Shown piece by piece: positions 1-64,000 of a stretch of DNA of 64,000 bases (its first letter is position 1; every line of letters begins with the position of its first letter). Source of the stretch: an uncultured Bacteroidales bacterium (lineage in GTDB: Bacteria; Bacteroidota; Bacteroidia; Bacteroidales; G3-4614). The stretch spans positions 64,822-128,821 of the forward strand of contig CASFRS010000013.1 in NCBI GenBank assembly GCA_949297125.1, in the 5' to 3' direction. The notes below the pieces were generated by a model that saw nothing but the letters and a program-made list of their open reading frames with translations, did no database searches and was not told where the DNA came from. Made by a program: the position numbers and the translations under genes.

Positions 1-642
1 TATCCGAACCATTGTAGAACCGCACTCTACGGCTATACGGTAATCGTGCGACATTCCCATGGAACAGACGGAGAAATTGCCATCGTCCTGGAAATACCGG
101 CGCCTGAGTTCGTCGAACACGTTCCGGATTGCCGTAAACTCGCGCCGTATCTGCAACTCGTCCTCCACAAACGACGCCATTCCCATAACTCCGCTTATGG
201 CTATGGATGTAAACGCACGCCAATCGCCCCGCTCCATATACAGGGCAAGTTCGTCGGGCGTGAACCCGGTTTTCGTTTCTTCCTGCGCAACATGCAGTTG
301 CAACAATACGTTCACTTTCCTCCCCGCCTTTTCCGCACAACGGTTTATCTCGGCAAGCACCCGTTCGCTGTCGCCGCTGTGGATAAGCGTTATGAACGGG
401 ACTATGTTTTTTACCTTGTTAGTTTGCAGGTGCCCTATGAAATGCCACTCTATATCGGAAGGCAGCGATTCTTTTTTTGCGAGCAGTTCCTGCACCCTGC
501 TCTCGCCGAAAATCTTCTGACCTGCACCGTATGCTTCTTTTATGACTTCTGCAGGATGGAATTTGGAGACGGCTACCAGTTTTACACTGTCGGGCAATGC
601 CGACCTTATTTTTATTATGTTGTCTGCGGTTTGCTGACTCAT
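1..642 (-). CDS. yggS: YggS-family PLP homeostasis protein (3' end cut by window)
   Basis: Translating the minus strand from the ATG at 642 gives a protein beginning MSQQTADNIIKIRSALPD. The KLVAVSKFHP motif carries the PLP-binding Lys27, and HFIGHLQTNK and the C-terminal GSTMVRI are YggS/PROSC landmarks. The family is a single-domain alanine-racemase-like TIM barrel of about 220-230 residues that binds pyridoxal phosphate and buffers PLP and amino-acid pools; no catalytic reaction is established. 214 codons are visible, so only about ten C-terminal residues should lie outside the window. It is the last visible gene of a tight minus-strand run (engB, deaminase, DUF4494, yggS), starting 8 bp after the DUF4494 stop, so it is probably co-transcribed. 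Confidence 0.93.
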   Translation of the reverse strand, partial: MSQQTADNIIKIRSALPDSVKLVAVSKFHPAEVIKEAYGAGQKIFGESRVQELLAKKESLPSDIEWHFIGHLQTNKVKNIVPFITLIHSGDSERVLAEINRCAEKAGRKVNVLLQLHVAQEETKTGFTPDELALYMERGDWRAFTSIAISGVMGMASFVEDELQIRREFTAIRNVFDELRRRYFQDDGNFSVCSMGMSHDYRIAVECGSTMVRI

Positions 643-650
643 ACCGATTT

Positions 651-1103
651 TTACCCCTCCGTTTCCTTTTTCTCTTTCATCTCATACCGGAACACGTCCA
701 ACAATGGGGTTTCCGTTATGGTATGTATTTCGTAATCCATTATGGAACCTTTCATCCCGGCTTCAAGGTTTGCAAGCGCCGTGGAAAAATCTATCGCCTG
801 CACAAGCATGTAGGCCGAGGTCTTCTTTTCCGCCCCGCTCTTCTCGTCGAGGGTTATATAGTTTATCCTGGCCTTGTACCATTTGTCGCCTGTTTCATCG
901 AAAAACAAATCGGCCAGCTTTACCCTCTTTATGTCTGACACTGTAAATTCGCCCGATATGTAGGGGGTTATCTCTTCTATCATCCGCGACTCCGCCTCGG
1001 TAAAGGAGAGGGCATCGACCAAATAGGGCTCCGACACGCTTTTCTGCATGCCGTTTTCCATCATTTTATCGTATTTTACCTTGCATTCAAACCAACTGCT
1101 CAT
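651..1103 (-). CDS. DUF4494 domain-containing protein
   Basis: 150 residues beginning MSSWFECKVKYDKMMENG, with SEPYLVDALSFTEAESRM and a hydrophilic Lys/Glu-rich C-terminus. This matches the Bacteroidota-restricted DUF4494 family as I know it: small, soluble, no signal peptide and no known activity. No catalytic motif is visible. It lies 18 bp after the deaminase gene and 8 bp before yggS, so all are probably translated from one transcript. Conservation of this family beside yggS in Bacteroidales would suggest a cytosolic housekeeping role, but that is inference. Function unknown. Confidence 0.85.
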   Translation of the reverse strand: MSSWFECKVKYDKMMENGMQKSVSEPYLVDALSFTEAESRMIEEITPYISGEFTVSDIKRVKLADLFFDETGDKWYKARINYITLDEKSGAEKKTSAYMLVQAIDFSTALANLEAGMKGSIMDYEIHTITETPLLDVFRYEMKEKKETEG

Positions 1104-1121
1104 TTTAGTCCTTTCTGTTTA

Positions 1122-1604
1122 TCAATATTCTTTTCTGTTTTCGTCTTCCTTCCATATTCTGAATGCCTCCCCGGCTTCTTGCCGCAGGGAGACCATATGC
1201 TCTTCGGGCTTTTCCCTCTTTTCGGGTTCTTTTTTCAGTTCATACACCAAATATTCATCCCTGAACCCGGCCGAACTTGCATCCTCGCAGGTTGCGGCAT
1301 AATATATGGCGTCCATGTTGGCCCAATATATGGCGGCAAGACACATAGGGCAGGGCTGGCTCGACGAAAACATGGTGCACCCCGTCAAATCATGGGTATG
1401 CAGCCGCGATGCGGCCTGCCTTATGGCTATTATCTCCGCATGCGCCGTCGGGTCGTTTTTCCGCACTACCCGGTTCTCTCCTCTCGCAATTATTTTCCCG
1501 TCTTTTACAACTACGGCTCCAAACGGACCGCCGCCTATCCTGGCACTGCGTACCGACAGGGCTATAGCTTCCCGCATAAACTTAACTTTCAACTCTTCTT
1601 TCAT
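1122..1604 (-). CDS. Nucleoside deaminase (CMP/dCMP deaminase fold, zinc-dependent)
   Basis: 160 residues from the ATG at 1604. The zinc site of the cytidine-deaminase superfamily is complete: TAHAE (His55, proton-shuttling Glu57) and PCPMC (Cys85, Cys88). GGGPFGAVVVKDGKIIARG precedes it, as in guanine-deaminase/TadA-like nucleoside deaminases. The length and the C-terminal extension rich in Glu/Lys fit guanine deaminase (GuaD-like) better than TadA, but the substrate cannot be fixed from sequence; guanine or cytidine derivatives are possible. Cytosolic, no signal. A longer in-frame opening exists upstream but would run through engB, so the ATG at 1604 (35 bp after engB) is chosen. Confidence 0.9.
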   Translation of the reverse strand: MKEELKVKFMREAIALSVRSARIGGGPFGAVVVKDGKIIARGENRVVRKNDPTAHAEIIAIRQAASRLHTHDLTGCTMFSSSQPCPMCLAAIYWANMDAIYYAATCEDASSAGFRDEYLVYELKKEPEKREKPEEHMVSLRQEAGEAFRIWKEDENRKEY

Positions 1605-1639
1605 CTCTTTCCATTTATACGGAGAACAGGGCAACCCCT

Positions 1640-2236
1640 CTACTCCATCTTGTTTATTGTATCTATGTATTCCAATATCTCCTCGCGCCCGCGCCTGTCC
1701 TCCGACGAGGTTATAAATACGGGCGGCAGCTCCTCCCACTCTTCCAACAACGTCTCCTTGTACTTCTCCACGTTTTCGGCAAGGCGCACACGGCCCAGCT
1801 TGTCGGCTTTTGTAAAGACTATGCTGAACGGTATTCCGTTCTCGCCCAACCAGCGTATGAAGTCCACGTCTATTTTCTGGGGCGCATGCCGGGAATCTAT
1901 CAGTACAAACAGCAAATACATCTCCTCCCGCCCCGTTATATACCCTTCTATCATTGCACGCAACCGCTCGCGCGCCTCTTTTCCGCAACGCGCGTACCCG
2001 TATCCTGGCAAATCTACCACATACCAGCTGTCGTTGATTATGAAATGGTTTATACACTGTGTTTTCCCGGGCATGGACGATGTCATGGCCAACCCCTTTA
2101 CTCCGGTGAGCATATTGATAAGGGACGACTTGCCTACATTTGAACGCCCTATGAATGCATATTCGCGTTTGCCCGTATCCGGACATTCGGATACTTTTGC
2201 TGAACTTTTTACGAACCGGGCCTCTTTTATATTCAT
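1640..2236 (-). CDS. engB: Ribosome biogenesis GTP-binding protein YihA/YsxC/EngB
   Basis: 198 residues, the usual size. The GTPase motifs are in order: G1 GRSNVGKSS (about residues 30-38), G3 DLPGYGYA, G4 FTKADK, and the late [11 protein letters not shown] (G5-like) segment. The N-terminal [10 protein letters not shown] stretch is also typical of EngB. The family is a cytosolic TrmE-Era-type GTPase needed for 50S subunit assembly. First gene of the minus-strand run ending in yggS. A TATATTTG -7 box lies on the minus strand at 2392-2385, without a clear -33 match, giving a 5' leader of about 140 nt. Confidence 0.96.
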
Positions 2237-2597
2237 ACTTTTTTTGTCGGCTTATATTGTCCGGGAAGTTGGATATGTAGGGGTCTGAAATGATTCCGAA
2301 TGAATGGTATCTCCTTCCGTCTTGGTCATTGCGAATTTGCATTATCGGACTTCCGGCATATTTTTACCCAATTTACCTTTGCGACAAATATACTATTATT
2401 TTTTATACTTTTTATGCATGGGAACTATTTTTTAACTGCATATTGCAACTATTGGCTTATTTTCGATACAAATAGGCCACTTGCCGTTTTTTGCCCGCTC
2501 CCGCTTGGCTACTGCCGGATTTGATGTAACTTTGACCTGTTTCCCGACTTGCCGTATCGTTGTATGGACGGGAACGGCTTCTTTCATATTGCATGTT
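2237..2597. other. Divergent intergenic region engB/recR
   Basis: No coding sequence is convincing here. It holds a minus-strand -7-like box (CAAATATA at 2385-2392) for the engB run and a better plus-strand promoter for recR (2505-2534). The middle is AT-rich and T-tract rich. A face-to-face plus-strand TACCTTTG at 2374-2381 also fits TAnnTTTG but lacks a partner -33. Confidence 0.5.
2505..2534 (+). promoter_or_regulatory. Promoter of recR
   Basis: -33 TTG at 2505-2507, 19 bp spacer, -7 TAACTTTG at 2527-2534, matching the Bacteroidota TTTG/TAnnTTTG pattern. Transcription would begin near 2541, about 57 nt before the recR ATG. Confidence 0.6.
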
Positions 2598-3218
2598 ATG
2601 TCTCAATATTCATCATCGCTGCTCGATTCGGCCGTAAACGAGTTCGCCAAACTTCCGGGGATAGGCCGGAAAACGGCGCTGCGCCTCGTCCTGCACCTCC
2701 TGCGGCAGGATACCGAAACGGCAAACGCGCTCGGCAATGCCATAATAGACCTGCGCAACGGGGTAAAGTACTGCAAGGTATGCCACAACATATCGGAAAA
2801 CGATGTGTGCGAAATTTGTTCAAACAGCAACCGCGACGCTTCCGTAATCTGCGTTACGGAGAGCATAAAGGATGTCATGGCTATTGAAAATACGCAGCAG
2901 TTCAACGGGCTGTACCATGTTCTCGGAGGCATCATATCGCCCATGGACGGAATCTCCCCGGGCGACCTCGAAATCGACTCCCTTGTTGACAGGGTTGCCG
3001 CCGGAGGGATATCGGAGGTTATTCTTGCACTGAGCACCACAATGGAGGGGGATACAACCAACTTCTATATTTTCAGGAAACTCGCCCCGTTCAATGTGAA
3101 GGTCTCGGTTCTTTCGAGGGGGGTCTCCATTGGGGACGAACTGGAATATACCGATGAAGTAACCTTAGGGCGATCCATACTGAACAGGACTCCTTTCAGC
3201 GATTCTTTCAAAATATGA
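2598..3218 (+). CDS. recR: Recombination mediator RecR
   Basis: 206 residues from the ATG at 2598. Upstream in-frame ATGs exist, but they precede the family N-terminus and lie at or before the promoter, so they are rejected. An N-terminal helix-hairpin-helix ([20 protein letters not shown]) is followed by a four-cysteine zinc finger (CKVC...CEIC) and a Toprim domain ([29 protein letters not shown]). RecR acts with RecO and RecF to load RecA at single-strand gaps. The next gene starts 9 bp downstream, so recR is probably co-transcribed with the GNAT gene. Confidence 0.97.
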
Positions 3219-3227
3219 TGCGGGATT

Positions 3228-3752
3228 ATGGCAATACTCAGTAACGATACCGTTTTTTTACGTGCCGTTGAGCCGGAAGATCTCGACCTGCTCTACAAAT
3301 GGGAAAACGATTCCTCGCTTTGGGAGTGCGGCGACACCGTCAACCCGTATTCCCGGTTTGCGATAAAGGCCTATATCGAGAGGACCTTGAGCGAAGATGC
3401 CGTGCAGATAGGGCAGTTGAGGCTTATGGTCTGCCTTGCCGGCTCGGGGGCTGCCGTCGGCATGGCAGACCTGTTCGATATAGACATGATAAACGGCAGA
3501 AGCGGGACAGGGATATTTATGGCCAAGGAATACCGGGGCAACGGTTTTACCGGCATGGTCATAAAAATGATGGAGGAGTATTCCCGCAAGGTCCTTGCGC
3601 TGCACCAGCTATACGCCCATATAGCCACAAGCAACGAGCCGTGCATAAAATGTTTTGAGAGGAACGGCTTTGTGCGCAGCGGGGTTCTGAAAGAGTGGAA
3701 AAGGTGCGGCTGCGGTTACTCCGACGTCTATATTTACCAGAAAATCCTTTAG
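3228..3752 (+). CDS. GNAT family N-acetyltransferase (RimJ/RimL/SpeG-like)
   Basis: 174 residues. Starts with LRAVEPEDLDLLYKWEND, the RimL/SpeG-type N-terminus. The acetyl-CoA loop is GIFMAKEYRGNGFTGMVIKMM (R/Q-x-x-G-x-G/A variant RGNGFTG), and the C-terminal CFERNGFVRSGVLKEW is the usual closing strand of GNAT proteins acting on amines or N-termini. Substrate unknown: polyamine, antibiotic or protein N-terminus are all possible. Cytosolic. Follows recR by 9 bp and ends 15 bp from the convergent yqgE gene. Confidence 0.88.
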   Translation: MAILSNDTVFLRAVEPEDLDLLYKWENDSSLWECGDTVNPYSRFAIKAYIERTLSEDAVQIGQLRLMVCLAGSGAAVGMADLFDIDMINGRSGTGIFMAKEYRGNGFTGMVIKMMEEYSRKVLALHQLYAHIATSNEPCIKCFERNGFVRSGVLKEWKRCGCGYSDVYIYQKIL

Positions 3753-3767
3753 CCTGCGGCAAACGGC

Positions 3768-4364
3768 TCAGTTATAACTGTACGATGGGGGTACGCGAAG
3801 CCATGAGGCGTACCCGCTGCCCAACGACCGTACCGACTTTCGCCACAACTCCTCATCGTACTTCAAGCATTTGTACGGATACGGCAGATTGCCCACGCCC
3901 CAACTGTCCGTGGCTATCTCCATTTTCAACTGGCCCGGACTCCAGCCGCTGAATCCCAGAAAGAACTTTATGAACCCGTCCGTCCTGTTCCCCGCGGACA
4001 TGTACGATATTACGGGCAGCATTTCCATGCCCATATATATGTTACCGCCTATATGCACCGAGCCGGTAAGCATGTTGCCGAGGCAATGCAGATAAAAAAG
4101 GTTGTTCATTCCCACGGGACCGCCCCTGTAAACGGGTATTTCGGGAAAGTCTTCGGCTTCGCTTACGATATCGGCAAGGGTATACTTGCTTTTTTTGTTC
4201 AGCACCACCCCGGCATACATGTCGTCCTTGCCCTCTTCTATTATATAGACTACTGAGCGTTTGAAATATTTTTCCATTATCAACGGGTTCGCCACAAGAA
4301 TCTTCCCTTTTGCCGGAGCATCGTGGTTAGGCCGGATACCGTATATGTCGGAAAAATTTACCAT
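3768..4364 (-). CDS. YqgE/AlgH family protein (UPF0301)
   Basis: 198 residues. The family signature is clear: PAKGKILVANPLIMEKYFKRSVVYIIE near the N-terminus, then GVVLNKKSKYTLADI, PVYRGGPVG, LHCLG and FLGFSGWSPGQLKMEI. No signal peptide. AlgH/YqgE proteins are widespread with no settled biochemical function; AlgH was linked genetically to alginate regulation in Pseudomonas. Convergent with the GNAT gene. The C-terminal tail is longer and more aromatic than the core domain needs. Confidence 0.92.
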   Translation of the reverse strand: MVNFSDIYGIRPNHDAPAKGKILVANPLIMEKYFKRSVVYIIEEGKDDMYAGVVLNKKSKYTLADIVSEAEDFPEIPVYRGGPVGMNNLFYLHCLGNMLTGSVHIGGNIYMGMEMLPVISYMSAGNRTDGFIKFFLGFSGWSPGQLKMEIATDSWGVGNLPYPYKCLKYDEELWRKSVRSLGSGYASWLRVPPSYSYN

Positions 4365-4515
4365 GTTTTTTTCTGGCTCTTTCGTTGTATAGCATCTGCT
4401 AAGATAGCTTCTATAAAGGGATATTCAAAATTTGGCACGGATATTTTACCGCTTTTTTAAATACCCCGGAAATGCCCTGCTCCCGTCTTCTGCATATAGC
4501 GGACGGAAAACGGCA

Positions 4516-4551
4516 AGAAAAAGCCATGCCGGAACAGTATCGGGCATGGCT
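4516..4551 (-). terminator. Rho-independent terminator of the ROK kinase gene
   Basis: Inverted repeat AGCCATGCC (4522-4530) / GGCATGGCT (4543-4551). Read on the minus strand, the stem is followed by TTTTTCTT. It lies about 75 bp beyond the stop of the minus-strand ROK kinase gene. Confidence 0.8.
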
Positions 4552-4624
4552 CTTTCGGCCTTTTGCAGGACGGGAAGGAGGGGTTGTCTTTTACCGCCTC
4601 CGCTGTCTGCTTGCGTATTTTATC

Positions 4625-5590
4625 CTATTTCCTTTTCACTTCCCAACCCAGCGCACTTGCTCCAAGTACTGCGGCGTCGCTCTCCTTCAATTCGGAGAAG
4701 AGGAGTTTCACCTTGTTCTTGTAGATATTGAGCATGTTGCGCTCCATAGATTCCAGGATAGGCTTCCTAATCAGTTCGCCGGCTTTCGCCAACCCGCCGA
4801 AAAGGATTATCGCTTCGGGACTGGTAAATGCCGTAAAGTTCGCAAATGCCTCGCCGAGGATATCTCCTGTATAGTCGAATATGTCCTTTGCCAACTGGTC
4901 GCCCGCCATGGCTGCGTCGTAGACGTCTTTCGACGTAATATCCTGTATGGGTATCTGGCGGAGCAGGGAATTGTCCTTGCGCATTTCAAGGAACTCCCTG
5001 GCTGTACGCGCAACTCCTGTCGCCGACGTATAGGCTTCAAGGCATCCCGAACGTCCGCACCCGCAAAGGCGACCGTTTCCCGGTTTTACTATAACGTGTC
5101 CGAGTTCTCCGGCAAAACCGTCGTGCCCGTATACAAGCTGCCCGTTTACAACTATTCCGCTGCCTACGCCCGTTCCGAGGGTTATCATTATAAAATCCTT
5201 CAACCCCCTTGCCGCACCGTAGGTCATCTCCCCGATAGCCGCGGCATTGGCATCATTGGTCAATGCAACCGGTATTCCGAACCTGTCGGTAAGCATCTGC
5301 GCCAAAGGCAATACTCCGCGCCACGGCAAATTGGGCGCAAACTCGATGGTTCCGTTAAAGTAATTTCCGTTGGGTGCACCTACGCCTATTCCGGCTATCT
5401 TGTCCACGACATCGTTCTTTTCAAGCAAGGTGAACAACTGCCCGTAAAGTTCGTCTACATAATCTTCTACTTTATCGTGTTTCGCAGTTTTTATAGAACC
5501 ACTGTCTATTATTGTTCCTCGCGCATCAACAATGCCGAAAACGGTATTGGTACCGCCTATATCGATACCTACAACATACGGTTTGCTCAT
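4625..5590 (-). CDS. ROK family sugar kinase (glucokinase-like)
   Basis: 321 residues beginning MSKPYVVGIDIGGTNTVFG. Phosphate-binding DIGGTNT lies at residues 10-16, GELGHVIVKPGNGRLCGCGRSGCLEAY supplies the ROK zinc site (His plus the Cys triplet) and catalytic region, and LTNDANAAAIGE is the second ROK signature. No DNA-binding N-terminal domain, so it is a kinase, not a repressor. The likely reaction is ATP-dependent phosphorylation of glucose, mannose, ManNAc or a related hexose; glucokinase is the most common annotation. Monocistronic. A TAAATTTG -7 box lies on the minus strand at 5628-5621 without a convincing -33. It could phosphorylate hexoses freed by the glycan locus at 30-50 kb (inference). 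Confidence 0.9.
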   Translation of the reverse strand: MSKPYVVGIDIGGTNTVFGIVDARGTIIDSGSIKTAKHDKVEDYVDELYGQLFTLLEKNDVVDKIAGIGVGAPNGNYFNGTIEFAPNLPWRGVLPLAQMLTDRFGIPVALTNDANAAAIGEMTYGAARGLKDFIMITLGTGVGSGIVVNGQLVYGHDGFAGELGHVIVKPGNGRLCGCGRSGCLEAYTSATGVARTAREFLEMRKDNSLLRQIPIQDITSKDVYDAAMAGDQLAKDIFDYTGDILGEAFANFTAFTSPEAIILFGGLAKAGELIRKPILESMERNMLNIYKNKVKLLFSELKESDAAVLGASALGWEVKRK

Positions 5591-5888
5591 AGTTTAAAGT
5601 TTTGGAAATTTTTAATATTACAAATTTATATAACTTTTTCGGATTCCTGCACCTGTTGCCCCATTTTTTTTACCATAAACTTTGCTGCCGCTTTTAAGCG
5701 ACACCCGCCCGGGCTACCGGATTCCTGTTCCCGCCAGCTTGGCGCCGTCCATGGCGAGCCTTGCTTTAGCGAAGATAACAAGATTCTTTTTAAAAATGAA
5801 ATTTATCGGAAAAAACTGCGTTGTCGGTGATAGTTCCCCGTATTTTGTCCCCGCAACGGAACCCGTCCGGCACACCCTCCCGCCGGTA

Positions 5889-8255
5889 TCAGAACGAGAC
5901 TTTTATGCTTCCCCCTACTGTTACGGGGCGGCCCAGCTCCATAAATCCGCTCTTGCGTGTTACGTCCACGGCATTCATGGTCTCGAAATAGAATGTGGCA
6001 TACCTTGTGGCGGTAAGGTTTTTACCCCATACTGTAAAATCGACGCATTTTTTACGGAATGTTATATCGGCATCGAGCAACCCGTAGAAGTTCTGCCATA
6101 CGTCATTGGCTTCGGTCCAGTAGGTACGTCCGCTACCGGTAACTCCGGCATTTACAAGTATGGCGTCTATCCAGCCCGATTTGAGAGATATGGTATACGA
6201 TGCGTTTACCGAAAGCGTATGGGCCGGCACAAACGGCACCTTGTTGCCGTTGTATGCAACAGTTCCGTCTTCGTATTTCTTGAACTCGGCATGTGTGTAG
6301 CCGTATGCGGCACGCAAGAGCAGATCTTTCACGGGTTCGTACGCCACGGTCAGTTCCGCGCCGAAACTGTGGGTCCGCCCGCTGTTCCGGGTTACACGCC
6401 CGAAACCTTCAACTGCCGATATCTGCTGGTCGCGGCAGTCGATGAAGAAAAGCGACAGGTCGGCAAGCAGACGGCGGCCTAACCACTCGGTATGCGTACC
6501 CACCTCGTAGTTCCAGCTATGCTCGGGCTTATAGCTTATCATCGACGCTACATCGGGTTCGGCAGTCAATGACGACGGCAGCAACGGCTGAACGAACGAC
6601 GGGAGGGATTTGCATATTGCCCGCACCATTTCCTGACGCACGATATTGGAAAAGGCCTGATAATTGTACCCCCCCGCACGGTATCCGCGCGAAGCGAGCG
6701 CATAAACCATGGCTTTCCCCCGTATTTTGTATTTTATTTCAAAACGCGGCAAAACCTCAAGGGTATTCATCGTTTCATTGCCGTCGAGGGCTATATATGA
6801 ACTTCCGTCATTGCCGGATATCGGCAGGGAGACGCCCATTGCGCTGATTGTGCCGCCCAGTTCCCTGAGGGATTTCGTGCGGTGCCGCAACCGCATGCTT
6901 TCATACTCCACCCTTACCCCGGCCGACAGGGAAAGGCCTTCGGCCAGGAGGTTGTCGTACGTTATACTGGTAAAGGCCGCCGCATTCCACGACGGGGTTT
7001 TATAAAACCCGTCTATACCGAACGGTTCGGTTTTGTCGAGGAGCAGCGTCATGGAGGGGGGGCCGCCGAAACCGGGACGCGATGCCATTGCCGCATACAT
7101 GTCGTTGAAGCTTTTTTCTACCATGTAGTGCAGCCCCTCGTCATAAAAGACTACCGGGGCACCAGTATTGAGGTGCGTATATGTTCCGGCAGCTCCCGCC
7201 ACCCAGTTCCAGTTGCGGAACGGGCGGGGTGAGCGGAAGGTTACTTCGGCGTTTACGCTGTTCTGCTCCTGCTTCTGTCCGAGTGTAAAATCGCGTACCG
7301 TGGTAAAATCCTGGTCGAGCCGCATGTCGTCTTTCAGATACTGGTATCCGACAACGGCATTGAGTACATATCCAGAAGTACGGTACGAAAGGTTTATCCC
7401 TGTTGTGGAAAGATGCCGCTTGTACGACGACTCGTCGTTGTATGCGATATCGCCTGCCGTGGCGCTATTCTTGTCGTAGCTTTTATAGGGGTAGCCGTTT
7501 TGTCTGCTGTATTCGTACTGCGATGTCAGGACGACTTCCATTTTACGGACAGGGCGGAACTGCAACTTGATGTTCCCGCCCGCAATTTCTTCATCGCCGC
7601 AACTGCTGCCGTCGTACGTGTTGGCATAATACCCGTCGTGCCGGCTGTAATAGCCCCCTACGGAATATGCAGCCTTATCGCTGATTTTCCCCCGGTGCTG
7701 CAACCTTGCCCTCTGGCTGCTGTAGCTGCCGGCTTCAAGCTGCGCCTGCGTTCCCTGCCTGTCCATGGGGGATACGGTATAGATATTTATCAGCCCTCCC
7801 ATTGTATTCCTGCCGAAAAGAGTTCCTTGCGGGCCGCGGTAGACCTCTATGCCGGCTATGTCCTGAAACTCGAAATCGAACGAACTTTTATCGAAATACG
7901 GGATATTGTCGACATACAGCCCTACGGCCGGGGAGTTAATCCGCGACCCTATACCTCTTATATATATTGCGGATATCAGCTTTGAACCGTAATCGGGAAT
8001 ATACAGGTTGGGCACATGCAGCGACACGTCCTTTATCGAATTCATGTTCTCCTGCCAGGCAAACTTCCCGTCTATCACCGATACCGAGCCGGGGAAATAC
8101 AGCAGCGGGGTCTCAGTCTTGGGGTTGGAGAGAACCTCCACTTCTACCAGACTTACCTTATATGGTACGGTATCGGGAGGCAATACCTCTTTCTCGGCTT
8201 TTACGGTTGCGCTTGCAATAAGGAGTATCGCTATCTGGAGTAATGTCTTTTTCAC
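5889..8255 (-). CDS. TonB-dependent outer-membrane receptor
   Basis: 788 residues. A signal peptide (MKKTLLQIAILLIASATVKA) is followed by a plug domain containing YIRGIGSRINSPAVGLYVDNI and the classical IEVYRGPQGTLFGRNTMGGLIN. The rest is beta-barrel with alternating aromatic strands, ending WELGRPVTVGG-like in ...VGGSIKVSF with a terminal Phe. It lacks the N-terminal carboxypeptidase-regulatory (DUF4480) domain of SusC proteins, and there is no SusD next to it, so it is more like a siderophore, cobalamin or other TonB substrate receptor than a glycan transporter. Substrate unknown. Single gene with its own promoter, divergent from the sigma-factor operon; the shared intergenic region invites co-regulation, but no operator is evident. 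Confidence 0.93.
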   Translation of the reverse strand: MKKTLLQIAILLIASATVKAEKEVLPPDTVPYKVSLVEVEVLSNPKTETPLLYFPGSVSVIDGKFAWQENMNSIKDVSLHVPNLYIPDYGSKLISAIYIRGIGSRINSPAVGLYVDNIPYFDKSSFDFEFQDIAGIEVYRGPQGTLFGRNTMGGLINIYTVSPMDRQGTQAQLEAGSYSSQRARLQHRGKISDKAAYSVGGYYSRHDGYYANTYDGSSCGDEEIAGGNIKLQFRPVRKMEVVLTSQYEYSRQNGYPYKSYDKNSATAGDIAYNDESSYKRHLSTTGINLSYRTSGYVLNAVVGYQYLKDDMRLDQDFTTVRDFTLGQKQEQNSVNAEVTFRSPRPFRNWNWVAGAAGTYTHLNTGAPVVFYDEGLHYMVEKSFNDMYAAMASRPGFGGPPSMTLLLDKTEPFGIDGFYKTPSWNAAAFTSITYDNLLAEGLSLSAGVRVEYESMRLRHRTKSLRELGGTISAMGVSLPISGNDGSSYIALDGNETMNTLEVLPRFEIKYKIRGKAMVYALASRGYRAGGYNYQAFSNIVRQEMVRAICKSLPSFVQPLLPSSLTAEPDVASMISYKPEHSWNYEVGTHTEWLGRRLLADLSLFFIDCRDQQISAVEGFGRVTRNSGRTHSFGAELTVAYEPVKDLLLRAAYGYTHAEFKKYEDGTVAYNGNKVPFVPAHTLSVNASYTISLKSGWIDAILVNAGVTGSGRTYWTEANDVWQNFYGLLDADITFRKKCVDFTVWGKNLTATRYATFYFETMNAVDVTRKSGFMELGRPVTVGGSIKVSF

Positions 8256-8284
8256 TTTGGGGTTCTTATGCGTTTTGAAGGGTA

Positions 8285-8315
8285 CAAATTTAGTATCTCC
8301 GGCATTATCTCACAA
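8285..8315 (-). promoter_or_regulatory. Promoter of the TonB-dependent receptor gene
   Basis: On the minus strand: -33 (A)TTG at 8315-8313, 20 bp spacer, -7 TAAATTTG at 8292-8285. The start codon at 8255 is about 30 nt from the -7 box. Confidence 0.55.
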
Positions 8316-8349
8316 TATAATCTTTAATACAACTTAAACAGGGGCAACG

Positions 8350-8382
8350 TTTGCTGCGGTAGCGATATTTTTACTATTTTTG
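8350..8382 (+). promoter_or_regulatory. Promoter of the ECF sigma operon
   Basis: TTTG at 8350-8353, 21 bp spacer, TATTTTTG at 8375-8382. A GGAGG-like sequence (8395-8400) lies just before the start at 8408, unusual in a phylum that seldom relies on Shine-Dalgarno pairing. Confidence 0.6.
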
Positions 8383-8407
8383 GCCCTGCATACAGGAGGA
8401 TGTTTTT

Positions 8408-8968
8408 ATGGGGTCCTTTTTCGACGAAGAAATTATTACTGCCGCACTAAAAAACCCGGACACTTGCCGCTCGGCTTTCTCGGAAGTGGTAAGGCACTAC
8501 TCCCAACCGCTTTACTGGCAGATAAGGAGAATGGTGCTGTCGCACGATGATACGGACGACCTGCTGCAAAACACATTCTTAAAAGCGTGGTCGAACATCC
8601 ATGCTTTCAGAGGAGATGCAAAACTTTCCACATGGCTGTACCGCATAGCCATAAACGAGAGCATAAATTTTCTGAACAAACAGCGCAAGGCCCAGAATGT
8701 CCCGATTGACGGAGAACACGACTTCATGATGTCGCAACTGGAAGCCGACGGATATTTCGACGGAGACAGCACCCAGAAAGCTTTGCAGGAGGCTATCCTT
8801 ACCTTGCCGGAAAAACAGCGGCTGGTTTTCAACATGAAGTATTTCGATGATATGAAATATGAAGAGATGTCGGAATATCTCGGCACTTCGGTAGGTGCAC
8901 TGAAAGCCACGTACCACCATGCGGTAAAGAAAATAGAAAATTTTCTCGAATCGAAGGAAATCGATTAA
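8408..8968 (+). CDS. ECF-type RNA polymerase sigma factor
   Basis: 186 residues. Region 2 runs from about residue 20 to 95, with DDTDDLLQNTFLKAWSNIHAF and KLSTWLYRIAINESINFLN. Region 4 is near 130-180, with LPEKQRLVFNMKYFDDMKYEEM, then the helix-turn-helix SEYLGTSVGALKATYHHAVKK. There is no region 1.1 or 3, so it is a group 4 (ECF) factor. It heads a three-gene plus-strand run with a small single-TM protein (48 bp downstream) and a Spy-like secreted protein, an arrangement common in Bacteroidales and suggestive of envelope-stress control. Autoregulation cannot be judged from sequence. Confidence 0.94.
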   Translation: MGSFFDEEIITAALKNPDTCRSAFSEVVRHYSQPLYWQIRRMVLSHDDTDDLLQNTFLKAWSNIHAFRGDAKLSTWLYRIAINESINFLNKQRKAQNVPIDGEHDFMMSQLEADGYFDGDSTQKALQEAILTLPEKQRLVFNMKYFDDMKYEEMSEYLGTSVGALKATYHHAVKKIENFLESKEID

Positions 8969-9016
8969 ACTTTCATCATAAAGTTTTGTCTTATTTACAA
9001 AACGGGGGACTAAAAT

Positions 9017-9370
9017 ATGAAAAAAAGCATATTGGACAATATCGACCGAAAAAGCGGGATGTCTGTTCCGGAAGGGTATTTCGACTCTTTGCCGGAAAAG
9101 ATAATGAAACGCCTGCCCGAAACCGAGCCGTTTGTTGCAGAGCCTGTTTCGGTTTGGGACCGCGTAAAGCCGTGGATGTACATGGCGGCGATGTTTGCCG
9201 GAATAGCCCTCATGTTCAAGGTATTCACGTGGAACTCGGATAACGGAGGCAACATGGCCGACATGAACGATGTTCCCATGGAACTTACTTCGGATGAAGC
9301 CGAAGCCCTCTTCTTCTACGACAACGTTACGGACTACTCGCTGTACGAATATATTTCGGAAAACTACTGA
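9017..9370 (+). CDS. Small single-pass membrane protein, putative anti-sigma factor
   Basis: 117 residues. A cytosolic N-terminus of about 50 residues contains SVPEGYFDSLPEKIMKRL. One transmembrane segment (about 52-70, VKPWMYMAAMFAGIALMFKVF) and an acidic extracytoplasmic tail follow. The (I/V)PEGYFD motif plus a single TM is typical of small proteins encoded directly after ECF sigma factors in Bacteroidota. No zinc-binding ASD motif (HxxxCxxC) is present, so if it restrains the sigma factor it does so by another fold. The role is inferred from position and topology only. Confidence 0.7.
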   Translation: MKKSILDNIDRKSGMSVPEGYFDSLPEKIMKRLPETEPFVAEPVSVWDRVKPWMYMAAMFAGIALMFKVFTWNSDNGGNMADMNDVPMELTSDEAEALFFYDNVTDYSLYEYISENY

Positions 9371-9386
9371 TTAAAAGATACTGATT

Positions 9387-9848
9387 ATGAAAGGACTAAA
9401 TATAACCGCATTTTTGCTCTTTTTGCTGCTTGGCATGTCCCTTGCCGACGCTGCCGCCCAAAACTGCAAAAGGGGCCCTCACGAAGATTTCCTGACAAAA
9501 CTGATAACTGAAAAAAGCCGGTATCTGCAGGATAAAATAGGATTGGAGGGGAAAACGGCAGAGGAGTTCGCCAACATCTATCGCGACATGGAAATAAAAA
9601 AATTCAAGGCTGCACACGATGTTTACAGGAAGGCCAAACAACTTCGCCGCTCGGAAACGCCGGTAAGCGATGCGGAGTATCTTAAATCGGCCGAAGAACA
9701 GGCTGCCGTTCCTGTAAAAATGGCCGAAATAGAATATCAGTTCTTTTCCGAAATAAAGGAGATCCTTTCGCCGGAAGAACTCTTCCTGTTCTACCATTGG
9801 GAGCGGCGTTTCGGAAAAGAGATGATACGGAAAACGCAAGCCAGATAA
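9387..9848 (+). CDS. Secreted Spy/CpxP-like helical protein
   Basis: 153 residues with a signal peptide (about 1-24, ending DAAAQ). The mature part is almost entirely amphipathic helix and rich in Lys/Glu: FLTKLITEKSRYLQDKIGL..., then EIKEILSPEELFLFYHWERRFGKEMI. Long charged helices with an ILSPEEL-type segment resemble Spy/CpxP-fold periplasmic chaperones or metal-stress sensors, though the LTxxQ box is degenerate. Third gene of the sigma operon, 16 bp after the putative anti-sigma gene. It would be a plausible output or sensor of that stress response. A terminator follows at once. Confidence 0.75.
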   Translation: MKGLNITAFLLFLLLGMSLADAAAQNCKRGPHEDFLTKLITEKSRYLQDKIGLEGKTAEEFANIYRDMEIKKFKAAHDVYRKAKQLRRSETPVSDAEYLKSAEEQAAVPVKMAEIEYQFFSEIKEILSPEELFLFYHWERRFGKEMIRKTQAR

Positions 9849-9849
9849 C

Positions 9850-9884
9850 AGAGAAAGGGAGGACAAAAGGTTCTCTCTTTTTTT
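9850..9884 (+). terminator. Terminator of the sigma operon
   Basis: AGAGAA (9850-9855) pairs with TTCTCT (9871-9876), followed by a run of T to 9884. The stem is short (6 bp) but the U-tract is strong, immediately after the stop at 9848. Confidence 0.6.
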
Positions 9885-9980
9885 ATTTATAAGCAAACCG
9901 GCTATCGGGCTTCCCCTACATGGGGACAGGGGAGACCGGCAGGAACTTGCCGGAAGTAAATGAACGGGGACGGAGGAGGA

Positions 9981-10179
9981 GGCTCGGCATAGTCAAATAA
10001 ATTTGCCTCTGCTCTCGCCTTTCACTAATTTGGCTCCGCCGAATACAGGATGCGGCTCGGCATAGTCAAATAAATTTGCCTCTGCTCTCGCCTTTCACTA
10101 ATTTGGCTCCGCCGAATATAGGATTCGGCTCGGCATAGTCAAATAAATTTGCCTCTGCTCTCGCCTTTCACTATATTTG
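9981..10179 (+). repeat. Tandem 73-bp promoter-bearing repeat, array 1
   Basis: Units begin GGCTCGGCAT at 9981, 10054 and 10127, an exact 73 bp period: two full copies plus a shorter terminal copy. The terminal copy ends in TATATTTG (10172-10179), while the distal copies read TAATTTGG at the same place. All copies in this array share array-specific variants (CATAGTC, TTTGCC, GGCTCCGCC). Each unit also has CAAATAAATTTG, an inverted repeat (CAAAT-AA-ATTTG) that contains the -33 TTTG. The array points at the SPOR lipoprotein gene. Confidence 0.9.
10148..10179 (+). promoter_or_regulatory. Promoter in the last unit of array 1
   Basis: TTTG at 10148-10151, 20 bp spacer, TATATTTG at 10172-10179: a near-ideal Bacteroidota housekeeping promoter about 50 bp before the lipoprotein start at 10228. 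Confidence 0.8.
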
Positions 10180-10227
10180 TTGCGGAATTGGACAATGTAA
10201 TTATTTAATATAAATTTTATTTGGATT

Positions 10228-10746
10228 ATGAGAAAGAGTTGTATTTTGGTTGTTGCCGCCGTATGCGTGGCCGTACTGTCGGGATGTAAAGCGAAAGAGA
10301 GCCTGTATAAGGCCGCCTATGATCAGGCAAAGGCCAAGGAACTTACCGACAGTTCAGTAAAAGAACCTGTTGCCGAACCTCAACCGGCAACCCCGGCAGT
10401 GGAGAGTACGGTTGCCCCGGAACCGCAAACGTCAGTAAGTACGGAAACCCCGGTTGTAAAGGTTACCAAAGAGCGCGTTACGACAATAGATGCCGATGAT
10501 GCAAGCAAACTCAAGATGTACAATGTCGTTTTGGGAAGTTTTTCAATATCGACGAATGCCAAAGGACTTAAAGAGAGCCTTGTCGCTGACGGCTACAACG
10601 CTTTTGTGGTTCAAAATGCAACCGGATGGTACAGGGTTATCGTGGCAAGTTTCGACGACAGGGAATCAGCTACTGCTTTCAGAGAGAGTATTCAACAGAG
10701 ATACGTCGGTCGATTTAATGATGCGTGGCTGCTTATAAATCAATAA
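10228..10746 (+). CDS. SPOR-domain lipoprotein
   Basis: 172 residues. Lipoprotein signal peptide with lipobox LSGC (Cys20). A low-complexity linker of Pro, Glu, Thr and Val (about residues 43-85) follows, then a C-terminal SPOR-like domain (about 95-170: YNVVLGSFSISTNAKGLKES, GWYRVIVASFDDRESATAFRE). SPOR domains bind denuded septal peptidoglycan, so a cell-envelope or division role is likely; the exact partner is unknown. Expressed from the 73-bp repeat promoter. No neighbour is close enough to share its transcript. Confidence 0.88.
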   Translation: MRKSCILVVAAVCVAVLSGCKAKESLYKAAYDQAKAKELTDSSVKEPVAEPQPATPAVESTVAPEPQTSVSTETPVVKVTKERVTTIDADDASKLKMYNVVLGSFSISTNAKGLKESLVADGYNAFVVQNATGWYRVIVASFDDRESATAFRESIQQRYVGRFNDAWLLINQ

Positions 10747-10775
10747 TAATCGACTATTGACATACGATATACGGG

Positions 10776-10815
10776 GCCGAAAGTGAAACGGATTTTTTCC
10801 TTATCACTTTTCGGC
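10776..10815 (+). terminator. Imperfect hairpin after the SPOR gene
   Basis: GCCGAAAGTGA (10776-10786) pairs with TCACTTTTCGGC (10804-10815), with one bulged base, 30 nt after the stop and followed by a weak T-rich stretch. The rest of 10816-11042 is AT-rich with no recognisable gene. Confidence 0.45.
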
Positions 10816-11042
10816 TTCGTCTTTATAAACTCATGATGGTTCCGTATAACTCTTTCATGGAATAAATGTGTCTTATGATTGTTTCGGGATGTCGGCCTAT
10901 AGATTTTTATCTTATCTTTACGGTGCGAAAAACTATATATGATATAGAGTTGCGTTTCCTTAATGCGATTTATTCATAATTTATAAACTAAAAAAGGATA
11001 CTGTAATTTCTGCAATTATCTATTGAAACTTATTATACTGCT

Positions 11043-12098
11043 ATGACAGACAAACCTATTGATGTATCAATAATTATTCCTGTTTACAATACAGAAAAAT
11101 ATTTAGCCATGTGTCTTGAAAGCGTTACGGCACAAGAGGGCTATATTGAAATAATATTGATAAATGACGGTTCAAATGATAGAAGTCCTGAAATTTGCAG
11201 AGAGTTTAATAAAAAAGACAACCGAATAATTGTTATAGATCAACAAAATTCAGGTGTTTCAACTGCACGCAACAAAGGCATTGAATGTGCCCGTGGGAAA
11301 TATATAATGTTTGTTGACAGCGATGATACAATAGATAAATGTATGATTAGCGAGTTAATGGTTTTGGCTAAAAACAACGATTTCCCCGATTTGATTTTCA
11401 GTGGATTTGTACGTTCTAGTCGTCAAAACAAAATAAACACATCCCAAATAAGTAAAACTGGACTATTCTCTGGGAACAAAATGTATGAATTTTTATCAGA
11501 AATAGAAATTGTTCTTTTAAGTTCACCATGGTGTAAACTATTTAAAAGATCTATAATCGAAAATTTTATGGTAAGGTTTGATACAACCATAAAATTACAA
11601 GAGGATCTAAAATTCAATTATGATTTTTTAGATCATGCAAAGAACATATATGTATCTGACAAGATTTATTACACATATAATGTAAATCCAGGAGGTTCTG
11701 CAAATTTTAAAGGAGATATATTTATCAATAATGCTTGTGCGTTAATAAAAACAGAAGATGCATTTTGGGCAAAAAGAGACCCTTCAGTAAGAAGAAAAAG
11801 TATATTAGAAGACAGGGCTTTCAACGCATTATTTGGAATATATTCAATCTATCGCATTCCACAAAAGAAAGAAAATAACAATATAAAATTGAGAGAAAGA
11901 ATAATATGGTTAAAAAAATATATAAATTTTGCCGAGCAAAATATCCCTAGCTGGACTAAATATTTTAAAAGTGGTATTCCCAAAATACTTGCAGTTTTTA
12001 TCAAAAGAAGAATGTACTACACAATAGATGCGATACTTTTATTTCTATTTAAAATATCACATATAAAAGAGAAGCAAGTTTCTTCTGAAAATTTTTAG
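11043..12098 (+). CDS. Glycosyltransferase family 2 protein, AT-rich orphan
   Basis: 351 residues. GT-A fold N-terminus: SIIIPVYNTEKYLAMCLESV, then ILINDGSNDRSPEI, SGVSTARNKGIECARG and the metal-binding MFVDSDDTID. The C-terminal half (LKEDLKFNYDFL-like, YYTYNVNPGGS) is typical of capsule or O-antigen glycosyltransferases using nucleotide sugars at the inner membrane. By eye its base composition is near 30% GC, far below the flanking genes, and it has no polysaccharide-locus neighbours. This is good evidence of horizontal acquisition. Donor and acceptor sugars cannot be told. Confidence 0.92.
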   Translation: MTDKPIDVSIIIPVYNTEKYLAMCLESVTAQEGYIEIILINDGSNDRSPEICREFNKKDNRIIVIDQQNSGVSTARNKGIECARGKYIMFVDSDDTIDKCMISELMVLAKNNDFPDLIFSGFVRSSRQNKINTSQISKTGLFSGNKMYEFLSEIEIVLLSSPWCKLFKRSIIENFMVRFDTTIKLQEDLKFNYDFLDHAKNIYVSDKIYYTYNVNPGGSANFKGDIFINNACALIKTEDAFWAKRDPSVRRKSILEDRAFNALFGIYSIYRIPQKKENNNIKLRERIIWLKKYINFAEQNIPSWTKYFKSGIPKILAVFIKRRMYYTIDAILLFLFKISHIKEKQVSSENF

Positions 12099-12193
12099 AA
12101 TTATGTGATAAGATAAATTCATACTGATTACAAATAATCTGCTTACAAACATTTATTCAATTCAAACCAAGATCTTTATATTTATTTTTAAAT

Positions 12194-13483
12194 ATGGGAA
12201 CAAACTGTCTCAATATTAAGATGCTCCTCTACCAGGCTCGGGAGGCTGCCCGCCAACTGAATTTGCTCGACGAAAACAAAATAAACGAAGTGTTGAATGC
12301 CGTCGCCGACCAGGCAGAAGCCGATGCGGCTTATATTCTTGCGGAGAACGCACGCGACCTCGCGGCTATGGACAAAAGCAACCCTAAATACGACAGGCTG
12401 ATGCTGACGGAAAAAAGGATTGCCGATATTGCTGCGGATATGAGGAAGGTGGCTGCCCTCCTCTCGCCTCTCGGCAGGACCTTATGGGAAACTACACGCC
12501 CGAACGGTATGAAGATTACCAAGGTTTCTGTTCCGTTCGGTGTTATCGGCATTATTTACGAAGCAAGGCCCAATGTCAGTTTCGATGTTTTCTCGCTTTG
12601 CTTTAAGGCCGGAAGCGCATGCATCCTTAAAGGGGGCAGTGATGCGGAGAACTCGAACAAGGCTATTATCAACACTATCAACAAGGTGTTGATAAAGTTT
12701 GGAATTGACTCTTATACAGTTGTTTTACTGCCAAACGACAGGCATGTTACGGCAGAGTTGTTAACAGCTGTAGGGCTTGTGGACCTTATTATCCCGAGAG
12801 GGAGCAAGGGGCTGATTGACTTTGTAAGGGATAACGCCAAAGTGCCGGTAATAGAGACCGGCGCCGGTATCTGCCACGCTTATTTCCACTCTGCAGGCGA
12901 TTTGTGCAAGGGGCGCAGAATAGTCTTTAACGGAAAGACGCGCAGGGTTTCGGTTTGCAACACCATCGATTCGCTTGTTATAGACAGGTCGAGATTGGCA
13001 GACCTGGCCGCATTATGCGAGCCGCTGGCCGAAAAAAACGTTATTGTCTACGCGGATGAACCGTCGTACGACGCACTCCATGGAAAATATCCGGAACAGT
13101 TGCTTGAACGGGCCGATGCTTCGAGTTTCGGGACGGAATTTCTCGATTACAAGATTTCGGTAAAATGCGTAGAGAATATCGAGGGCGCCCTGGAACATAT
13201 CGCCCGCTACTCGTCGAAACACAGCGAAGCTATCATTACCGAGGACAAAAATGCGGCAGAGAGATTCCTGAAAGAGGTGGATGCCGCATGCGTCTATGCA
13301 AACGTATCGACGGCGTTTACCGACGGCGGACAGTTCGGGTTCGGTGCGGAGATAGGCATCAGCACGCAGAAGTTGCATGCAAGGGGGCCTATGGCTTTGA
13401 ATGAGATTACCAGTTATAAATATTTAATCCACGGGGACGGTCAGACAAGGGATGACAACTCCGTTCAAAAATGTTGCTTATAA
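12194..13483 (+). CDS. proA: Glutamate-5-semialdehyde dehydrogenase (gamma-glutamyl phosphate reductase)
   Basis: 429 residues, full length. Landmarks: [34 protein letters not shown], the cofactor-region [21 protein letters not shown], catalytic Cys227 in [11 protein letters not shown], and [16 protein letters not shown] near the C-terminus. It reduces gamma-glutamyl phosphate with NADPH to glutamate-5-semialdehyde in proline synthesis. proB is not in the window. The argF' gene starts 2 bp after its stop, so the two are translated together, linking proline and arginine synthesis as in other Bacteroidales. Confidence 0.96.
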
Positions 13484-13485
13484 CA

Positions 13486-14442
13486 ATGAGAAATTTTACT
13501 AACGTTAAGGACATCGGCGATTTGAACGTCGCCCTGAAAGAGGCTTTTGAGGTCAAGGCAAACCGTTTTGGCTACAAGGAACTTGGCAAGGACAAGACTT
13601 TGGTCATGATTTTCTTCAACTCGAGCCTGCGTACGAGGTTGAGCACCCAAAAAGCCGCAATGAATCTGGGAATGAACGTAATGGTTCTCGACATCAATCA
13701 GGGGGCATGGAAACTGGAAACGGAGAGAGGCGTGATAATGGACGGGGACAAGAGCGAGCATTTGCTCGAGGCTATTCCAGTAATAGGGTGCTACTGCGAT
13801 ATTATCGGCGTCCGTTCGTTTGCCCGCTTCGAGAACAAACAGGAAGATTACGAAGAGAAGATCATATCGGAATTCATACAGTATTCGGGACGCCCCGTTT
13901 TCAGCATGGAGGCCGCCACAAGGCATCCGCTCCAGAGTTTTGCCGACCTTATTACCATTGAGGAGTACAAGAAGTGCAAACGCCCGAAAGTGGTCCTTTC
14001 GTGGGCGCCGCACCCCAAAGCGCTTCCGCAGGCCGTTGCAAATTCGTTTGCAGAATGGATGAATGCAACGGATTACGATTTTGTAATTACACATCCCGAG
14101 GGGTACGAACTTGCCCCGCAGTTTGTAGGCAACGCAAAAGTCGAATACGACCAGAAGAAAGCTTTTGAAGGGGCCGATTTTATATATGCGAAAAACTGGT
14201 CGGCTTATTCCGACCCGAACTACGGGAAAGTGATAAACATGGACCGCTCGTGGACAGTGGACAGCGAGAAGATGGCCCTCACGAACAATGCGTATTTCAT
14301 GCATTGCCTTCCGGTCAGGAGGAACATGATTGTTACCGACGACGTTATCGAATCGCCGCAGTCTATCGTAATCCCGGAAGCTGCAAACCGCGAGATTTCC
14401 GCACAGGTGGTCCTGAAAAGGATTCTTGAAGGGTTAAGGTAA
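13486..14442 (+). CDS. argF': N-succinyl/N-acetylornithine carbamoyltransferase (ArgF')
   Basis: 318 residues from the ATG at 13486, 2 bp past the proA stop. The carbamoyl-phosphate loop is NSSLRTRLSTQKA (Ser46-Arg51), followed by LDINQGAWKLETERG, ATRHPLQSFADL, and HCLPVRRNMIVTDDVI, a signature of the acyl-ornithine transcarbamylases rather than classical OTCase. The specificity loop reads DGDKSEHLLEA with Ser90. In characterised enzymes Glu at the equivalent site gives acetylornithine use, and Pro (B. fragilis) or engineered Ser gives succinylornithine use. Succinylornithine is therefore the likelier substrate (inference). An earlier in-frame ATG at 13471 lies inside proA and is rejected. 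Confidence 0.94.
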   Translation: MRNFTNVKDIGDLNVALKEAFEVKANRFGYKELGKDKTLVMIFFNSSLRTRLSTQKAAMNLGMNVMVLDINQGAWKLETERGVIMDGDKSEHLLEAIPVIGCYCDIIGVRSFARFENKQEDYEEKIISEFIQYSGRPVFSMEAATRHPLQSFADLITIEEYKKCKRPKVVLSWAPHPKALPQAVANSFAEWMNATDYDFVITHPEGYELAPQFVGNAKVEYDQKKAFEGADFIYAKNWSAYSDPNYGKVINMDRSWTVDSEKMALTNNAYFMHCLPVRRNMIVTDDVIESPQSIVIPEAANREISAQVVLKRILEGLR

Positions 14443-14469
14443 CCCCGTACAACATAAGGATAACTGCAA

Positions 14470-14512
14470 AAAAGGCCCGTAAACGGCTTCAACAATCGTT
14501 TACGGGCCTTTT
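14470..14512. terminator. Strong bidirectional terminator between argF' and trxA
   Basis: AAAAGGCCCGTAAACG (14470-14485) and CGTTTACGGGCCTTTT (14497-14512) form a perfect 16-bp stem with an 11-nt loop. A on the left and T on the right serve both strands. Confidence 0.9.
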
Positions 14513-14562
14513 GCATGACGTTTCCGCCCCGGCCATGTTTCTTCCGGGGGGACGCATGTATA

Positions 14563-14877
14563 CTATATGTTGGCCTCTATGCGGGCCTTTATCTCCGCCT
14601 TTGGGGCTGCGCCCACAATCTTGTCTACAAGCTGCCCGTTCTTGAAAAACAACAGCGTAGGTACGCTGCGCACCTTGTAATCGATGCTCAACTCGGCTTC
14701 ATCGTCCACATTATACTTGCCTATTACGGCTCGCCCTTCGTACTCTTCCGCCAGTTCTTCTACCGACGGGCCTATGCTGCGGCACGGGCCGCACCATTCT
14801 GCCCACAAATCTATCACAACCAGTTTGTCTCCCGCAAGGAACTCTTTATAATTCCCGTCCGTAATTTTTAATGCCAT
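14563..14877 (-). CDS. trxA: Thioredoxin
   Basis: 104 residues, single thioredoxin fold. Active site WCGPC with Cys29 and Cys32, preceded by VVIDLWAE; the cis-Pro segment is VRSVPTLLFFKNG. No signal peptide, so it is a cytosolic disulfide reductase fed by thioredoxin reductase. It starts 81 bp after dnaE ends on the same strand and may be read through from it. It ends before the bidirectional terminator at 14470-14512. Confidence 0.96.
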   Translation of the reverse strand: MALKITDGNYKEFLAGDKLVVIDLWAEWCGPCRSIGPSVEELAEEYEGRAVIGKYNVDDEAELSIDYKVRSVPTLLFFKNGQLVDKIVGAAPKAEIKARIEANI

Positions 14878-14958
14878 AATCCAATCTTTTTATTTTGTGT
14901 TTATAGTATTCTATTTTTTCCCTGACAACACGACCGGCATCGCTTCGCCTTGACTGTT

Positions 14959-17900
14959 TCAATCGTCGGACACCTCTTCTGCAACTGCCTCCACCGGTTC
15001 TTCCTCGTTTTCTGCCGCGTCCGCCATTTTCATCTTCCCGTTTATCTTGTACGTTATACCCGGAACTCCTTTCAGTTTGTCGGCCAAAGCCTTGTTTATA
15101 TGCAGCCGCGTTTTTCTGGAAACGAGACTTACATTGTAGCCGGCGGAAGGATCTACCAGTTCAAAGTAGAGATACCCGTTCCCGCCCTTGTAATCCGAAA
15201 CCAGGTTCTTTAGCGACTTTACGAGACCTGCCGAACAGATATTCGCATCGACCGTTATGGTCAGACTTTTCAGCAACTCTTCTTCTGCCGTATCCATAAG
15301 GGCTATCCTGGAGAGGCGGAGACTTACCTTGTCGTTATATTTGTTGGTCTCAACCTTTCCGTATACCAGAAGGTGCAGACCTATCTTCCCGTACGAGGAG
15401 TACGTTACATAATCTTTTCCGAACAGGGGAACCTCGGCCACTCCCGAAAAGTCTTCCAGCGTTATTATCCCGTATGAGGACCCTTTCTTTGTCTTGCCCT
15501 CGCGGAAACCCGTTACTATTCCGCCCAACACCACGTCTTCGTTCAGGAACGACGCCATATCGGCCTGGTATTTTTTCAGCGTGGTTGTACATACGTAATC
15601 AAGCAGCAGCGAATAATCGTCCAGAGGGTGGGCGGAAAGATATATGCCTATAAGTTCCCGCTCGCGGTTCAGCCGGTCTATGTCGGACCACTCTTCCGCC
15701 TCCGGGATTCTCGGGGTGGCCACCTCAATCATGTCGCCCCCGAACAGGGAGGCCTGCTGCTGTATAAGGTCGGCCTGATAACGGTTGCCGTAACGTATAA
15801 GGATATCGAGGAAAACCTCGCCTTTCCCGGCTTCGGCGACATACTGTTCGCGCCGTATTTCGGGAAAAGCGTCGAGCGCCCCGGCCATGGCAAGATTCTC
15901 TACGTTCTTTTTGTTGCAGGCATTCAGGTTCACACGCTGGACAAAGTCGAATATCCCGGTATACGGGCCGTTCTTTTCCCGTTCTTCAACTATTGCCCGT
16001 ACCGCACTCTCTCCTACCCCTTTTACCGCTCCGAGACCGAAACGGATATTGCCTTCTTTGTTTACGGTAAACCGCAGGTTGCTTTCGTTCACATCGGGCG
16101 GGAGAACCTTTATCCCCATGGACTTGCATTCGTCCATGAATTTGGTTATTTCGCCTATATCGGATATGTTGCGGCTCAGTACGGCCGCCATGTACTCGGA
16201 CGGATAGTGTGCTTTCAGGTATGCGGTCTGGTATGCCACCCACGAATAGCACGTAGCGTGCGATTTGTTGAACGCGTAGGATGCGAACTTTTCCCAGTCG
16301 CCCCATATCTTTTCGAGCACTGCCGGGTCGTACCCGTTTTTTACCCCGCCGTCGAGGAACTTGGGCTTGAGTTCGGCCAGTTTGTCCTTGAGTTTTTTAC
16401 CCATGGCTTTCCGCAAGGCATCGGACATGCCCCGGGTAAAGCCCGCAAGCAGACGGGAGAGAAGCATCACCTGTTCCTGGTATACGGTTATGCCGTATGT
16501 ATCTTTCAGATACTTCTCCATTACCGGAATATCGTATTTTATCTCCTCTATGCCATGCTTGCGGTTTATGAACTGCGGTATATAGTCCATAGGGCCCGGG
16601 CGGTACAGGGCGTTCATGGCTATGAGGTCCTCGAACGTGGAGGGTTTCAGCTGGCGCAGGTACTGTTGCATGCCGGCCGACTCGAACTGGAACGTCCCTA
16701 CCGTCTTCCCTTCGCTGAAAAGCTTATAGGTTTTCTTGTCGTCTATGGGAATGGTATCTATATCCAAATCGATGCCGCGGGAGAGTTTTATGTTGCGGAC
16801 TGCTTCTTTTATTATGGAGAGGGTTTTCAGCCCGAGAAAGTCCATTTTTATCAATCCGGTATCCTCTATCACCGACCCTTCGTACTGCGTTACCAGCAGT
16901 TTCTCGCCGGTATCCTTGTCGTCGGCGGTGCTTACCGGAACCCAGTCGGTTATGTCGTCGCGGCAGATTATCGTACCGCAGGCGTGCACACCGGTATTGC
17001 GCACGTTGCCCTCAAGCATCTCGGCATACAGCATCGTTTCGCGAACCAGCCGGTCGGACGACTCGGCCGCCGCTTTCAACTCCGGCACCCCTTCTATACA
17101 GTTCTTTATGTTTATCTTGGGTTCTTTGCCGTTTTTTTCGGGCAGGTGCGCAGGTATCAGTTTTGCCAGACGGTCGGCTTCACTCAACGGCAGTTTTTCC
17201 ACTCGGGCCACGTCGCGTATTGCCATTTTTGCAGCCATGGTGCCGTAGGTGATTATGTGGGCGACTTTCTTGCTCCCGTACTTCTCGGTTACCCACCGCA
17301 ACACTTCGCCGCGCCCGTCATCATCGAAGTCTATGTCTATATCGGGCAGCGATATTCTGTCGGGATTGAGGAATCGCTCGAACAGCAGGTCGTACTTTAT
17401 CGGGTCGATCTGGGTTATTCCCAAACAATAGGCTACCATCGATCCGGCTGCGGAACCTCGTCCCGGCCCTACCGAGACCCCCATTTTACGGGCAGCGGCA
17501 ATGAAATCCTGCACTATAAGGAAGTAACCGGGGAATCCCATTGTCTTCATTATGTACAGTTCAAACGTCATCCGCTCCATAAGTTCCGGAGTAAGTTTGC
17601 CGTATCGGCGTTCCGCCCCGTCGAATGCGAGTTTTGCAAGATAATCGGCCTCGAGTTTTATCCTGTACAGCTTGTCGTACCCGCCCAACCGTGCTATTTT
17701 CTTTTCGGCATCCTCGCGGGAGAGAACCTCTTTCCCGTTCTCGTCGCGCGTAAATTCATCGAACAGGTCCTGTTCGGTATACCTGCTGCGATACCCTTCT
17801 TCTGTCCCGAACTCTTCGGGAATCTCGAATGTCGGCATTATCGGGGCGTGGTCTATCGAGTAAAACTCCACCTTGTCGAGTATCTCCCCCGTATTTGCAA

Positions 17901-18843
17901 GGGCTTCCGGATAATCGGCAAACAGGGCATTCATCTCTTCGGTTGTTTTGAACCACTCCTGCTTGGAATAAAGCATCCGGGTCGGATCGTCCAGATCCTT
18001 GCTCGTACTCAGACATATCAGCCTGTCGTGCGCTTCGGCGTTTTCTTCGTCTACAAAATGGACGTCGTTGGTACATATCAGTTTTATACCGTATTGCACG
18101 GCATACTCTGCAAGTTTGGCATTTACCGCCTGCTGCTGCTCGTATGTTTCATGGTTGGCACGCGGTACGGTGGCCTTGTGCCGCTGCAGTTCGAGATAGA
18201 AATCATCGCCGAATACGCTTTTGTACCACTTTACGGCTTCTTCGGCCTCCTGAAATTGTCCGTTACGGATACGCCGAGGTATTTCGCCGCCGAGACAGGC
18301 GGATGCTACTATCAGCCCTTCACGGTGCTTCAAGAGCTCTTCCCTGTCGGTCCTCGGACGAGAGTAGAAACCTTCCGTCCATGCCTTCGACACGAGTTTT
18401 ACAAGGTTGTGGTATCCTGTAAGGTTTTTTGCCAGTACAACAAGGTGGTACCCGCTTTGGTCGGGTTTCCCGTCCTTGTTGAAGAGCCGCCTGCGCGCCA
18501 CGTACATTTCGCACCCTATCACGGGTTTGAATATTTTGGCCTCCTCTTTTTTCAGTTCCGCTTGCAACTTCTCCAGTTCGGCAGACTTTTCGGCAGAATC
18601 GGGTGCATCTCCGCCCAGGCTCTCTATCTTTTTTTTCAGTTCGGATATGGCGGCTTTCGTCTTTCCGTTCTTCTTGTTTACATAATTGTAAAACTCCTTT
18701 ATGCCGAACATGTTGCCGTGATCGGTAATGGCCATGCCGCGCATACCGTCGTGCATGGCCTTATCCACAAGCGCCGGTATGGAAGCCTGTCCGTCGAGAA
18801 TGGAGTAATGCGTATGTACGTGCAAGTGTACGAATGGTTGCAT
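14959..18843 (-). CDS. dnaE: DNA polymerase III subunit alpha
   Basis: 1294 residues from the ATG at 18843. The open frame extends upstream, but the family begins at MQPFVHLHVHTHYSILDGQ. An N-terminal PHP domain (HLHVHTHYS, DHGNMFGIKEF) has an insertion rich in Lys/Glu near residues 60-90. The polymerase core has SVGPGRGSAAGSMVAY and the catalytic LPDIDIDFDDDGRGEV. The tail holds a helix-hairpin-helix, an OB-fold region (DVVLGGIVTGFREGKTKKGSSYG) and an acidic end. Main replicative polymerase. Divergent from the HAD phosphatase gene; a CAAATTTA (-7-like on the minus strand) lies at 18909-18916. Confidence 0.97.
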   Translation of the reverse strand: MQPFVHLHVHTHYSILDGQASIPALVDKAMHDGMRGMAITDHGNMFGIKEFYNYVNKKNGKTKAAISELKKKIESLGGDAPDSAEKSAELEKLQAELKKEEAKIFKPVIGCEMYVARRRLFNKDGKPDQSGYHLVVLAKNLTGYHNLVKLVSKAWTEGFYSRPRTDREELLKHREGLIVASACLGGEIPRRIRNGQFQEAEEAVKWYKSVFGDDFYLELQRHKATVPRANHETYEQQQAVNAKLAEYAVQYGIKLICTNDVHFVDEENAEAHDRLICLSTSKDLDDPTRMLYSKQEWFKTTEEMNALFADYPEALANTGEILDKVEFYSIDHAPIMPTFEIPEEFGTEEGYRSRYTEQDLFDEFTRDENGKEVLSREDAEKKIARLGGYDKLYRIKLEADYLAKLAFDGAERRYGKLTPELMERMTFELYIMKTMGFPGYFLIVQDFIAAARKMGVSVGPGRGSAAGSMVAYCLGITQIDPIKYDLLFERFLNPDRISLPDIDIDFDDDGRGEVLRWVTEKYGSKKVAHIITYGTMAAKMAIRDVARVEKLPLSEADRLAKLIPAHLPEKNGKEPKINIKNCIEGVPELKAAAESSDRLVRETMLYAEMLEGNVRNTGVHACGTIICRDDITDWVPVSTADDKDTGEKLLVTQYEGSVIEDTGLIKMDFLGLKTLSIIKEAVRNIKLSRGIDLDIDTIPIDDKKTYKLFSEGKTVGTFQFESAGMQQYLRQLKPSTFEDLIAMNALYRPGPMDYIPQFINRKHGIEEIKYDIPVMEKYLKDTYGITVYQEQVMLLSRLLAGFTRGMSDALRKAMGKKLKDKLAELKPKFLDGGVKNGYDPAVLEKIWGDWEKFASYAFNKSHATCYSWVAYQTAYLKAHYPSEYMAAVLSRNISDIGEITKFMDECKSMGIKVLPPDVNESNLRFTVNKEGNIRFGLGAVKGVGESAVRAIVEEREKNGPYTGIFDFVQRVNLNACNKKNVENLAMAGALDAFPEIRREQYVAEAGKGEVFLDILIRYGNRYQADLIQQQASLFGGDMIEVATPRIPEAEEWSDIDRLNRERELIGIYLSAHPLDDYSLLLDYVCTTTLKKYQADMASFLNEDVVLGGIVTGFREGKTKKGSSYGIITLEDFSGVAEVPLFGKDYVTYSSYGKIGLHLLVYGKVETNKYNDKVSLRLSRIALMDTAEEELLKSLTITVDANICSAGLVKSLKNLVSDYKGGNGYLYFELVDPSAGYNVSLVSRKTRLHINKALADKLKGVPGITYKINGKMKMADAAENEEEPVEAVAEEVSDD

Positions 18844-19048
18844 GGCATCGGTTTTTTGCCGGTTATTCAAGCGGATTATTGCCGGTTGCGATTTTACCGG
18901 CGTGTCTGCAAATTTATTAAAGGTTCTATTCTTTTCCGTATGTCTCCGGCAAAAGTTATCAACAAATTGCCGGGAAGAGCATGTTTGCCGGCGGAGGTAT
19001 CGTTTTTTTTCATACATTAGCCGGACTGTTCAGCATCATTTTTACAAC

Positions 19049-19714
19049 ATGTATAAACTTGTAGTTTTCGACCTTGACGGCACTCTGCTCGATACGATAG
19101 GAGACCTGGCGTTCAGTTGCAACTTCGCCTTGGAGAAATGCGGTTTCCCGCGCCACGAGATATCGGAATATTACGGCTTTGTGGGCAACGGGATAATGAA
19201 ACTTATAGAGAGGGCGCTGCCTGAAAAGGTGCGCACGGAACAGGTCCTGTCGGAAATGAGGGAAGTCTTCGTCAGGCACTACTCAGAAAACAACACGGTA
19301 AGGACAAAACCGTATGAAGGCATACCTGCTCTTGTGCAGGACCTTCAAAATGCCGGCGCGTCCATTGCCGTAGCTTCAAACAAATACCAGGAGGCTACGG
19401 AAAAGATTGTACGGCATTTCTTCCCCGATATAAGATTCACGGATATTTTAGGCCAGCGCGAAGGGATTCCAATAAAGCCCGACCCCGGCGTCATTTACGA
19501 AATAATGAGAAACGCAGGAGTTTCGCCGCAGGAGACGATTTACGCCGGAGACTCTACGGTAGATGCTGCCACCGCAGCCCGGATAGAGGGGATAACCGGA
19601 GTTGCAGTCAGTTGGGGGTTCTGTCCGCGCGAAACTCTCGAGAAATACGGGGTAAAAACCATTGCCGAGACACCCGCGGACATATGGGACCTGTTCATTA
19701 AGAATCGCAAATAA
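19049..19714 (+). CDS. HAD-superfamily phosphatase, phosphoglycolate phosphatase-like
   Basis: 221 residues from the ATG at 19049; upstream frame is open but would overlap dnaE. HAD motif I is VVFDLDGTLLDT (nucleophile Asp and second Asp), motif II IAVASNK, motif III Lys in KPDPGVIYEI, motif IV YAGDSTVDAATA. The helical cap between motifs I and II is typical of subfamily I (Gph, PgmB). It most resembles Gph, which removes phosphate from 2-phosphoglycolate formed by DNA repair, but other small phosphate esters are possible. A hairpin and A-tract overlap its stop codon (see the minus-strand RNA candidate). Confidence 0.9.
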   Translation: MYKLVVFDLDGTLLDTIGDLAFSCNFALEKCGFPRHEISEYYGFVGNGIMKLIERALPEKVRTEQVLSEMREVFVRHYSENNTVRTKPYEGIPALVQDLQNAGASIAVASNKYQEATEKIVRHFFPDIRFTDILGQREGIPIKPDPGVIYEIMRNAGVSPQETIYAGDSTVDAATAARIEGITGVAVSWGFCPRETLEKYGVKTIAETPADIWDLFIKNRK

Positions 19715-19824
19715 AAAACAGGCGGATTTTCACAAACACGCCTGCCGAAACCAAAATATATAGAATAGTTTAACCAAAAATATATCCTGCTTGTATTCTC
19801 TGTTTTGCTGTTCCCGTTTTAAAT
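19713..19824 (-). ncRNA. Putative small RNA, copy 1
   Basis: On the minus strand a -7 box TATATTTG (19838-19831) has TTTG (19860-19857) 18 bp upstream. A transcript from about 19824 would end at a hairpin CAGGCG/CGCCTG (19719-19744) followed by T6 (19718-19713). Its 3' half, including a stretch reading TTCTATATATTTTGGTT, is nearly identical to a second element about 322 bp away. No ORF. Rfam identity is unknown to me. The element could instead only be a terminator repeat. Confidence 0.45.
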
Positions 19825-20033
19825 ACACCTCAAATATAACCTGTTTTTTTGAAAAGCAAAAATAAAGCGCTGAAATTATTACATTTCTTTGCCTGCACCT
19901 CCGCTTGCGTTATAAAATTTTAGCTTTTTTGCAGTATAGGCGACTTAGAGCCGGGAAAAATGCCACGCCGCCCCTTGCCTCGGCGAAAACAGATAAATAG
20001 GGCTTTATACATGAAACCGACAAAATGCAATTC

Positions 20034-20156
20034 AAAAAAAGCAGGCAAATTTTCACAAATCTACCTGCCGGAACCAAAATATATAGAATAATTTAACAAA
20101 GAATATTATCGATAAGGAAAACTGTTTTATTCCGATCTTTATTCTGTTCTTTGTTC
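20034..20156 (-). ncRNA. Putative small RNA, copy 2
   Basis: Same layout as copy 1. A minus-strand -7 box TATATTTG (20170-20163) has a weak -33 (TTTA at 20193-20190). The body contains AAAGAACAGAATAAAG, and the conserved 3' block (20069-20098) and a hairpin GCAGG/CCTGC (20041-20068) are followed by T7 (20040-20034). Stem bases next to the loop differ from copy 1 with partial loss of pairing, so compensatory change is not shown. The rest of 19715-20400 has no credible gene. Confidence 0.45.
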
Positions 20157-20407
20157 GTGCCCCAAATATATTGTCAGCAGGGCAACATGTAAAAGCAAAA
20201 AAGGTGAATCGTGTCCATTTATCGACCGAATACCCTCTTTTTTATCCCGAGCCGCACGCCATCCGGAATATTTTATGTTAATTTATTTTGCCGTCATGAC
20301 CTTAAATTCCGGTGGGGCAATTCCGGAAGCCGCACCGCAGGTTGCAAGTTATTCCTCTCTTTCTCTTTATACTTTACGTGAGCGTTGTAAAAACACGTTC
20401 GCCAATG

Positions 20408-20548
20408 CCGAATACAGGATGCGGCTCGGCATAGCCAAATAAATTTGTCTCTGCTCTCGCCTTTCACTAATTTGGCTTCGCCGAATACAGGATGCGGCTC
20501 GGCATAGCCAAATAAATTTGTCTCTGCTCTCGCCTTTCACTATATTTG
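20408..20548 (+). repeat. Tandem 73-bp promoter-bearing repeat, array 2
   Basis: GGCTCGGCAT recurs at 20423 and 20496 (73 bp apart); a partial copy starts near 20408 with CCGAATACAGGATGC. The distal unit has TAATTTGG, and the gene-proximal unit ends TATATTTG. Variants CATAGCC, TTTGTC and GGCTTCGCC are shared by the copies here and differ from array 1, so units within an array are homogenised. It faces the Sel1-repeat gene at 20646. An 87-codon minus-strand ORF across it is a by-product of the repeat. Confidence 0.9.
20517..20548 (+). promoter_or_regulatory. Promoter in the last unit of array 2
   Basis: TTTG at 20517-20520, 20 bp spacer, TATATTTG at 20541-20548. It would give a leader of about 90 nt before the Sel1 gene. 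Confidence 0.8.
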
Positions 20549-20645
20549 CAGTAATCGGACACTCGGCAGGCAAACATGTAAACAATGCGCCATATTTTGC
20601 AGAAAGGTCCGGATTAATCTTTTTAACCATATAAATTCTTATATC

Positions 20646-21512
20646 ATGAACAAACTTTATGTCATAGCCGGATTAGTTGTATTTTGCTTGTTTTCTACAG
20701 TTGTTTCGGCTCAAGAAGATGCTGATTTATACAGTTCGGCTAAAGAAGCTTATGCCGAAGCCGACTATGCAAAGGCTATCGGACTGGCAAAAGAGAGTGC
20801 GGCTTCAGGTTCCGACATGGCAATGGTGCTGTTGGGGGACATATACCTGGCAGGGAACGGTATTCCGCAACCCGACCCGGAGGAGGCCTTGAAATGGTAT
20901 ATGGCTGCCGACGCGCAGGACAACCATATAGCCCAGTACAAAATAGGCAGCATGTATTATGAGGGGCACGGCGTAAGCCAAAGTTTCAAGGATGCGGCCG
21001 AATGGTTTGAGAAGTCGGCGACGGGAGGATATGCCGAGGCTCAATCGGAACTGGGGCTGATGCACTTCCGCGGCAGGGGAATACCCCGCAATTACGAACT
21101 GGCGTTCAAATGGTTCTCTTTGGCCGCCGAACAAAATGACGCCCGGGCCATGTGCTATCTCGGAGGGATGTACAACAACAATAACATGGGGGTAAGGACC
21201 AATACCCTTAAAGCTGCGGAATACTGGAGAAAATCCGCCGAACTGGGTTACCCAGAAGCCGAGTTTTATCTGGGGCAGATGTATATGATAGGGAGAGGAG
21301 GCATTGCAAGGAATATAGACAGCGCAATGATATGGATAAACAAAGCCGCCGTTGACGGCAACGCCGGCGCGCAGTATTACCTGGGCGAGGTCTCGCTGAA
21401 GAAAAACGACATGGAGGCTGCAAAATCGTGGTTCGGGAAGGCTGCCGGTCAGGGACACGCCAAGGCCCAGCAGCAGCTGGACAAGATAAACGGCCCTGCC
21501 ACGGCAGAATAG
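20646..21512 (+). CDS. Exported Sel1-repeat (SLR/TPR-like) protein
   Basis: 288 residues. Signal peptide about 1-22 (VVFCLFSTVVSAQ). The rest is made of about six Sel1-like repeats of 36-40 residues, e.g. QYKIGSMYYEGHGVSQSF, AQSELGLMHFRGRGIPRNY, AEFYLGQMYMIGRGGIARN. These alpha-alpha solenoids mediate protein-protein contact; partners are unknown. It would act in the periplasm. Single gene, driven by repeat array 2 and closed by a strong terminator. Confidence 0.92.
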   Translation: MNKLYVIAGLVVFCLFSTVVSAQEDADLYSSAKEAYAEADYAKAIGLAKESAASGSDMAMVLLGDIYLAGNGIPQPDPEEALKWYMAADAQDNHIAQYKIGSMYYEGHGVSQSFKDAAEWFEKSATGGYAEAQSELGLMHFRGRGIPRNYELAFKWFSLAAEQNDARAMCYLGGMYNNNNMGVRTNTLKAAEYWRKSAELGYPEAEFYLGQMYMIGRGGIARNIDSAMIWINKAAVDGNAGAQYYLGEVSLKKNDMEAAKSWFGKAAGQGHAKAQQQLDKINGPATAE

Positions 21513-21550
21513 AGGGATAACGGTTTCTTCCGTTCCGGTATGTAAAAAGC

Positions 21551-21589
21551 AGGACCCCCGAAGTTTGTATCAGCTTCGGGGGTCCTTTT
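21551..21589 (+). terminator. Terminator of the Sel1 gene
   Basis: AGGACCCCCGAAG (21551-21563) pairs with CTTCGGGGGTCCT (21574-21586), then TTTT. The 13-bp GC-rich stem is about 40 nt after the stop; on the other strand a T5 run follows, so it may also serve the minus-strand lipoprotein gene. Confidence 0.88.
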
Positions 21590-21740
21590 ATCGAAAGTGT
21601 TCATTTCCCCTGTTTTTTTAATCGCATCTCCTTTTCATCCCTGGAGTTAAAAAGCGGTGCGGGCCGGCAATCCGTATACTGACCCGCACCGTTTTGCTCA
21701 AAGTTCCCGTACCGTCCTGGACTCCTGCCCCTCCTGCCGT

Positions 21741-22220
21741 TTATTGCCCGGAATTGGCGTCCGTATTGTCATCTTCGGGCGAATGGACGAAAAAGTCGTT
21801 ATATTCGTCAATATCGTCGAACGTCCAACTGCCATCTTGAGGCTGGTATGCCGTACCGTTTACAATTCCGGCCTTATAACTCAGTTTTACAGGGAATGCC
21901 TGCGGGACAACCTCGTCTTTCTTTACAAGACTTATAAACATGAACGGGGAGAATCCGGCATCGGCGCTGAACGAGACTTCCCATTGCGCCGAACCCAGAT
22001 AATGTTCTGTCTGCGAAACGCCAAGCCTGTCGCCATATACTATCAGGGCCGTTACGTACTGGGCGGATGCATCGTCGAGCTTAAACACATAAGTTACGGT
22101 CTTGGTGTCGGAATAGAGACCGTCGCCATCCTTGCTGCCACACGATGCGACAATGAATGCGGCAAACAATACTGCAAGATAATTGAGTATTGCTTTTTTG
22201 TCTTTTGATACAAACTTCAT
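21741..22220 (-). CDS. Hypothetical lipoprotein
   Basis: 159 residues. Basic N-terminus, hydrophobic stretch and lipobox IVASCGS (Cys27) mark a lipoprotein. The mature domain (TKTVTYVFKLDDASAQYVTALIVYGD, WEVSFSADAGFSPFMFISLV) is beta-rich and ends in an acidic tail (EDDNTDANSGQ). I do not recognise the family. It lies 104 bp downstream of the minus-strand OMP gene and may share its transcript from the array 3 promoter. The DDD/E/N-rich tail may be a flexible or calcium-binding end, but that is only a guess. Confidence 0.8.
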   Translation of the reverse strand: MKFVSKDKKAILNYLAVLFAAFIVASCGSKDGDGLYSDTKTVTYVFKLDDASAQYVTALIVYGDRLGVSQTEHYLGSAQWEVSFSADAGFSPFMFISLVKKDEVVPQAFPVKLSYKAGIVNGTAYQPQDGSWTFDDIDEYNDFFVHSPEDDNTDANSGQ

Positions 22221-22324
22221 AATCTAAAAAATTTAACCCTTTTCTGCCGGCACTCGCGAAGATTCTTACGGGTGCGTAATCCCGCTATATCCTCCCCATG
22301 CCGCAGTCTGTCATTTTCCGAATC

Positions 22325-22957
22325 CTAAAACAGATATGCTGCCGATATCTGCCATCTCTTGTCCTTTGCCGAAAGGACTTCGCCGAGACCTTCTGCCGAG
22401 AATGTGTAGGAATCCTGCAACGGTATTATATAGTTGAATCCCAACTGCAGGTGGCCAACCAGCACTACCCCCGCGCCAAGGCTTATACCGACGGTGAACT
22501 CTTTTGTATCGGCCGTTACGGGAGTATTGTTTACGGCGGTAAGATGCCCGGCTATATCGTTCATCTTTCCGAAATTGAACATGAAATCGGGACCGGCTGT
22601 AGCATATACGCCTATTATATTCTTAAACCCTATGCTCCATTTTAGGTTTACCGGTATCTCTATCATGCGCTGGATATCGGAAATTGTGGCAATTTCATCG
22701 CTGTAAATTACCTTGTTCTGCGAATACATGACAGCGCCGTCAACCTCAAAGCCGAGCGGCAGGTTCACTCCTATCATCGGGCCTATAAAGAACCCGGCCC
22801 TGTTATCAGACGAAAACATCTTTTCTACATCCCCGTTCAGAGAGAGCGATGAAAGCGTTACTCCCCCTTTAAGCCCGAACGACAATGTCTTTGCTTCCGT
22901 ACCGGATACGATAAACAACATTGCCGCCACAACCAGATACTTAAATTGCTTAATCAT
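22325..22957 (-). CDS. Outer-membrane beta-barrel protein (PorT/OmpW-like)
   Basis: 210 residues from the ATG at 22957; an upstream ATG at 22984 lies inside the promoter and is rejected. Signal peptide MIKQFKYLVVAAMLFIVSGTEA. The mature chain starts KTLSFGLKGGVTLSSLSL, then amphipathic strands (IPVNLKWSIGFKN, AGPDFMFNFGKM) and ends in ISAAYLF with terminal Phe. This fits the Bacteroidota PorT-family 8-stranded barrels. Specific role unknown. Driven by repeat array 3. Confidence 0.88.
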   Translation of the reverse strand: MIKQFKYLVVAAMLFIVSGTEAKTLSFGLKGGVTLSSLSLNGDVEKMFSSDNRAGFFIGPMIGVNLPLGFEVDGAVMYSQNKVIYSDEIATISDIQRMIEIPVNLKWSIGFKNIIGVYATAGPDFMFNFGKMNDIAGHLTAVNNTPVTADTKEFTVGISLGAGVVLVGHLQLGFNYIIPLQDSYTFSAEGLGEVLSAKDKRWQISAAYLF

Positions 22958-22981
22958 AATATAGATATTGTTTGTTTGGCA

Positions 22982-23013
22982 CAAATATAGTGAAAGGCGA
23001 GAGCAGAGACAAA
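22982..23013 (-). promoter_or_regulatory. Promoter in the first (gene-proximal) unit of array 3
   Basis: On the minus strand: TTTG at 23013-23010, 20 bp spacer, TATATTTG at 22989-22982. It precedes the OMP start at 22957 by about 25 bp, giving a very short leader. Confidence 0.8.
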
Positions 23014-23290
23014 TTTATTTGGCTATGCCGAGCCGCATCCTGTATTCGGCGAAGCCAAATTAGTGAAAGGCGAGAGCAGAGACAAATTTATTTGACTATG
23101 CCGAGCCGCATCCTGTATTCGGCGAAGCCAAATTAACGAAAGGCGAGAGCAGAGGCAAATTTATTTGACTATGCCGAGCCGCATCCTGTATTCGGCGAAG
23201 CCAAATTGGTGAAAGGCGAGAGCAGAGACAAATTTATTTGACTATGCCGAGCCGTATCCTGTATTCGGCGGAGCCAAATTAGTGAAAGGG
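22990..23290 (-). repeat. Tandem 73-bp promoter-bearing repeat, array 3
   Basis: GTGAAAGG (or variant) recurs at 22990, 23063, 23136, 23209 and 23282, exactly 73 bp apart: four full units and a fragment. Only the copy next to the OMP gene has the intact -7 box; the others have CCAAATTA (TAATTTGG on the minus strand). Copies carry a mix of the variants seen in arrays 1 and 2 (CATAGCC and CATAGTC; TTTGTC and TTTGCC). The distal end breaks off in a 13-G run. Confidence 0.92.
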
Positions 23291-23300
23291 GGGGGGGGGG
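23288..23300. repeat. Homopolymer G13 at the distal end of array 3
   Basis: Thirteen consecutive G replace the expected GGCGAGAGCAG of the fifth repeat unit; unrelated sequence follows. It may be a slippage-prone tract, an element junction, or a sequencing/assembly artefact. Confidence 0.8.
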
Positions 23301-23445
23301 TGAATAACATGCAATCTGCGATGCGGTTATTGCATTAAGAACGGAAAAAGGAGAGAACAAGACGAAGCCTTTTCGGGGTTTCCCTGTGTACCTGCTCCGC
23401 AACGGCTCTATTTTTATATTCTTCATAAAAATAATCGCCATATTG

Positions 23446-23475
23446 TTGCGCATTGAAAAAAATAGACTATCTTTG
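23446..23475 (+). promoter_or_regulatory. Promoter of tRNA-Met
   Basis: TTG at 23446-23448, 19 bp spacer, TATCTTTG at 23468-23475, 20 bp before the tRNA. Confidence 0.65.
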
Positions 23476-23494
23476 CAAGCGCAAATGAAAAGGA

Positions 23495-23568
23495 GGCGGG
23501 ATAGCTCAGTTGGTTAGAGCGTCGGATTCATAACCCGGAGGTCTCGAGTTCAATTCTCGATCCCGCTA
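23495..23568 (+). tRNA. tRNA-Met (CAT anticodon)
   Basis: Cloverleaf: acceptor GGCGGGA (23495-23501) with TCCCGCT (23561-23567); D stem GCTC/GAGC; anticodon loop TTCATAA giving CAT; T stem TCGAG/CTCGA around TTCAATT; discriminator A23568. CCA is not encoded. The first pair is G-U rather than the unpaired C1-A72 of initiators, so it is elongator Met, or less likely lysidine-modified tRNA-Ile. There is one A-C mismatch at the loop-proximal pair of the anticodon stem. Confidence 0.9.
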
Positions 23569-23581
23569 CTTGAAAGAGCAG

Positions 23582-23612
23582 CGCGCAACTTCAAACGGTT
23601 GCGCGTTTTTTT
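23582..23612 (+). terminator. Terminator of tRNA-Met
   Basis: CGCGCAAC (23582-23589) / GTTGCGCG (23598-23605) followed by T7 (23606-23612). Confidence 0.88.
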
Positions 23613-23696
23613 ATGTACGGACATTAACGAAAAATTGCCGGGACAGCCCCCTAATCGGCCAGCCCCGGCAACATATCGGTCTGTCAGGCTCGTCTG

Positions 23697-24332
23697 TCAG
23701 AAGGAAAGTCCCGCCCTGAAACCTGCGTTATTGAGACCTTCTATCCTGTAGGTCAGGACATCGGCCCTGTTGGTAGAATAATTGTAGTAAAGGGCAAGAT
23801 GCAGTCCAACCATATTATTGGAGGTAAAGTATATGGTTGTCCCTACTTCGGGACAGATATAGAACCCCCACCCGTCGTCGCTGCTCTGGAAAGCATTGTA
23901 ATACGAATAGAATTTGGTATAGGCCGGCCCGAGTTTCAGCGATATGTACGGCGTAGCTATTGCATCGGGCACAAAACGGTACCGCGCCGACACTCCGAAC
24001 GGCAACTGGAACATGGAGTGTTGCTGGTCGGTCGTTACGGATGCGTTATCGCTTAACTGAAGCGTCTGCGTCCCTACGTATTTATTGTTGGTACTGTATG
24101 CAAAAAACGCCCCTACCGCTATGTTGTCGGTGATATAATACCCGCCGTCCATTGCCATTCCCCAGCCTGCGGCCTTATCGGCAAACCCCGTATTGAGCGG
24201 GATATTGAACTGCCAGTCTATATCGAAATATCCGTGGTCTGTCAACTGCGCGCGCCCGGGCAATGGCACGGCAACTATCGCCGTTATTACTATTGCGGCA
24301 ATTTTTCCATATATACTGTTTTTTGTTTTCAT
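23697..24332 (-). CDS. Outer-membrane beta-barrel protein
   Basis: 211 residues. Signal peptide about 1-28 (AIVITAIVAVPLPGRAQ). The mature part has strands typical of small OMPs: YYITDNIAVGAFFAYSTNNKY, FGVSARYRFVPD, SLKLGPAYTKFYSYY, VGLHLALYYNYSTN, and a C-terminal FRAGLSF. It fits a generic OmpW/OprF-like porin family domain; ligand unknown. Starts 32 bp after the DUF4136 lipoprotein gene on the same strand, so the two probably form an operon. Confidence 0.85.
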   Translation of the reverse strand: MKTKNSIYGKIAAIVITAIVAVPLPGRAQLTDHGYFDIDWQFNIPLNTGFADKAAGWGMAMDGGYYITDNIAVGAFFAYSTNNKYVGTQTLQLSDNASVTTDQQHSMFQLPFGVSARYRFVPDAIATPYISLKLGPAYTKFYSYYNAFQSSDDGWGFYICPEVGTTIYFTSNNMVGLHLALYYNYSTNRADVLTYRIEGLNNAGFRAGLSF

Positions 24333-24364
24333 ATTCTATTGTTTTTATTGCGTCTGTCTTCCTT

Positions 24365-25018
24365 TTATCGTTTTACATACGGCGACTGGTTGAACGCCTG
24401 GTTTATGCCGTCTACCGTACGCGACACATCGGTATGGGTAGAACCCGACATTGAACCTATTACACAGAAACTCCACATGGGGTAGAGCTTCGACTCGGCC
24501 TTGTCGATATATATCATCTCGCCGAGCAGCGATCCTACCTGGTAACTGTACGTCATAGTGTAGGGCGGATACATGTAACCCCATGCCGGGCCCCAGTTGT
24601 AGCCCCACCACCAGTCGTACCAGTAATAAGGGGTATTATAGTATGTTACATAGTATGTATCTTCCACATAGCTCAACTGTATCCCTATATCGGCCGTGGT
24701 CCTGAGGTCGGGGTCATCTATGCGGATATACCCGCGGTTCTCGAGATTCACGGCCGTTGCAGTTATTATCTTTTCGGCATTGGGATCACCGTCGGGCTGC
24801 GAGAACTCCGTCCCGACCCAATTTGTTACTTTGCTTCCCAGTATCTTTATCGTATCGGGAAGATAAAACGTGGAATACGATGAAAAATCGGCATTCCTGT
24901 CATATTCGGTATACACCATGAAATTGCCCGACAACTTGTCCAAATCGGGTTCTTTCTGGCATGATGCCGCCGCGACAAGCAAGACAGCCAGCGACAAAAT
25001 AAGTTTTCCTTTGTTCAT
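24365..25018 (-). CDS. DUF4136 domain-containing lipoprotein
   Basis: 217 residues from the ATG at 25018; an earlier ATG at 25093 gives an unlikely N-terminus. Lipobox AAASCQK (Cys20). The mature region (DFSSYSTFYLPDTI, AEKIITATAVNLENRGYIRI, TADIGIQLSYVEDTYYVTYYN) follows the DUF4136 pattern: F-x-x-Y-x-T-[FY] near the start and a Tyr/Trp-rich centre (YYWYDWWWGYNWG). Function unknown; predicted outer-membrane anchored. First gene of the two-gene minus-strand unit with the 211-residue OMP. Confidence 0.88.
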   Translation of the reverse strand: MNKGKLILSLAVLLVAAASCQKEPDLDKLSGNFMVYTEYDRNADFSSYSTFYLPDTIKILGSKVTNWVGTEFSQPDGDPNAEKIITATAVNLENRGYIRIDDPDLRTTADIGIQLSYVEDTYYVTYYNTPYYWYDWWWGYNWGPAWGYMYPPYTMTYSYQVGSLLGEMIYIDKAESKLYPMWSFCVIGSMSGSTHTDVSRTVDGINQAFNQSPYVKR

Positions 25019-25455
25019 ATAGTTTCTTTTTTTTAACAACAGAGGTTTATCTGTTATGGTTCTATCTCTTCTTTCTAACACCGGAACAATCAAATTGTTT
25101 TGTATCTGAAACCCAGCCCGGCAATTCCTTTACTCCCGGCTAAATTACAGATAATATGGTTACGACAATACGGCAGGAAAAAAATAAATTTTTGAGCAGG
25201 CATTTTTGCATTGTGCCCGGCGGTTTACGGAATGGGGCAAACCCGTCCGGGCCTGTAAAGGCAATTATGTTCCGGCATAAAAACTGCCGCTTTAGTTCCG
25301 GCCGGCAATACGGCAAAGGAAATATTGTCCAAGATTATCGCGGCCGGGGAATCTCTGTTCTGCACTTTTATTGTATCTTTGCGCTAAAGTCGCAAAAATA
25401 AGCTGCCAATAATTTCAAACCGGTAAGAATTTATTAATCATCACAATACAAACAC
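25019..25455. other. Divergent intergenic region DUF4136 / WG protein
   Basis: No gene is visible. A plus-strand -7 box TATCTTTG at 25374-25381 probably drives the WG gene, with no clear TTTG 19-21 bp upstream. Short ORFs here have no family features. Confidence 0.5.
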
Positions 25456-27429
25456 ATGACTATGAAAAAAGGAATACTTCTCGCTTCCTTGCTGTTTTTT
25501 GCTTTCCAGACCGGCATTTCGGCAAAGGAAAAGAGTTCCGTATCCAATACGGTGGACTCCAAATACGGATATTCAATATATTACAATACCGGCGACATGG
25601 AATGGTACTCGGTATGGAGAGACAGGAAATGGGGCGTTTGCGACAAGGACGGGAAAGAAATTGTTCCTTGCCAGTACGATATAATATGGCCGTTCAAGGA
25701 CGGGGTAGCCATTGTAAATTCCGGGGCCAAGTGGATTAAGTCGGACGCACCGAAAAGGGTAAACAAACTCATGCTTCCCGGCATGTTTGAAAAGATATGG
25801 GATATTGCCGATGACGGCGCATGGGTTTACAGCAAGGAGACCGGAGGCATATACTGTATTGCCGGAGGGAAATTCGGCCTGATAGACGCCGGAGGCAAAG
25901 AAGTGATCCCGTCCGTTTACGACGAGGTGGTTCGCGCCGGCAACGGGATAATAAGGGTGAAACTCGACTCCAAGTACGGATATTTCGACAACAAGGGGAA
26001 TAAACTTACCGATATAAAGTACGACGATGCCGGCATGTTTTACGAAGACGGCATTGCCATGGTAAACATAGGTGGACAACCCAACAGGCGCGGCAGGATA
26101 TCGGGCGGGAAATACGGTTATGTAGACATGTCGGGCAATGAAATTACAGCTGCCAAATACGCCAAGGCCAAACCTTTCTCGGAAGGGCTGGCAGCGGTAT
26201 CGGAAGACGGTGCGAACTGGGGATTCATAGACAGTACGGGCAAATACGCGCTGGCGCCTACGTTTGAAAATGCCGGAGGCTTCTTCTCGGGTTGCGCCTC
26301 TTTTGCCGAAACGGGCAGATACGGCTACATAGACAAGAGCGGCAACAAGATTGTTCCCGCCCGGTACGATTATACGATGGATTTCCGCAACGGGCTCGGG
26401 CGGGTAAAATCGGTATGGCGCTGGGGGTTCATAAAGCCCGACGGCAACCCTGTTACCCGTGTGGATTTTGAAGAAGCGTCCGATTTTAACGAAGACGGGA
26501 TGTCGAAAGTCAAGAGGGGAGGAAAAAGCGGATACATAAACCGCGACGGGGTTGAAGTCATTCCGGTAAAATACGATATCATATACCCCTTTGCCGATGA
26601 CGGCACGGCAAAAGTCAGGGTAAACGGCCTTTTCGGCATAATAGATAAAACAGGGAAAGAGATTGTCCCGCCGAAATACCAGGATATAGAGCCTTTTAAA
26701 AACGGATATGCCAAAGTTACCCTGAACGACCGGTACGGCTTTGTAAACAGGAACGGGAAAGAGGTTGTAAAGACCGAATACGATGATGCAGGAGATATAG
26801 AAAACGGCATGGTCGATGTGAACATTGCCGGGAAATGGGGTTATGTAGATACCGCGGGAATGGAAATTGTACCGATAATGTACGATGCCGTAGGCAAAAC
26901 GGACGAGATGATGAGGACGCCGGTAAAATCGGGCAGGAAATGGGGTTATGTAGACAGCCTCGGGATGAACTCGGTATACGCGAAGTTCGATACTATCGGC
27001 CGCTTCGTAAACGGTATGGCAGTGGCAAAATATACCGGCAAGTGGGGGTATGTTAACGACAAGGGGGAAACCCTCATCGGTTTCAAATACGATATTGCCG
27101 GGGATTTCTGCGACGGCTACGCAAAGGTGAGACTGGCCGGACGGTACGGATATATCGACCCGAGCGGCAACTTCATCATCCCCGCCGAGTACCAGAACCT
27201 GTACGGCTTTGACGATGTGGTTACAAGGGTAAACGTTTTCGAGAAACAGTACGGCAGCGAGGAGATGGTTGCCGACGTTTATGATATATGGAAATTTTCC
27301 GACGGGTACATCGTATTTAAGAAAGACGGGAAATGGGGTGCAATGGACAAATTGGGCGGCATACTTGTGGCGAACAAATACAACAGCATAGAAGAAGTAA
27401 AGAAAGTCCTGTACGAAAGGGTGAAATAA
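25456..27429 (+). CDS. Exported WG-repeat protein
   Basis: 657 residues; the ATG at 25462 (MKKGILLAS) is an equally good start. Signal peptide about 1-24 (to ISAKE). The rest is a run of a dozen or more WG repeats of about 45-50 residues, e.g. GKWGYVDTAGMEIVPIMYDAVG, each with a G-x-W/Y-G-[YFV]-[IV]-[DN] core and an [IV]-P-x-x-[YF]-D turn. WG repeats form beta-propeller-like structures of unknown ligand. ispD follows after 7 bp, so an exported protein shares a transcript with isoprenoid synthesis and DNA repair genes. Confidence 0.93.
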   Translation: MTMKKGILLASLLFFAFQTGISAKEKSSVSNTVDSKYGYSIYYNTGDMEWYSVWRDRKWGVCDKDGKEIVPCQYDIIWPFKDGVAIVNSGAKWIKSDAPKRVNKLMLPGMFEKIWDIADDGAWVYSKETGGIYCIAGGKFGLIDAGGKEVIPSVYDEVVRAGNGIIRVKLDSKYGYFDNKGNKLTDIKYDDAGMFYEDGIAMVNIGGQPNRRGRISGGKYGYVDMSGNEITAAKYAKAKPFSEGLAAVSEDGANWGFIDSTGKYALAPTFENAGGFFSGCASFAETGRYGYIDKSGNKIVPARYDYTMDFRNGLGRVKSVWRWGFIKPDGNPVTRVDFEEASDFNEDGMSKVKRGGKSGYINRDGVEVIPVKYDIIYPFADDGTAKVRVNGLFGIIDKTGKEIVPPKYQDIEPFKNGYAKVTLNDRYGFVNRNGKEVVKTEYDDAGDIENGMVDVNIAGKWGYVDTAGMEIVPIMYDAVGKTDEMMRTPVKSGRKWGYVDSLGMNSVYAKFDTIGRFVNGMAVAKYTGKWGYVNDKGETLIGFKYDIAGDFCDGYAKVRLAGRYGYIDPSGNFIIPAEYQNLYGFDDVVTRVNVFEKQYGSEEMVADVYDIWKFSDGYIVFKKDGKWGAMDKLGGILVANKYNSIEEVKKVLYERVK

Positions 27430-27436
27430 TACGCTT

Positions 27437-28108
27437 ATGAAACGCTTCGCCGTAATTGTTGCCGGAGGAAAGGGTACAAGGCTCGGTAGCGGAATACCCA
27501 AACAGTTCCGCCTTATTGCCGGACGCCCGATGCTGATGCGCACGGTTGAAGCGTTTTTGCGTGCCGACAGCGGGATACGCATAATAGTGGTCCTTCCGGA
27601 GGCGCACATGGAGTATTGGGAGTCGTTGTGCGACAGTTACGGCTTTTACCCGGACTATACCATAACCAATGGGGGGAACACGCGGTGGGAATCGGTAAGA
27701 AACGGGCTCGCCCTTATTGACGGAGACGGCATGGTTGCCATACACGACGGTGCGCGGCCGCTGGTGTCGCCCTCATTGATAAATGCCGCATTTGAAATTG
27801 CAGGGACAAGGGGTTCGGCTGTCCCCGCCGTACCACCTGTCGATTCCATGCGTATTGTCGGCGATGACGGGAAAAGCAGTATTCTGGACAGGAATGCCTG
27901 CAGGTGCATACAAACCCCGCAGGTATTCAGGTGCGAAACCATTCTGAAGGCATACCGGCAACCCTTCTGCGAACATTTTACCGATGATGCCTCCGTTGTA
28001 GAGGCTGACGGTGGAACGGTAAACCTTATTGAAGGGGAACGGAACAACATAAAGGTTACTACGTTGCAAGATATTGCGCTTGCGGAAATAATTATTGGCG
28101 GTGGTTGA
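27437..28108 (+). CDS. ispD: 2-C-methyl-D-erythritol 4-phosphate cytidylyltransferase
   Basis: 223 residues. Starts MKRFAVIVAGGKGTRLGSGIPKQF, the nucleotide-binding loop of IspD. Then VAIHDGARPLVS, VPAVPPVDSMRIV and the C-terminal TDDASVVEADGGTVNLIEGERNNIKVTT follow. It couples CTP to MEP in the non-mevalonate isoprenoid pathway; cytosolic. Its 3' end overlaps recG by 14 bp, indicating translational coupling. Confidence 0.96.
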   Translation: MKRFAVIVAGGKGTRLGSGIPKQFRLIAGRPMLMRTVEAFLRADSGIRIIVVLPEAHMEYWESLCDSYGFYPDYTITNGGNTRWESVRNGLALIDGDGMVAIHDGARPLVSPSLINAAFEIAGTRGSAVPAVPPVDSMRIVGDDGKSSILDRNACRCIQTPQVFRCETILKAYRQPFCEHFTDDASVVEADGGTVNLIEGERNNIKVTTLQDIALAEIIIGGG

Positions 28109-30197
28109 TTTTTCATCGGTCGACATCAAGTTCCTTTCGGGAGTGGGCCCGAAACGTGCCGAGGTTCTGAAAAAAGAGGCCGGCATAGCCACCTATGAGG
28201 ACCTGCTCTACTACTTCCCGTACAAATACATAGACAAAAGCCGCATATACAGGATAAGCGAGATAAACGGCAACATGCCGTATATTCAGATTGAAGGGTG
28301 CATTACCGACTTTTACGAACAGGGCGCCGGCAAGGGACGTCGCCTGTGCGCCACTTTTTCAGACAAGAGCGGCAGCGTGGAACTTGTTTGGTTCCAGGGT
28401 GCAAAATACATAACCGACCGCTACATCAAAGGCAAACTGTATATAGTATTCGGCAAGCCCAACCTTTACGGGGGAAAGATAACGATAGCCCACCCGGAAA
28501 TAGAAGTTCCGTCCGACAGGACGGATACGAGCCTTACGCTGCAAGGGTGCTACAACACTACGGAAGCGATGAAGAAAAAATTCATCACCTCCAGATATAT
28601 ACACAAGCTCATAGAGACGCTGTGGAGCAACCGTACCGCACCGCTGCCGGAGACGTTACCTCCTTATATTGTAAAAAGATATTCCCTCCTGTCGCTGCAC
28701 GAGGCAATCAGGAATATCCATTTCCCAAAAACTCCCGAAATGCTGCACAAGGCGCAGCTGCGCCTCAAATTCGACGAGCTTTTCTATATTCAGCTCAACC
28801 TGCTGAGGTACATGAACCTGCGCAAAAGGAACATGAACGGGTTCAGGTTTTCAAAGGTCGGGAACTTTGTCAACTCCTTCTACCGGGAATGTCTGCCCTT
28901 CGACCTGACAAACGCCCAGAAACGTGTCATAAAGGAAATTCGTGCCGATATGGGGAGCGGAAAGCAGATGAACCGCCTGCTGCAGGGCGACGTAGGGAGC
29001 GGAAAGACGCTGGTTGCCGTAATGTGCATGCTGATTGCCGCCGACAACGATTACCAGTCATGCATAATGGCGCCTACCGAAATACTTGCCACGCAACACT
29101 ACGAGAACATAAGGCGGATGACCGGGAAACTCGATATAGGAGTTGCGCTCCTTACGGGGTCTACGAAAAAGAGCGAAAGGGAAACTATCTGCGCAGGACT
29201 GCTGTCGGGCGAGATAAAAATCATAGTCGGCACGCACGCCCTTATCGAGGAGTATGTAGAATTCAGGAATATAGGGTTTGTGGTCATTGACGAGCAGCAC
29301 CGCTTCGGCGTGGAACAGCGTTCAAAACTCTGGCGCAAGAACGATTCGCCGCCCCATGTCCTTGTCATGACGGCTACCCCGATACCGCGGACACTGGCCA
29401 TGACGCTCTACGGCGACCTCGATGTCTCCATAATCGACGAGCTTCCCCCCGGCAGAAAGCCTGTAACGACGTTGCTGCGTTTCGACAACAATCTGCCCGC
29501 CATATACGAAGCTCTGCGCAAACAGCTTGCCGAAGGGCGGCAGGCCTACATTGTATATCCGCTTATAAGGGAGAGCGAGAAGAGCGACTTGAAGAACCTT
29601 GTGGAGGGATACGAACAGATAAAGAGGATTTTTCCCGAGTACGAAGTCTGCATGGTACACGGGAAGTTGAAAAGCAGGGAAAAGGAGGAGGAGATGCAGA
29701 AGTTCGTCTCTGGGAAGGCCCGCATTATGGTGGCTACGACGGTAATTGAAGTGGGCGTCGACGTTCCGAATGCTTCGGTAATGATGATTCAGAACGCAGA
29801 GCGTTTCGGCCTGTCGCAGCTGCACCAGCTGAGGGGACGGGTAGGCAGGGGTGCGGAACAGTCGTACTGCATATTGCTCGCCTCCCATAAACTGAGTAAT
29901 GATTCGCGGCGCCGCCTCGATATAATGTGCAAGACAAACGACGGCTTCGAAATTGCCGAGGCCGACCTCCAGTTGCGCGGGCCGGGCGATATGGAAGGGA
30001 CGCAGCAGAGCGGCATTCCGTTCAATTTGCGCATTGCAAGGATTACCCGCGACGGACAGATTCTGCAACTTGCCCGCGAAGCGGCCGCGTTTGTTCTGGA
30101 GAACGACCCCCTTCTGGAAGAAGAAGCAGACCTTGTCCTGAAGAAAAGGCTCTCTCACCTTTTTAAAAAGAGAAGCGATTTGAGACTGGTGGGATAG
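28095..30197 (+). CDS. recG: ATP-dependent DNA helicase RecG
   Basis: 700 residues. An N-terminal wedge/OB domain (LSGVGPKRAEVLKKEAGI, GCITDFYEQGAGKGRRL) precedes the two helicase lobes: Walker A in LLQGDVGSGKTLVAV (about residues 294-308), the DEQH box in VIDEQHRFGVEQR (about 397), TATPIPRTLAMTLYGDLD, and motif VI HQLRGRVGRG. The C-terminal EIAEADLQLRGPGDMEGTQQSG is the RecG TRG-like region. RecG remodels stalled forks and Holliday junctions. The proposed start at 28095 lies inside the ispD reading frame. Confidence 0.97.
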   Translation: MAVVDFSSVDIKFLSGVGPKRAEVLKKEAGIATYEDLLYYFPYKYIDKSRIYRISEINGNMPYIQIEGCITDFYEQGAGKGRRLCATFSDKSGSVELVWFQGAKYITDRYIKGKLYIVFGKPNLYGGKITIAHPEIEVPSDRTDTSLTLQGCYNTTEAMKKKFITSRYIHKLIETLWSNRTAPLPETLPPYIVKRYSLLSLHEAIRNIHFPKTPEMLHKAQLRLKFDELFYIQLNLLRYMNLRKRNMNGFRFSKVGNFVNSFYRECLPFDLTNAQKRVIKEIRADMGSGKQMNRLLQGDVGSGKTLVAVMCMLIAADNDYQSCIMAPTEILATQHYENIRRMTGKLDIGVALLTGSTKKSERETICAGLLSGEIKIIVGTHALIEEYVEFRNIGFVVIDEQHRFGVEQRSKLWRKNDSPPHVLVMTATPIPRTLAMTLYGDLDVSIIDELPPGRKPVTTLLRFDNNLPAIYEALRKQLAEGRQAYIVYPLIRESEKSDLKNLVEGYEQIKRIFPEYEVCMVHGKLKSREKEEEMQKFVSGKARIMVATTVIEVGVDVPNASVMMIQNAERFGLSQLHQLRGRVGRGAEQSYCILLASHKLSNDSRRRLDIMCKTNDGFEIAEADLQLRGPGDMEGTQQSGIPFNLRIARITRDGQILQLAREAAAFVLENDPLLEEEADLVLKKRLSHLFKKRSDLRLVG

Positions 30198-30365
30198 GAT
30201 ACTGCACGCCGACGCCGTCGACCGTGGCCAGGATACCGGCATCTTTTGGCGCATACTCCCTTTTCGCCACCTTTAAAGAGAGTGATACGGCATTACGTAA
30301 TCCCGCCATTTGTCCCTGCAAGCCATCCCGACACCCCGATATCCATACCGTCCCTGTTCATAGAC

Positions 30366-30414
30366 AATACGGCCGCAGAGAATCTTGAATTTCTTCTCCG
30401 CGGCCGTATTTTAC
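30366..30414. terminator. Terminator between recG and GH92
   Basis: AATACGGCCGC (30366-30376) / GCGGCCGTATT (30400-30410), then TTT on the plus strand. It sits between convergent genes and could stop both. The rest of 30198-30485 holds nothing recognisable. Confidence 0.8.
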
Positions 30415-30485
30415 AGGCTTCATTCAATTTTTATATTAAGCGGATACATGGCGTGCATCCATATCCGGAATCCCCGTCTCTTTGC

Positions 30486-32762
30486 CTACTCTTTCCAGAG
30501 TTGCGACGGTTCGGGCCCCATTTCCAGTACAAGGTTGCCTCCGCCCATTATGTCGCCGTGCGTTATGAAGGGGGACTGAAGCGGCGTCCCGTTCAGTTCT
30601 GCCTTCTGTATGTATTTGTTCTGGCGCGAGTTGTTCCTGACCGTTACGGTAAAGGACCTGCCCGATGCGAGGGGTATCTCCACGCTGTCGAAAAGAGGCC
30701 TGCCTATCGAATATACGGGGTTGCCGGGCGCTACCTGATAAATTCCCATACTGTTGAGGATATACCAGGCCGACATCTGCCCGCAGTCTTCATTGCCCGA
30801 TATGCCATCGGGGTCGATGCGGTATTGCGAATAGAGTATGGAATCGAGCATGGCCTGTGTTTTTTCGGGGTACCCCACATAATTGTAAAGGTGTGCAATG
30901 TGGTGGCTCGGCTCGTTTCCGTGAGCATAAAGGCCTATCAGCCCGGAAATGTCGGCCGAAATATTGTCGCCCTGCAACGGGGTTTCGTTGTAGAAGAGCG
31001 AGTCGAGTTTGGTTACGAACGCCTCCTTGCCGCCCATCAGGGAAACCAGCCCCTGTACATCGTGCGGGACGAACCAGGTCCACTGCCAGGCTATCCCTTC
31101 GCAGTAGTCGTCGTCGCGGTGATTGGAGGCATACGGGTTGAACGGGGTACGCCATTTCCCCTTGCTGTCCTTTCCGCGCATGAATCCGGTAGCGGCATCG
31201 AAATAGTTCCTGTAATAACGGCCTCTTTCGGCAAATGCCGCCGTATCGGCAGTATGACCGGTGGCTGCCGCGAATACCGAAATGCACCAGTCGTCATAAG
31301 CATATTCGAGCGCCTTTGCCACCGCTTCGTTCTCCTTGTCGCACGGCACATAACCGAGCGTCTCCTTGTATCTCTTCGATTCGGGCTGGAGATACGGCAT
31401 AAAGGCGCGCGGCACTATTATTCCGGCCGTATCGCCGTTCGAGGACTTTTTCATGCCGGCATAGGCTGCCTCTACATCGAAGCCGCGCGTACCCTTTACG
31501 TATGCGTCTGTTATGACCGATACGGCATTATAGCCTATCATCGTAGCCGTATAGTTGGAGGCAAGTTCCCACATAGGAAGGGCGCCGCCTTCCTTGTACT
31601 TTTCTACCAGCGAGTTTACGAAATCGGCGTTGCGTTCCGGATCGATTATCGTCATCATAGGGTGATAGGCGCGGAAAGTATCCCAAAGAGAGAAGATGGT
31701 ATATATGGGGCGGTCGGTAGTGTGCACCTTCCTGTCCATCCCCATGTAACGCCCGTCTACATCGGTAAAGAGGTTGGGGCAAAGAGAGGCGCGGTAAAGC
31801 GACGTGTAGAATATTTTCATCGTCTCGGTATCGGCACTCTCGACCTTTACGCGCGCCAAGGCCTCGTTCCATGTATCGCGGGCGGCTTTCCGCACATCGT
31901 CGAATTGCCAGTGCGGAATCTCCGCCTGCATGTTTTTCGCCGCACCTTCGGTATCGACACCCGACAGCGCAATCTTTACGAGCAACGTATTGTCGGGCAG
32001 GGAGGGGAACGTCAATACGGCTTTTGCCCTCGGCTCCTTGCCGGCAGACCCGTTTATAGTGTCGGTATAGAGCTTGCATGTGAACGGTTGCGATGTTACG
32101 GCATGGAAGTTTATGGCCTGTTCCCATGCCCATCCTTTTGTCTGTTTGCTTCCTTGTATTACGGTATCGGACGGAACGGAAAGGTTCAGCACGTCATTGC
32201 GCTGGATACCGAATATGTCGAGGTTGTAATCCAGATCCACTACCAGCGTGGCGCTGTCGGGGGAAGGGAACGTGAAACGGTATATTGCGGTGCGCTGTGT
32301 CGCGGTTATTTCGGCTTTTATACCGTGCTTGTCGAGCAGAACGGAATAGTATCCCGGCTCGGCCGTTTCGTTCCGGTGGGAGAACGGCGAAGCATACGGC
32401 ATCTGCTGGGAGTCTTCGTCGGTGCGGTCTATCGCCTCCGGCGTACCGACCATGGGCATTATAAGCACATCGCCATAATCGCCGCACCCCGTACCGCTCA
32501 GGTGCGTCTGGGAAAACCCGTTTATGGTGGTGTCGGAGTAGTGGTAGCCTGCACAGCCGTCCCAACCTGTTATCCTCGTGTCGGGGCTGGGCTGTATCAT
32601 AGGGTACGGCACAACGGCACCCGGGTATACGTGCCCGTGCCCCCCGGTCCCCACAAACGGATCAACATACGCGGCATAATCGGTCTGTTCCTTGCCGCAC
32701 GACACTGCCAATGCCGCCGTCAGCAGCACGACTGATAGATTTCTGACTTTTCTGTTACTCAT
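30486..32762 (-). CDS. GH92 alpha-mannosidase lipoprotein
   Basis: 758 residues from the ATG at 32762 (MSNRKVRNLS). Lipobox ALAVSCGK. GH92 landmarks in order: VDPFVGTGGHGHVYPGAVVP at the mature N-terminus, GFSQTHLSGTGCGDYGD, FSLWDTFRAYHPM, and near residue 655 the canonical GNEDCGQMSAWYILNSMGIYQVAPG. The family uses Ca2+ and inverting hydrolysis to remove alpha-mannose, most often alpha-1,2; linkage is not certain here. Last gene of the minus-strand run, 32 bp after a GH2 gene. Surface or periplasm anchored by lipid. Confidence 0.94.
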   Translation of the reverse strand: MSNRKVRNLSVVLLTAALAVSCGKEQTDYAAYVDPFVGTGGHGHVYPGAVVPYPMIQPSPDTRITGWDGCAGYHYSDTTINGFSQTHLSGTGCGDYGDVLIMPMVGTPEAIDRTDEDSQQMPYASPFSHRNETAEPGYYSVLLDKHGIKAEITATQRTAIYRFTFPSPDSATLVVDLDYNLDIFGIQRNDVLNLSVPSDTVIQGSKQTKGWAWEQAINFHAVTSQPFTCKLYTDTINGSAGKEPRAKAVLTFPSLPDNTLLVKIALSGVDTEGAAKNMQAEIPHWQFDDVRKAARDTWNEALARVKVESADTETMKIFYTSLYRASLCPNLFTDVDGRYMGMDRKVHTTDRPIYTIFSLWDTFRAYHPMMTIIDPERNADFVNSLVEKYKEGGALPMWELASNYTATMIGYNAVSVITDAYVKGTRGFDVEAAYAGMKKSSNGDTAGIIVPRAFMPYLQPESKRYKETLGYVPCDKENEAVAKALEYAYDDWCISVFAAATGHTADTAAFAERGRYYRNYFDAATGFMRGKDSKGKWRTPFNPYASNHRDDDYCEGIAWQWTWFVPHDVQGLVSLMGGKEAFVTKLDSLFYNETPLQGDNISADISGLIGLYAHGNEPSHHIAHLYNYVGYPEKTQAMLDSILYSQYRIDPDGISGNEDCGQMSAWYILNSMGIYQVAPGNPVYSIGRPLFDSVEIPLASGRSFTVTVRNNSRQNKYIQKAELNGTPLQSPFITHGDIMGGGNLVLEMGPEPSQLWKE

Positions 32763-32794
32763 GTTATTCCTGTTTTTGTTATTTGCCTGTAAAG

Positions 32795-35983
<3,189 letters not shown>

Positions 35984-36045
35984 TTAAAAATACTTGTGTT
36001 TTGTCCTGTTTCTGTCAATTCCCCTGTCGGCATTTCGCCTGCCAA

Positions 36046-39793
<3,748 letters not shown>

Positions 39794-42145
39794 ATGAAGA
39801 AGTATCTGATTTTAAGCTTTGTAGCGTTTTTAGGAGTATTTGCCGTTTCCTGTTCCAAAATACATTCGGCCGACGAATATTCCATTGTACCGATGCCAAA
39901 CAGGCTTGAACCCAAAAGCGGAGAGTTCACAATAAACAAGAATACGAAAATAATATTCGACAGCAGTCTCGACAGCAACGCAAGGACTGCGGCAGCCAAC
40001 TTCGCCGCCGACCTGTCGAAAGTTACAGGGTTCGACATTGTCGCGGAAGAGGGAGACGGAAGCAAGAACACCGTTTTCTTCAGCGTAAGCCCCGACATGG
40101 CCCCCGAGGCATACACCCTCGACATAGAGCATAAAAGAGTAGACATAAGGGCAGCAGGCGCACCGGGGTTCTTTTATGCCATACAGTCGTTCAAGCAACT
40201 GCTGCCGGCCCAGGTGTACGGCGACACCATAGCCGACGGGGTAAAATGGAAAGCCAACTGCGTTTACATAGACGACGCCCCGCGTTTCGGATACAGGGGG
40301 ATGCATCTGGATATAGCACGGCACATGTTCTCGGTAGAAGAGGTAAAGGAGTACATAGACCTGCTTGCCATGCACAAGCTGAACCGTTTCCACTGGCACC
40401 TTACCGATGACCAGGGATGGAGAATAGAGATAAAGAAATACCCGAAACTTACCGAAACCGGTGCATGGCGCAACGAAACGGTCGTAGGGCATCCCGATGC
40501 CAACAATTACGACGGCACGCCTTACGGGGGATTCTACACACAGGACGAAATACGCGAGGTTGTAAAATACGCGGCCGAAAGGCAGATAACGGTTGTCCCG
40601 GAAATAGACATGCCGGGGCACATGGTAGCCGCAGTCGCTTCCTACCCCCAGCTCGGCTGCACGGGCAAACAGTGCGAAGTGAGGACCACATGGGGTATCA
40701 GCGAAGACATACTGTGCGCCGGCAAGGAAGAGACTTTCGAGTTCGTTGAAAACGTACTGACCGAAATAATGGAACTCTTCCCGTCGGAATATATCCACAT
40801 AGGCGGCGACGAATGCCCGAAAATGCGCTGGGAAGAGTGCCCCAAATGCCAGGCGAGGATAAAGGCGGAAGGAATCAAGGGGGATTCGCTGCACTCGGCG
40901 GAGACTTACCTGCAGTCGTACTTCAACAACCGGGTGGAAAAGTTCCTGAAAGAACACGGGCGCAAACTTGTAGGCTGGGACGAGATTCTGGAAGGGGATC
41001 TCTCGAAGAGCGCCACGGTAATGTCTTGGAGAGGCGAAGCCGGCGGCATAGCAGCCGCCAAAAAGGGGCACGACGTAATAATGACGCCGCAAACGTACCT
41101 CTATTTCGATTACTACCAGTCGCTCGACAGGGAAAACGAGCCGATAGCCATAGGCGGGTATATCCCGGTGGACCTCGTATACGGGTACAATCCTGTTTCC
41201 GATTCGCTCACGCCCGAAGAGGGGGAGAGAATCATAGGCGTACAGGCAAACCTGTGGACGGAATACATATCGGACTTCGACCAGGTCATATACATGGTTC
41301 TCCCGAGAATGGACGCATTGAGCGAAATCGCATGGACGGAAATCGGAAACAAGGACTGGGACAGCTTCCTCGACAGGGTGGACAAAAATATCCAGGTTTA
41401 CAACATGAAAGGGTTGAACTATGCAAAGCACCTGCTGGACGTAAACCTCTCGTTCGACGTGAACGATACGGACGGGACTATCGACGTTACGCTGAAGACC
41501 CAGGGAAAATCCCCGATATATTATACTACGGACGGGAGCACGCCCGATGCTACGAGCCAGGTTTACAGCGCTCCGGTAAAGCTGAAAAAGACCTCTACCG
41601 TCAAGGCCGTAGTAATAAGGGATGAAGAAAAGTCGAGAGTTACGGAATGCGAGTTCCGGTTCAACAAGGCCACGGCAAAGGAAATATCGGTTGAACAGCC
41701 CATTTGCATAAAATACAAGTACGACGGGGAAAAGATGCTTGTCGACGGGCTTTACGGCGACAGTTCGTTCAACACTGGGCGTTACATAGCTTTCGAGGGG
41801 AACGACCTTGTTGCAACGATAGACCTCGGCAAGGAGACCGAGATATCGCAGGTTTCCGTAGGCAACCTGTGCGACCTGGCCAACTGGATTTTCCCGGCCG
41901 AGAGTTTCAAGGTCCAGGTTTCGGCCGACGGCAAGGTATACTCCACCGTATCGGACCAGTCCCTTCCCGTTCCTGCCGGTTATGACGGGTACAAGCAGGA
42001 GCGTCAGGAACTGAAAGCGGAATTCGCACCCCTTACGGCAAGGTTCGTAAAGATAACGGCAGCCAGCGTAAAGAAAGGGCCGCAGTGGCATGACGGCAAA
42101 GGGAAGCCCCTTTTCCTTTTCGTAGATGAAATTTCAATAAAATAA
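39794..42145 (+). CDS. GH20 beta-N-acetylhexosaminidase lipoprotein
   Basis: 783 residues. Lipobox FAVSCSK (Cys20). An N-terminal GH20b domain (SIVPMPNRLEPKSGEF) precedes the catalytic barrel with FGYRGMHLDIARH, HWHLTDDQGWRIEI and the catalytic pair Asp339-Glu340 in HIGGDE; GWDEIL and LWTEYI follow. The C-terminal part has a chitobiase-type domain (IYYTTDGSTPDA) and a discoidin/F5-8C-like carbohydrate-binding module (ISQVSVGNL, RFVKITAAS). It releases terminal beta-GlcNAc or GalNAc by substrate-assisted catalysis. First gene of the plus-strand glycan operon. Confidence 0.94.
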   Translation: MKKYLILSFVAFLGVFAVSCSKIHSADEYSIVPMPNRLEPKSGEFTINKNTKIIFDSSLDSNARTAAANFAADLSKVTGFDIVAEEGDGSKNTVFFSVSPDMAPEAYTLDIEHKRVDIRAAGAPGFFYAIQSFKQLLPAQVYGDTIADGVKWKANCVYIDDAPRFGYRGMHLDIARHMFSVEEVKEYIDLLAMHKLNRFHWHLTDDQGWRIEIKKYPKLTETGAWRNETVVGHPDANNYDGTPYGGFYTQDEIREVVKYAAERQITVVPEIDMPGHMVAAVASYPQLGCTGKQCEVRTTWGISEDILCAGKEETFEFVENVLTEIMELFPSEYIHIGGDECPKMRWEECPKCQARIKAEGIKGDSLHSAETYLQSYFNNRVEKFLKEHGRKLVGWDEILEGDLSKSATVMSWRGEAGGIAAAKKGHDVIMTPQTYLYFDYYQSLDRENEPIAIGGYIPVDLVYGYNPVSDSLTPEEGERIIGVQANLWTEYISDFDQVIYMVLPRMDALSEIAWTEIGNKDWDSFLDRVDKNIQVYNMKGLNYAKHLLDVNLSFDVNDTDGTIDVTLKTQGKSPIYYTTDGSTPDATSQVYSAPVKLKKTSTVKAVVIRDEEKSRVTECEFRFNKATAKEISVEQPICIKYKYDGEKMLVDGLYGDSSFNTGRYIAFEGNDLVATIDLGKETEISQVSVGNLCDLANWIFPAESFKVQVSADGKVYSTVSDQSLPVPAGYDGYKQERQELKAEFAPLTARFVKITAASVKKGPQWHDGKGKPLFLFVDEISIK

Positions 42146-42179
42146 CAAAACCATTACAAACAAAAAACAGTTTTTTATA

Positions 42180-44429
42180 ATGAGACGTATTTTTGCATTG
42201 GGCCTCGTTTGCCTGCTTGTTTCTGCCTGTTCTTCAAGGAAGAACAAGGAGATTGCCGACATGATTATCCCCCAGCCCTATGAAGTTGAGGCTAAATCGG
42301 GTTTTTTCAACAACGACTCCCCTAAGGTAAGTTTCAACGGGGTAGAGCCTGAAGACGTGGAGAACCTCGGGGAACTTATAAAAGGTGTATATCCCGATGC
42401 AGAAATAATAGACGGAAAGGACGGAAAAGGAGATATAGACATTACGCTGAACGACTTTGCCGCCACGACCGAAGGGAGCTACGTACTCAACATATCGAGG
42501 AACTCCATAGAAATATCGGCACGGCAGCCTGCCGGACTGCTCTATGCAATAGAGACCGTAGCCCAACTGAAATACCTCGGGGACGGAAAGGGAATCGCCT
42601 GCATGGAGATAAACGACGTCCCCCGTTTCGGATACCGCGGGATGCACCTGGATGTTTCGAGACACTTTTTCGATACCGAGTTCATAAAGAAACAGCTCGA
42701 CGTTCTGGCATTCTACAAGATAAACCGTTTCCACTGGCATCTTACCGACGGTGCAGGGTGGAGAATAGAGATAAAGAAATACCCCGAACTGACGGAAAAG
42801 GCCGCCTGGCGCCCGTACAAGAACTGGAAAGAGTTCTGGTTCGGCGGAAGGCGTTACTGCAAACAGGGCGATGAAGGCGCAAACGGCGGATACTACACCC
42901 AGGAAGAGATCAAGGATGTTGTAGCCTACGCACAGAAGCGCGGCATCACCGTAATTCCCGAAATAGAGATGCCCGGCCACAGCGAAGAGGTGCTTGCCGT
43001 TTATCCCGAACTGTCGTGCTCGGGGAGACCGTACGTAAATGTAGACCTCTGCCCCGGCAACGAAAAGACTTTCGAGTTTCTTGAAAACGTATTGTCGGAA
43101 GTAATCGAGCTCTTCCCGTCGGAATATATCCACATTGGCGGCGACGAGGCCGACAAGGGGAGCTGGAAGAAATGCCCGAAATGCCAGGCAAGGATGCGCA
43201 AAGAGAACCTCAAGAACGTAGACGAACTGCAAAGCTACCTTATCAAGAGGATTGAACAGTTCCTCGGGTCCAAAGGGCGCAAGCTGATTGGCTGGGACGA
43301 AATTATGCAGGGCGGCCTGTCGCCGTATGCAACCGTAATGTCGTGGAGGAGTGAAGAGCATGGCATCAAGGCTGCCGAAATGGGGCACGACGCCATAATG
43401 GTCCCCGGAGGTTACTGCTATTTCGACTATTATCAGGACAACCCCATAACAGAACCTGAAGCTATCGGAGGGTACCTGCCTATGAGCAGGGTCTACTCGT
43501 TCAACCCTGTACCCGACTCGCTGGATACGGAAACAAGCTACCACATAAAAGGGGTACAGGCAAACTTGTGGACAGAGTATATTCCCACGGAGGAACAGGT
43601 GGAATACATGATATACCCGAGAATCCTCGCATTGGCAGAAGTCGGCTGGAGCGTCCCTGAGAACAAGTCGTGGGACAGGTTCCTGAAAGCTGCCAACAGA
43701 CACCTGCTGATTCTCGACGACAAGGGAATAAACGCCCACCGCATAGCCAACGGCGTAAATATAAAGGACAGCGTGGATGTAGAGAACAAGGAGATTGTCA
43801 TAACCCTGAGCTGCGACAGGATTCCTTCGGAAGTGCGCTATACCACCGACGGCACCGAGCCTGAAACAGGGTCGGAACTCTATACCGGGCCGATAATCGT
43901 CAAGGATTCGATAAACCTCAAGGTTGCGGCATTCGTAGACGGCGAACGCGTAACGCAGCCGCAATCGTTCAAGACCTATTATCACAAGGGTATCGGAAAG
44001 AAAGCGACCTACAACCTCCCGTACTGCGAGAACTATACTGCCGCCGGCGAGATGTCGATGACCGACGGCTGCCGGGGCGGGGCTTCGTACTCCGACGGCC
44101 GCTGGCAGGGATTCAGGACCGGCGACATGGATATTGTCATAGATTTGGGAGAGGTTACCGAGATAAACGAGATAGAAGCCAACTTCATGCAGCAGCCCGG
44201 CCCTTGGATCTGGTTCCCGGTATATGTGGACATTTCGGTTTCGGATGACGGCAAGGAGTTCCGAAATATCAAACATATCGACAACGACGTACCGCGCGAC
44301 AATGACGGCACGCTAATCAAGAACTTCGGGTTCAACGGCAAGGAAAAAGGAAGATACATCCGATACTACGCCCACCAGGAGAACCTTGACGGGGCATACA
44401 TGTTCATTGACGAAATAATAATAAAATAA
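42180..44429 (+). CDS. GH20 beta-N-acetylhexosaminidase lipoprotein (second copy)
   Basis: 749 residues. Lipobox LVSACSS (Cys17). Same domain order as its neighbour: GH20b, barrel with FGYRGMHLDVSRHFF, HWHLTDGAGWRIEI and Asp322-Glu323 in HIGGDEADKG, then a chitobiase-type domain (VRYTTDGTEPETG) and a terminal discoidin-like module (ISVSDDGKEFRN, YIRYYA). An insert KNWKEFWFGGRRYCKQG follows the third barrel strand. Starts 34 bp after the first GH20 gene. The two are diverged and probably differ in linkage or aglycone preference. Confidence 0.94.
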   Translation: MRRIFALGLVCLLVSACSSRKNKEIADMIIPQPYEVEAKSGFFNNDSPKVSFNGVEPEDVENLGELIKGVYPDAEIIDGKDGKGDIDITLNDFAATTEGSYVLNISRNSIEISARQPAGLLYAIETVAQLKYLGDGKGIACMEINDVPRFGYRGMHLDVSRHFFDTEFIKKQLDVLAFYKINRFHWHLTDGAGWRIEIKKYPELTEKAAWRPYKNWKEFWFGGRRYCKQGDEGANGGYYTQEEIKDVVAYAQKRGITVIPEIEMPGHSEEVLAVYPELSCSGRPYVNVDLCPGNEKTFEFLENVLSEVIELFPSEYIHIGGDEADKGSWKKCPKCQARMRKENLKNVDELQSYLIKRIEQFLGSKGRKLIGWDEIMQGGLSPYATVMSWRSEEHGIKAAEMGHDAIMVPGGYCYFDYYQDNPITEPEAIGGYLPMSRVYSFNPVPDSLDTETSYHIKGVQANLWTEYIPTEEQVEYMIYPRILALAEVGWSVPENKSWDRFLKAANRHLLILDDKGINAHRIANGVNIKDSVDVENKEIVITLSCDRIPSEVRYTTDGTEPETGSELYTGPIIVKDSINLKVAAFVDGERVTQPQSFKTYYHKGIGKKATYNLPYCENYTAAGEMSMTDGCRGGASYSDGRWQGFRTGDMDIVIDLGEVTEINEIEANFMQQPGPWIWFPVYVDISVSDDGKEFRNIKHIDNDVPRDNDGTLIKNFGFNGKEKGRYIRYYAHQENLDGAYMFIDEIIIK

Positions 44430-44450
44430 GTAAACGCATTAATCTTTAAT

Positions 44451-44505
44451 GTACCGGACTACGGCGGGCTTGCAGGAAACGGAAGCCTGCAGCGTAGTCC
44501 GGTAC
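44451..44505 (+). other. Long hairpin between GH20 and MFS genes
   Basis: GTACCGGACTACG (44451-44463) and CGTAGTCCGGTAC (44493-44505) are perfect 13-bp arms, with an inner GCAGG/CCTGC stem. No T-run follows, so it is not an ordinary terminator. It may stabilise or process the operon mRNA, or set relative expression. Confidence 0.6.
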
Positions 44506-44594
44506 TGAGCATAATATGAAAGGCCTGCCGCCCGCGCCAATACCAGAGGGAAAAGGCTTTTCGAGAACTGACAAATTAACGGGATATACTGAAA

Positions 44595-45899
44595 ATGCTT
44601 GATTTCAATTCTTCTAAAACGCGAAACCCTATTACTTGGGTCCCGTCGGTCTATTTTGCTATGGGGCTGCCGTTTGTAGCCCTGTCGCTGGTGTCCGTGA
44701 TAATGTTTGCCGACCTCGGTGTAAGCGAGGCAAAAATCACTTTCTGGACTTCACTGCTTATACTCCCCTACTCGCTCAAGCCGATATGGAGCCCGCTTCT
44801 GGAACTCTACGGCACCAAAAAGGGGTTTGTGGTAATTACCCAGATGCTGTCGGGTATCTGCTTCGGGCTGATTGCGTTTTTGCTGCCTGTTCCCGATTTC
44901 TTCGCGTTTTCGATAGCCATGATGGCCGTCATAGCATTCAGCGGGGCCACTCACGATATTGCCACCGACGGTATCTACCTTACGGCTCTCGACAAGCAGA
45001 CGCAGGCCCGATACATAGGGTGGCAGGGGGCATTCTACAACCTTGCGAAGGTACTGGCCAACGGAGGAATGGTGTGGCTGGCCGGAATACTGATCAGGCA
45101 TTTTGAAACCGCCAATCCGGAAAAAGCCCCGGTCTTTGCATGGATGGTAATAATGGGAATCATAGGCGTGCTGCTGGTAGCCCTCTCGATATACCACTAC
45201 ACAATGCTACCGACAGGTTCAAAAACGGAAGAGGCCCCGAGCGATTTCGGCGATGCCATGCGGTCGCTCTGGCAGGTTTTCGCGGACTTCTTCAAAAAGA
45301 AATACATCTGGATATACATACTCTTCATAATATGCTACCGTCTGACAGAAGGGTTCGCCGTAAAAATGGTGCCGCTCTTCCTCAAGGCGAAACTGATTGA
45401 CGGCGGGCTCGGGCTGTCCAACGAATCGATAGGTCTGATATACGGGACGCTCGGTACGCTGGCTTTCATTGTAGGCTCTATTCTGGGGGGATACTTTATC
45501 GCCCACTTCGGGTTGAGGAAAGTGCTCTTCTCGCTTGTCTGCATTTTCAATATCCCGTTTGCAATATATTATCTGCTCGCGCACTTCCAGCCCGACAACA
45601 TTACGCTTATAGGCAGCGGCCTGGTACTGGAATACTTCTGCTACGGGTTCGGGTTCGTAGGACTCACGCTCTTCATGATGCAGCAGGTTGCCCCGGGCAA
45701 GCACTCCATGGCCCACTACGCCTTTGCATCGGGGATAATGAACCTTGGGTATATGATCCCGGGAATGGTAAGCGGGTTGATTTACGAACATGTGGGTTAT
45801 GAGAACTTCTTCATAATCTCGCTTGTAATGGCTATTCCGGCATTTGTACTGGCATGGCTGGTCCCGTTCACCCATCCCGACAAGAAGGGCGACGACTGA
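44595..45899 (+). CDS. MFS sugar transporter, AmpG-like
   Basis: 434 residues, about 12 transmembrane helices, with a central cytosolic loop near residues 200-225. N-terminal WVPSVYFAMGLPFVALSLVSV and SGATHDIATDGIYLTAL are the AmpG/muropeptide-permease-type signatures. In the known Bacteroides N-glycan cluster an MFS protein of this kind precedes the GH130 phosphorylase and imports Man-beta-1,4-GlcNAc, which is the likely cargo here. Muropeptide import is the alternative. Inner membrane. Separated from GH20 by a hairpin and from GH130 by 117 bp. Confidence 0.9.
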   Translation: MLDFNSSKTRNPITWVPSVYFAMGLPFVALSLVSVIMFADLGVSEAKITFWTSLLILPYSLKPIWSPLLELYGTKKGFVVITQMLSGICFGLIAFLLPVPDFFAFSIAMMAVIAFSGATHDIATDGIYLTALDKQTQARYIGWQGAFYNLAKVLANGGMVWLAGILIRHFETANPEKAPVFAWMVIMGIIGVLLVALSIYHYTMLPTGSKTEEAPSDFGDAMRSLWQVFADFFKKKYIWIYILFIICYRLTEGFAVKMVPLFLKAKLIDGGLGLSNESIGLIYGTLGTLAFIVGSILGGYFIAHFGLRKVLFSLVCIFNIPFAIYYLLAHFQPDNITLIGSGLVLEYFCYGFGFVGLTLFMMQQVAPGKHSMAHYAFASGIMNLGYMIPGMVSGLIYEHVGYENFFIISLVMAIPAFVLAWLVPFTHPDKKGDD

Positions 45900-46016
45900 C
45901 CTTGGATGACAAGGGGGAGGCTGACTCCCGGCAAGGATGTGAAGCCGTCCGCAACAGAACGGTATTGTAAAGACGCAAGATAAAACAAAACTATATTAAC
46001 AAAATATTATTTGGCT

Positions 46017-46985
46017 ATGAGCAAGATTCAAATGCCTTGGGAAGAACGGCCTTCCGGGTGTAAAGACGTAATGTGGAGATATTCAAAGAATCCGGTTATC
46101 GGGAGGTATCACATACCTTCATCCAACAGTATTTTCAACAGCGCGGTAGTTCCTTTCGGCGACGGTTTCGCCGGAGTGTTCCGTTGCGACAACAAGGCTG
46201 TTCAGATGAACATATTCGCAGGGTTCAGCAAGGACGGCATCAACTGGGAAATAGAGCATGAGCCTATAAAATTCAAGCCGGGCAACACGGAGATGATAGA
46301 CTCGGAATATAAATACGACCCGCGCGTTACATGGATAGAAGACCGCTACTGGATTACATGGTGCAACGGCTACTACGGCCCGACGATAGGCGTAGGCTAT
46401 ACTTTCGATTTCAAGGAGTTCTACCAGTGCGAGAATGCCCTTCTCCCGTTCAACCGCAACGGAGTGCTGTTCCCGCAGAAAATCAACGGTAAGTATGCCT
46501 TGCTGAGCCGCCCCAGCGACAGCGGCCATACCCCGTTCGGCGATATATACGTAAGTTACAGCCCCGATATGAAATTCTGGGGGGAACACCGCCACGTCCT
46601 CTCGCCCACCCCGTTCCCCGAAAGCGCATGGCAATGCACAAAAATAGGGGCAGGGCCTATTCCTTTCCTGGTAGATGAAGGGTGGCTCATGTTCTACCAC
46701 GGCGTTATCACGACGTGCAACGGTTTCCGCTATTCGATAGGTGCAGCGATACTGGACAAGGACGACCCGTCGAAGGTTCTCTGCCGCACCCGCGATTATC
46801 TGCTGGCCCCTGCCGCTCCTTACGAACTCCAGGGAGATGTACCCAACGTAGTCTTCCCGTGTGCCGCACTGCAGGACGGCGAAAGGGTAGCCGTTTACTA
46901 CGGAGCTGCCGACACGGTGGTCGGCCTCGCATTCGGCTACATAAGGGAGATTGTTGAATTTGTAAAGAAAAACAGCTATATCTGA
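46017..46985 (+). CDS. GH130 beta-mannoside phosphorylase (Man-GlcNAc type likely)
   Basis: 322 residues from the ATG at 46017. Five-bladed propeller landmarks: [29 protein letters not shown] with the proposed catalytic Asp101, [25 protein letters not shown], and [20 protein letters not shown]. No signal peptide, so it is cytosolic. GH130 enzymes cleave beta-mannosides with phosphate to give mannose-1-phosphate. The context (MFS before, GH92 after) matches the N-glycan Man-beta-1,4-GlcNAc phosphorylase of B. thetaiotaomicron. Mannan-type GH130 activity remains possible. Confidence 0.92.
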
Positions 46986-47010
46986 TTTACCTTTTAATGA
47001 CTATTTCCAT

Positions 47011-49254
47011 ATGAAGAGATTCCGCCTTTTAACGGTTGCCGCCCTTATGGCGGCAGCCGCAGCCGGCGTTTCGGCGAAGAACCCGGCCGACTACGTGAAC
47101 CCGTTCATAGGTACCACAAACTTCGGAACGACCAACCCCGGTGCAATAGTACCCAACGGGCTTATGTCGGTTGTACCGTTCAACGTAATGGGCTCGGACA
47201 AGAACAAATACGACAAGGACGCCAGATGGTGGTCTACTCCATACGAATACTACAACAAGTTCTTTACAGGCTTCTCGCACGTGAACCTGAGCGGCGTAGG
47301 GTGTCCCGAACTGGGCAGCCTGCTGCTTATGCCTACTTCCGGGACCCTGAATGTGGATTACAAGGAGTACGGAAGCGAATACGACAGCGAAAGCGCAGTT
47401 CCGGGCTACTATACCAACAGGCTGACCAAATACGGCATAAAGACCGAAGTTTCGGCCACGGCACGTACCGGCATAGCCCGCTTCACCTTCCCCGAAGGTG
47501 AAAGCCACATACTCCTGAACCTCGGAGAGGGGCTTACAAACGAAAGCGGCGCGACGGTAAGGAGAGTGAGCGATACGGAGATAGAGGGGGTAAAACTCCT
47601 CGGGACTTTCTGCTATAACCCGCAGGCCGTATTCCCCATATATTTTGTAATGCGCATAAACAAGGCCCCGGCGCAGCAGGGGTACTGGAAGAAGCAGCGT
47701 CCCATGTACGGGGTCGAGGCCGAATGGGATCCCGACCAGGGCGACTACAAGCTCTACACGAAATACTCGAAAGAGATGTCGGGCGACGATATCGGGGTAT
47801 GGTACACGTTCTTTACCGAAGAGGGTGAAAGCGTGGAGGCCCAAATAGGGGTTTCGTTCGTAAGCATAGAGAATGCCCGCGAAAACCTCGATGCCGAACA
47901 GCAGGGTTTCAACTTCGACAAAGTCAGGACCGACGCCTACAATGCATGGAACGATGCCCTTTCCAAAATCACAGTCGAGGGTGGAAGCGAAGAAAACAGG
48001 CACGTTCTGTACACCGCCCTGTACCACACGCTTATCCACCCGAACATCCTCCAGGATGTAAACGGAGAATATCCCGCCATGGAGAGCAGCGAAATACTCA
48101 CGGCAAAGGGGAACAGATATACGGTATTTTCGCTGTGGGACACGTACCGCAACGTCCACCAGCTTCTTACGCTGCTCTATCCCGACAAGCAGCTCGACAT
48201 GGTCAGGAGCATGATAGACATGTACCGCGAACACGGCTGGATGCCCAAATGGGAACTTTACGGCAGGGAAACCCTCACCATGGAAGGGGACCCTTCTATT
48301 CCGGTCATAACCGACACATGGCTGAGAGGACTGCGCGACTTCGACATAGAAACCGCCTACGAAGCCATGATCAAATCGGCCACCACACCGGGCAAGGACA
48401 ACCTCATGCGCCCCGACAACGACGACTACATGAGCCGCGGATATGTTCCGCTCAGGGAGCAGTACGACAATTCCGTATCGCACGCGCTGGAGTATTACAT
48501 TGCAGACTTCGCCTTGTCGCAACTTGCCGAGTCGCTCGGGAAGAAGGATGACGCGGAGCTTTTCTACAAGAGGTCGCTCGGCTACAAGCACTATTACTGC
48601 AAAGAGTTCGGCACGTTGCGGCCGATATTGCCCGACGGGACCTTTTATTCGCCGTTCGACCCAAGACAGGGAGAGAACTTCGAGCCGTGCCCGGGATTCC
48701 ATGAAGGCTCGTCGTGGAACTACACGTTCTATGTCCCTCACGACATAAAGGGCCTGTGCAAACTCATGGGGGGGAAGAAACCGTTTATCGACAAGTTGCA
48801 GATGGTATTCGACGAAGGGCTGTACGACCCCGCCAACGAACCGGATATTTCGTACGCTTACATTTTCTCCAACTTCAAGGGTGAAGAATGGCGTACCGAC
48901 AAGGAGGTAAAACGCCTTCTGGCAAAATACTTCAGGAACGAACCGGACGGCATACCGGGCAACGACGATACGGGGACGATGTCTACCTGGGCCATATTCA
49001 ACATGATAGGATTCTATCCCGACTGTCCCGGAAAGGCCTCGTACACGCTGGTAGCCCCGACGTTCGACAAGGTAGTGCTCTCGCTCGACAAGCGTTACTG
49101 GCCAAATGAAACCGTTACCATAGTTACCGAGAAAGAATCGGACGATGCCTCGACGCTTAAGTACATAAAGCTTGACGGCAAGCGGAAGAACGGCCGCATC
49201 CTGACACATGAAGAACTGGTCGGCAGCAAGGTGATAACATTCGTGCTTGAATAA
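47011..49254 (+). CDS. GH92 glycosidase (divergent active-site motif)
   Basis: 747 residues with signal peptide (1-22, GVSA). Mature start NPADYVNPFIGTTNFGTTNPGAIVPNGL, FTGFSHVNLSGVGCPELG, FSLWDTYRNVHQL. Near residue 650 it reads GNDDTGTMSTWAIFNMIGF instead of the usual GNxDCGQMSAWY, and the following PVYSIG stretch is ASYTLVAP. It belongs to GH92 but to a different branch from the minus-strand copy. Alpha-mannosidase activity is probable but the linkage may differ. Starts 25 bp after GH130; a strong terminator follows. Confidence 0.92.
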   Translation: MKRFRLLTVAALMAAAAAGVSAKNPADYVNPFIGTTNFGTTNPGAIVPNGLMSVVPFNVMGSDKNKYDKDARWWSTPYEYYNKFFTGFSHVNLSGVGCPELGSLLLMPTSGTLNVDYKEYGSEYDSESAVPGYYTNRLTKYGIKTEVSATARTGIARFTFPEGESHILLNLGEGLTNESGATVRRVSDTEIEGVKLLGTFCYNPQAVFPIYFVMRINKAPAQQGYWKKQRPMYGVEAEWDPDQGDYKLYTKYSKEMSGDDIGVWYTFFTEEGESVEAQIGVSFVSIENARENLDAEQQGFNFDKVRTDAYNAWNDALSKITVEGGSEENRHVLYTALYHTLIHPNILQDVNGEYPAMESSEILTAKGNRYTVFSLWDTYRNVHQLLTLLYPDKQLDMVRSMIDMYREHGWMPKWELYGRETLTMEGDPSIPVITDTWLRGLRDFDIETAYEAMIKSATTPGKDNLMRPDNDDYMSRGYVPLREQYDNSVSHALEYYIADFALSQLAESLGKKDDAELFYKRSLGYKHYYCKEFGTLRPILPDGTFYSPFDPRQGENFEPCPGFHEGSSWNYTFYVPHDIKGLCKLMGGKKPFIDKLQMVFDEGLYDPANEPDISYAYIFSNFKGEEWRTDKEVKRLLAKYFRNEPDGIPGNDDTGTMSTWAIFNMIGFYPDCPGKASYTLVAPTFDKVVLSLDKRYWPNETVTIVTEKESDDASTLKYIKLDGKRKNGRILTHEELVGSKVITFVLE

Positions 49255-49270
49255 GCGACTAAATATCACG

Positions 49271-49319
49271 GGGAGAAAATGCGCCGCAGGCAATGCAGGC
49301 GGGTTTTCTCCCTTTTTTT
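49271..49319 (+). terminator. Terminator of the glycan operon
   Basis: GGGAGAAAAT (49271-49280) / GTTTTCTCCC (49303-49312) then T7 (49313-49319), 16 nt after the GH92 stop. Confidence 0.85.
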
Positions 49320-49356
49320 ACGCACTTTTTTAACTTACAACTGTTCTTACGGAAAG

Positions 49357-49947
49357 ATGAAACACTTTATTTCGGGCGGCCGCACTGTTGCCGCCATACT
49401 GCTGGCGTTAGCATTTGCCTCTCCCTGCCTGTCGGCAACAGGCGATGACGACTGGGACAGGATGATACGGTTGAACTCCATTGCCGAGAAGAACGGCATT
49501 TACAAAATGCCGGCCCCCGGCGATACGGCATCGGTTTACATATCGGAAGTATCGGTAAAATGCGGAAACTCCGCCCCGCACGCAATATATTCGGCGAAAG
49601 CCAACCCGCATAGGGAATACGTTATCATATCGAAAGAGTCGCCCGCAGTAAAGCCGGGAGAAAAGATAACCCTCCGCTTTTCTTTCACGGGCGGGACGGA
49701 CGGGCTTGCCGCCTTCGCATACGCCGATATGGATATGGACGGTGAATTCGAGAAGCTCATCGCAAGGCAAAAGCAGATGAAAGACTCCTTTTGCGTAACG
49801 GCAAAAATTCCCGACAAGACCCCGCAGGGAAAAATCAGGATAAGGCTGAGGTACACATCCGACAGGAATGCCGCCGGCGCGGACGCACCGCTGGAGAGGG
49901 GAAAGTGCTACGACATAGTGATTTTCGCCGTCGGAGGGGAAAGCTGA
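49357..49947 (+). CDS. Exported GEVED-like domain protein
   Basis: 196 residues from the ATG at 49357 ([10 protein letters not shown]); a longer open frame from 49279 overlaps the terminator. Signal peptide to about residue 27. The C-terminal 90 residues ([44 protein letters not shown]) follow the GEVED pattern of D-x-N/D-x-D-G-x-[FL] then a G-x-[TI]-R-[IL]-R strand, a putative calcium-binding, adhesin-associated domain. Ligand unknown. It lies between the glycan operon terminator and proS and may not belong to the operon. Confidence 0.7.
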
Positions 49948-50023
49948 CTCCATGCCCGGCAGCACTGCCTGCCGCCGCCGGGCGGGAGATGAATCTTTTT
50001 TCTTTCCGCCGTATGGGCGTTTA

Positions 50024-50054
50024 TTGCACTTTTTGTTTGTTTGTTGTACTTTTG
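50024..50054 (+). promoter_or_regulatory. Promoter of proS
   Basis: TTG at 50024-50026, 20 bp spacer, TACTTTTG at 50047-50054; leader of about 20 nt before the ATG at 50081. Confidence 0.7.
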
Positions 50055-50080
50055 TGCTGCTTAAAACAAAGTGCTTGATT

Positions 50081-51559
50081 ATGGCGGAACTGAAAAACTT
50101 GACTAAACGGAGCGAAAATTATTCGCAGTGGTATAACGAACTGGTTGTCAAGGCCGATTTGGCCGAGCAGTCGGCCGTAAGGGGTTGCATGGTAATAAAA
50201 CCTTACGGTTATGCTATATGGGAAAAGATGCAGCGCCAGCTGGACGATATGTTTAAGGCTACGGGGCATGTCAATGCCTATTTCCCGCTGCTTATCCCGA
50301 AATCTTTCCTGAGCCGCGAAGCAGAGCATGTGGAGGGGTTTGCAAAAGAGTGCGCCGTAGTTACGCATTACCGGCTCAAGAATGCCGAAGACGGCTCGGG
50401 CGTTGTCGTTGACCCCGCCGCCAGGCTTGAAGAGGAACTTATTATACGCCCTACATCGGAAACGATTATATGGAGCACCTATAAAAACTGGATACAGTCG
50501 TACCGCGACCTTCCCATTCTCTGTAACCAGTGGGCCAACGTGCTGCGCTGGGAGATGCGCACCCGCCTTTTCCTGCGTACCGCAGAATTCCTCTGGCAGG
50601 AAGGGCACACGGCGCACGCAACACGCGAGGAGGCCGAACAGGAAGCTGTAAGGATGCTGAACGTATATGCCGACTTCGCCGAAAATTACATGGCCATGCC
50701 GGTTATCAAGGGGGTCAAGACCGAAAGCGAAAGGTTTGCCGGGGCAATAGATACCTACACCATCGAGGCTCTCATGCAGGACGGCAAGGCGCTGCAGTCG
50801 GGGACATCGCACTTCCTCGGGCAGAACTTCGCAAAGGCATTCGATGTACAGTTCCTCGACAAGGAAAACAAGCTCTCGTACGTATGGGCTACCTCATGGG
50901 GCGTTTCCACAAGGCTTATGGGTGCTCTCATAATGTCGCACTCGGACGACAACGGCCTCGTACTGCCGCCGCACCTTGCCCCTATACAGGTGGTTATAGT
51001 CCCGATATACAGGAACCAGGAACAGCTTGCCGCAATAAGCGAAAAGGCCGAGGCTATAGCCGCCGACCTCAGAAAGCGCGGCATATCGGTAAAATACGAC
51101 AACGCCGACAACAAACGCCCCGGGTTCAAGTTTGCCGATTACGAACTTAAAGGAGTTCCCGTAAGGCTCGTCATAGGCGGACGGGACATGGAGAACAATA
51201 CGATAGAGGTTATGCGCCGCGACACACTCGGGAAGGAGACCGTAAGCTGCGACGGAATCGACGGATATGTTGCCGGGCTTCTGGAGGAGATACAGAAGAA
51301 TATCTTTGAAAAGGCGCGCAAGTTCCGCGATGCGAATATCCGCATTGCCGACAACTACGGACAGTTCAAGGAAATAATTGAGGAAGGCGGCTTTATTCTG
51401 GCACACTGGGACGGCACTCCCGAAACCGAAGCCCGCATAAAGGAGGAGACGAAAGCCACAATCCGCTGTATTCCCGACGGGTTCGACACGACTCCCGGCG
51501 TCTGCATGGTTACAGGAAAACCTTCGGCAAGGAGAGTCCTGTTCGCAAGGGCGTACTGA
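50081..51559 (+). CDS. proS: Prolyl-tRNA synthetase, archaeal/eukaryotic type
   Basis: 492 residues from [19 protein letters not shown] (50081), the first ATG after the promoter. Class II motifs: motif 1 region [19 protein letters not shown], motif 2 [16 protein letters not shown], motif 3 region [19 protein letters not shown]. An anticodon-binding domain ([10 protein letters not shown]...) and the type 3 C-terminal zinc-like extension ending [10 protein letters not shown] follow. It lacks the INS editing domain of the long bacterial ProRS, as is usual in Bacteroidota. Single gene. Confidence 0.97.
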
Positions 51560-51680
51560 TAAGGGCCCGACTTTTATCCGTACATGCCCGGTACCACAGG
51601 GTTACAGGACGGGGAACGGGCAGAAAAGCCGCCATGCCGCAGGCATTCCCCTAACCAAGCTATTTATTACAACAACAAAT

Positions 51681-51716
51681 AAACGGCAGAGAGCTGGATT
51701 CCGCTCTCTGCCGTTT
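51681..51716. terminator. Terminator between proS and tolC-like gene
   Basis: AAACGGCAGAGAGC (51681-51694) / GCTCTCTGCCGTTT (51703-51716): a 14-bp stem with an 8-nt loop, between convergent genes. Confidence 0.85.
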
Positions 51717-51767
51717 CCGGTTTTTTCCGCCTGCTACCGTCCTGCAAGGCGTACAGACCGGGGAGGG

Positions 51768-53063
51768 TTATTCCGGCGACAGCCGGCCGGTAACCTTCAG
51801 GTATTCCGTCTCGTATATCTTGTACTGCGTTTCGGCCTCTATCTGGCTGCTGCGCGCCTCCTGCCACTGCGCCTGGGCATCGAGCAGGTCGGTAAGGGTG
51901 CACATCCCCACATCGTAATTAACCTGCATGTTGCGCAGGTTCTCCGTAGCCTGCACAACCGCCACGGCCGAACTGTTTATCATGTTGTACCCGTCGGTTA
52001 TGTTCTGTTCGGCCTGTTTCAGCTCAATGTTCATCAGCCGCTCGTTCTTACTCAGTTCCAGACGTTTGTTTTCCAGTTCGAGTTTGGCTTTCTTTATCCC
52101 TTTTATCCCCTTTCCCCAATTCAGTATGGGAATGCTCAACGATGCAACGGCCAGCGGGAAATCGTCCTTGAACTCCTCGGAATATTCATACCCCTGCGCC
52201 ATTCCCTTCATCTTGATATTGCCGTAGTACGAGTATATGGCAGACACGCCCAATGTGGGGAGTATCTCGGCCCGTGCCGACTTCACCTGCTGTTCCTGCA
52301 ATTTCACCTGGTTCTGGAGCAGGCGGTATTCGGGACGCGCATCTATGGTGGCATCCATAGGGACGGGCGGCGAAACGAGGATATTGGTATCGGCCGGCAG
52401 TATGATGCTGTCGAGCGGCAACCCCATTATATTGCAGAGCGCCATGCGGCAGAGTTCCTTCCCGTTGTTGGCCTTTTGCAGCTGGTAGGTTATCTGGCTC
52501 CGTTTTGCCTCAACTCTCAAGGCGTCGTTACGGGTAGCCATCTGCGCCTCCACGCTTGCCTCTATCTGCCTGGTCAGCTCCTCGAGCTGCGCTGCGTACG
52601 TTTCAAGCAGTTTTACCTTCTCCCCTACAGCTATATAACTCCAATAGGCATTGTCGGCACGCGATATTATGTCGGCCTTCGTCATGCGGCGGGACTCGGC
52701 AAGCGACTCCACGCCTATCCTGGCCATCTTGTTGGCCGCCATTATCTTGCCACCGGCATAGAGGGGCTGTACCAGCGTAAGGCCGGCCATATACATTCCC
52801 CGCATCTGCAGGGTAGTCCCCATCATATCGAGGTCCTTGGCGTACAGCGCGGTAAGAGACCCGCTGACAGACGGGAAATACGAGGCGAACGCAATGTCCT
52901 TGTCCAGTTCCGCCTGACGGTACTTGTTGTCGGCCTGCGCCATGTCTTCATTGTTTGCCAATGCCAGCTGGCGGCACTGCTCGAGGGTTATGGCATTCCC
53001 GGCTTTTATTGCCTGAAACGAACCCGCTATGAATATTATCGCTATTATTACTTTCCTTTTCAT
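51768..53063 (-). CDS. TolC-family outer-membrane efflux protein
   Basis: 431 residues with signal peptide (IIAIIFIAGSFQAIKAG). Two OEP domains with the usual pattern: ITLEQCRQLALANNEDMAQA, the helical-barrel ...SYFPSVSGSLTALYAKD, VQPLYAGGKIMAANKMARI, RPEYRLLQNQVKLQEQQVK, and LLDAQAQWQEARSSQIEAETQY. It forms the outer-membrane channel for the RND permease encoded 11 bp upstream. Third gene of an adaptor-permease-channel operon; substrate unknown. Confidence 0.94.
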   Translation of the reverse strand: MKRKVIIAIIFIAGSFQAIKAGNAITLEQCRQLALANNEDMAQADNKYRQAELDKDIAFASYFPSVSGSLTALYAKDLDMMGTTLQMRGMYMAGLTLVQPLYAGGKIMAANKMARIGVESLAESRRMTKADIISRADNAYWSYIAVGEKVKLLETYAAQLEELTRQIEASVEAQMATRNDALRVEAKRSQITYQLQKANNGKELCRMALCNIMGLPLDSIILPADTNILVSPPVPMDATIDARPEYRLLQNQVKLQEQQVKSARAEILPTLGVSAIYSYYGNIKMKGMAQGYEYSEEFKDDFPLAVASLSIPILNWGKGIKGIKKAKLELENKRLELSKNERLMNIELKQAEQNITDGYNMINSSAVAVVQATENLRNMQVNYDVGMCTLTDLLDAQAQWQEARSSQIEAETQYKIYETEYLKVTGRLSPE

Positions 53064-53074
53064 GGTTCTGCTTG

Positions 53075-56000
53075 TTATTTGCCTGCTTCTGTTTCTGCTT
53101 TTGCCCGTTTAGCCTTCTTGGGCGGTGTTATCCTGAACAATACCGTGTAGAAGAGCGGGAGCAGTGCAAGGGTTATCACTGTCCCCATTGTAAGGCCGCT
53201 CATTATGGTTACCGACATGGACGAATACATGGGGTCGGTTATAAGCGGGAACATCCCGAATATGGTGGTTACCGAAGCCATTATTACCGGCCTTGTACGC
53301 GATACGGTAGCGTTTATCACCGCATCGTACGGGTCCTGGTACTCCTCGTCGGTAAGCCGCCCTACCTCGTCGACAAGGACTACGGCATTCTTTATCATCA
53401 TCCCTATAAGCCCCAGAATCCCCACAATGGCCATAAACGTCAGGGGCTGACGGCTGAGCAGCAGTGCGGGCGTTATTCCGCAGAAGACGAACGGGAAACA
53501 GATAATTATCAGTATCACTTTCCTCCAGTCGTTGAACAGCAGCAGCAATATCGTAAGGATTATGAATACGGTTATAGGGGTATATTTCATCAACCCTGCA
53601 ATAGCATCATCCTGTACTGTGAACTCGCCGGCCCAGTTCATGGTGTACCCTTCGGGGAGTTCTATGGCGTTTATCTCGTCTTCAATATACTCCTTTACCT
53701 TTGCCGGGGTGGCCGCCCACTGGGTATAGTCGGGGTCGCATTCTGCCTCGATATAACGGCTGCCGTTCTGCCTCAGTATTTTCTGCTCTTCCCACCCCAG
53801 GTCTATGCGCTCGGATATGTTGCTGAGCGGGGAACTCTTGAACATGTCGTCCTGTATGGACGAAGCATCGGCATGTCCGGCCATGACGGAGGCAAGCATG
53901 TCATCGCTGAAGGAGATGTTCATATCGGACCACACCGGGATGTCGTTGAGGTCCTTTATACGGCTCCCGTCGGCATTGCGTACCAGCAGGTTCAGCATAA
54001 CCTGCCTGTCCTGGTCGTTTATCACACCGCAAACCATACCGTCGGTGGCCGCCTGCAGGGCGTTGCCCACATTGCCGCGTCCTATTCCTGCCCGCCGGGC
54101 TTCCTGTTCCATATACCCGGCGATGAACGATTTTCCGGTAGGCCGCCAGTTGTTCTGTACCGAATACCTGTCGACATACGGACACCGGCGCATTATCTCC
54201 TCGGCCTGTCCGGCCAGCGAACGGAGAACGGCAGGATCGGGCCCTGAGAATGCCACCTCGACCGTGTGCGTGGTGGATATGGAGAAATTGTATTTCCTCG
54301 CCCGTATGTATGCATCGGGATAGAGTTCGCGCAACTGTTTGCGGATTTTGGGGAGTTCCTCGCACAAAGTCCCATAGTCGCGGCAATCTATCATCAGTTC
54401 GCCGTAACAGTCGCCGCCGTTACTCATGGGGCGTACAAGGCAGTAACGGGCCGGGGTGCTTCCGGTCGATGCCGTTACCCTCTCGACATTGGGATTCTGC
54501 TTTACAATACGGCTCATCTCCAGAAGGTCGTCCCGCACCTTGTCGGGGTCGGTCTGCTGCGGGGCATAATACTCTATTACAAACTGACTGTAGCTGAAAT
54601 CGGGGAAGAAGAGGTTCTTCACCTTCGCCAACCCTACGAACGAGAGCACCAGCAACCCTCCTGCTACAAGCAGCGTGGTTTTCTTGTTTGCTATAAGTAC
54701 GGTTATTACCTTGCGTACCACATTCTGCATTTGCCGGTTCTGCTTTTCGTTGCCGGCTTTCTTTACGCGCAACGGCAACATGCTCTTGGCAAATACGGGG
54801 ACCTGCGTGAGGGCCAATACCCAGCTTACCAGAAGGCTGACGCAGAGGACAAGGAAAAGGTCGCGGGCGTACTCGCCTGCCGTATCCTGCGAGAGGAATA
54901 CGTTGAGGAAGGCCGAAGCCGCTATCATTGTCGCTCCGAGCAACGGGGCGGCCGTCTCCCTGCATATCCTGTAAAGGTAATATTTGGGACCTTTCTTCTT
55001 CTCCCTGTCTACAAGGATGCCGTCTATTATCACTATCGCGTTGTCGACCAGCATGCCCATGGCTATTATGAATGCGCCGAGCGATATGCGCTGGAGCGTG
55101 GTGCCGCACATGAGCAGGATAGGAAACGACCCTGCAATGGTAAGGACAAGCCCCGCGCCAATTATAAGGCCGCTGCGGAATCCCATCGTGAAAATCAGCA
55201 CGACTATGACTATAATGACCGACTCCACAAGGTTTACCATAAAGGAACTTATCGCCTCGTTTACCTTGTCGGGCTGGAAAAAGACTTTCTCCATCTGCAA
55301 CCCGGCCGGTATGTCGGAACTTATCGATGCGAGTTTGGCCTCCACCGCCTCACCCACATCGGGGACTACTGCATCGTCTTCCATCGACAGGCAGATTGCC
55401 AGCGCAGGCTCGCCGTTCACGAAAAAGGCATTGCGCTGGGGCTCGGCATAGGCGCGTTCCACTTCCGCCACATCGCCTATGCGCAGCTGCTTGCCGTCGG
55501 GAGTGGAGATTATCAGGTTGCGTATGTCGTCTTCATCCTTTGCCCTGTCGGTTACCCTGAGCGATATTTTCTGCCCGTCATCGAGATACGTACCGGCATT
55601 GACCGTTTTGGTGGCATCCTGAAGGGCCATCATTATCTGCATGGGGAGCATGCCGTTGCGGGCTATCTGTTCTTTTGTTATGGTTATGTTTATAACCTCC
55701 TCGCGGTTACCGTATATGTTTACCCGCTTTACCCCCTTTACGGAGGAGAGCTCGCGCCTTATCATCTTGGCGTACTTGTACATCTCGGGGTAATCGTAAC
55801 CGTCGGAGGTAAGGGCGTAGAACATGCCGTAGACGTCCATCATGTCGTCTATCACTATAGGGGCGTAGCATCCGCCGGGAAGTTTGGTTGCAACATCGTT
55901 AACCTTGCGGCGGAACTGGTCGAAATACTGCTCTATCTGCGTCATCAGGACGGTTTCGCGGAATTCCACCGTTATCATTGTCATTCCGGGAGTGGTCTCG

Positions 56001-56254
56001 CTGCTTATCTTCTTGACGTCGGGCAGGGTTCGCAGTTCATCTTCCATTACCTGCGCCACCTGCAGTTCCACTTCGTGTGCCGTGGCACCGGGATAGGGGA
56101 CCACCACCATTGCCTGCTTTACGCCTACCGCCGGGTCTTCGAGTTTCGGCATCTGCACGAACGACAGGACTCCGGCTATTATAAGGGCGACCATAAGCGA
56201 CCAGAAGAGCGTAGGCCGCTTTATGAAGAATTCGGTCATTACTGCGCGTTTCAT
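53075..56254 (-). CDS. RND-family efflux permease (HAE/AcrB-like)
   Basis: 1059 residues. MTEFFIKRPTLFWSLMVALIIAG is TM1; two porter loops (PYPGATAHEVELQVAQVMEDEL; YAPQQTDPDKVRD) and about 12 TM segments, with IVIIDGILVDREKKKG and NAVVLVDEVGRLTDEE as the repeated RND D-motif regions. It is closer to the HAE-1/MexB-type or metal CusA-type than to SecDF; it lacks the CusA methionine cluster as far as can be seen. Start overlaps the adaptor stop (ATGA), so translation is coupled. Proton-driven export with the adaptor and TolC partner. Confidence 0.94.
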   Translation of the reverse strand: MKRAVMTEFFIKRPTLFWSLMVALIIAGVLSFVQMPKLEDPAVGVKQAMVVVPYPGATAHEVELQVAQVMEDELRTLPDVKKISSETTPGMTMITVEFRETVLMTQIEQYFDQFRRKVNDVATKLPGGCYAPIVIDDMMDVYGMFYALTSDGYDYPEMYKYAKMIRRELSSVKGVKRVNIYGNREEVINITITKEQIARNGMLPMQIMMALQDATKTVNAGTYLDDGQKISLRVTDRAKDEDDIRNLIISTPDGKQLRIGDVAEVERAYAEPQRNAFFVNGEPALAICLSMEDDAVVPDVGEAVEAKLASISSDIPAGLQMEKVFFQPDKVNEAISSFMVNLVESVIIVIVVLIFTMGFRSGLIIGAGLVLTIAGSFPILLMCGTTLQRISLGAFIIAMGMLVDNAIVIIDGILVDREKKKGPKYYLYRICRETAAPLLGATMIAASAFLNVFLSQDTAGEYARDLFLVLCVSLLVSWVLALTQVPVFAKSMLPLRVKKAGNEKQNRQMQNVVRKVITVLIANKKTTLLVAGGLLVLSFVGLAKVKNLFFPDFSYSQFVIEYYAPQQTDPDKVRDDLLEMSRIVKQNPNVERVTASTGSTPARYCLVRPMSNGGDCYGELMIDCRDYGTLCEELPKIRKQLRELYPDAYIRARKYNFSISTTHTVEVAFSGPDPAVLRSLAGQAEEIMRRCPYVDRYSVQNNWRPTGKSFIAGYMEQEARRAGIGRGNVGNALQAATDGMVCGVINDQDRQVMLNLLVRNADGSRIKDLNDIPVWSDMNISFSDDMLASVMAGHADASSIQDDMFKSSPLSNISERIDLGWEEQKILRQNGSRYIEAECDPDYTQWAATPAKVKEYIEDEINAIELPEGYTMNWAGEFTVQDDAIAGLMKYTPITVFIILTILLLLFNDWRKVILIIICFPFVFCGITPALLLSRQPLTFMAIVGILGLIGMMIKNAVVLVDEVGRLTDEEYQDPYDAVINATVSRTRPVIMASVTTIFGMFPLITDPMYSSMSVTIMSGLTMGTVITLALLPLFYTVLFRITPPKKAKRAKAETEAGK

Positions 56255-57318
56255 CAGAATATCCCTCCTACGTTTGTTTCGTCCGCTTCGGGCAGTATGT
56301 TTACTTTCTCATTAGGCGTAAGCGAGTTTACGCCGGCCCTTACCACCTGTTCGCTACCGGTAAGCCCGCTGGAGATTATAAGGTCGCCTCCGGCATCTAT
56401 CCCCTTGACGGTAACCGGCACGCTCCGTACCGTAGTATCGGCCGACACCACCCATACGTGCGGCGTACCGTCCAAATCGACAATGGCGTTCACCGGCAAC
56501 AGATAATCGGTCTGCCCGTCGCCGTTGCCGCTCTTCATCGCTATCTCCACCGAAACGTTCATGCCTGCCGTAAGGATGCCGGTCGAGGCGTCGGCCGGAG
56601 CGAGCACCATTTTGTAAAGCTGCGTACTGCTGGCCTTGCGGTTGATGCTGACAAGTTTCAGCGGATATGTCCTGTCGGGTTCGAGCGGCGAGGAACATTT
56701 GAATGAAATAAAGTTGCCGCGTCCGGTATATACCGAGGCGGGAATATCGGTTTCCACCTTCATGCGGGTTACATCGAGGATAGTTACAACCGGCGAGCCT
56801 GCCTGCAACATCTCCGCCCTCTCGTAATTAACGGTTTGTATGTAACCGCTTATGGGAGCGGTAAGCGTGGTATAGTCGAGTTTGTTCTTGTTTACATTGT
56901 ACTGCACTTCCAGCTGCTGCAACCCGGCCGAAGCCTTTTCATATTCATTGGCCGAAATGCTTCCGGCCTGATAGAGCCGGCTGATACGGGCAAATTCGGA
57001 TTTCATCTGTTCGTACTGTATCCGTGCCGCATCGAGGCCGAGACGGTAGTCGTCCTGTTCGAGGCACGCAATGGTATCGCCTTCCGATACGTAGTCGCCC
57101 TCCTTTACATATATCTTCTCTATCGCCCCGCCGGTTTTGAACCCGAGGCTTATTTCGCGCGCCTCCTTTACTACTCCCGAAAGGCGTTTCGTAGTTTCGC
57201 CGTTTGTCGGAACTGGAGTCGTAGTCCTGACGCTGCGGAGCGTTTCTTCTCCTTTTTCTGCCCCGCATGACGTAACCAGCAGAAGAAGGGTAATGATAAA
57301 CAGATTTCTCATCTTCAT
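56254..57318 (-). CDS. RND efflux periplasmic adaptor (membrane-fusion) lipoprotein
   Basis: 354 residues from 57318 (the ATG at 57312 is also possible). Lipobox LVTSCGA. A biotinyl-lipoyl hairpin half appears as GGAIEKIYVKEGDYVSEGDTIACLEQDDY, a coiled coil (AARIQYEQMKSEFARISRL...), then LTAPISGYIQTVNYERAEML and a beta-barrel (VETDIPASVYTGRG). Anchored to the inner membrane, it links permease and channel. First gene of the operon, divergent from an AraC regulator. Confidence 0.94.
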   Translation of the reverse strand: MKMRNLFIITLLLLVTSCGAEKGEETLRSVRTTTPVPTNGETTKRLSGVVKEAREISLGFKTGGAIEKIYVKEGDYVSEGDTIACLEQDDYRLGLDAARIQYEQMKSEFARISRLYQAGSISANEYEKASAGLQQLEVQYNVNKNKLDYTTLTAPISGYIQTVNYERAEMLQAGSPVVTILDVTRMKVETDIPASVYTGRGNFISFKCSSPLEPDRTYPLKLVSINRKASSTQLYKMVLAPADASTGILTAGMNVSVEIAMKSGNGDGQTDYLLPVNAIVDLDGTPHVWVVSADTTVRSVPVTVKGIDAGGDLIISSGLTGSEQVVRAGVNSLTPNEKVNILPEADETNVGGIF

Positions 57319-57388
57319 ATATTTTATATGGTTTACACTTTCCGGATGCAAAATTCCGACTTAAATAATATATATCCAATACGGATTA

Positions 57389-57404
57389 GACCAAAGAAAT
57401 GGTC
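57389..57404. promoter_or_regulatory. Operator-like inverted repeat GACCA-N6-TGGTC
   Basis: In the 155-bp region between the efflux operon and AraC gene. Flanked by direct repeats CGGATTA at 57382-57388 and 57412-57418, 30 bp apart (about three helical turns). A likely place for the AraC protein to bind, not demonstrated. Confidence 0.4.
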
Positions 57405-57420
57405 AAATAGTCGGATTATT

Positions 57421-57451
57421 TTTGTTTTTAGCGACTATAATCCTATTTTTG
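57421..57451 (+). promoter_or_regulatory. Promoter of the AraC regulator
   Basis: TTTG at 57421-57424, 19 bp spacer, TATTTTTG at 57444-57451; the ATG at 57474 follows by 22 bp. Confidence 0.65.
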
Positions 57452-57473
57452 TTTCCGAAATTTCTTAATCGTT

Positions 57474-58394
57474 ATGGAAGGAAACATATTTTCGCTCGAT
57501 ATGCAGGAAATGGGAGAACTGGACGGAGCCCTGTTCATAAGGGACAAAATCCTTTTATGGGAGAACCTCACGGAGGAGAACCGCAACAGGCGCATTCCTT
57601 TTGTCCCGGAGTATATGCAAATCCAGACAAAAGCCGATATTTCAATATTATGCACGCACGGGGAGGCTGTTGTAAATATCAACTTCAGGAAACATGTCAT
57701 AAAACCGGGAACATTGTGCATAATAATATCGGGGACCATTTTCGAGCCGCTGTATACGTCGGACGATTTCAGATGCGCAATTACCACGCTGGGCCGGGAA
57801 TTCTTCATGACTCTCGATTTCGGTACTCTGGACATAATGACCATTTTCAATACGCTCCGCCACAAGTTCTCCTTTTCTCTTACCGATACCGAGGCTGCGG
57901 AACTGACAGGACTGTACCATTCCATAGGCGAGACCATAAAGAATAGCGACAGGCCATACAGGATGAATATCCTGAGAGGATACATATCCATCCTGTACTT
58001 TACAATCATACCCGTTATAAACAGGAAAGAGGAGGAGGCTGCACCCGCAAGGCTGAGCAGGCAGGAAGAGATTTTCGTAAAGTTCATGGCAGAAGTGGAA
58101 AGGAACTACAAACGGGAACGGAGCATAAAGTTTTATGCCGACAGGCTGTGCCTTACCCCAAAATATCTTTCATCGGTCATCTATTCTGTAAGCAAAAGGT
58201 TTGCCGGCGAGTGGATCAACGATTACGTAATGCTTGAAGCAAGGGCAATGCTGCACTCCAACAGCCTCAGCATACAGCAAATAAGCGACTCGCTAAATTT
58301 CCCGAACCAGTCGTTCTTCGGGAAGTATTTCAAGCGGCATGCAGGAGTCTCGCCTAAAGAGTACCGGAAAAAAAACTCATCGGGACGAGTGTAA
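57474..58394 (+). CDS. AraC-family regulator of the efflux operon
   Basis: 306 residues. N-terminal about 200 residues form a cupin-like sensing domain (NFRKHVIKPGTLCIIISGTIFEP). The C-terminal AraC DNA-binding domain (about 205-300) has the two helix-turn-helices: FYADRLCLTPKYLSSVIYSV and IQQISDSLNFPNQSFFGKYFKRHAGVSPKEYR. Divergent from the RND operon across 155 bp, so it probably regulates it in answer to an exported compound. ATA is a common Ile codon here, as in core genes. Confidence 0.94.
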   Translation: MEGNIFSLDMQEMGELDGALFIRDKILLWENLTEENRNRRIPFVPEYMQIQTKADISILCTHGEAVVNINFRKHVIKPGTLCIIISGTIFEPLYTSDDFRCAITTLGREFFMTLDFGTLDIMTIFNTLRHKFSFSLTDTEAAELTGLYHSIGETIKNSDRPYRMNILRGYISILYFTIIPVINRKEEEAAPARLSRQEEIFVKFMAEVERNYKRERSIKFYADRLCLTPKYLSSVIYSVSKRFAGEWINDYVMLEARAMLHSNSLSIQQISDSLNFPNQSFFGKYFKRHAGVSPKEYRKKNSSGRV

Positions 58395-58472
58395 AAATCC
58401 CCTGACGGGTATAACGGCAGCAGCTACTCAGGCGCAAGCGGTTTCAGCAGGACGAATATTTATCGATTATCT

Positions 58473-58503
58473 TTTGGTTTTTCGGAAATTGCTGTTATCT
58501 TTG
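58473..58503 (+). promoter_or_regulatory. Promoter of tRNA-Ser
   Basis: TTTG at 58473-58476, 19 bp spacer, TATCTTTG at 58496-58503; same spacing and -7 sequence as the tRNA-Met promoter. Confidence 0.7.
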
Positions 58504-58533
58504 CAGCGCATTTGGGTTAAAGCAACTGCTTTC

Positions 58534-58622
58534 GGAAAGATGGGTGAGTGGCTGAAACCAACAGTTTGCTAAACTGTCGTACTCGTATTTGGGTACCGGG
58601 GGTTCGAATCCCCCTCTTTCCG
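58534..58622 (+). tRNA. tRNA-Ser (GCT anticodon)
   Basis: Acceptor GGAAAGA (58534-58540) with TCTTTCC (58615-58621), discriminator G58622. Anticodon stem ACAGT/ACTGT encloses TTGCTAA, giving GCT (reads AGC/AGU). There is a long variable arm as in type II tRNAs and a T loop TTCGAAT. CCA not encoded. Confidence 0.93.
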
Positions 58623-58660
58623 CAACAAGGGCGGCTCGTTTCTTCGGGCCGCCCTTGTTG
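58623..58660 (+). terminator. Hairpin after tRNA-Ser
   Basis: CAACAAGGGCGGC (58623-58635) / GCCGCCCTTGTTG (58648-58660), a perfect 13-bp stem directly after the tRNA. No T-run follows, so termination or 3' processing are both possible. Confidence 0.7.
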
Positions 58661-58753
58661 CGTTCCACACCAGAAAGGGAAAACTGACGCAAAATCCTGA
58701 ACTCTTCCGATTTCAGGATTTTTTGTCTATGGTCGGAGAGACAAATCCGCTTC

Positions 58754-59701
58754 CTATTTCAAGTATTTTCTGAAAAACGCTTCAATTTTGTCAAACGGGA
58801 TAATATCCACCTTGTCGTATAAGTCGGTATGACTCGCACTGGGAATAATCAGCAGTTCCTTATTGTCTCCTTTCAATTTGCCGAAAGCCACTTGTGAAGC
58901 CGGAAGCGAATAGGCCGTTTCCCCGTGTACAACAAGCACGGCGGATCGGATTTCGTCTGCATGGTCGAGCAGGGAGAAGGTGAGGAATGGCAAGTCGGCT
59001 ATCTTTTCCCAACCTCCGTTGGAGTTTACCGAACGGGGATGGAAGCCGCGCGGAGTCTTGTAATAGTCCCGGTAATCCTTCATAAAGCCGGGTGCATCGT
59101 CGGGCAGATTTGCCGGTACGCCGCCGCTGCGTTCGTTGGTTCGTCCGGCAAGGAGATCGGCGGTACGCTGTTCGTTAAGCTGCCTGCGCATTTCATACCT
59201 CTGCTCATTGTCATAAGGATCGAACGCTCCCATCGTGGATGAAACAGTGGCTTTGATGCGGGTATCCTGCACGGCGGCATTGATGCTGATGCCTCCGAAA
59301 CCGCAGATACCCAGAATGCCTATGCGCTCTATGTCAACCTCCGGTTGGAGCATGAAGAAATCCACCGCTGCACTGTAATCCTCGGTGTAGATCTCTCCCG
59401 ATGATATGTAACGGGGTTGTCCGCCGCTTTCCCCGCTGAATGACGGGTCGAAAGCAAGAGTAATGAAACCGCGTTCGGCAAGAGTCTGGCTATACAGCCC
59501 CGATGCCTGTTCCTTTACTGCCCCGTAAGGACCGCAGACGGCGATTGCAGGCAGTTTCCCTGCCCGGTTCTTGGGCATGTACAGGTCGCCGACCAGACGG
59601 ATGCCGTAACGGTTGGTGAAACTGACTTTCTTGTGATTCACTTTGTCGCTGAGGGGAAAAGTTTTATCCCATTCGGGAGTGTCAATATATTTCGTTTCCA
59701 T
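58754..59701 (-). CDS. Alpha/beta hydrolase with Cys nucleophile
   Basis: 315 residues from the ATG at 59701. A TTG at 59767, overlapping the preceding stop, would add 22 residues, so coupling is possible. Alpha/beta fold: LPAIAVCGPYGAVKEQ (oxyanion strand), GFITLAFDPSFSGES, nucleophile elbow GICGFGG with Cys133 in place of Ser, and a late His in SASHTDLYDKVD. Dienelactone-hydrolase-like proteins use Cys in this way. The substrate is unknown. Operonic with the aldo-keto reductase. Codon use differs from core genes (ATA rarely used for Ile). Confidence 0.88.
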   Translation of the reverse strand: METKYIDTPEWDKTFPLSDKVNHKKVSFTNRYGIRLVGDLYMPKNRAGKLPAIAVCGPYGAVKEQASGLYSQTLAERGFITLAFDPSFSGESGGQPRYISSGEIYTEDYSAAVDFFMLQPEVDIERIGILGICGFGGISINAAVQDTRIKATVSSTMGAFDPYDNEQRYEMRRQLNEQRTADLLAGRTNERSGGVPANLPDDAPGFMKDYRDYYKTPRGFHPRSVNSNGGWEKIADLPFLTFSLLDHADEIRSAVLVVHGETAYSLPASQVAFGKLKGDNKELLIIPSASHTDLYDKVDIIPFDKIEAFFRKYLK

Positions 59702-59763
59702 GTTGCTTGAGGTATTTGCCCTGCGCCCGCCTACGATATCAGCGACAGGCAGCAGGTTATTTG

Positions 59764-60612
59764 TCAATCATGTATTTTATGTAACCCTATTCCTTTTACA
59801 GTAGGCAAATCCATGTCATCGTAAATCGGACTTTTACCGGTTTCGAGCGTGGCGATGGCATCCATTTCTTTTTCCGCAAGCGTAAAGTCAAGGATGTTGA
59901 AGTTCTCAATCATCCGTTCCTTGCGTACCGTCTTGGGAATAACCACCACATTACGCTGATTCAGCCAGCGGAGAACGACTTGTCCTACCGTCCGCCCATG
60001 CTTTTCTGCGATAGCTTTCAACACGGGATTGTTCCAAATATCATTCTGTCCCTCTGCAAAAGGAGCCCATGCCTCATGTTGAATAGCTTCCTTCCGCAAA
60101 AATGTATTGGCAGCTTGTTGCTGGAAAAACGGGTGTGTCTCAAGCTGGTTCACGGCAGGCTTCACTTCATTGTGCAGGAAAAGATCCTGCAGGCGTTCAT
60201 TGGAGAAGCTCGTTACGCCGATGGCGCGGATAAGACCTTCTTTGTAAAGCCGTTCGCAAGCTCTCCACGCAGCATAATAGTTTCCGTAGGGCTTGTGCAA
60301 CAGATAGAGGTCGATATAATCAAGTCCGAGCAACTTTAATGACTTGTCAAAAGCGCGGAGCGCATCTTCATATTCATAATCCTGCACCCACAGTTTGGTG
60401 GTGATGAAAAATTCCTCACGCCTGATGCCGCTCTGCCGGATGGCATTGCCCACTTGCGCCTCGTTGAAATAAGAAGCTGCCGTGTCGAACATCCGATAAC
60501 CTACTTCGATGGCATCGCTTACGGCACGTTCCGTTTCATTTTCAGGAACTTGATAGACACCGAACCCGATAGCCGGCATCATCACTCCATTGTTCAATCT
60601 TACATCTTTCAT
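59764..60612 (-). CDS. Aldo/keto reductase
   Basis: 282 residues from the ATG at 60612; upstream in-frame ATGs overlap the divergent gene's promoter and are rejected. AKR5-type barrel: catalytic tetrad Asp43 and Tyr48 (FDTAASYFNEAQVG), Lys73 (TTKLW), His106 (LLHKP); NADP-binding end IPKTVRKERMIENFNI. Reduces aldehydes or ketones with NADPH; 2,5-diketogluconate reductase-like enzymes are the closest resemblance. First gene of the pair with the hydrolase and divergent from an AraC gene that probably controls them. Confidence 0.93.
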   Translation of the reverse strand: MKDVRLNNGVMMPAIGFGVYQVPENETERAVSDAIEVGYRMFDTAASYFNEAQVGNAIRQSGIRREEFFITTKLWVQDYEYEDALRAFDKSLKLLGLDYIDLYLLHKPYGNYYAAWRACERLYKEGLIRAIGVTSFSNERLQDLFLHNEVKPAVNQLETHPFFQQQAANTFLRKEAIQHEAWAPFAEGQNDIWNNPVLKAIAEKHGRTVGQVVLRWLNQRNVVVIPKTVRKERMIENFNILDFTLAEKEMDAIATLETGKSPIYDDMDLPTVKGIGLHKIHD

Positions 60613-60745
60613 ATATGTAGTTTTAAATTCTTGAACAAATTTACGGCAGACATATCGTCTTGTTATTTCATGTTTTTGGGCAATATTTTCACTATTCGTG
60701 GTTTTTGCATATTTTTGCCGGTGAATAGATTCAGATTGTAAGATA

Positions 60746-61588
60746 ATGGACTCTACGAAATTTGACGGCATTGTCTTTGTCAATACCTGGCAGGAATTCA
60801 ATACATTGCAATACACGGGAAGGGTAGTCCATATCTTGTGCGGAAAGGGGAATATGGGATTTACTTTTCAGGACACCCATTATAATATTTCCGCAAATGA
60901 TTATGTTATTCTTCCCAATGCGGCACTTGCTTCAGACTTTTCTGCGTCAGATGATTTCCAGGGCATCATGATGGACCTTTCGGAAGCATTCGTTACTTCG
61001 ATTGCCATCCGCAGCAACTATGGCATCATAGGGCATCTGTCGCTTTTGCAGAATCCGGTCATGAAACTTTCCGAGCGGGACTTCGGGATATGCGAGGCAG
61101 CCCTGCAATATCTGCGTATGCGTATGGAAGATGAGACGCATCTTTTCCGCGAGGAATTATTGGGTAGCCTGTTGACCGCACATATCCTTGACCTGTACGA
61201 CATTCACGCTCGCAGCCGCAAGGAGCAGCAAGTGTCGGAGCGCATCACCTCCCTGCTGAGGAATTTCATAGAACTGCTGTATAACGGTGAATATATCCGG
61301 AACAGAGACCTCGATTTTTACGCTTCGCGCCTCTGCATCACACCTCACTATCTGTCGGAAATATGCAAAAAAACAAGCGGGAAACCTGCCTCTTACTGGA
61401 TTGAACGCTTCACCATGCAGGAAATTACCCGTCTGCTCAAGCAAAAAGAACTTTCGCTGACGGAAATCGCAGAACGGATGAATTTCTCTTCCGTGTCTTA
61501 TTTCAGCCGGTATATTCAAAAACGGCTGGGTGTCTGTCCTTCTGAATACAGGGACAATCTTATGAGGACAACGATATTGTCCCGATAA
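60746..61588 (+). CDS. AraC-family regulator of the AKR/hydrolase pair
   Basis: 280 residues. N-terminal cupin-like part (NTLQYTGRVVHILCGKGNMGF, ANDYVILPNAA); C-terminal AraC domain with helix-turn-helices FYASRLCITPHYLSEICKKTSG and LTEIAERMNFSSVSYFSRYIQKRLGVCPSEYR. A -7 box TATTTTTG lies at 60710-60717. Divergent from the aldo-keto reductase across 133 bp. Ile codons are mostly ATT/ATC, unlike the AraC gene at 57474. Confidence 0.94.
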   Translation: MDSTKFDGIVFVNTWQEFNTLQYTGRVVHILCGKGNMGFTFQDTHYNISANDYVILPNAALASDFSASDDFQGIMMDLSEAFVTSIAIRSNYGIIGHLSLLQNPVMKLSERDFGICEAALQYLRMRMEDETHLFREELLGSLLTAHILDLYDIHARSRKEQQVSERITSLLRNFIELLYNGEYIRNRDLDFYASRLCITPHYLSEICKKTSGKPASYWIERFTMQEITRLLKQKELSLTEIAERMNFSSVSYFSRYIQKRLGVCPSEYRDNLMRTTILSR

Positions 61589-61960
61589 CGTGATATGTAT
61601 CACCTACATCACACGACTCGGATAAGTCCGGGACTGCCGCCGCACCACGACATTTTTTACGCTTTCGTGCCGCTTCGGCATGTTCATGTTTCAGATACCC
61701 AAAAAAGCGGGGATAAGGAGAAGGCAAAGTTTTTTCTATGAAGCAGACATGCGGAGTGGTGCAGAGAAAATATTTCCACAGTCAAAAATCAGCTATCATT
61801 CCTAGCCTCTGTTCATTGAACAAAACCGCTGCAAACAGAGAATTCTGAAAGTCAGGCCAAGTGTTGGGGGAGTGGAAAACAATAATGTACAAAAAGCGGT
61901 CCGGCTTACACAGCGTCCACCCCTCGTCCCCTTATCTGGCCGGCGGGAAAACAGGGAGAC
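61589..61960. other. Gene-free stretch after the AraC gene
   Basis: No ORF with family features. A palindrome GTGATATGTATCAC (61590-61603; GTGA-N6-TCAC) begins 2 bp after the AraC stop and could be a hairpin or a CRP/FNR-type half-site pair. The remainder up to the sulfatase terminator shows nothing. Confidence 0.5.
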
Positions 61961-61997
61961 AAAAAAACTGCGCCGGAACTGACGTCCGGCACAGTTT
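61961..61997 (-). terminator. Terminator of the sulfatase gene
   Basis: AAACTG-C-GCCGGA (61965-61977) pairs with TCCGGC-A-CAGTTT (61985-61997), one mismatch. On the minus strand it ends in T7. Confidence 0.85.
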
Positions 61998-62021
61998 CAA
62001 AGGGTATATTCCAGCCCCGGC

Positions 62022-63428
62022 TTAACGGCCGAAGTTGAACATATCGGAATGGACATGCTCCCTGTCCATTATTTCTTTAAGTTCCTCTACCTTATCGGGA
62101 TAAGCGGAAGCCACGTTGTTGTCCTCGTGCGGGTCGGTGGCTATGTTGTAAAGTTCGTGCGTGGGGTTGCCCGATCTTATATTCTGGCGGATCAGTTTCC
62201 AGTCGCCTGCCCGTACAGCCTGACGGCCTCCCTCCTCGTGGAACTCCCAGTAGAGGAAGTCGTGCTCCTGCTGGGTCCCGTTACCGGTAAGGGTAGGAAG
62301 TATTGAAAGCCCGTCCATCGCTTCTTCCCTCCAGTTTTCATCCTCTCCGAGCAGTTCTGCGAATGTAGGCATCATGTCCCAACCGGCAGCCTGCAGGTGG
62401 CTTATCCCTTTAGGCTGTATCGTACCGGGCCAGTAGGCTATGAACGGCACACGCATTCCTCCTTCGTACAAAGCCCTTTTCAAGCCGCGGAGACGCTCTT
62501 CGGTATTGAAGAATGTAGGATCTGCCCCGCCTTCATTGTGAGGGCCGTTGTCGCTTGTAAAGATGAAAAGGGTCTTGTCGTCTATACCCAAACGCTTCAG
62601 TTCGGCTATTATCTGGCCTACGTAGGTGTCGAGGCGGGTTATCATGGCTGCAAACTGGGTACGGGGATTGAGAGCCGTTCCATAATCGCCGTTATCGTAC
62701 CATGGATTTGGTTCGTGGAACTTCCCTTCGTACATCGCAACTATGCTGTCCTGCGGCTGCGTCAGTTCGGCATGGGGTATCGTGTACGTGAAATATCCGA
62801 AGAATGCCTTGTCGGCATTATCGCGGATAAACTGCATGGCGTGCTGGTGTATGAGGTCCTGCGAATATTTCTGGCCGCCGAGCTGTTCTTTGGTCTTGTT
62901 GTTCCAAAGGTACTGGGGATAGTACGAGTGTGCCTTGCGCTGGCAGTTGTATCCGTAGAATACGTCGAATCCCATATCGTTGGCTTCGCCGCCCGAACCG
63001 GGATACCCCATGCCCCATTTACCGAAACAGCCGGTTACGTAACCGTTCTCCTGGAAAAGATGGCCGAGCGTCTTGACGTTTTTGTCGAGAGGTTCCTGTC
63101 CCTCGGGCTGTATCTCCTTGTTGCCCCTTATCTTCGTATGCCCCGTATGCTGACCCGTCATGAGCGATGCACGGGAGGGTGCGCTCACTGCCGTACTTGC
63201 ATAGAACTGCGTGAAGCTCATCCCGTTGTTTACAAGATATGTAAGGTTGGGTGTGGATATCATCTGCTGCCCGTACGCTTCTATATCGCTGTATCCCATA
63301 TCGTCGCACAGCAGGTATATGACATTGGGACGTTCTTTCGTTGCTACTGCTTCTTGTCCTTGAACTGTACTGCCGAGCGATGCGAACAATAATCCTCCGG
63401 ACAAGTAAAGAAATCTATTTTTATCCAT
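62022..63428 (-). CDS. Secreted sulfatase, Ser-type (S1 family)
   Basis: 468 residues, signal peptide about 1-24 (GSTVQGQ). Metal-binding Asp42-Asp43 in YLLCDDMGYSD; active-site SAPSR with Ser82, the residue oxidised to formylglycine by anaerobic maturase (anSME), in SAPSRASLMTGQHTGH. Later FIFTSDNGPHNEGG supplies the Asp-Asn metal ligands. It removes sulfate esters from host or algal glycans; linkage cannot be told. The maturase is not in the window. Probably co-transcribed with the upstream minus-strand gene (27-bp gap), from a promoter outside the window. Confidence 0.93.
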   Translation of the reverse strand: MDKNRFLYLSGGLLFASLGSTVQGQEAVATKERPNVIYLLCDDMGYSDIEAYGQQMISTPNLTYLVNNGMSFTQFYASTAVSAPSRASLMTGQHTGHTKIRGNKEIQPEGQEPLDKNVKTLGHLFQENGYVTGCFGKWGMGYPGSGGEANDMGFDVFYGYNCQRKAHSYYPQYLWNNKTKEQLGGQKYSQDLIHQHAMQFIRDNADKAFFGYFTYTIPHAELTQPQDSIVAMYEGKFHEPNPWYDNGDYGTALNPRTQFAAMITRLDTYVGQIIAELKRLGIDDKTLFIFTSDNGPHNEGGADPTFFNTEERLRGLKRALYEGGMRVPFIAYWPGTIQPKGISHLQAAGWDMMPTFAELLGEDENWREEAMDGLSILPTLTGNGTQQEHDFLYWEFHEEGGRQAVRAGDWKLIRQNIRSGNPTHELYNIATDPHEDNNVASAYPDKVEELKEIMDREHVHSDMFNFGR

Positions 63429-63455
63429 ATTTTTTCTATTTACAGGTTTCAGTTT

Positions 63456-64000
63456 TTATTTATCGTAAAGTTTGAGAATTGTCTTCGCTCCGTTTTCATC
63501 TTCCACAACGACGATTACGAAACGCTCGGGGTATTTTATGTCATACTCGGAATATGCCGAGGTTACGGGATATGTACCGAGCAGCTGCCCTGAAAGCGAC
63601 ACGGCCGTTACCTTGCCCCCTTCGGGTGCATTGAACAGCGTTACCTTGCCGTTGTCGAGCGTCCCTTTTACAGTCGTTTCATCGGCAACCGCGTTTTCAA
63701 TGCCGGAGGGTTCGGAAACGTCCACCCTGTAAAAATACCAGCCCGAACCGGTTCCTATCCCTGCGTTGTAAATTACTATCGCCCACAGGCCGTCCTGTGC
63801 ATTCATATATTTCTCGTTCATCCCTTCGTAAACGATAGTATAGCTTCCGTTGGAGTTTCCGCTGGGTTGTATCAGGAACTTGCTGCCGGTTTCACTTACC
63901 GTGAACTGGGCGTTTATCTCGGTACTGTTGCACGATATCCTCAGGTCGCTGCCCCTGTTTATAAGGTATACATACCCGTTTCCTGCATCTTCAAGCCTCC
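63456..64000 (-). CDS. Hypothetical secreted-type protein (5' end outside window)
   Basis: The frame stays open to the window edge, so the ATG at 63821 is probably internal and about 180 codons are visible. Visible text includes YVYLINRGSDLRISCNSTEIN, KFLIQPSGNSNGSYTIVYEG and WYFYRVDVSEPSGIENA. The end (about the last 70 residues, DNGKVTLFNAPEGGKVTAVSL...ILKLYDK) looks like a small Ig-like C-terminal domain of the type IX sorting kind, but the match is weak. Located just upstream of the sulfatase on the same strand. Confidence 0.7.
   Translation of the reverse strand, partial: RLEDAGNGYVYLINRGSDLRISCNSTEINAQFTVSETGSKFLIQPSGNSNGSYTIVYEGMNEKYMNAQDGLWAIVIYNAGIGTGSGWYFYRVDVSEPSGIENAVADETTVKGTLDNGKVTLFNAPEGGKVTAVSLSGQLLGTYPVTSAYSEYDIKYPERFVIVVVEDENGAKTILKLYDK

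Follow-up and report, generated by a model that had tools for sequence, protein, structure and literature searches.

The 64,000-nt window analyzed here contains three tandem arrays of a 73-bp repeat, each located 5' of a gene that, judging by position, it is predicted to drive. The arrays, their promoter boxes and the downstream genes are as follows:

9974..10179, + strand: array 1, about 2.8 units of the 73-bp subfamily, 5' of the SPOR lipoprotein gene (Tandem Repeats Finder and direct sequence reading)
10026..10032, + strand: distal 7-nt box TAATTTG of array 1, unit -2 (sequence)
10099..10105, + strand: distal 7-nt box TAATTTG of array 1, unit -1 (sequence)
10148..10151, + strand: -33 TTTG in array 1's proximal unit, part of the apical hairpin CAAATAAATTTG (3' arm) and separated by N20 from the -7 box (sequence and spacing survey)
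10172..10179, + strand: gene-proximal -7 box TATATTTG of array 1, the right end of the last unit (sequence)
10228..10746, + strand: SPOR-domain lipoprotein, 172 aa (Pfam PF05036, E 9e-11), the gene putatively driven by array 1
20407..20548, + strand: array 2, two units of the 73-bp subfamily, 5' of the Sel1 gene (Tandem Repeats Finder and sequence)
20468..20474, + strand: distal 7-nt box TAATTTG of array 2 (sequence)
20541..20548, + strand: gene-proximal -7 box TATATTTG of array 2, with the corresponding -33 TTTG at 20517-20520 (sequence)
20646..21512, + strand: Sel1-repeat protein, 288 aa (Pfam), the gene putatively driven by array 2
22325..22957, - strand: outer-membrane beta-barrel protein, 210 aa (Pfam), the gene putatively driven by array 3
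22982..22989, - strand: gene-proximal -7 box TATATTTG of array 3, with the corresponding -33 TTTG at 23010-23013 (sequence)
22982..23290, - strand: array 3, 4.2 units of the 73-bp subfamily, 5' of the outer-membrane barrel gene, with poly-C at its distal end (Tandem Repeats Finder and sequence)

The three arrays were recovered at the places named by the first-pass annotation, both by Tandem Repeats Finder, at 9974-10179, 20407-20548 and 22982-23289, and by direct reading. As it had also claimed, the copy nearest to the gene reads TTTG-N20-TATATTTG in all three arrays and the box of each distal copy is one base shorter; two distal copies of array 3 carry CCAATTTG and GTTAATTTG as box, not TAATTTG. 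The left flanks of arrays 1 and 2 lack a 5' box. Units of the arrays share 91-100% identity over 55-73 bp with copies elsewhere in the same genome (best E 3e-32), indicating that the pattern is not due to chance. At the gene-distal end of array 3 (about 23281-23294) lies a poly-C tract, CACCCCCCCCCCCCCCTTTCAC, whose length could vary between cells.

Each unit is one imperfect, non-coding palindrome of about 63-80 bp. It runs from a left end AAGATAGG through the core CTCGGCATAG, an apical hairpin and CTCTGCNCTCG to the right end CTATCTT, and its extremities (AAGATAGG...CTATCTT) constitute terminal inverted repeats, a feature also of MITEs of DDE transposases. The sigma-ABfr promoter of Bacteroidota consists of TTTG near -33 and TAnnTTTG at -7 (PMC7366714); both boxes are also present in the units, but within a repeated palindrome instead of unique sequence. 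The -7 box is formed by the right end of the unit and the TG directly after it, and the -33 TTTG is carried by the 3' (right) arm of the apical hairpin. The two boxes are separated by 19-20 nt in 18 of 20 solo units and 19 of 26 proximal units of the genome of origin, and in 35 of 48 solo units of other genomes (20 nt in most of the latter; 19 or 20 nt in the genome of origin). Start codons follow the box at a median distance of 56 nt. Based on this anatomy, the units are predicted to act as promoters. We also considered a divergent promoter, but in the subfamilies inspected the reverse -7 box is TATYTTCG at best, which makes a start in the reverse direction unlikely. When positions 9000-25000 of the window were searched against Rfam, only a tRNA was found above its family threshold, and the units matched no known RNA family.

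The apical arms differ among lineages (CAAATAAATTTG, CAAACCTTACGGTTTG, CAAACTCGAAAACTCCGTTTTCGTTTG) and vary in length from about 12 to 27 nt, and their pairing is kept throughout. Because varying hairpin length makes a MAFFT alignment of the units unreliable for counting base pairs, we used chimera and shuffle tests. Native apical arms were found to fold better than chimeras (respectively, -6.4 and -4.7 kcal/mol on average; p 3e-5). Single-strand DNA folds of eight units gave z scores of -1.1 to -4.5 for foldback of the whole unit, some units being weak (z -1.1). At internal junctions, a second palindrome arises where one unit's right end meets the left end of its neighbor. Covariation was seen between the box bases and the left arm that follows (69 matches; shuffled mean 47.7, max 60), although it could partly reflect quasi-palindrome correction instead of selection. 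Sister palindromes with the core CTCGGCATAG-CAAATAAATTTG-CTCTGCTCTCG were observed in the congeners G001, G004 and G006 (loci L046, L048, L052, L057 and L069). The copies that we read are without a -7 box, and several end TTTTGC...GCAAAA or AAATTGC...GCAATTT. Since the core is shared without the box, it may represent a wider repeat family of which the promoters are one form.

A search with the 73-mer returned 38 matches in the 2.14-Mb genome of origin (G000). We then relied on a covariance model built from 18 diverse units, and all genome-wide counts rest on model searches: 102 matches were found in this genome at E up to 0.1, and 97 were tabulated, forming 53 clusters. Congener G003 has 53 units. 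Four subfamilies of the genome of origin were told apart by eye. Subfamily A (73 bp) has the distal box TAATTTG and the proximal box TATATTTG; subfamily B (75-76 bp) has distal TTCTTTG and proximal TATCTTTG, with a single intact internal box on contig C2; subfamily C (about 80 bp) has an intact distal TATCTTTG; and subfamily D (about 85-87 bp) has distal TACTTTG, or CAACTTTG, and proximal TATCTTTG. The one-base loss in distal boxes arose at differing box positions in A, B and D, and C is without loss. At the subfamily D loci (L223, L239, L240, L245, L219 and L218), the stem and loop inside the junction palindrome are mostly locus-specific and homogenized within the locus, e.g., CTGTTCGTGGTAACAG, which suggests that these arrays grew in place.

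A unit of 73 bp, as initially described, thus holds for the three arrays but is one spacing of several (73-76, 80-81 and 85-87 bp here; 69-96 bp elsewhere). The same description had raised the possibility that a seven-turn phasing places decoy or reservoir sites for RNA polymerase on one face of the DNA. The spacings of 69-96 bp show no common helical phase (vector length 0.23 here) and distal boxes are broken in three of the four subfamilies, and this idea is therefore not supported.

The impression that similar repeats exist in other Bacteroidales was borne out: they were found in congeners and in 26 of 198 genomes across the order, in several families. Further copies are present in named Barnesiella, Alistipes, Mediterranea, Paraprevotella, Phocaeicola, Bacteroides, Muribaculaceae and other records. 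The element seems to be mainly confined to Bacteroidales, because a sample of 296 genomes across the phylum yielded only the genome of origin and one weak match (E 5e-5) in another family of the same class; as both scans scored few candidates per genome, these figures are underestimates. Matches were also found in 13 unannotated human-gut phage records (MT836672.1 and others, H2-H14) and in a Phocaeicola massiliensis plasmid record (OY726013.1, H1). These records say nothing on mobility and may be chromosomal fragments.

We further compared proximal and distal boxes. Across all arrays, 80 of the 88 proximal boxes match TAnnTTTG, as against 60 of the 151 distal ones (Fisher p 4e-16); in the genome of origin alone the figures are 21 of 25 and 16 of 48, respectively (p 5e-5). 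Since neither the copies of one array nor the arrays of one genome are independent observations, these p values overstate the evidence. Array loci of the wide survey were found with a pattern that needs one intact box, not necessarily the proximal one, and the box caller requires TTT, so that lesions there are undercounted. Differences between distal and proximal units cluster at two places, the final G of the box (22 of 77 pairs) and one spacer base (29 of 77). A sign test at the level of loci is suggestive only (33 versus 19; p 0.07). Different lineages carry different lesions: Caccoplasma and one Bacteroidaceae genome have deletions, BRZ_AF46 has TATCTTTT, B. mediterraneensis has TATCTTTA and two other genomes have TATCTTTC. 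The first-pass claim that only the gene-proximal copy is intact therefore describes a strong tendency, with distal boxes more rarely intact than proximal ones, but not a rule: internal boxes are intact in the 80-bp subfamily of this genome and mostly intact in Barnesiella and Rikenellaceae. Among solo units, 5' outer boxes are intact in 47 of 74 cases. The proximal box is probably the gene's own and under selection, hence its integrity, and internal boxes are probably unit-unit junctions that often decay.

Orthologous sites with and without units were then compared. In G003, etfB, lrp and the amidase gene have a plain promoter of the form X-TATCTTTG-Y, and the box of dnaX is TATCTTCG. At these genes in the genome of origin, the same left flank leads to TATCTTTG, one or more units and a second TATCTTTG. 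The same occupied/empty pattern is found for panB on the gene side. In genus g105, a two-unit array of G196 that ends in CACTATATTTGTAAATCT corresponds to TTTATATTTGTAAATCT in its relative G112, and the leader is conserved, but all sequence upstream of the box differs, so that a rearrangement could also explain this site. Regarding the genes of the window, the Sel1 orthologue of G003 has a plain TTATCTTTG promoter and no unit, and the outer-membrane barrel orthologues of G001, G002 and G004-G007 have no unit. The SPOR orthologue of G003 has one unit with a different hairpin type at the same box; this -7 box is identical to the proximal box of array 1 and the downstream leader is similar. Among 19 matches in G003 to element-bearing genes of the genome of origin, 3 have a unit there, and SPOR is a fourth shared case. 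In solo units, the 5' and 3' boxes agree at their two variable bases in 30 of 41 cases (shuffled mean 19.9). At several loci, one flank is too diverged to display both junctions of a clean insertion. At the sequence level, these comparisons place the units precisely on the native -7 box, with one copy of it on either side, and the gene retains its own -7 box and leader. For a MITE of a DDE transposase, a target-site duplication of fixed length directly beside the inverted repeats would be expected; here the duplicated box overlaps the right end of the unit, and a variable loop lies between it and the left end. The possibility of a mobile promoter, raised by the first-pass annotation, gains support from the dispersed subfamilies, the presence or absence of units between congeners and the duplicated -7 boxes at their flanks.

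We propose, with a probability of about 0.62, that the arrays are copies of a short palindromic element that has spread in Bacteroidales genomes and is seated at sigma-ABfr -7 boxes (TAnnTTTG). In occupied loci the target box is present twice, once beside the native left flank and once beside the gene's leader, and the unit supplies TTTG at -33 relative to the latter copy. A unit would arrive by some copying mechanism, for which site-specific recombination and replication-based copying are candidates, and the resulting promoter would drive the gene. Repeated insertion or tandem duplication would generate the arrays. The proximal -7 box would be maintained by selection as the gene's own, whereas internal boxes would be retained as one half of a palindrome (TATCTT/AAGATA) and not as promoters, and hence would often be missing the final G or one base of the spacer. 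Selection that silences internal promoters, since transcription from them would otherwise run into the proximal one, is a possible addition that this scenario does not require.

Alternatively, promoters might have been duplicated in tandem and the distal -7 boxes actively inactivated because they interfere with the proximal start, with no mobile element involved beyond duplication. Such inactivation would fit the observations that distal lesions differ by lineage (TAATTTG, TTCTTTG, TACTTTG, TATCTTTA/T/C, TGCCTTTG) and cluster at two box positions, the remainder of the unit being conserved. However, the 80-bp subfamily, Barnesiella and Rikenellaceae retain intact internal boxes, and the 5' outer boxes of solo units are often intact although interference should disfavor these as well. 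Moreover, dispersal to about 53 loci and presence or absence between congeners demand more than local duplication. We consider this explanation unlikely.

Site-specific recombination might also account for the arrays. The CTnDOT integrase recognizes a core that resembles the -7 box. A tyrosine recombinase recognizing such a -7-like core could insert circular units at TAnnTTTG and thereby produce head-to-tail arrays, and indeed the same core brackets the units and tandem copies have one core per junction. Nevertheless, the inner arms of the junction palindromes vary with compensation, which recombination between double strands does not need, and we regard such an origin as quite improbable.

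A further possibility is that the palindrome is the operator of a transcription factor, with the repeats as extra sites and -7 boxes that matter only beside the gene. Conservation of the core CTCGGCATAG/CTCTGCNCTCG in distal units and across genera is compatible with an operator, as is the location of correctly oriented units 5' of genes: a strand-neutral ORF picker showed the nearest ORF downstream to be co-directional in 40 clusters of the genome of origin and opposite in 10. However, no function is common to these genes. Pfam hits were obtained for 27 of 30 downstream proteins tested, which include gyrase/topoisomerase IV A and B types, DnaX, GMP synthase, ketopantoate hydroxymethyltransferase, M24 peptidase, an acetolactate-synthase-type TPP enzyme, ETF, Lrp, YicC and a TsaD-family protein, among others. 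The statement that all genes driven are envelope genes is correct for the three genes of the window (SPOR lipoprotein, Sel1-repeat and outer-membrane beta-barrel proteins) but not for the family genome-wide, in which envelope proteins are a minority and most products are cytoplasmic housekeeping proteins. Given this diversity, a regulon tag for envelope genes is rejected. In addition, most congener orthologues have no unit, and apical arms that vary in sequence and length (about 12 to 27 nt) yet remain paired are a poor fit to a dimer of fixed geometry. An operator is thus a very improbable explanation. One three-unit array (L032; G000:C4:22591-22790) is situated about 405 nt 5' of an ORF encoding a papain-fold Gln_amidase toxin domain (PF15644), which is unlike the housekeeping genes at the other loci.

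A REPIN-like element mobilized by a RAYT (Y1 HUH) transposase is scarcely credible: short dispersed hairpin palindromes with local amplification are indeed typical of REPINs (PMC8049555), but the transposase domain PF01797 is absent from G000, G003 and most high-copy carriers and is commoner in element-free genomes, and RAYT mobilization is rejected for the genome of origin on this basis.

Among known systems, the nearest published case is the BrickBuilt MITE of Porphyromonas gingivalis, for which promoter activity was shown in E. coli and which was suggested to be a putative mobile promoter (PMC4596501). Both are intergenic tandem repeats of Bacteroidales. BrickBuilt is reported from P. gingivalis alone and has a 23-nt repeat flanked by a leader and a tail with small inverted ends (PMC4596501), whereas the 63-80 bp unit described here is itself the palindrome and bears the -7 box at its end. 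REPINs are nearest in shape, being dispersed short hairpin palindromes that amplify locally (PMC8049555), but here there is no RAYT and the units are predicted promoters joined to -7 boxes. The nearest concept is that of putative mobile promoters, or promoter propagation, as it is mentioned in PMC4596501 and PMC8049555. As in that concept, promoter-bearing intergenic repeats are dispersed upstream of unrelated genes; the units differ in that the palindrome end is the target's own -7 box, in forming tandem arrays and in occurring in many families of one order. They are nearly identical 5' of unrelated genes (97 units, 53 clusters) and are present or absent at orthologous sites, two features expected of putative mobile promoters. 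We found no published description of the unit in the open-access literature searched by sequence string and topic. More tentatively, and at somewhat less than even odds, the units may constitute a previously undescribed class of mobile palindromes restricted to Bacteroidales and spread by an enzyme, in which the -7 box would be both target and product of insertion and a correctly positioned promoter would be regenerated by each insertion at a gene.

If the proposed explanation is true, the promoters of housekeeping genes (guaA, panB, dnaX, gyrase/topoisomerase subunits and etfB) would have been repeatedly rebuilt in gut Bacteroidales by a small repeat seated at -7 boxes. This would provide a concrete natural instance of promoter propagation and would help to explain the divergence of promoters between close species. 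What mobilizes mobile promoters would also become a testable question, because occupied and empty sites as well as recent subfamilies can be named.
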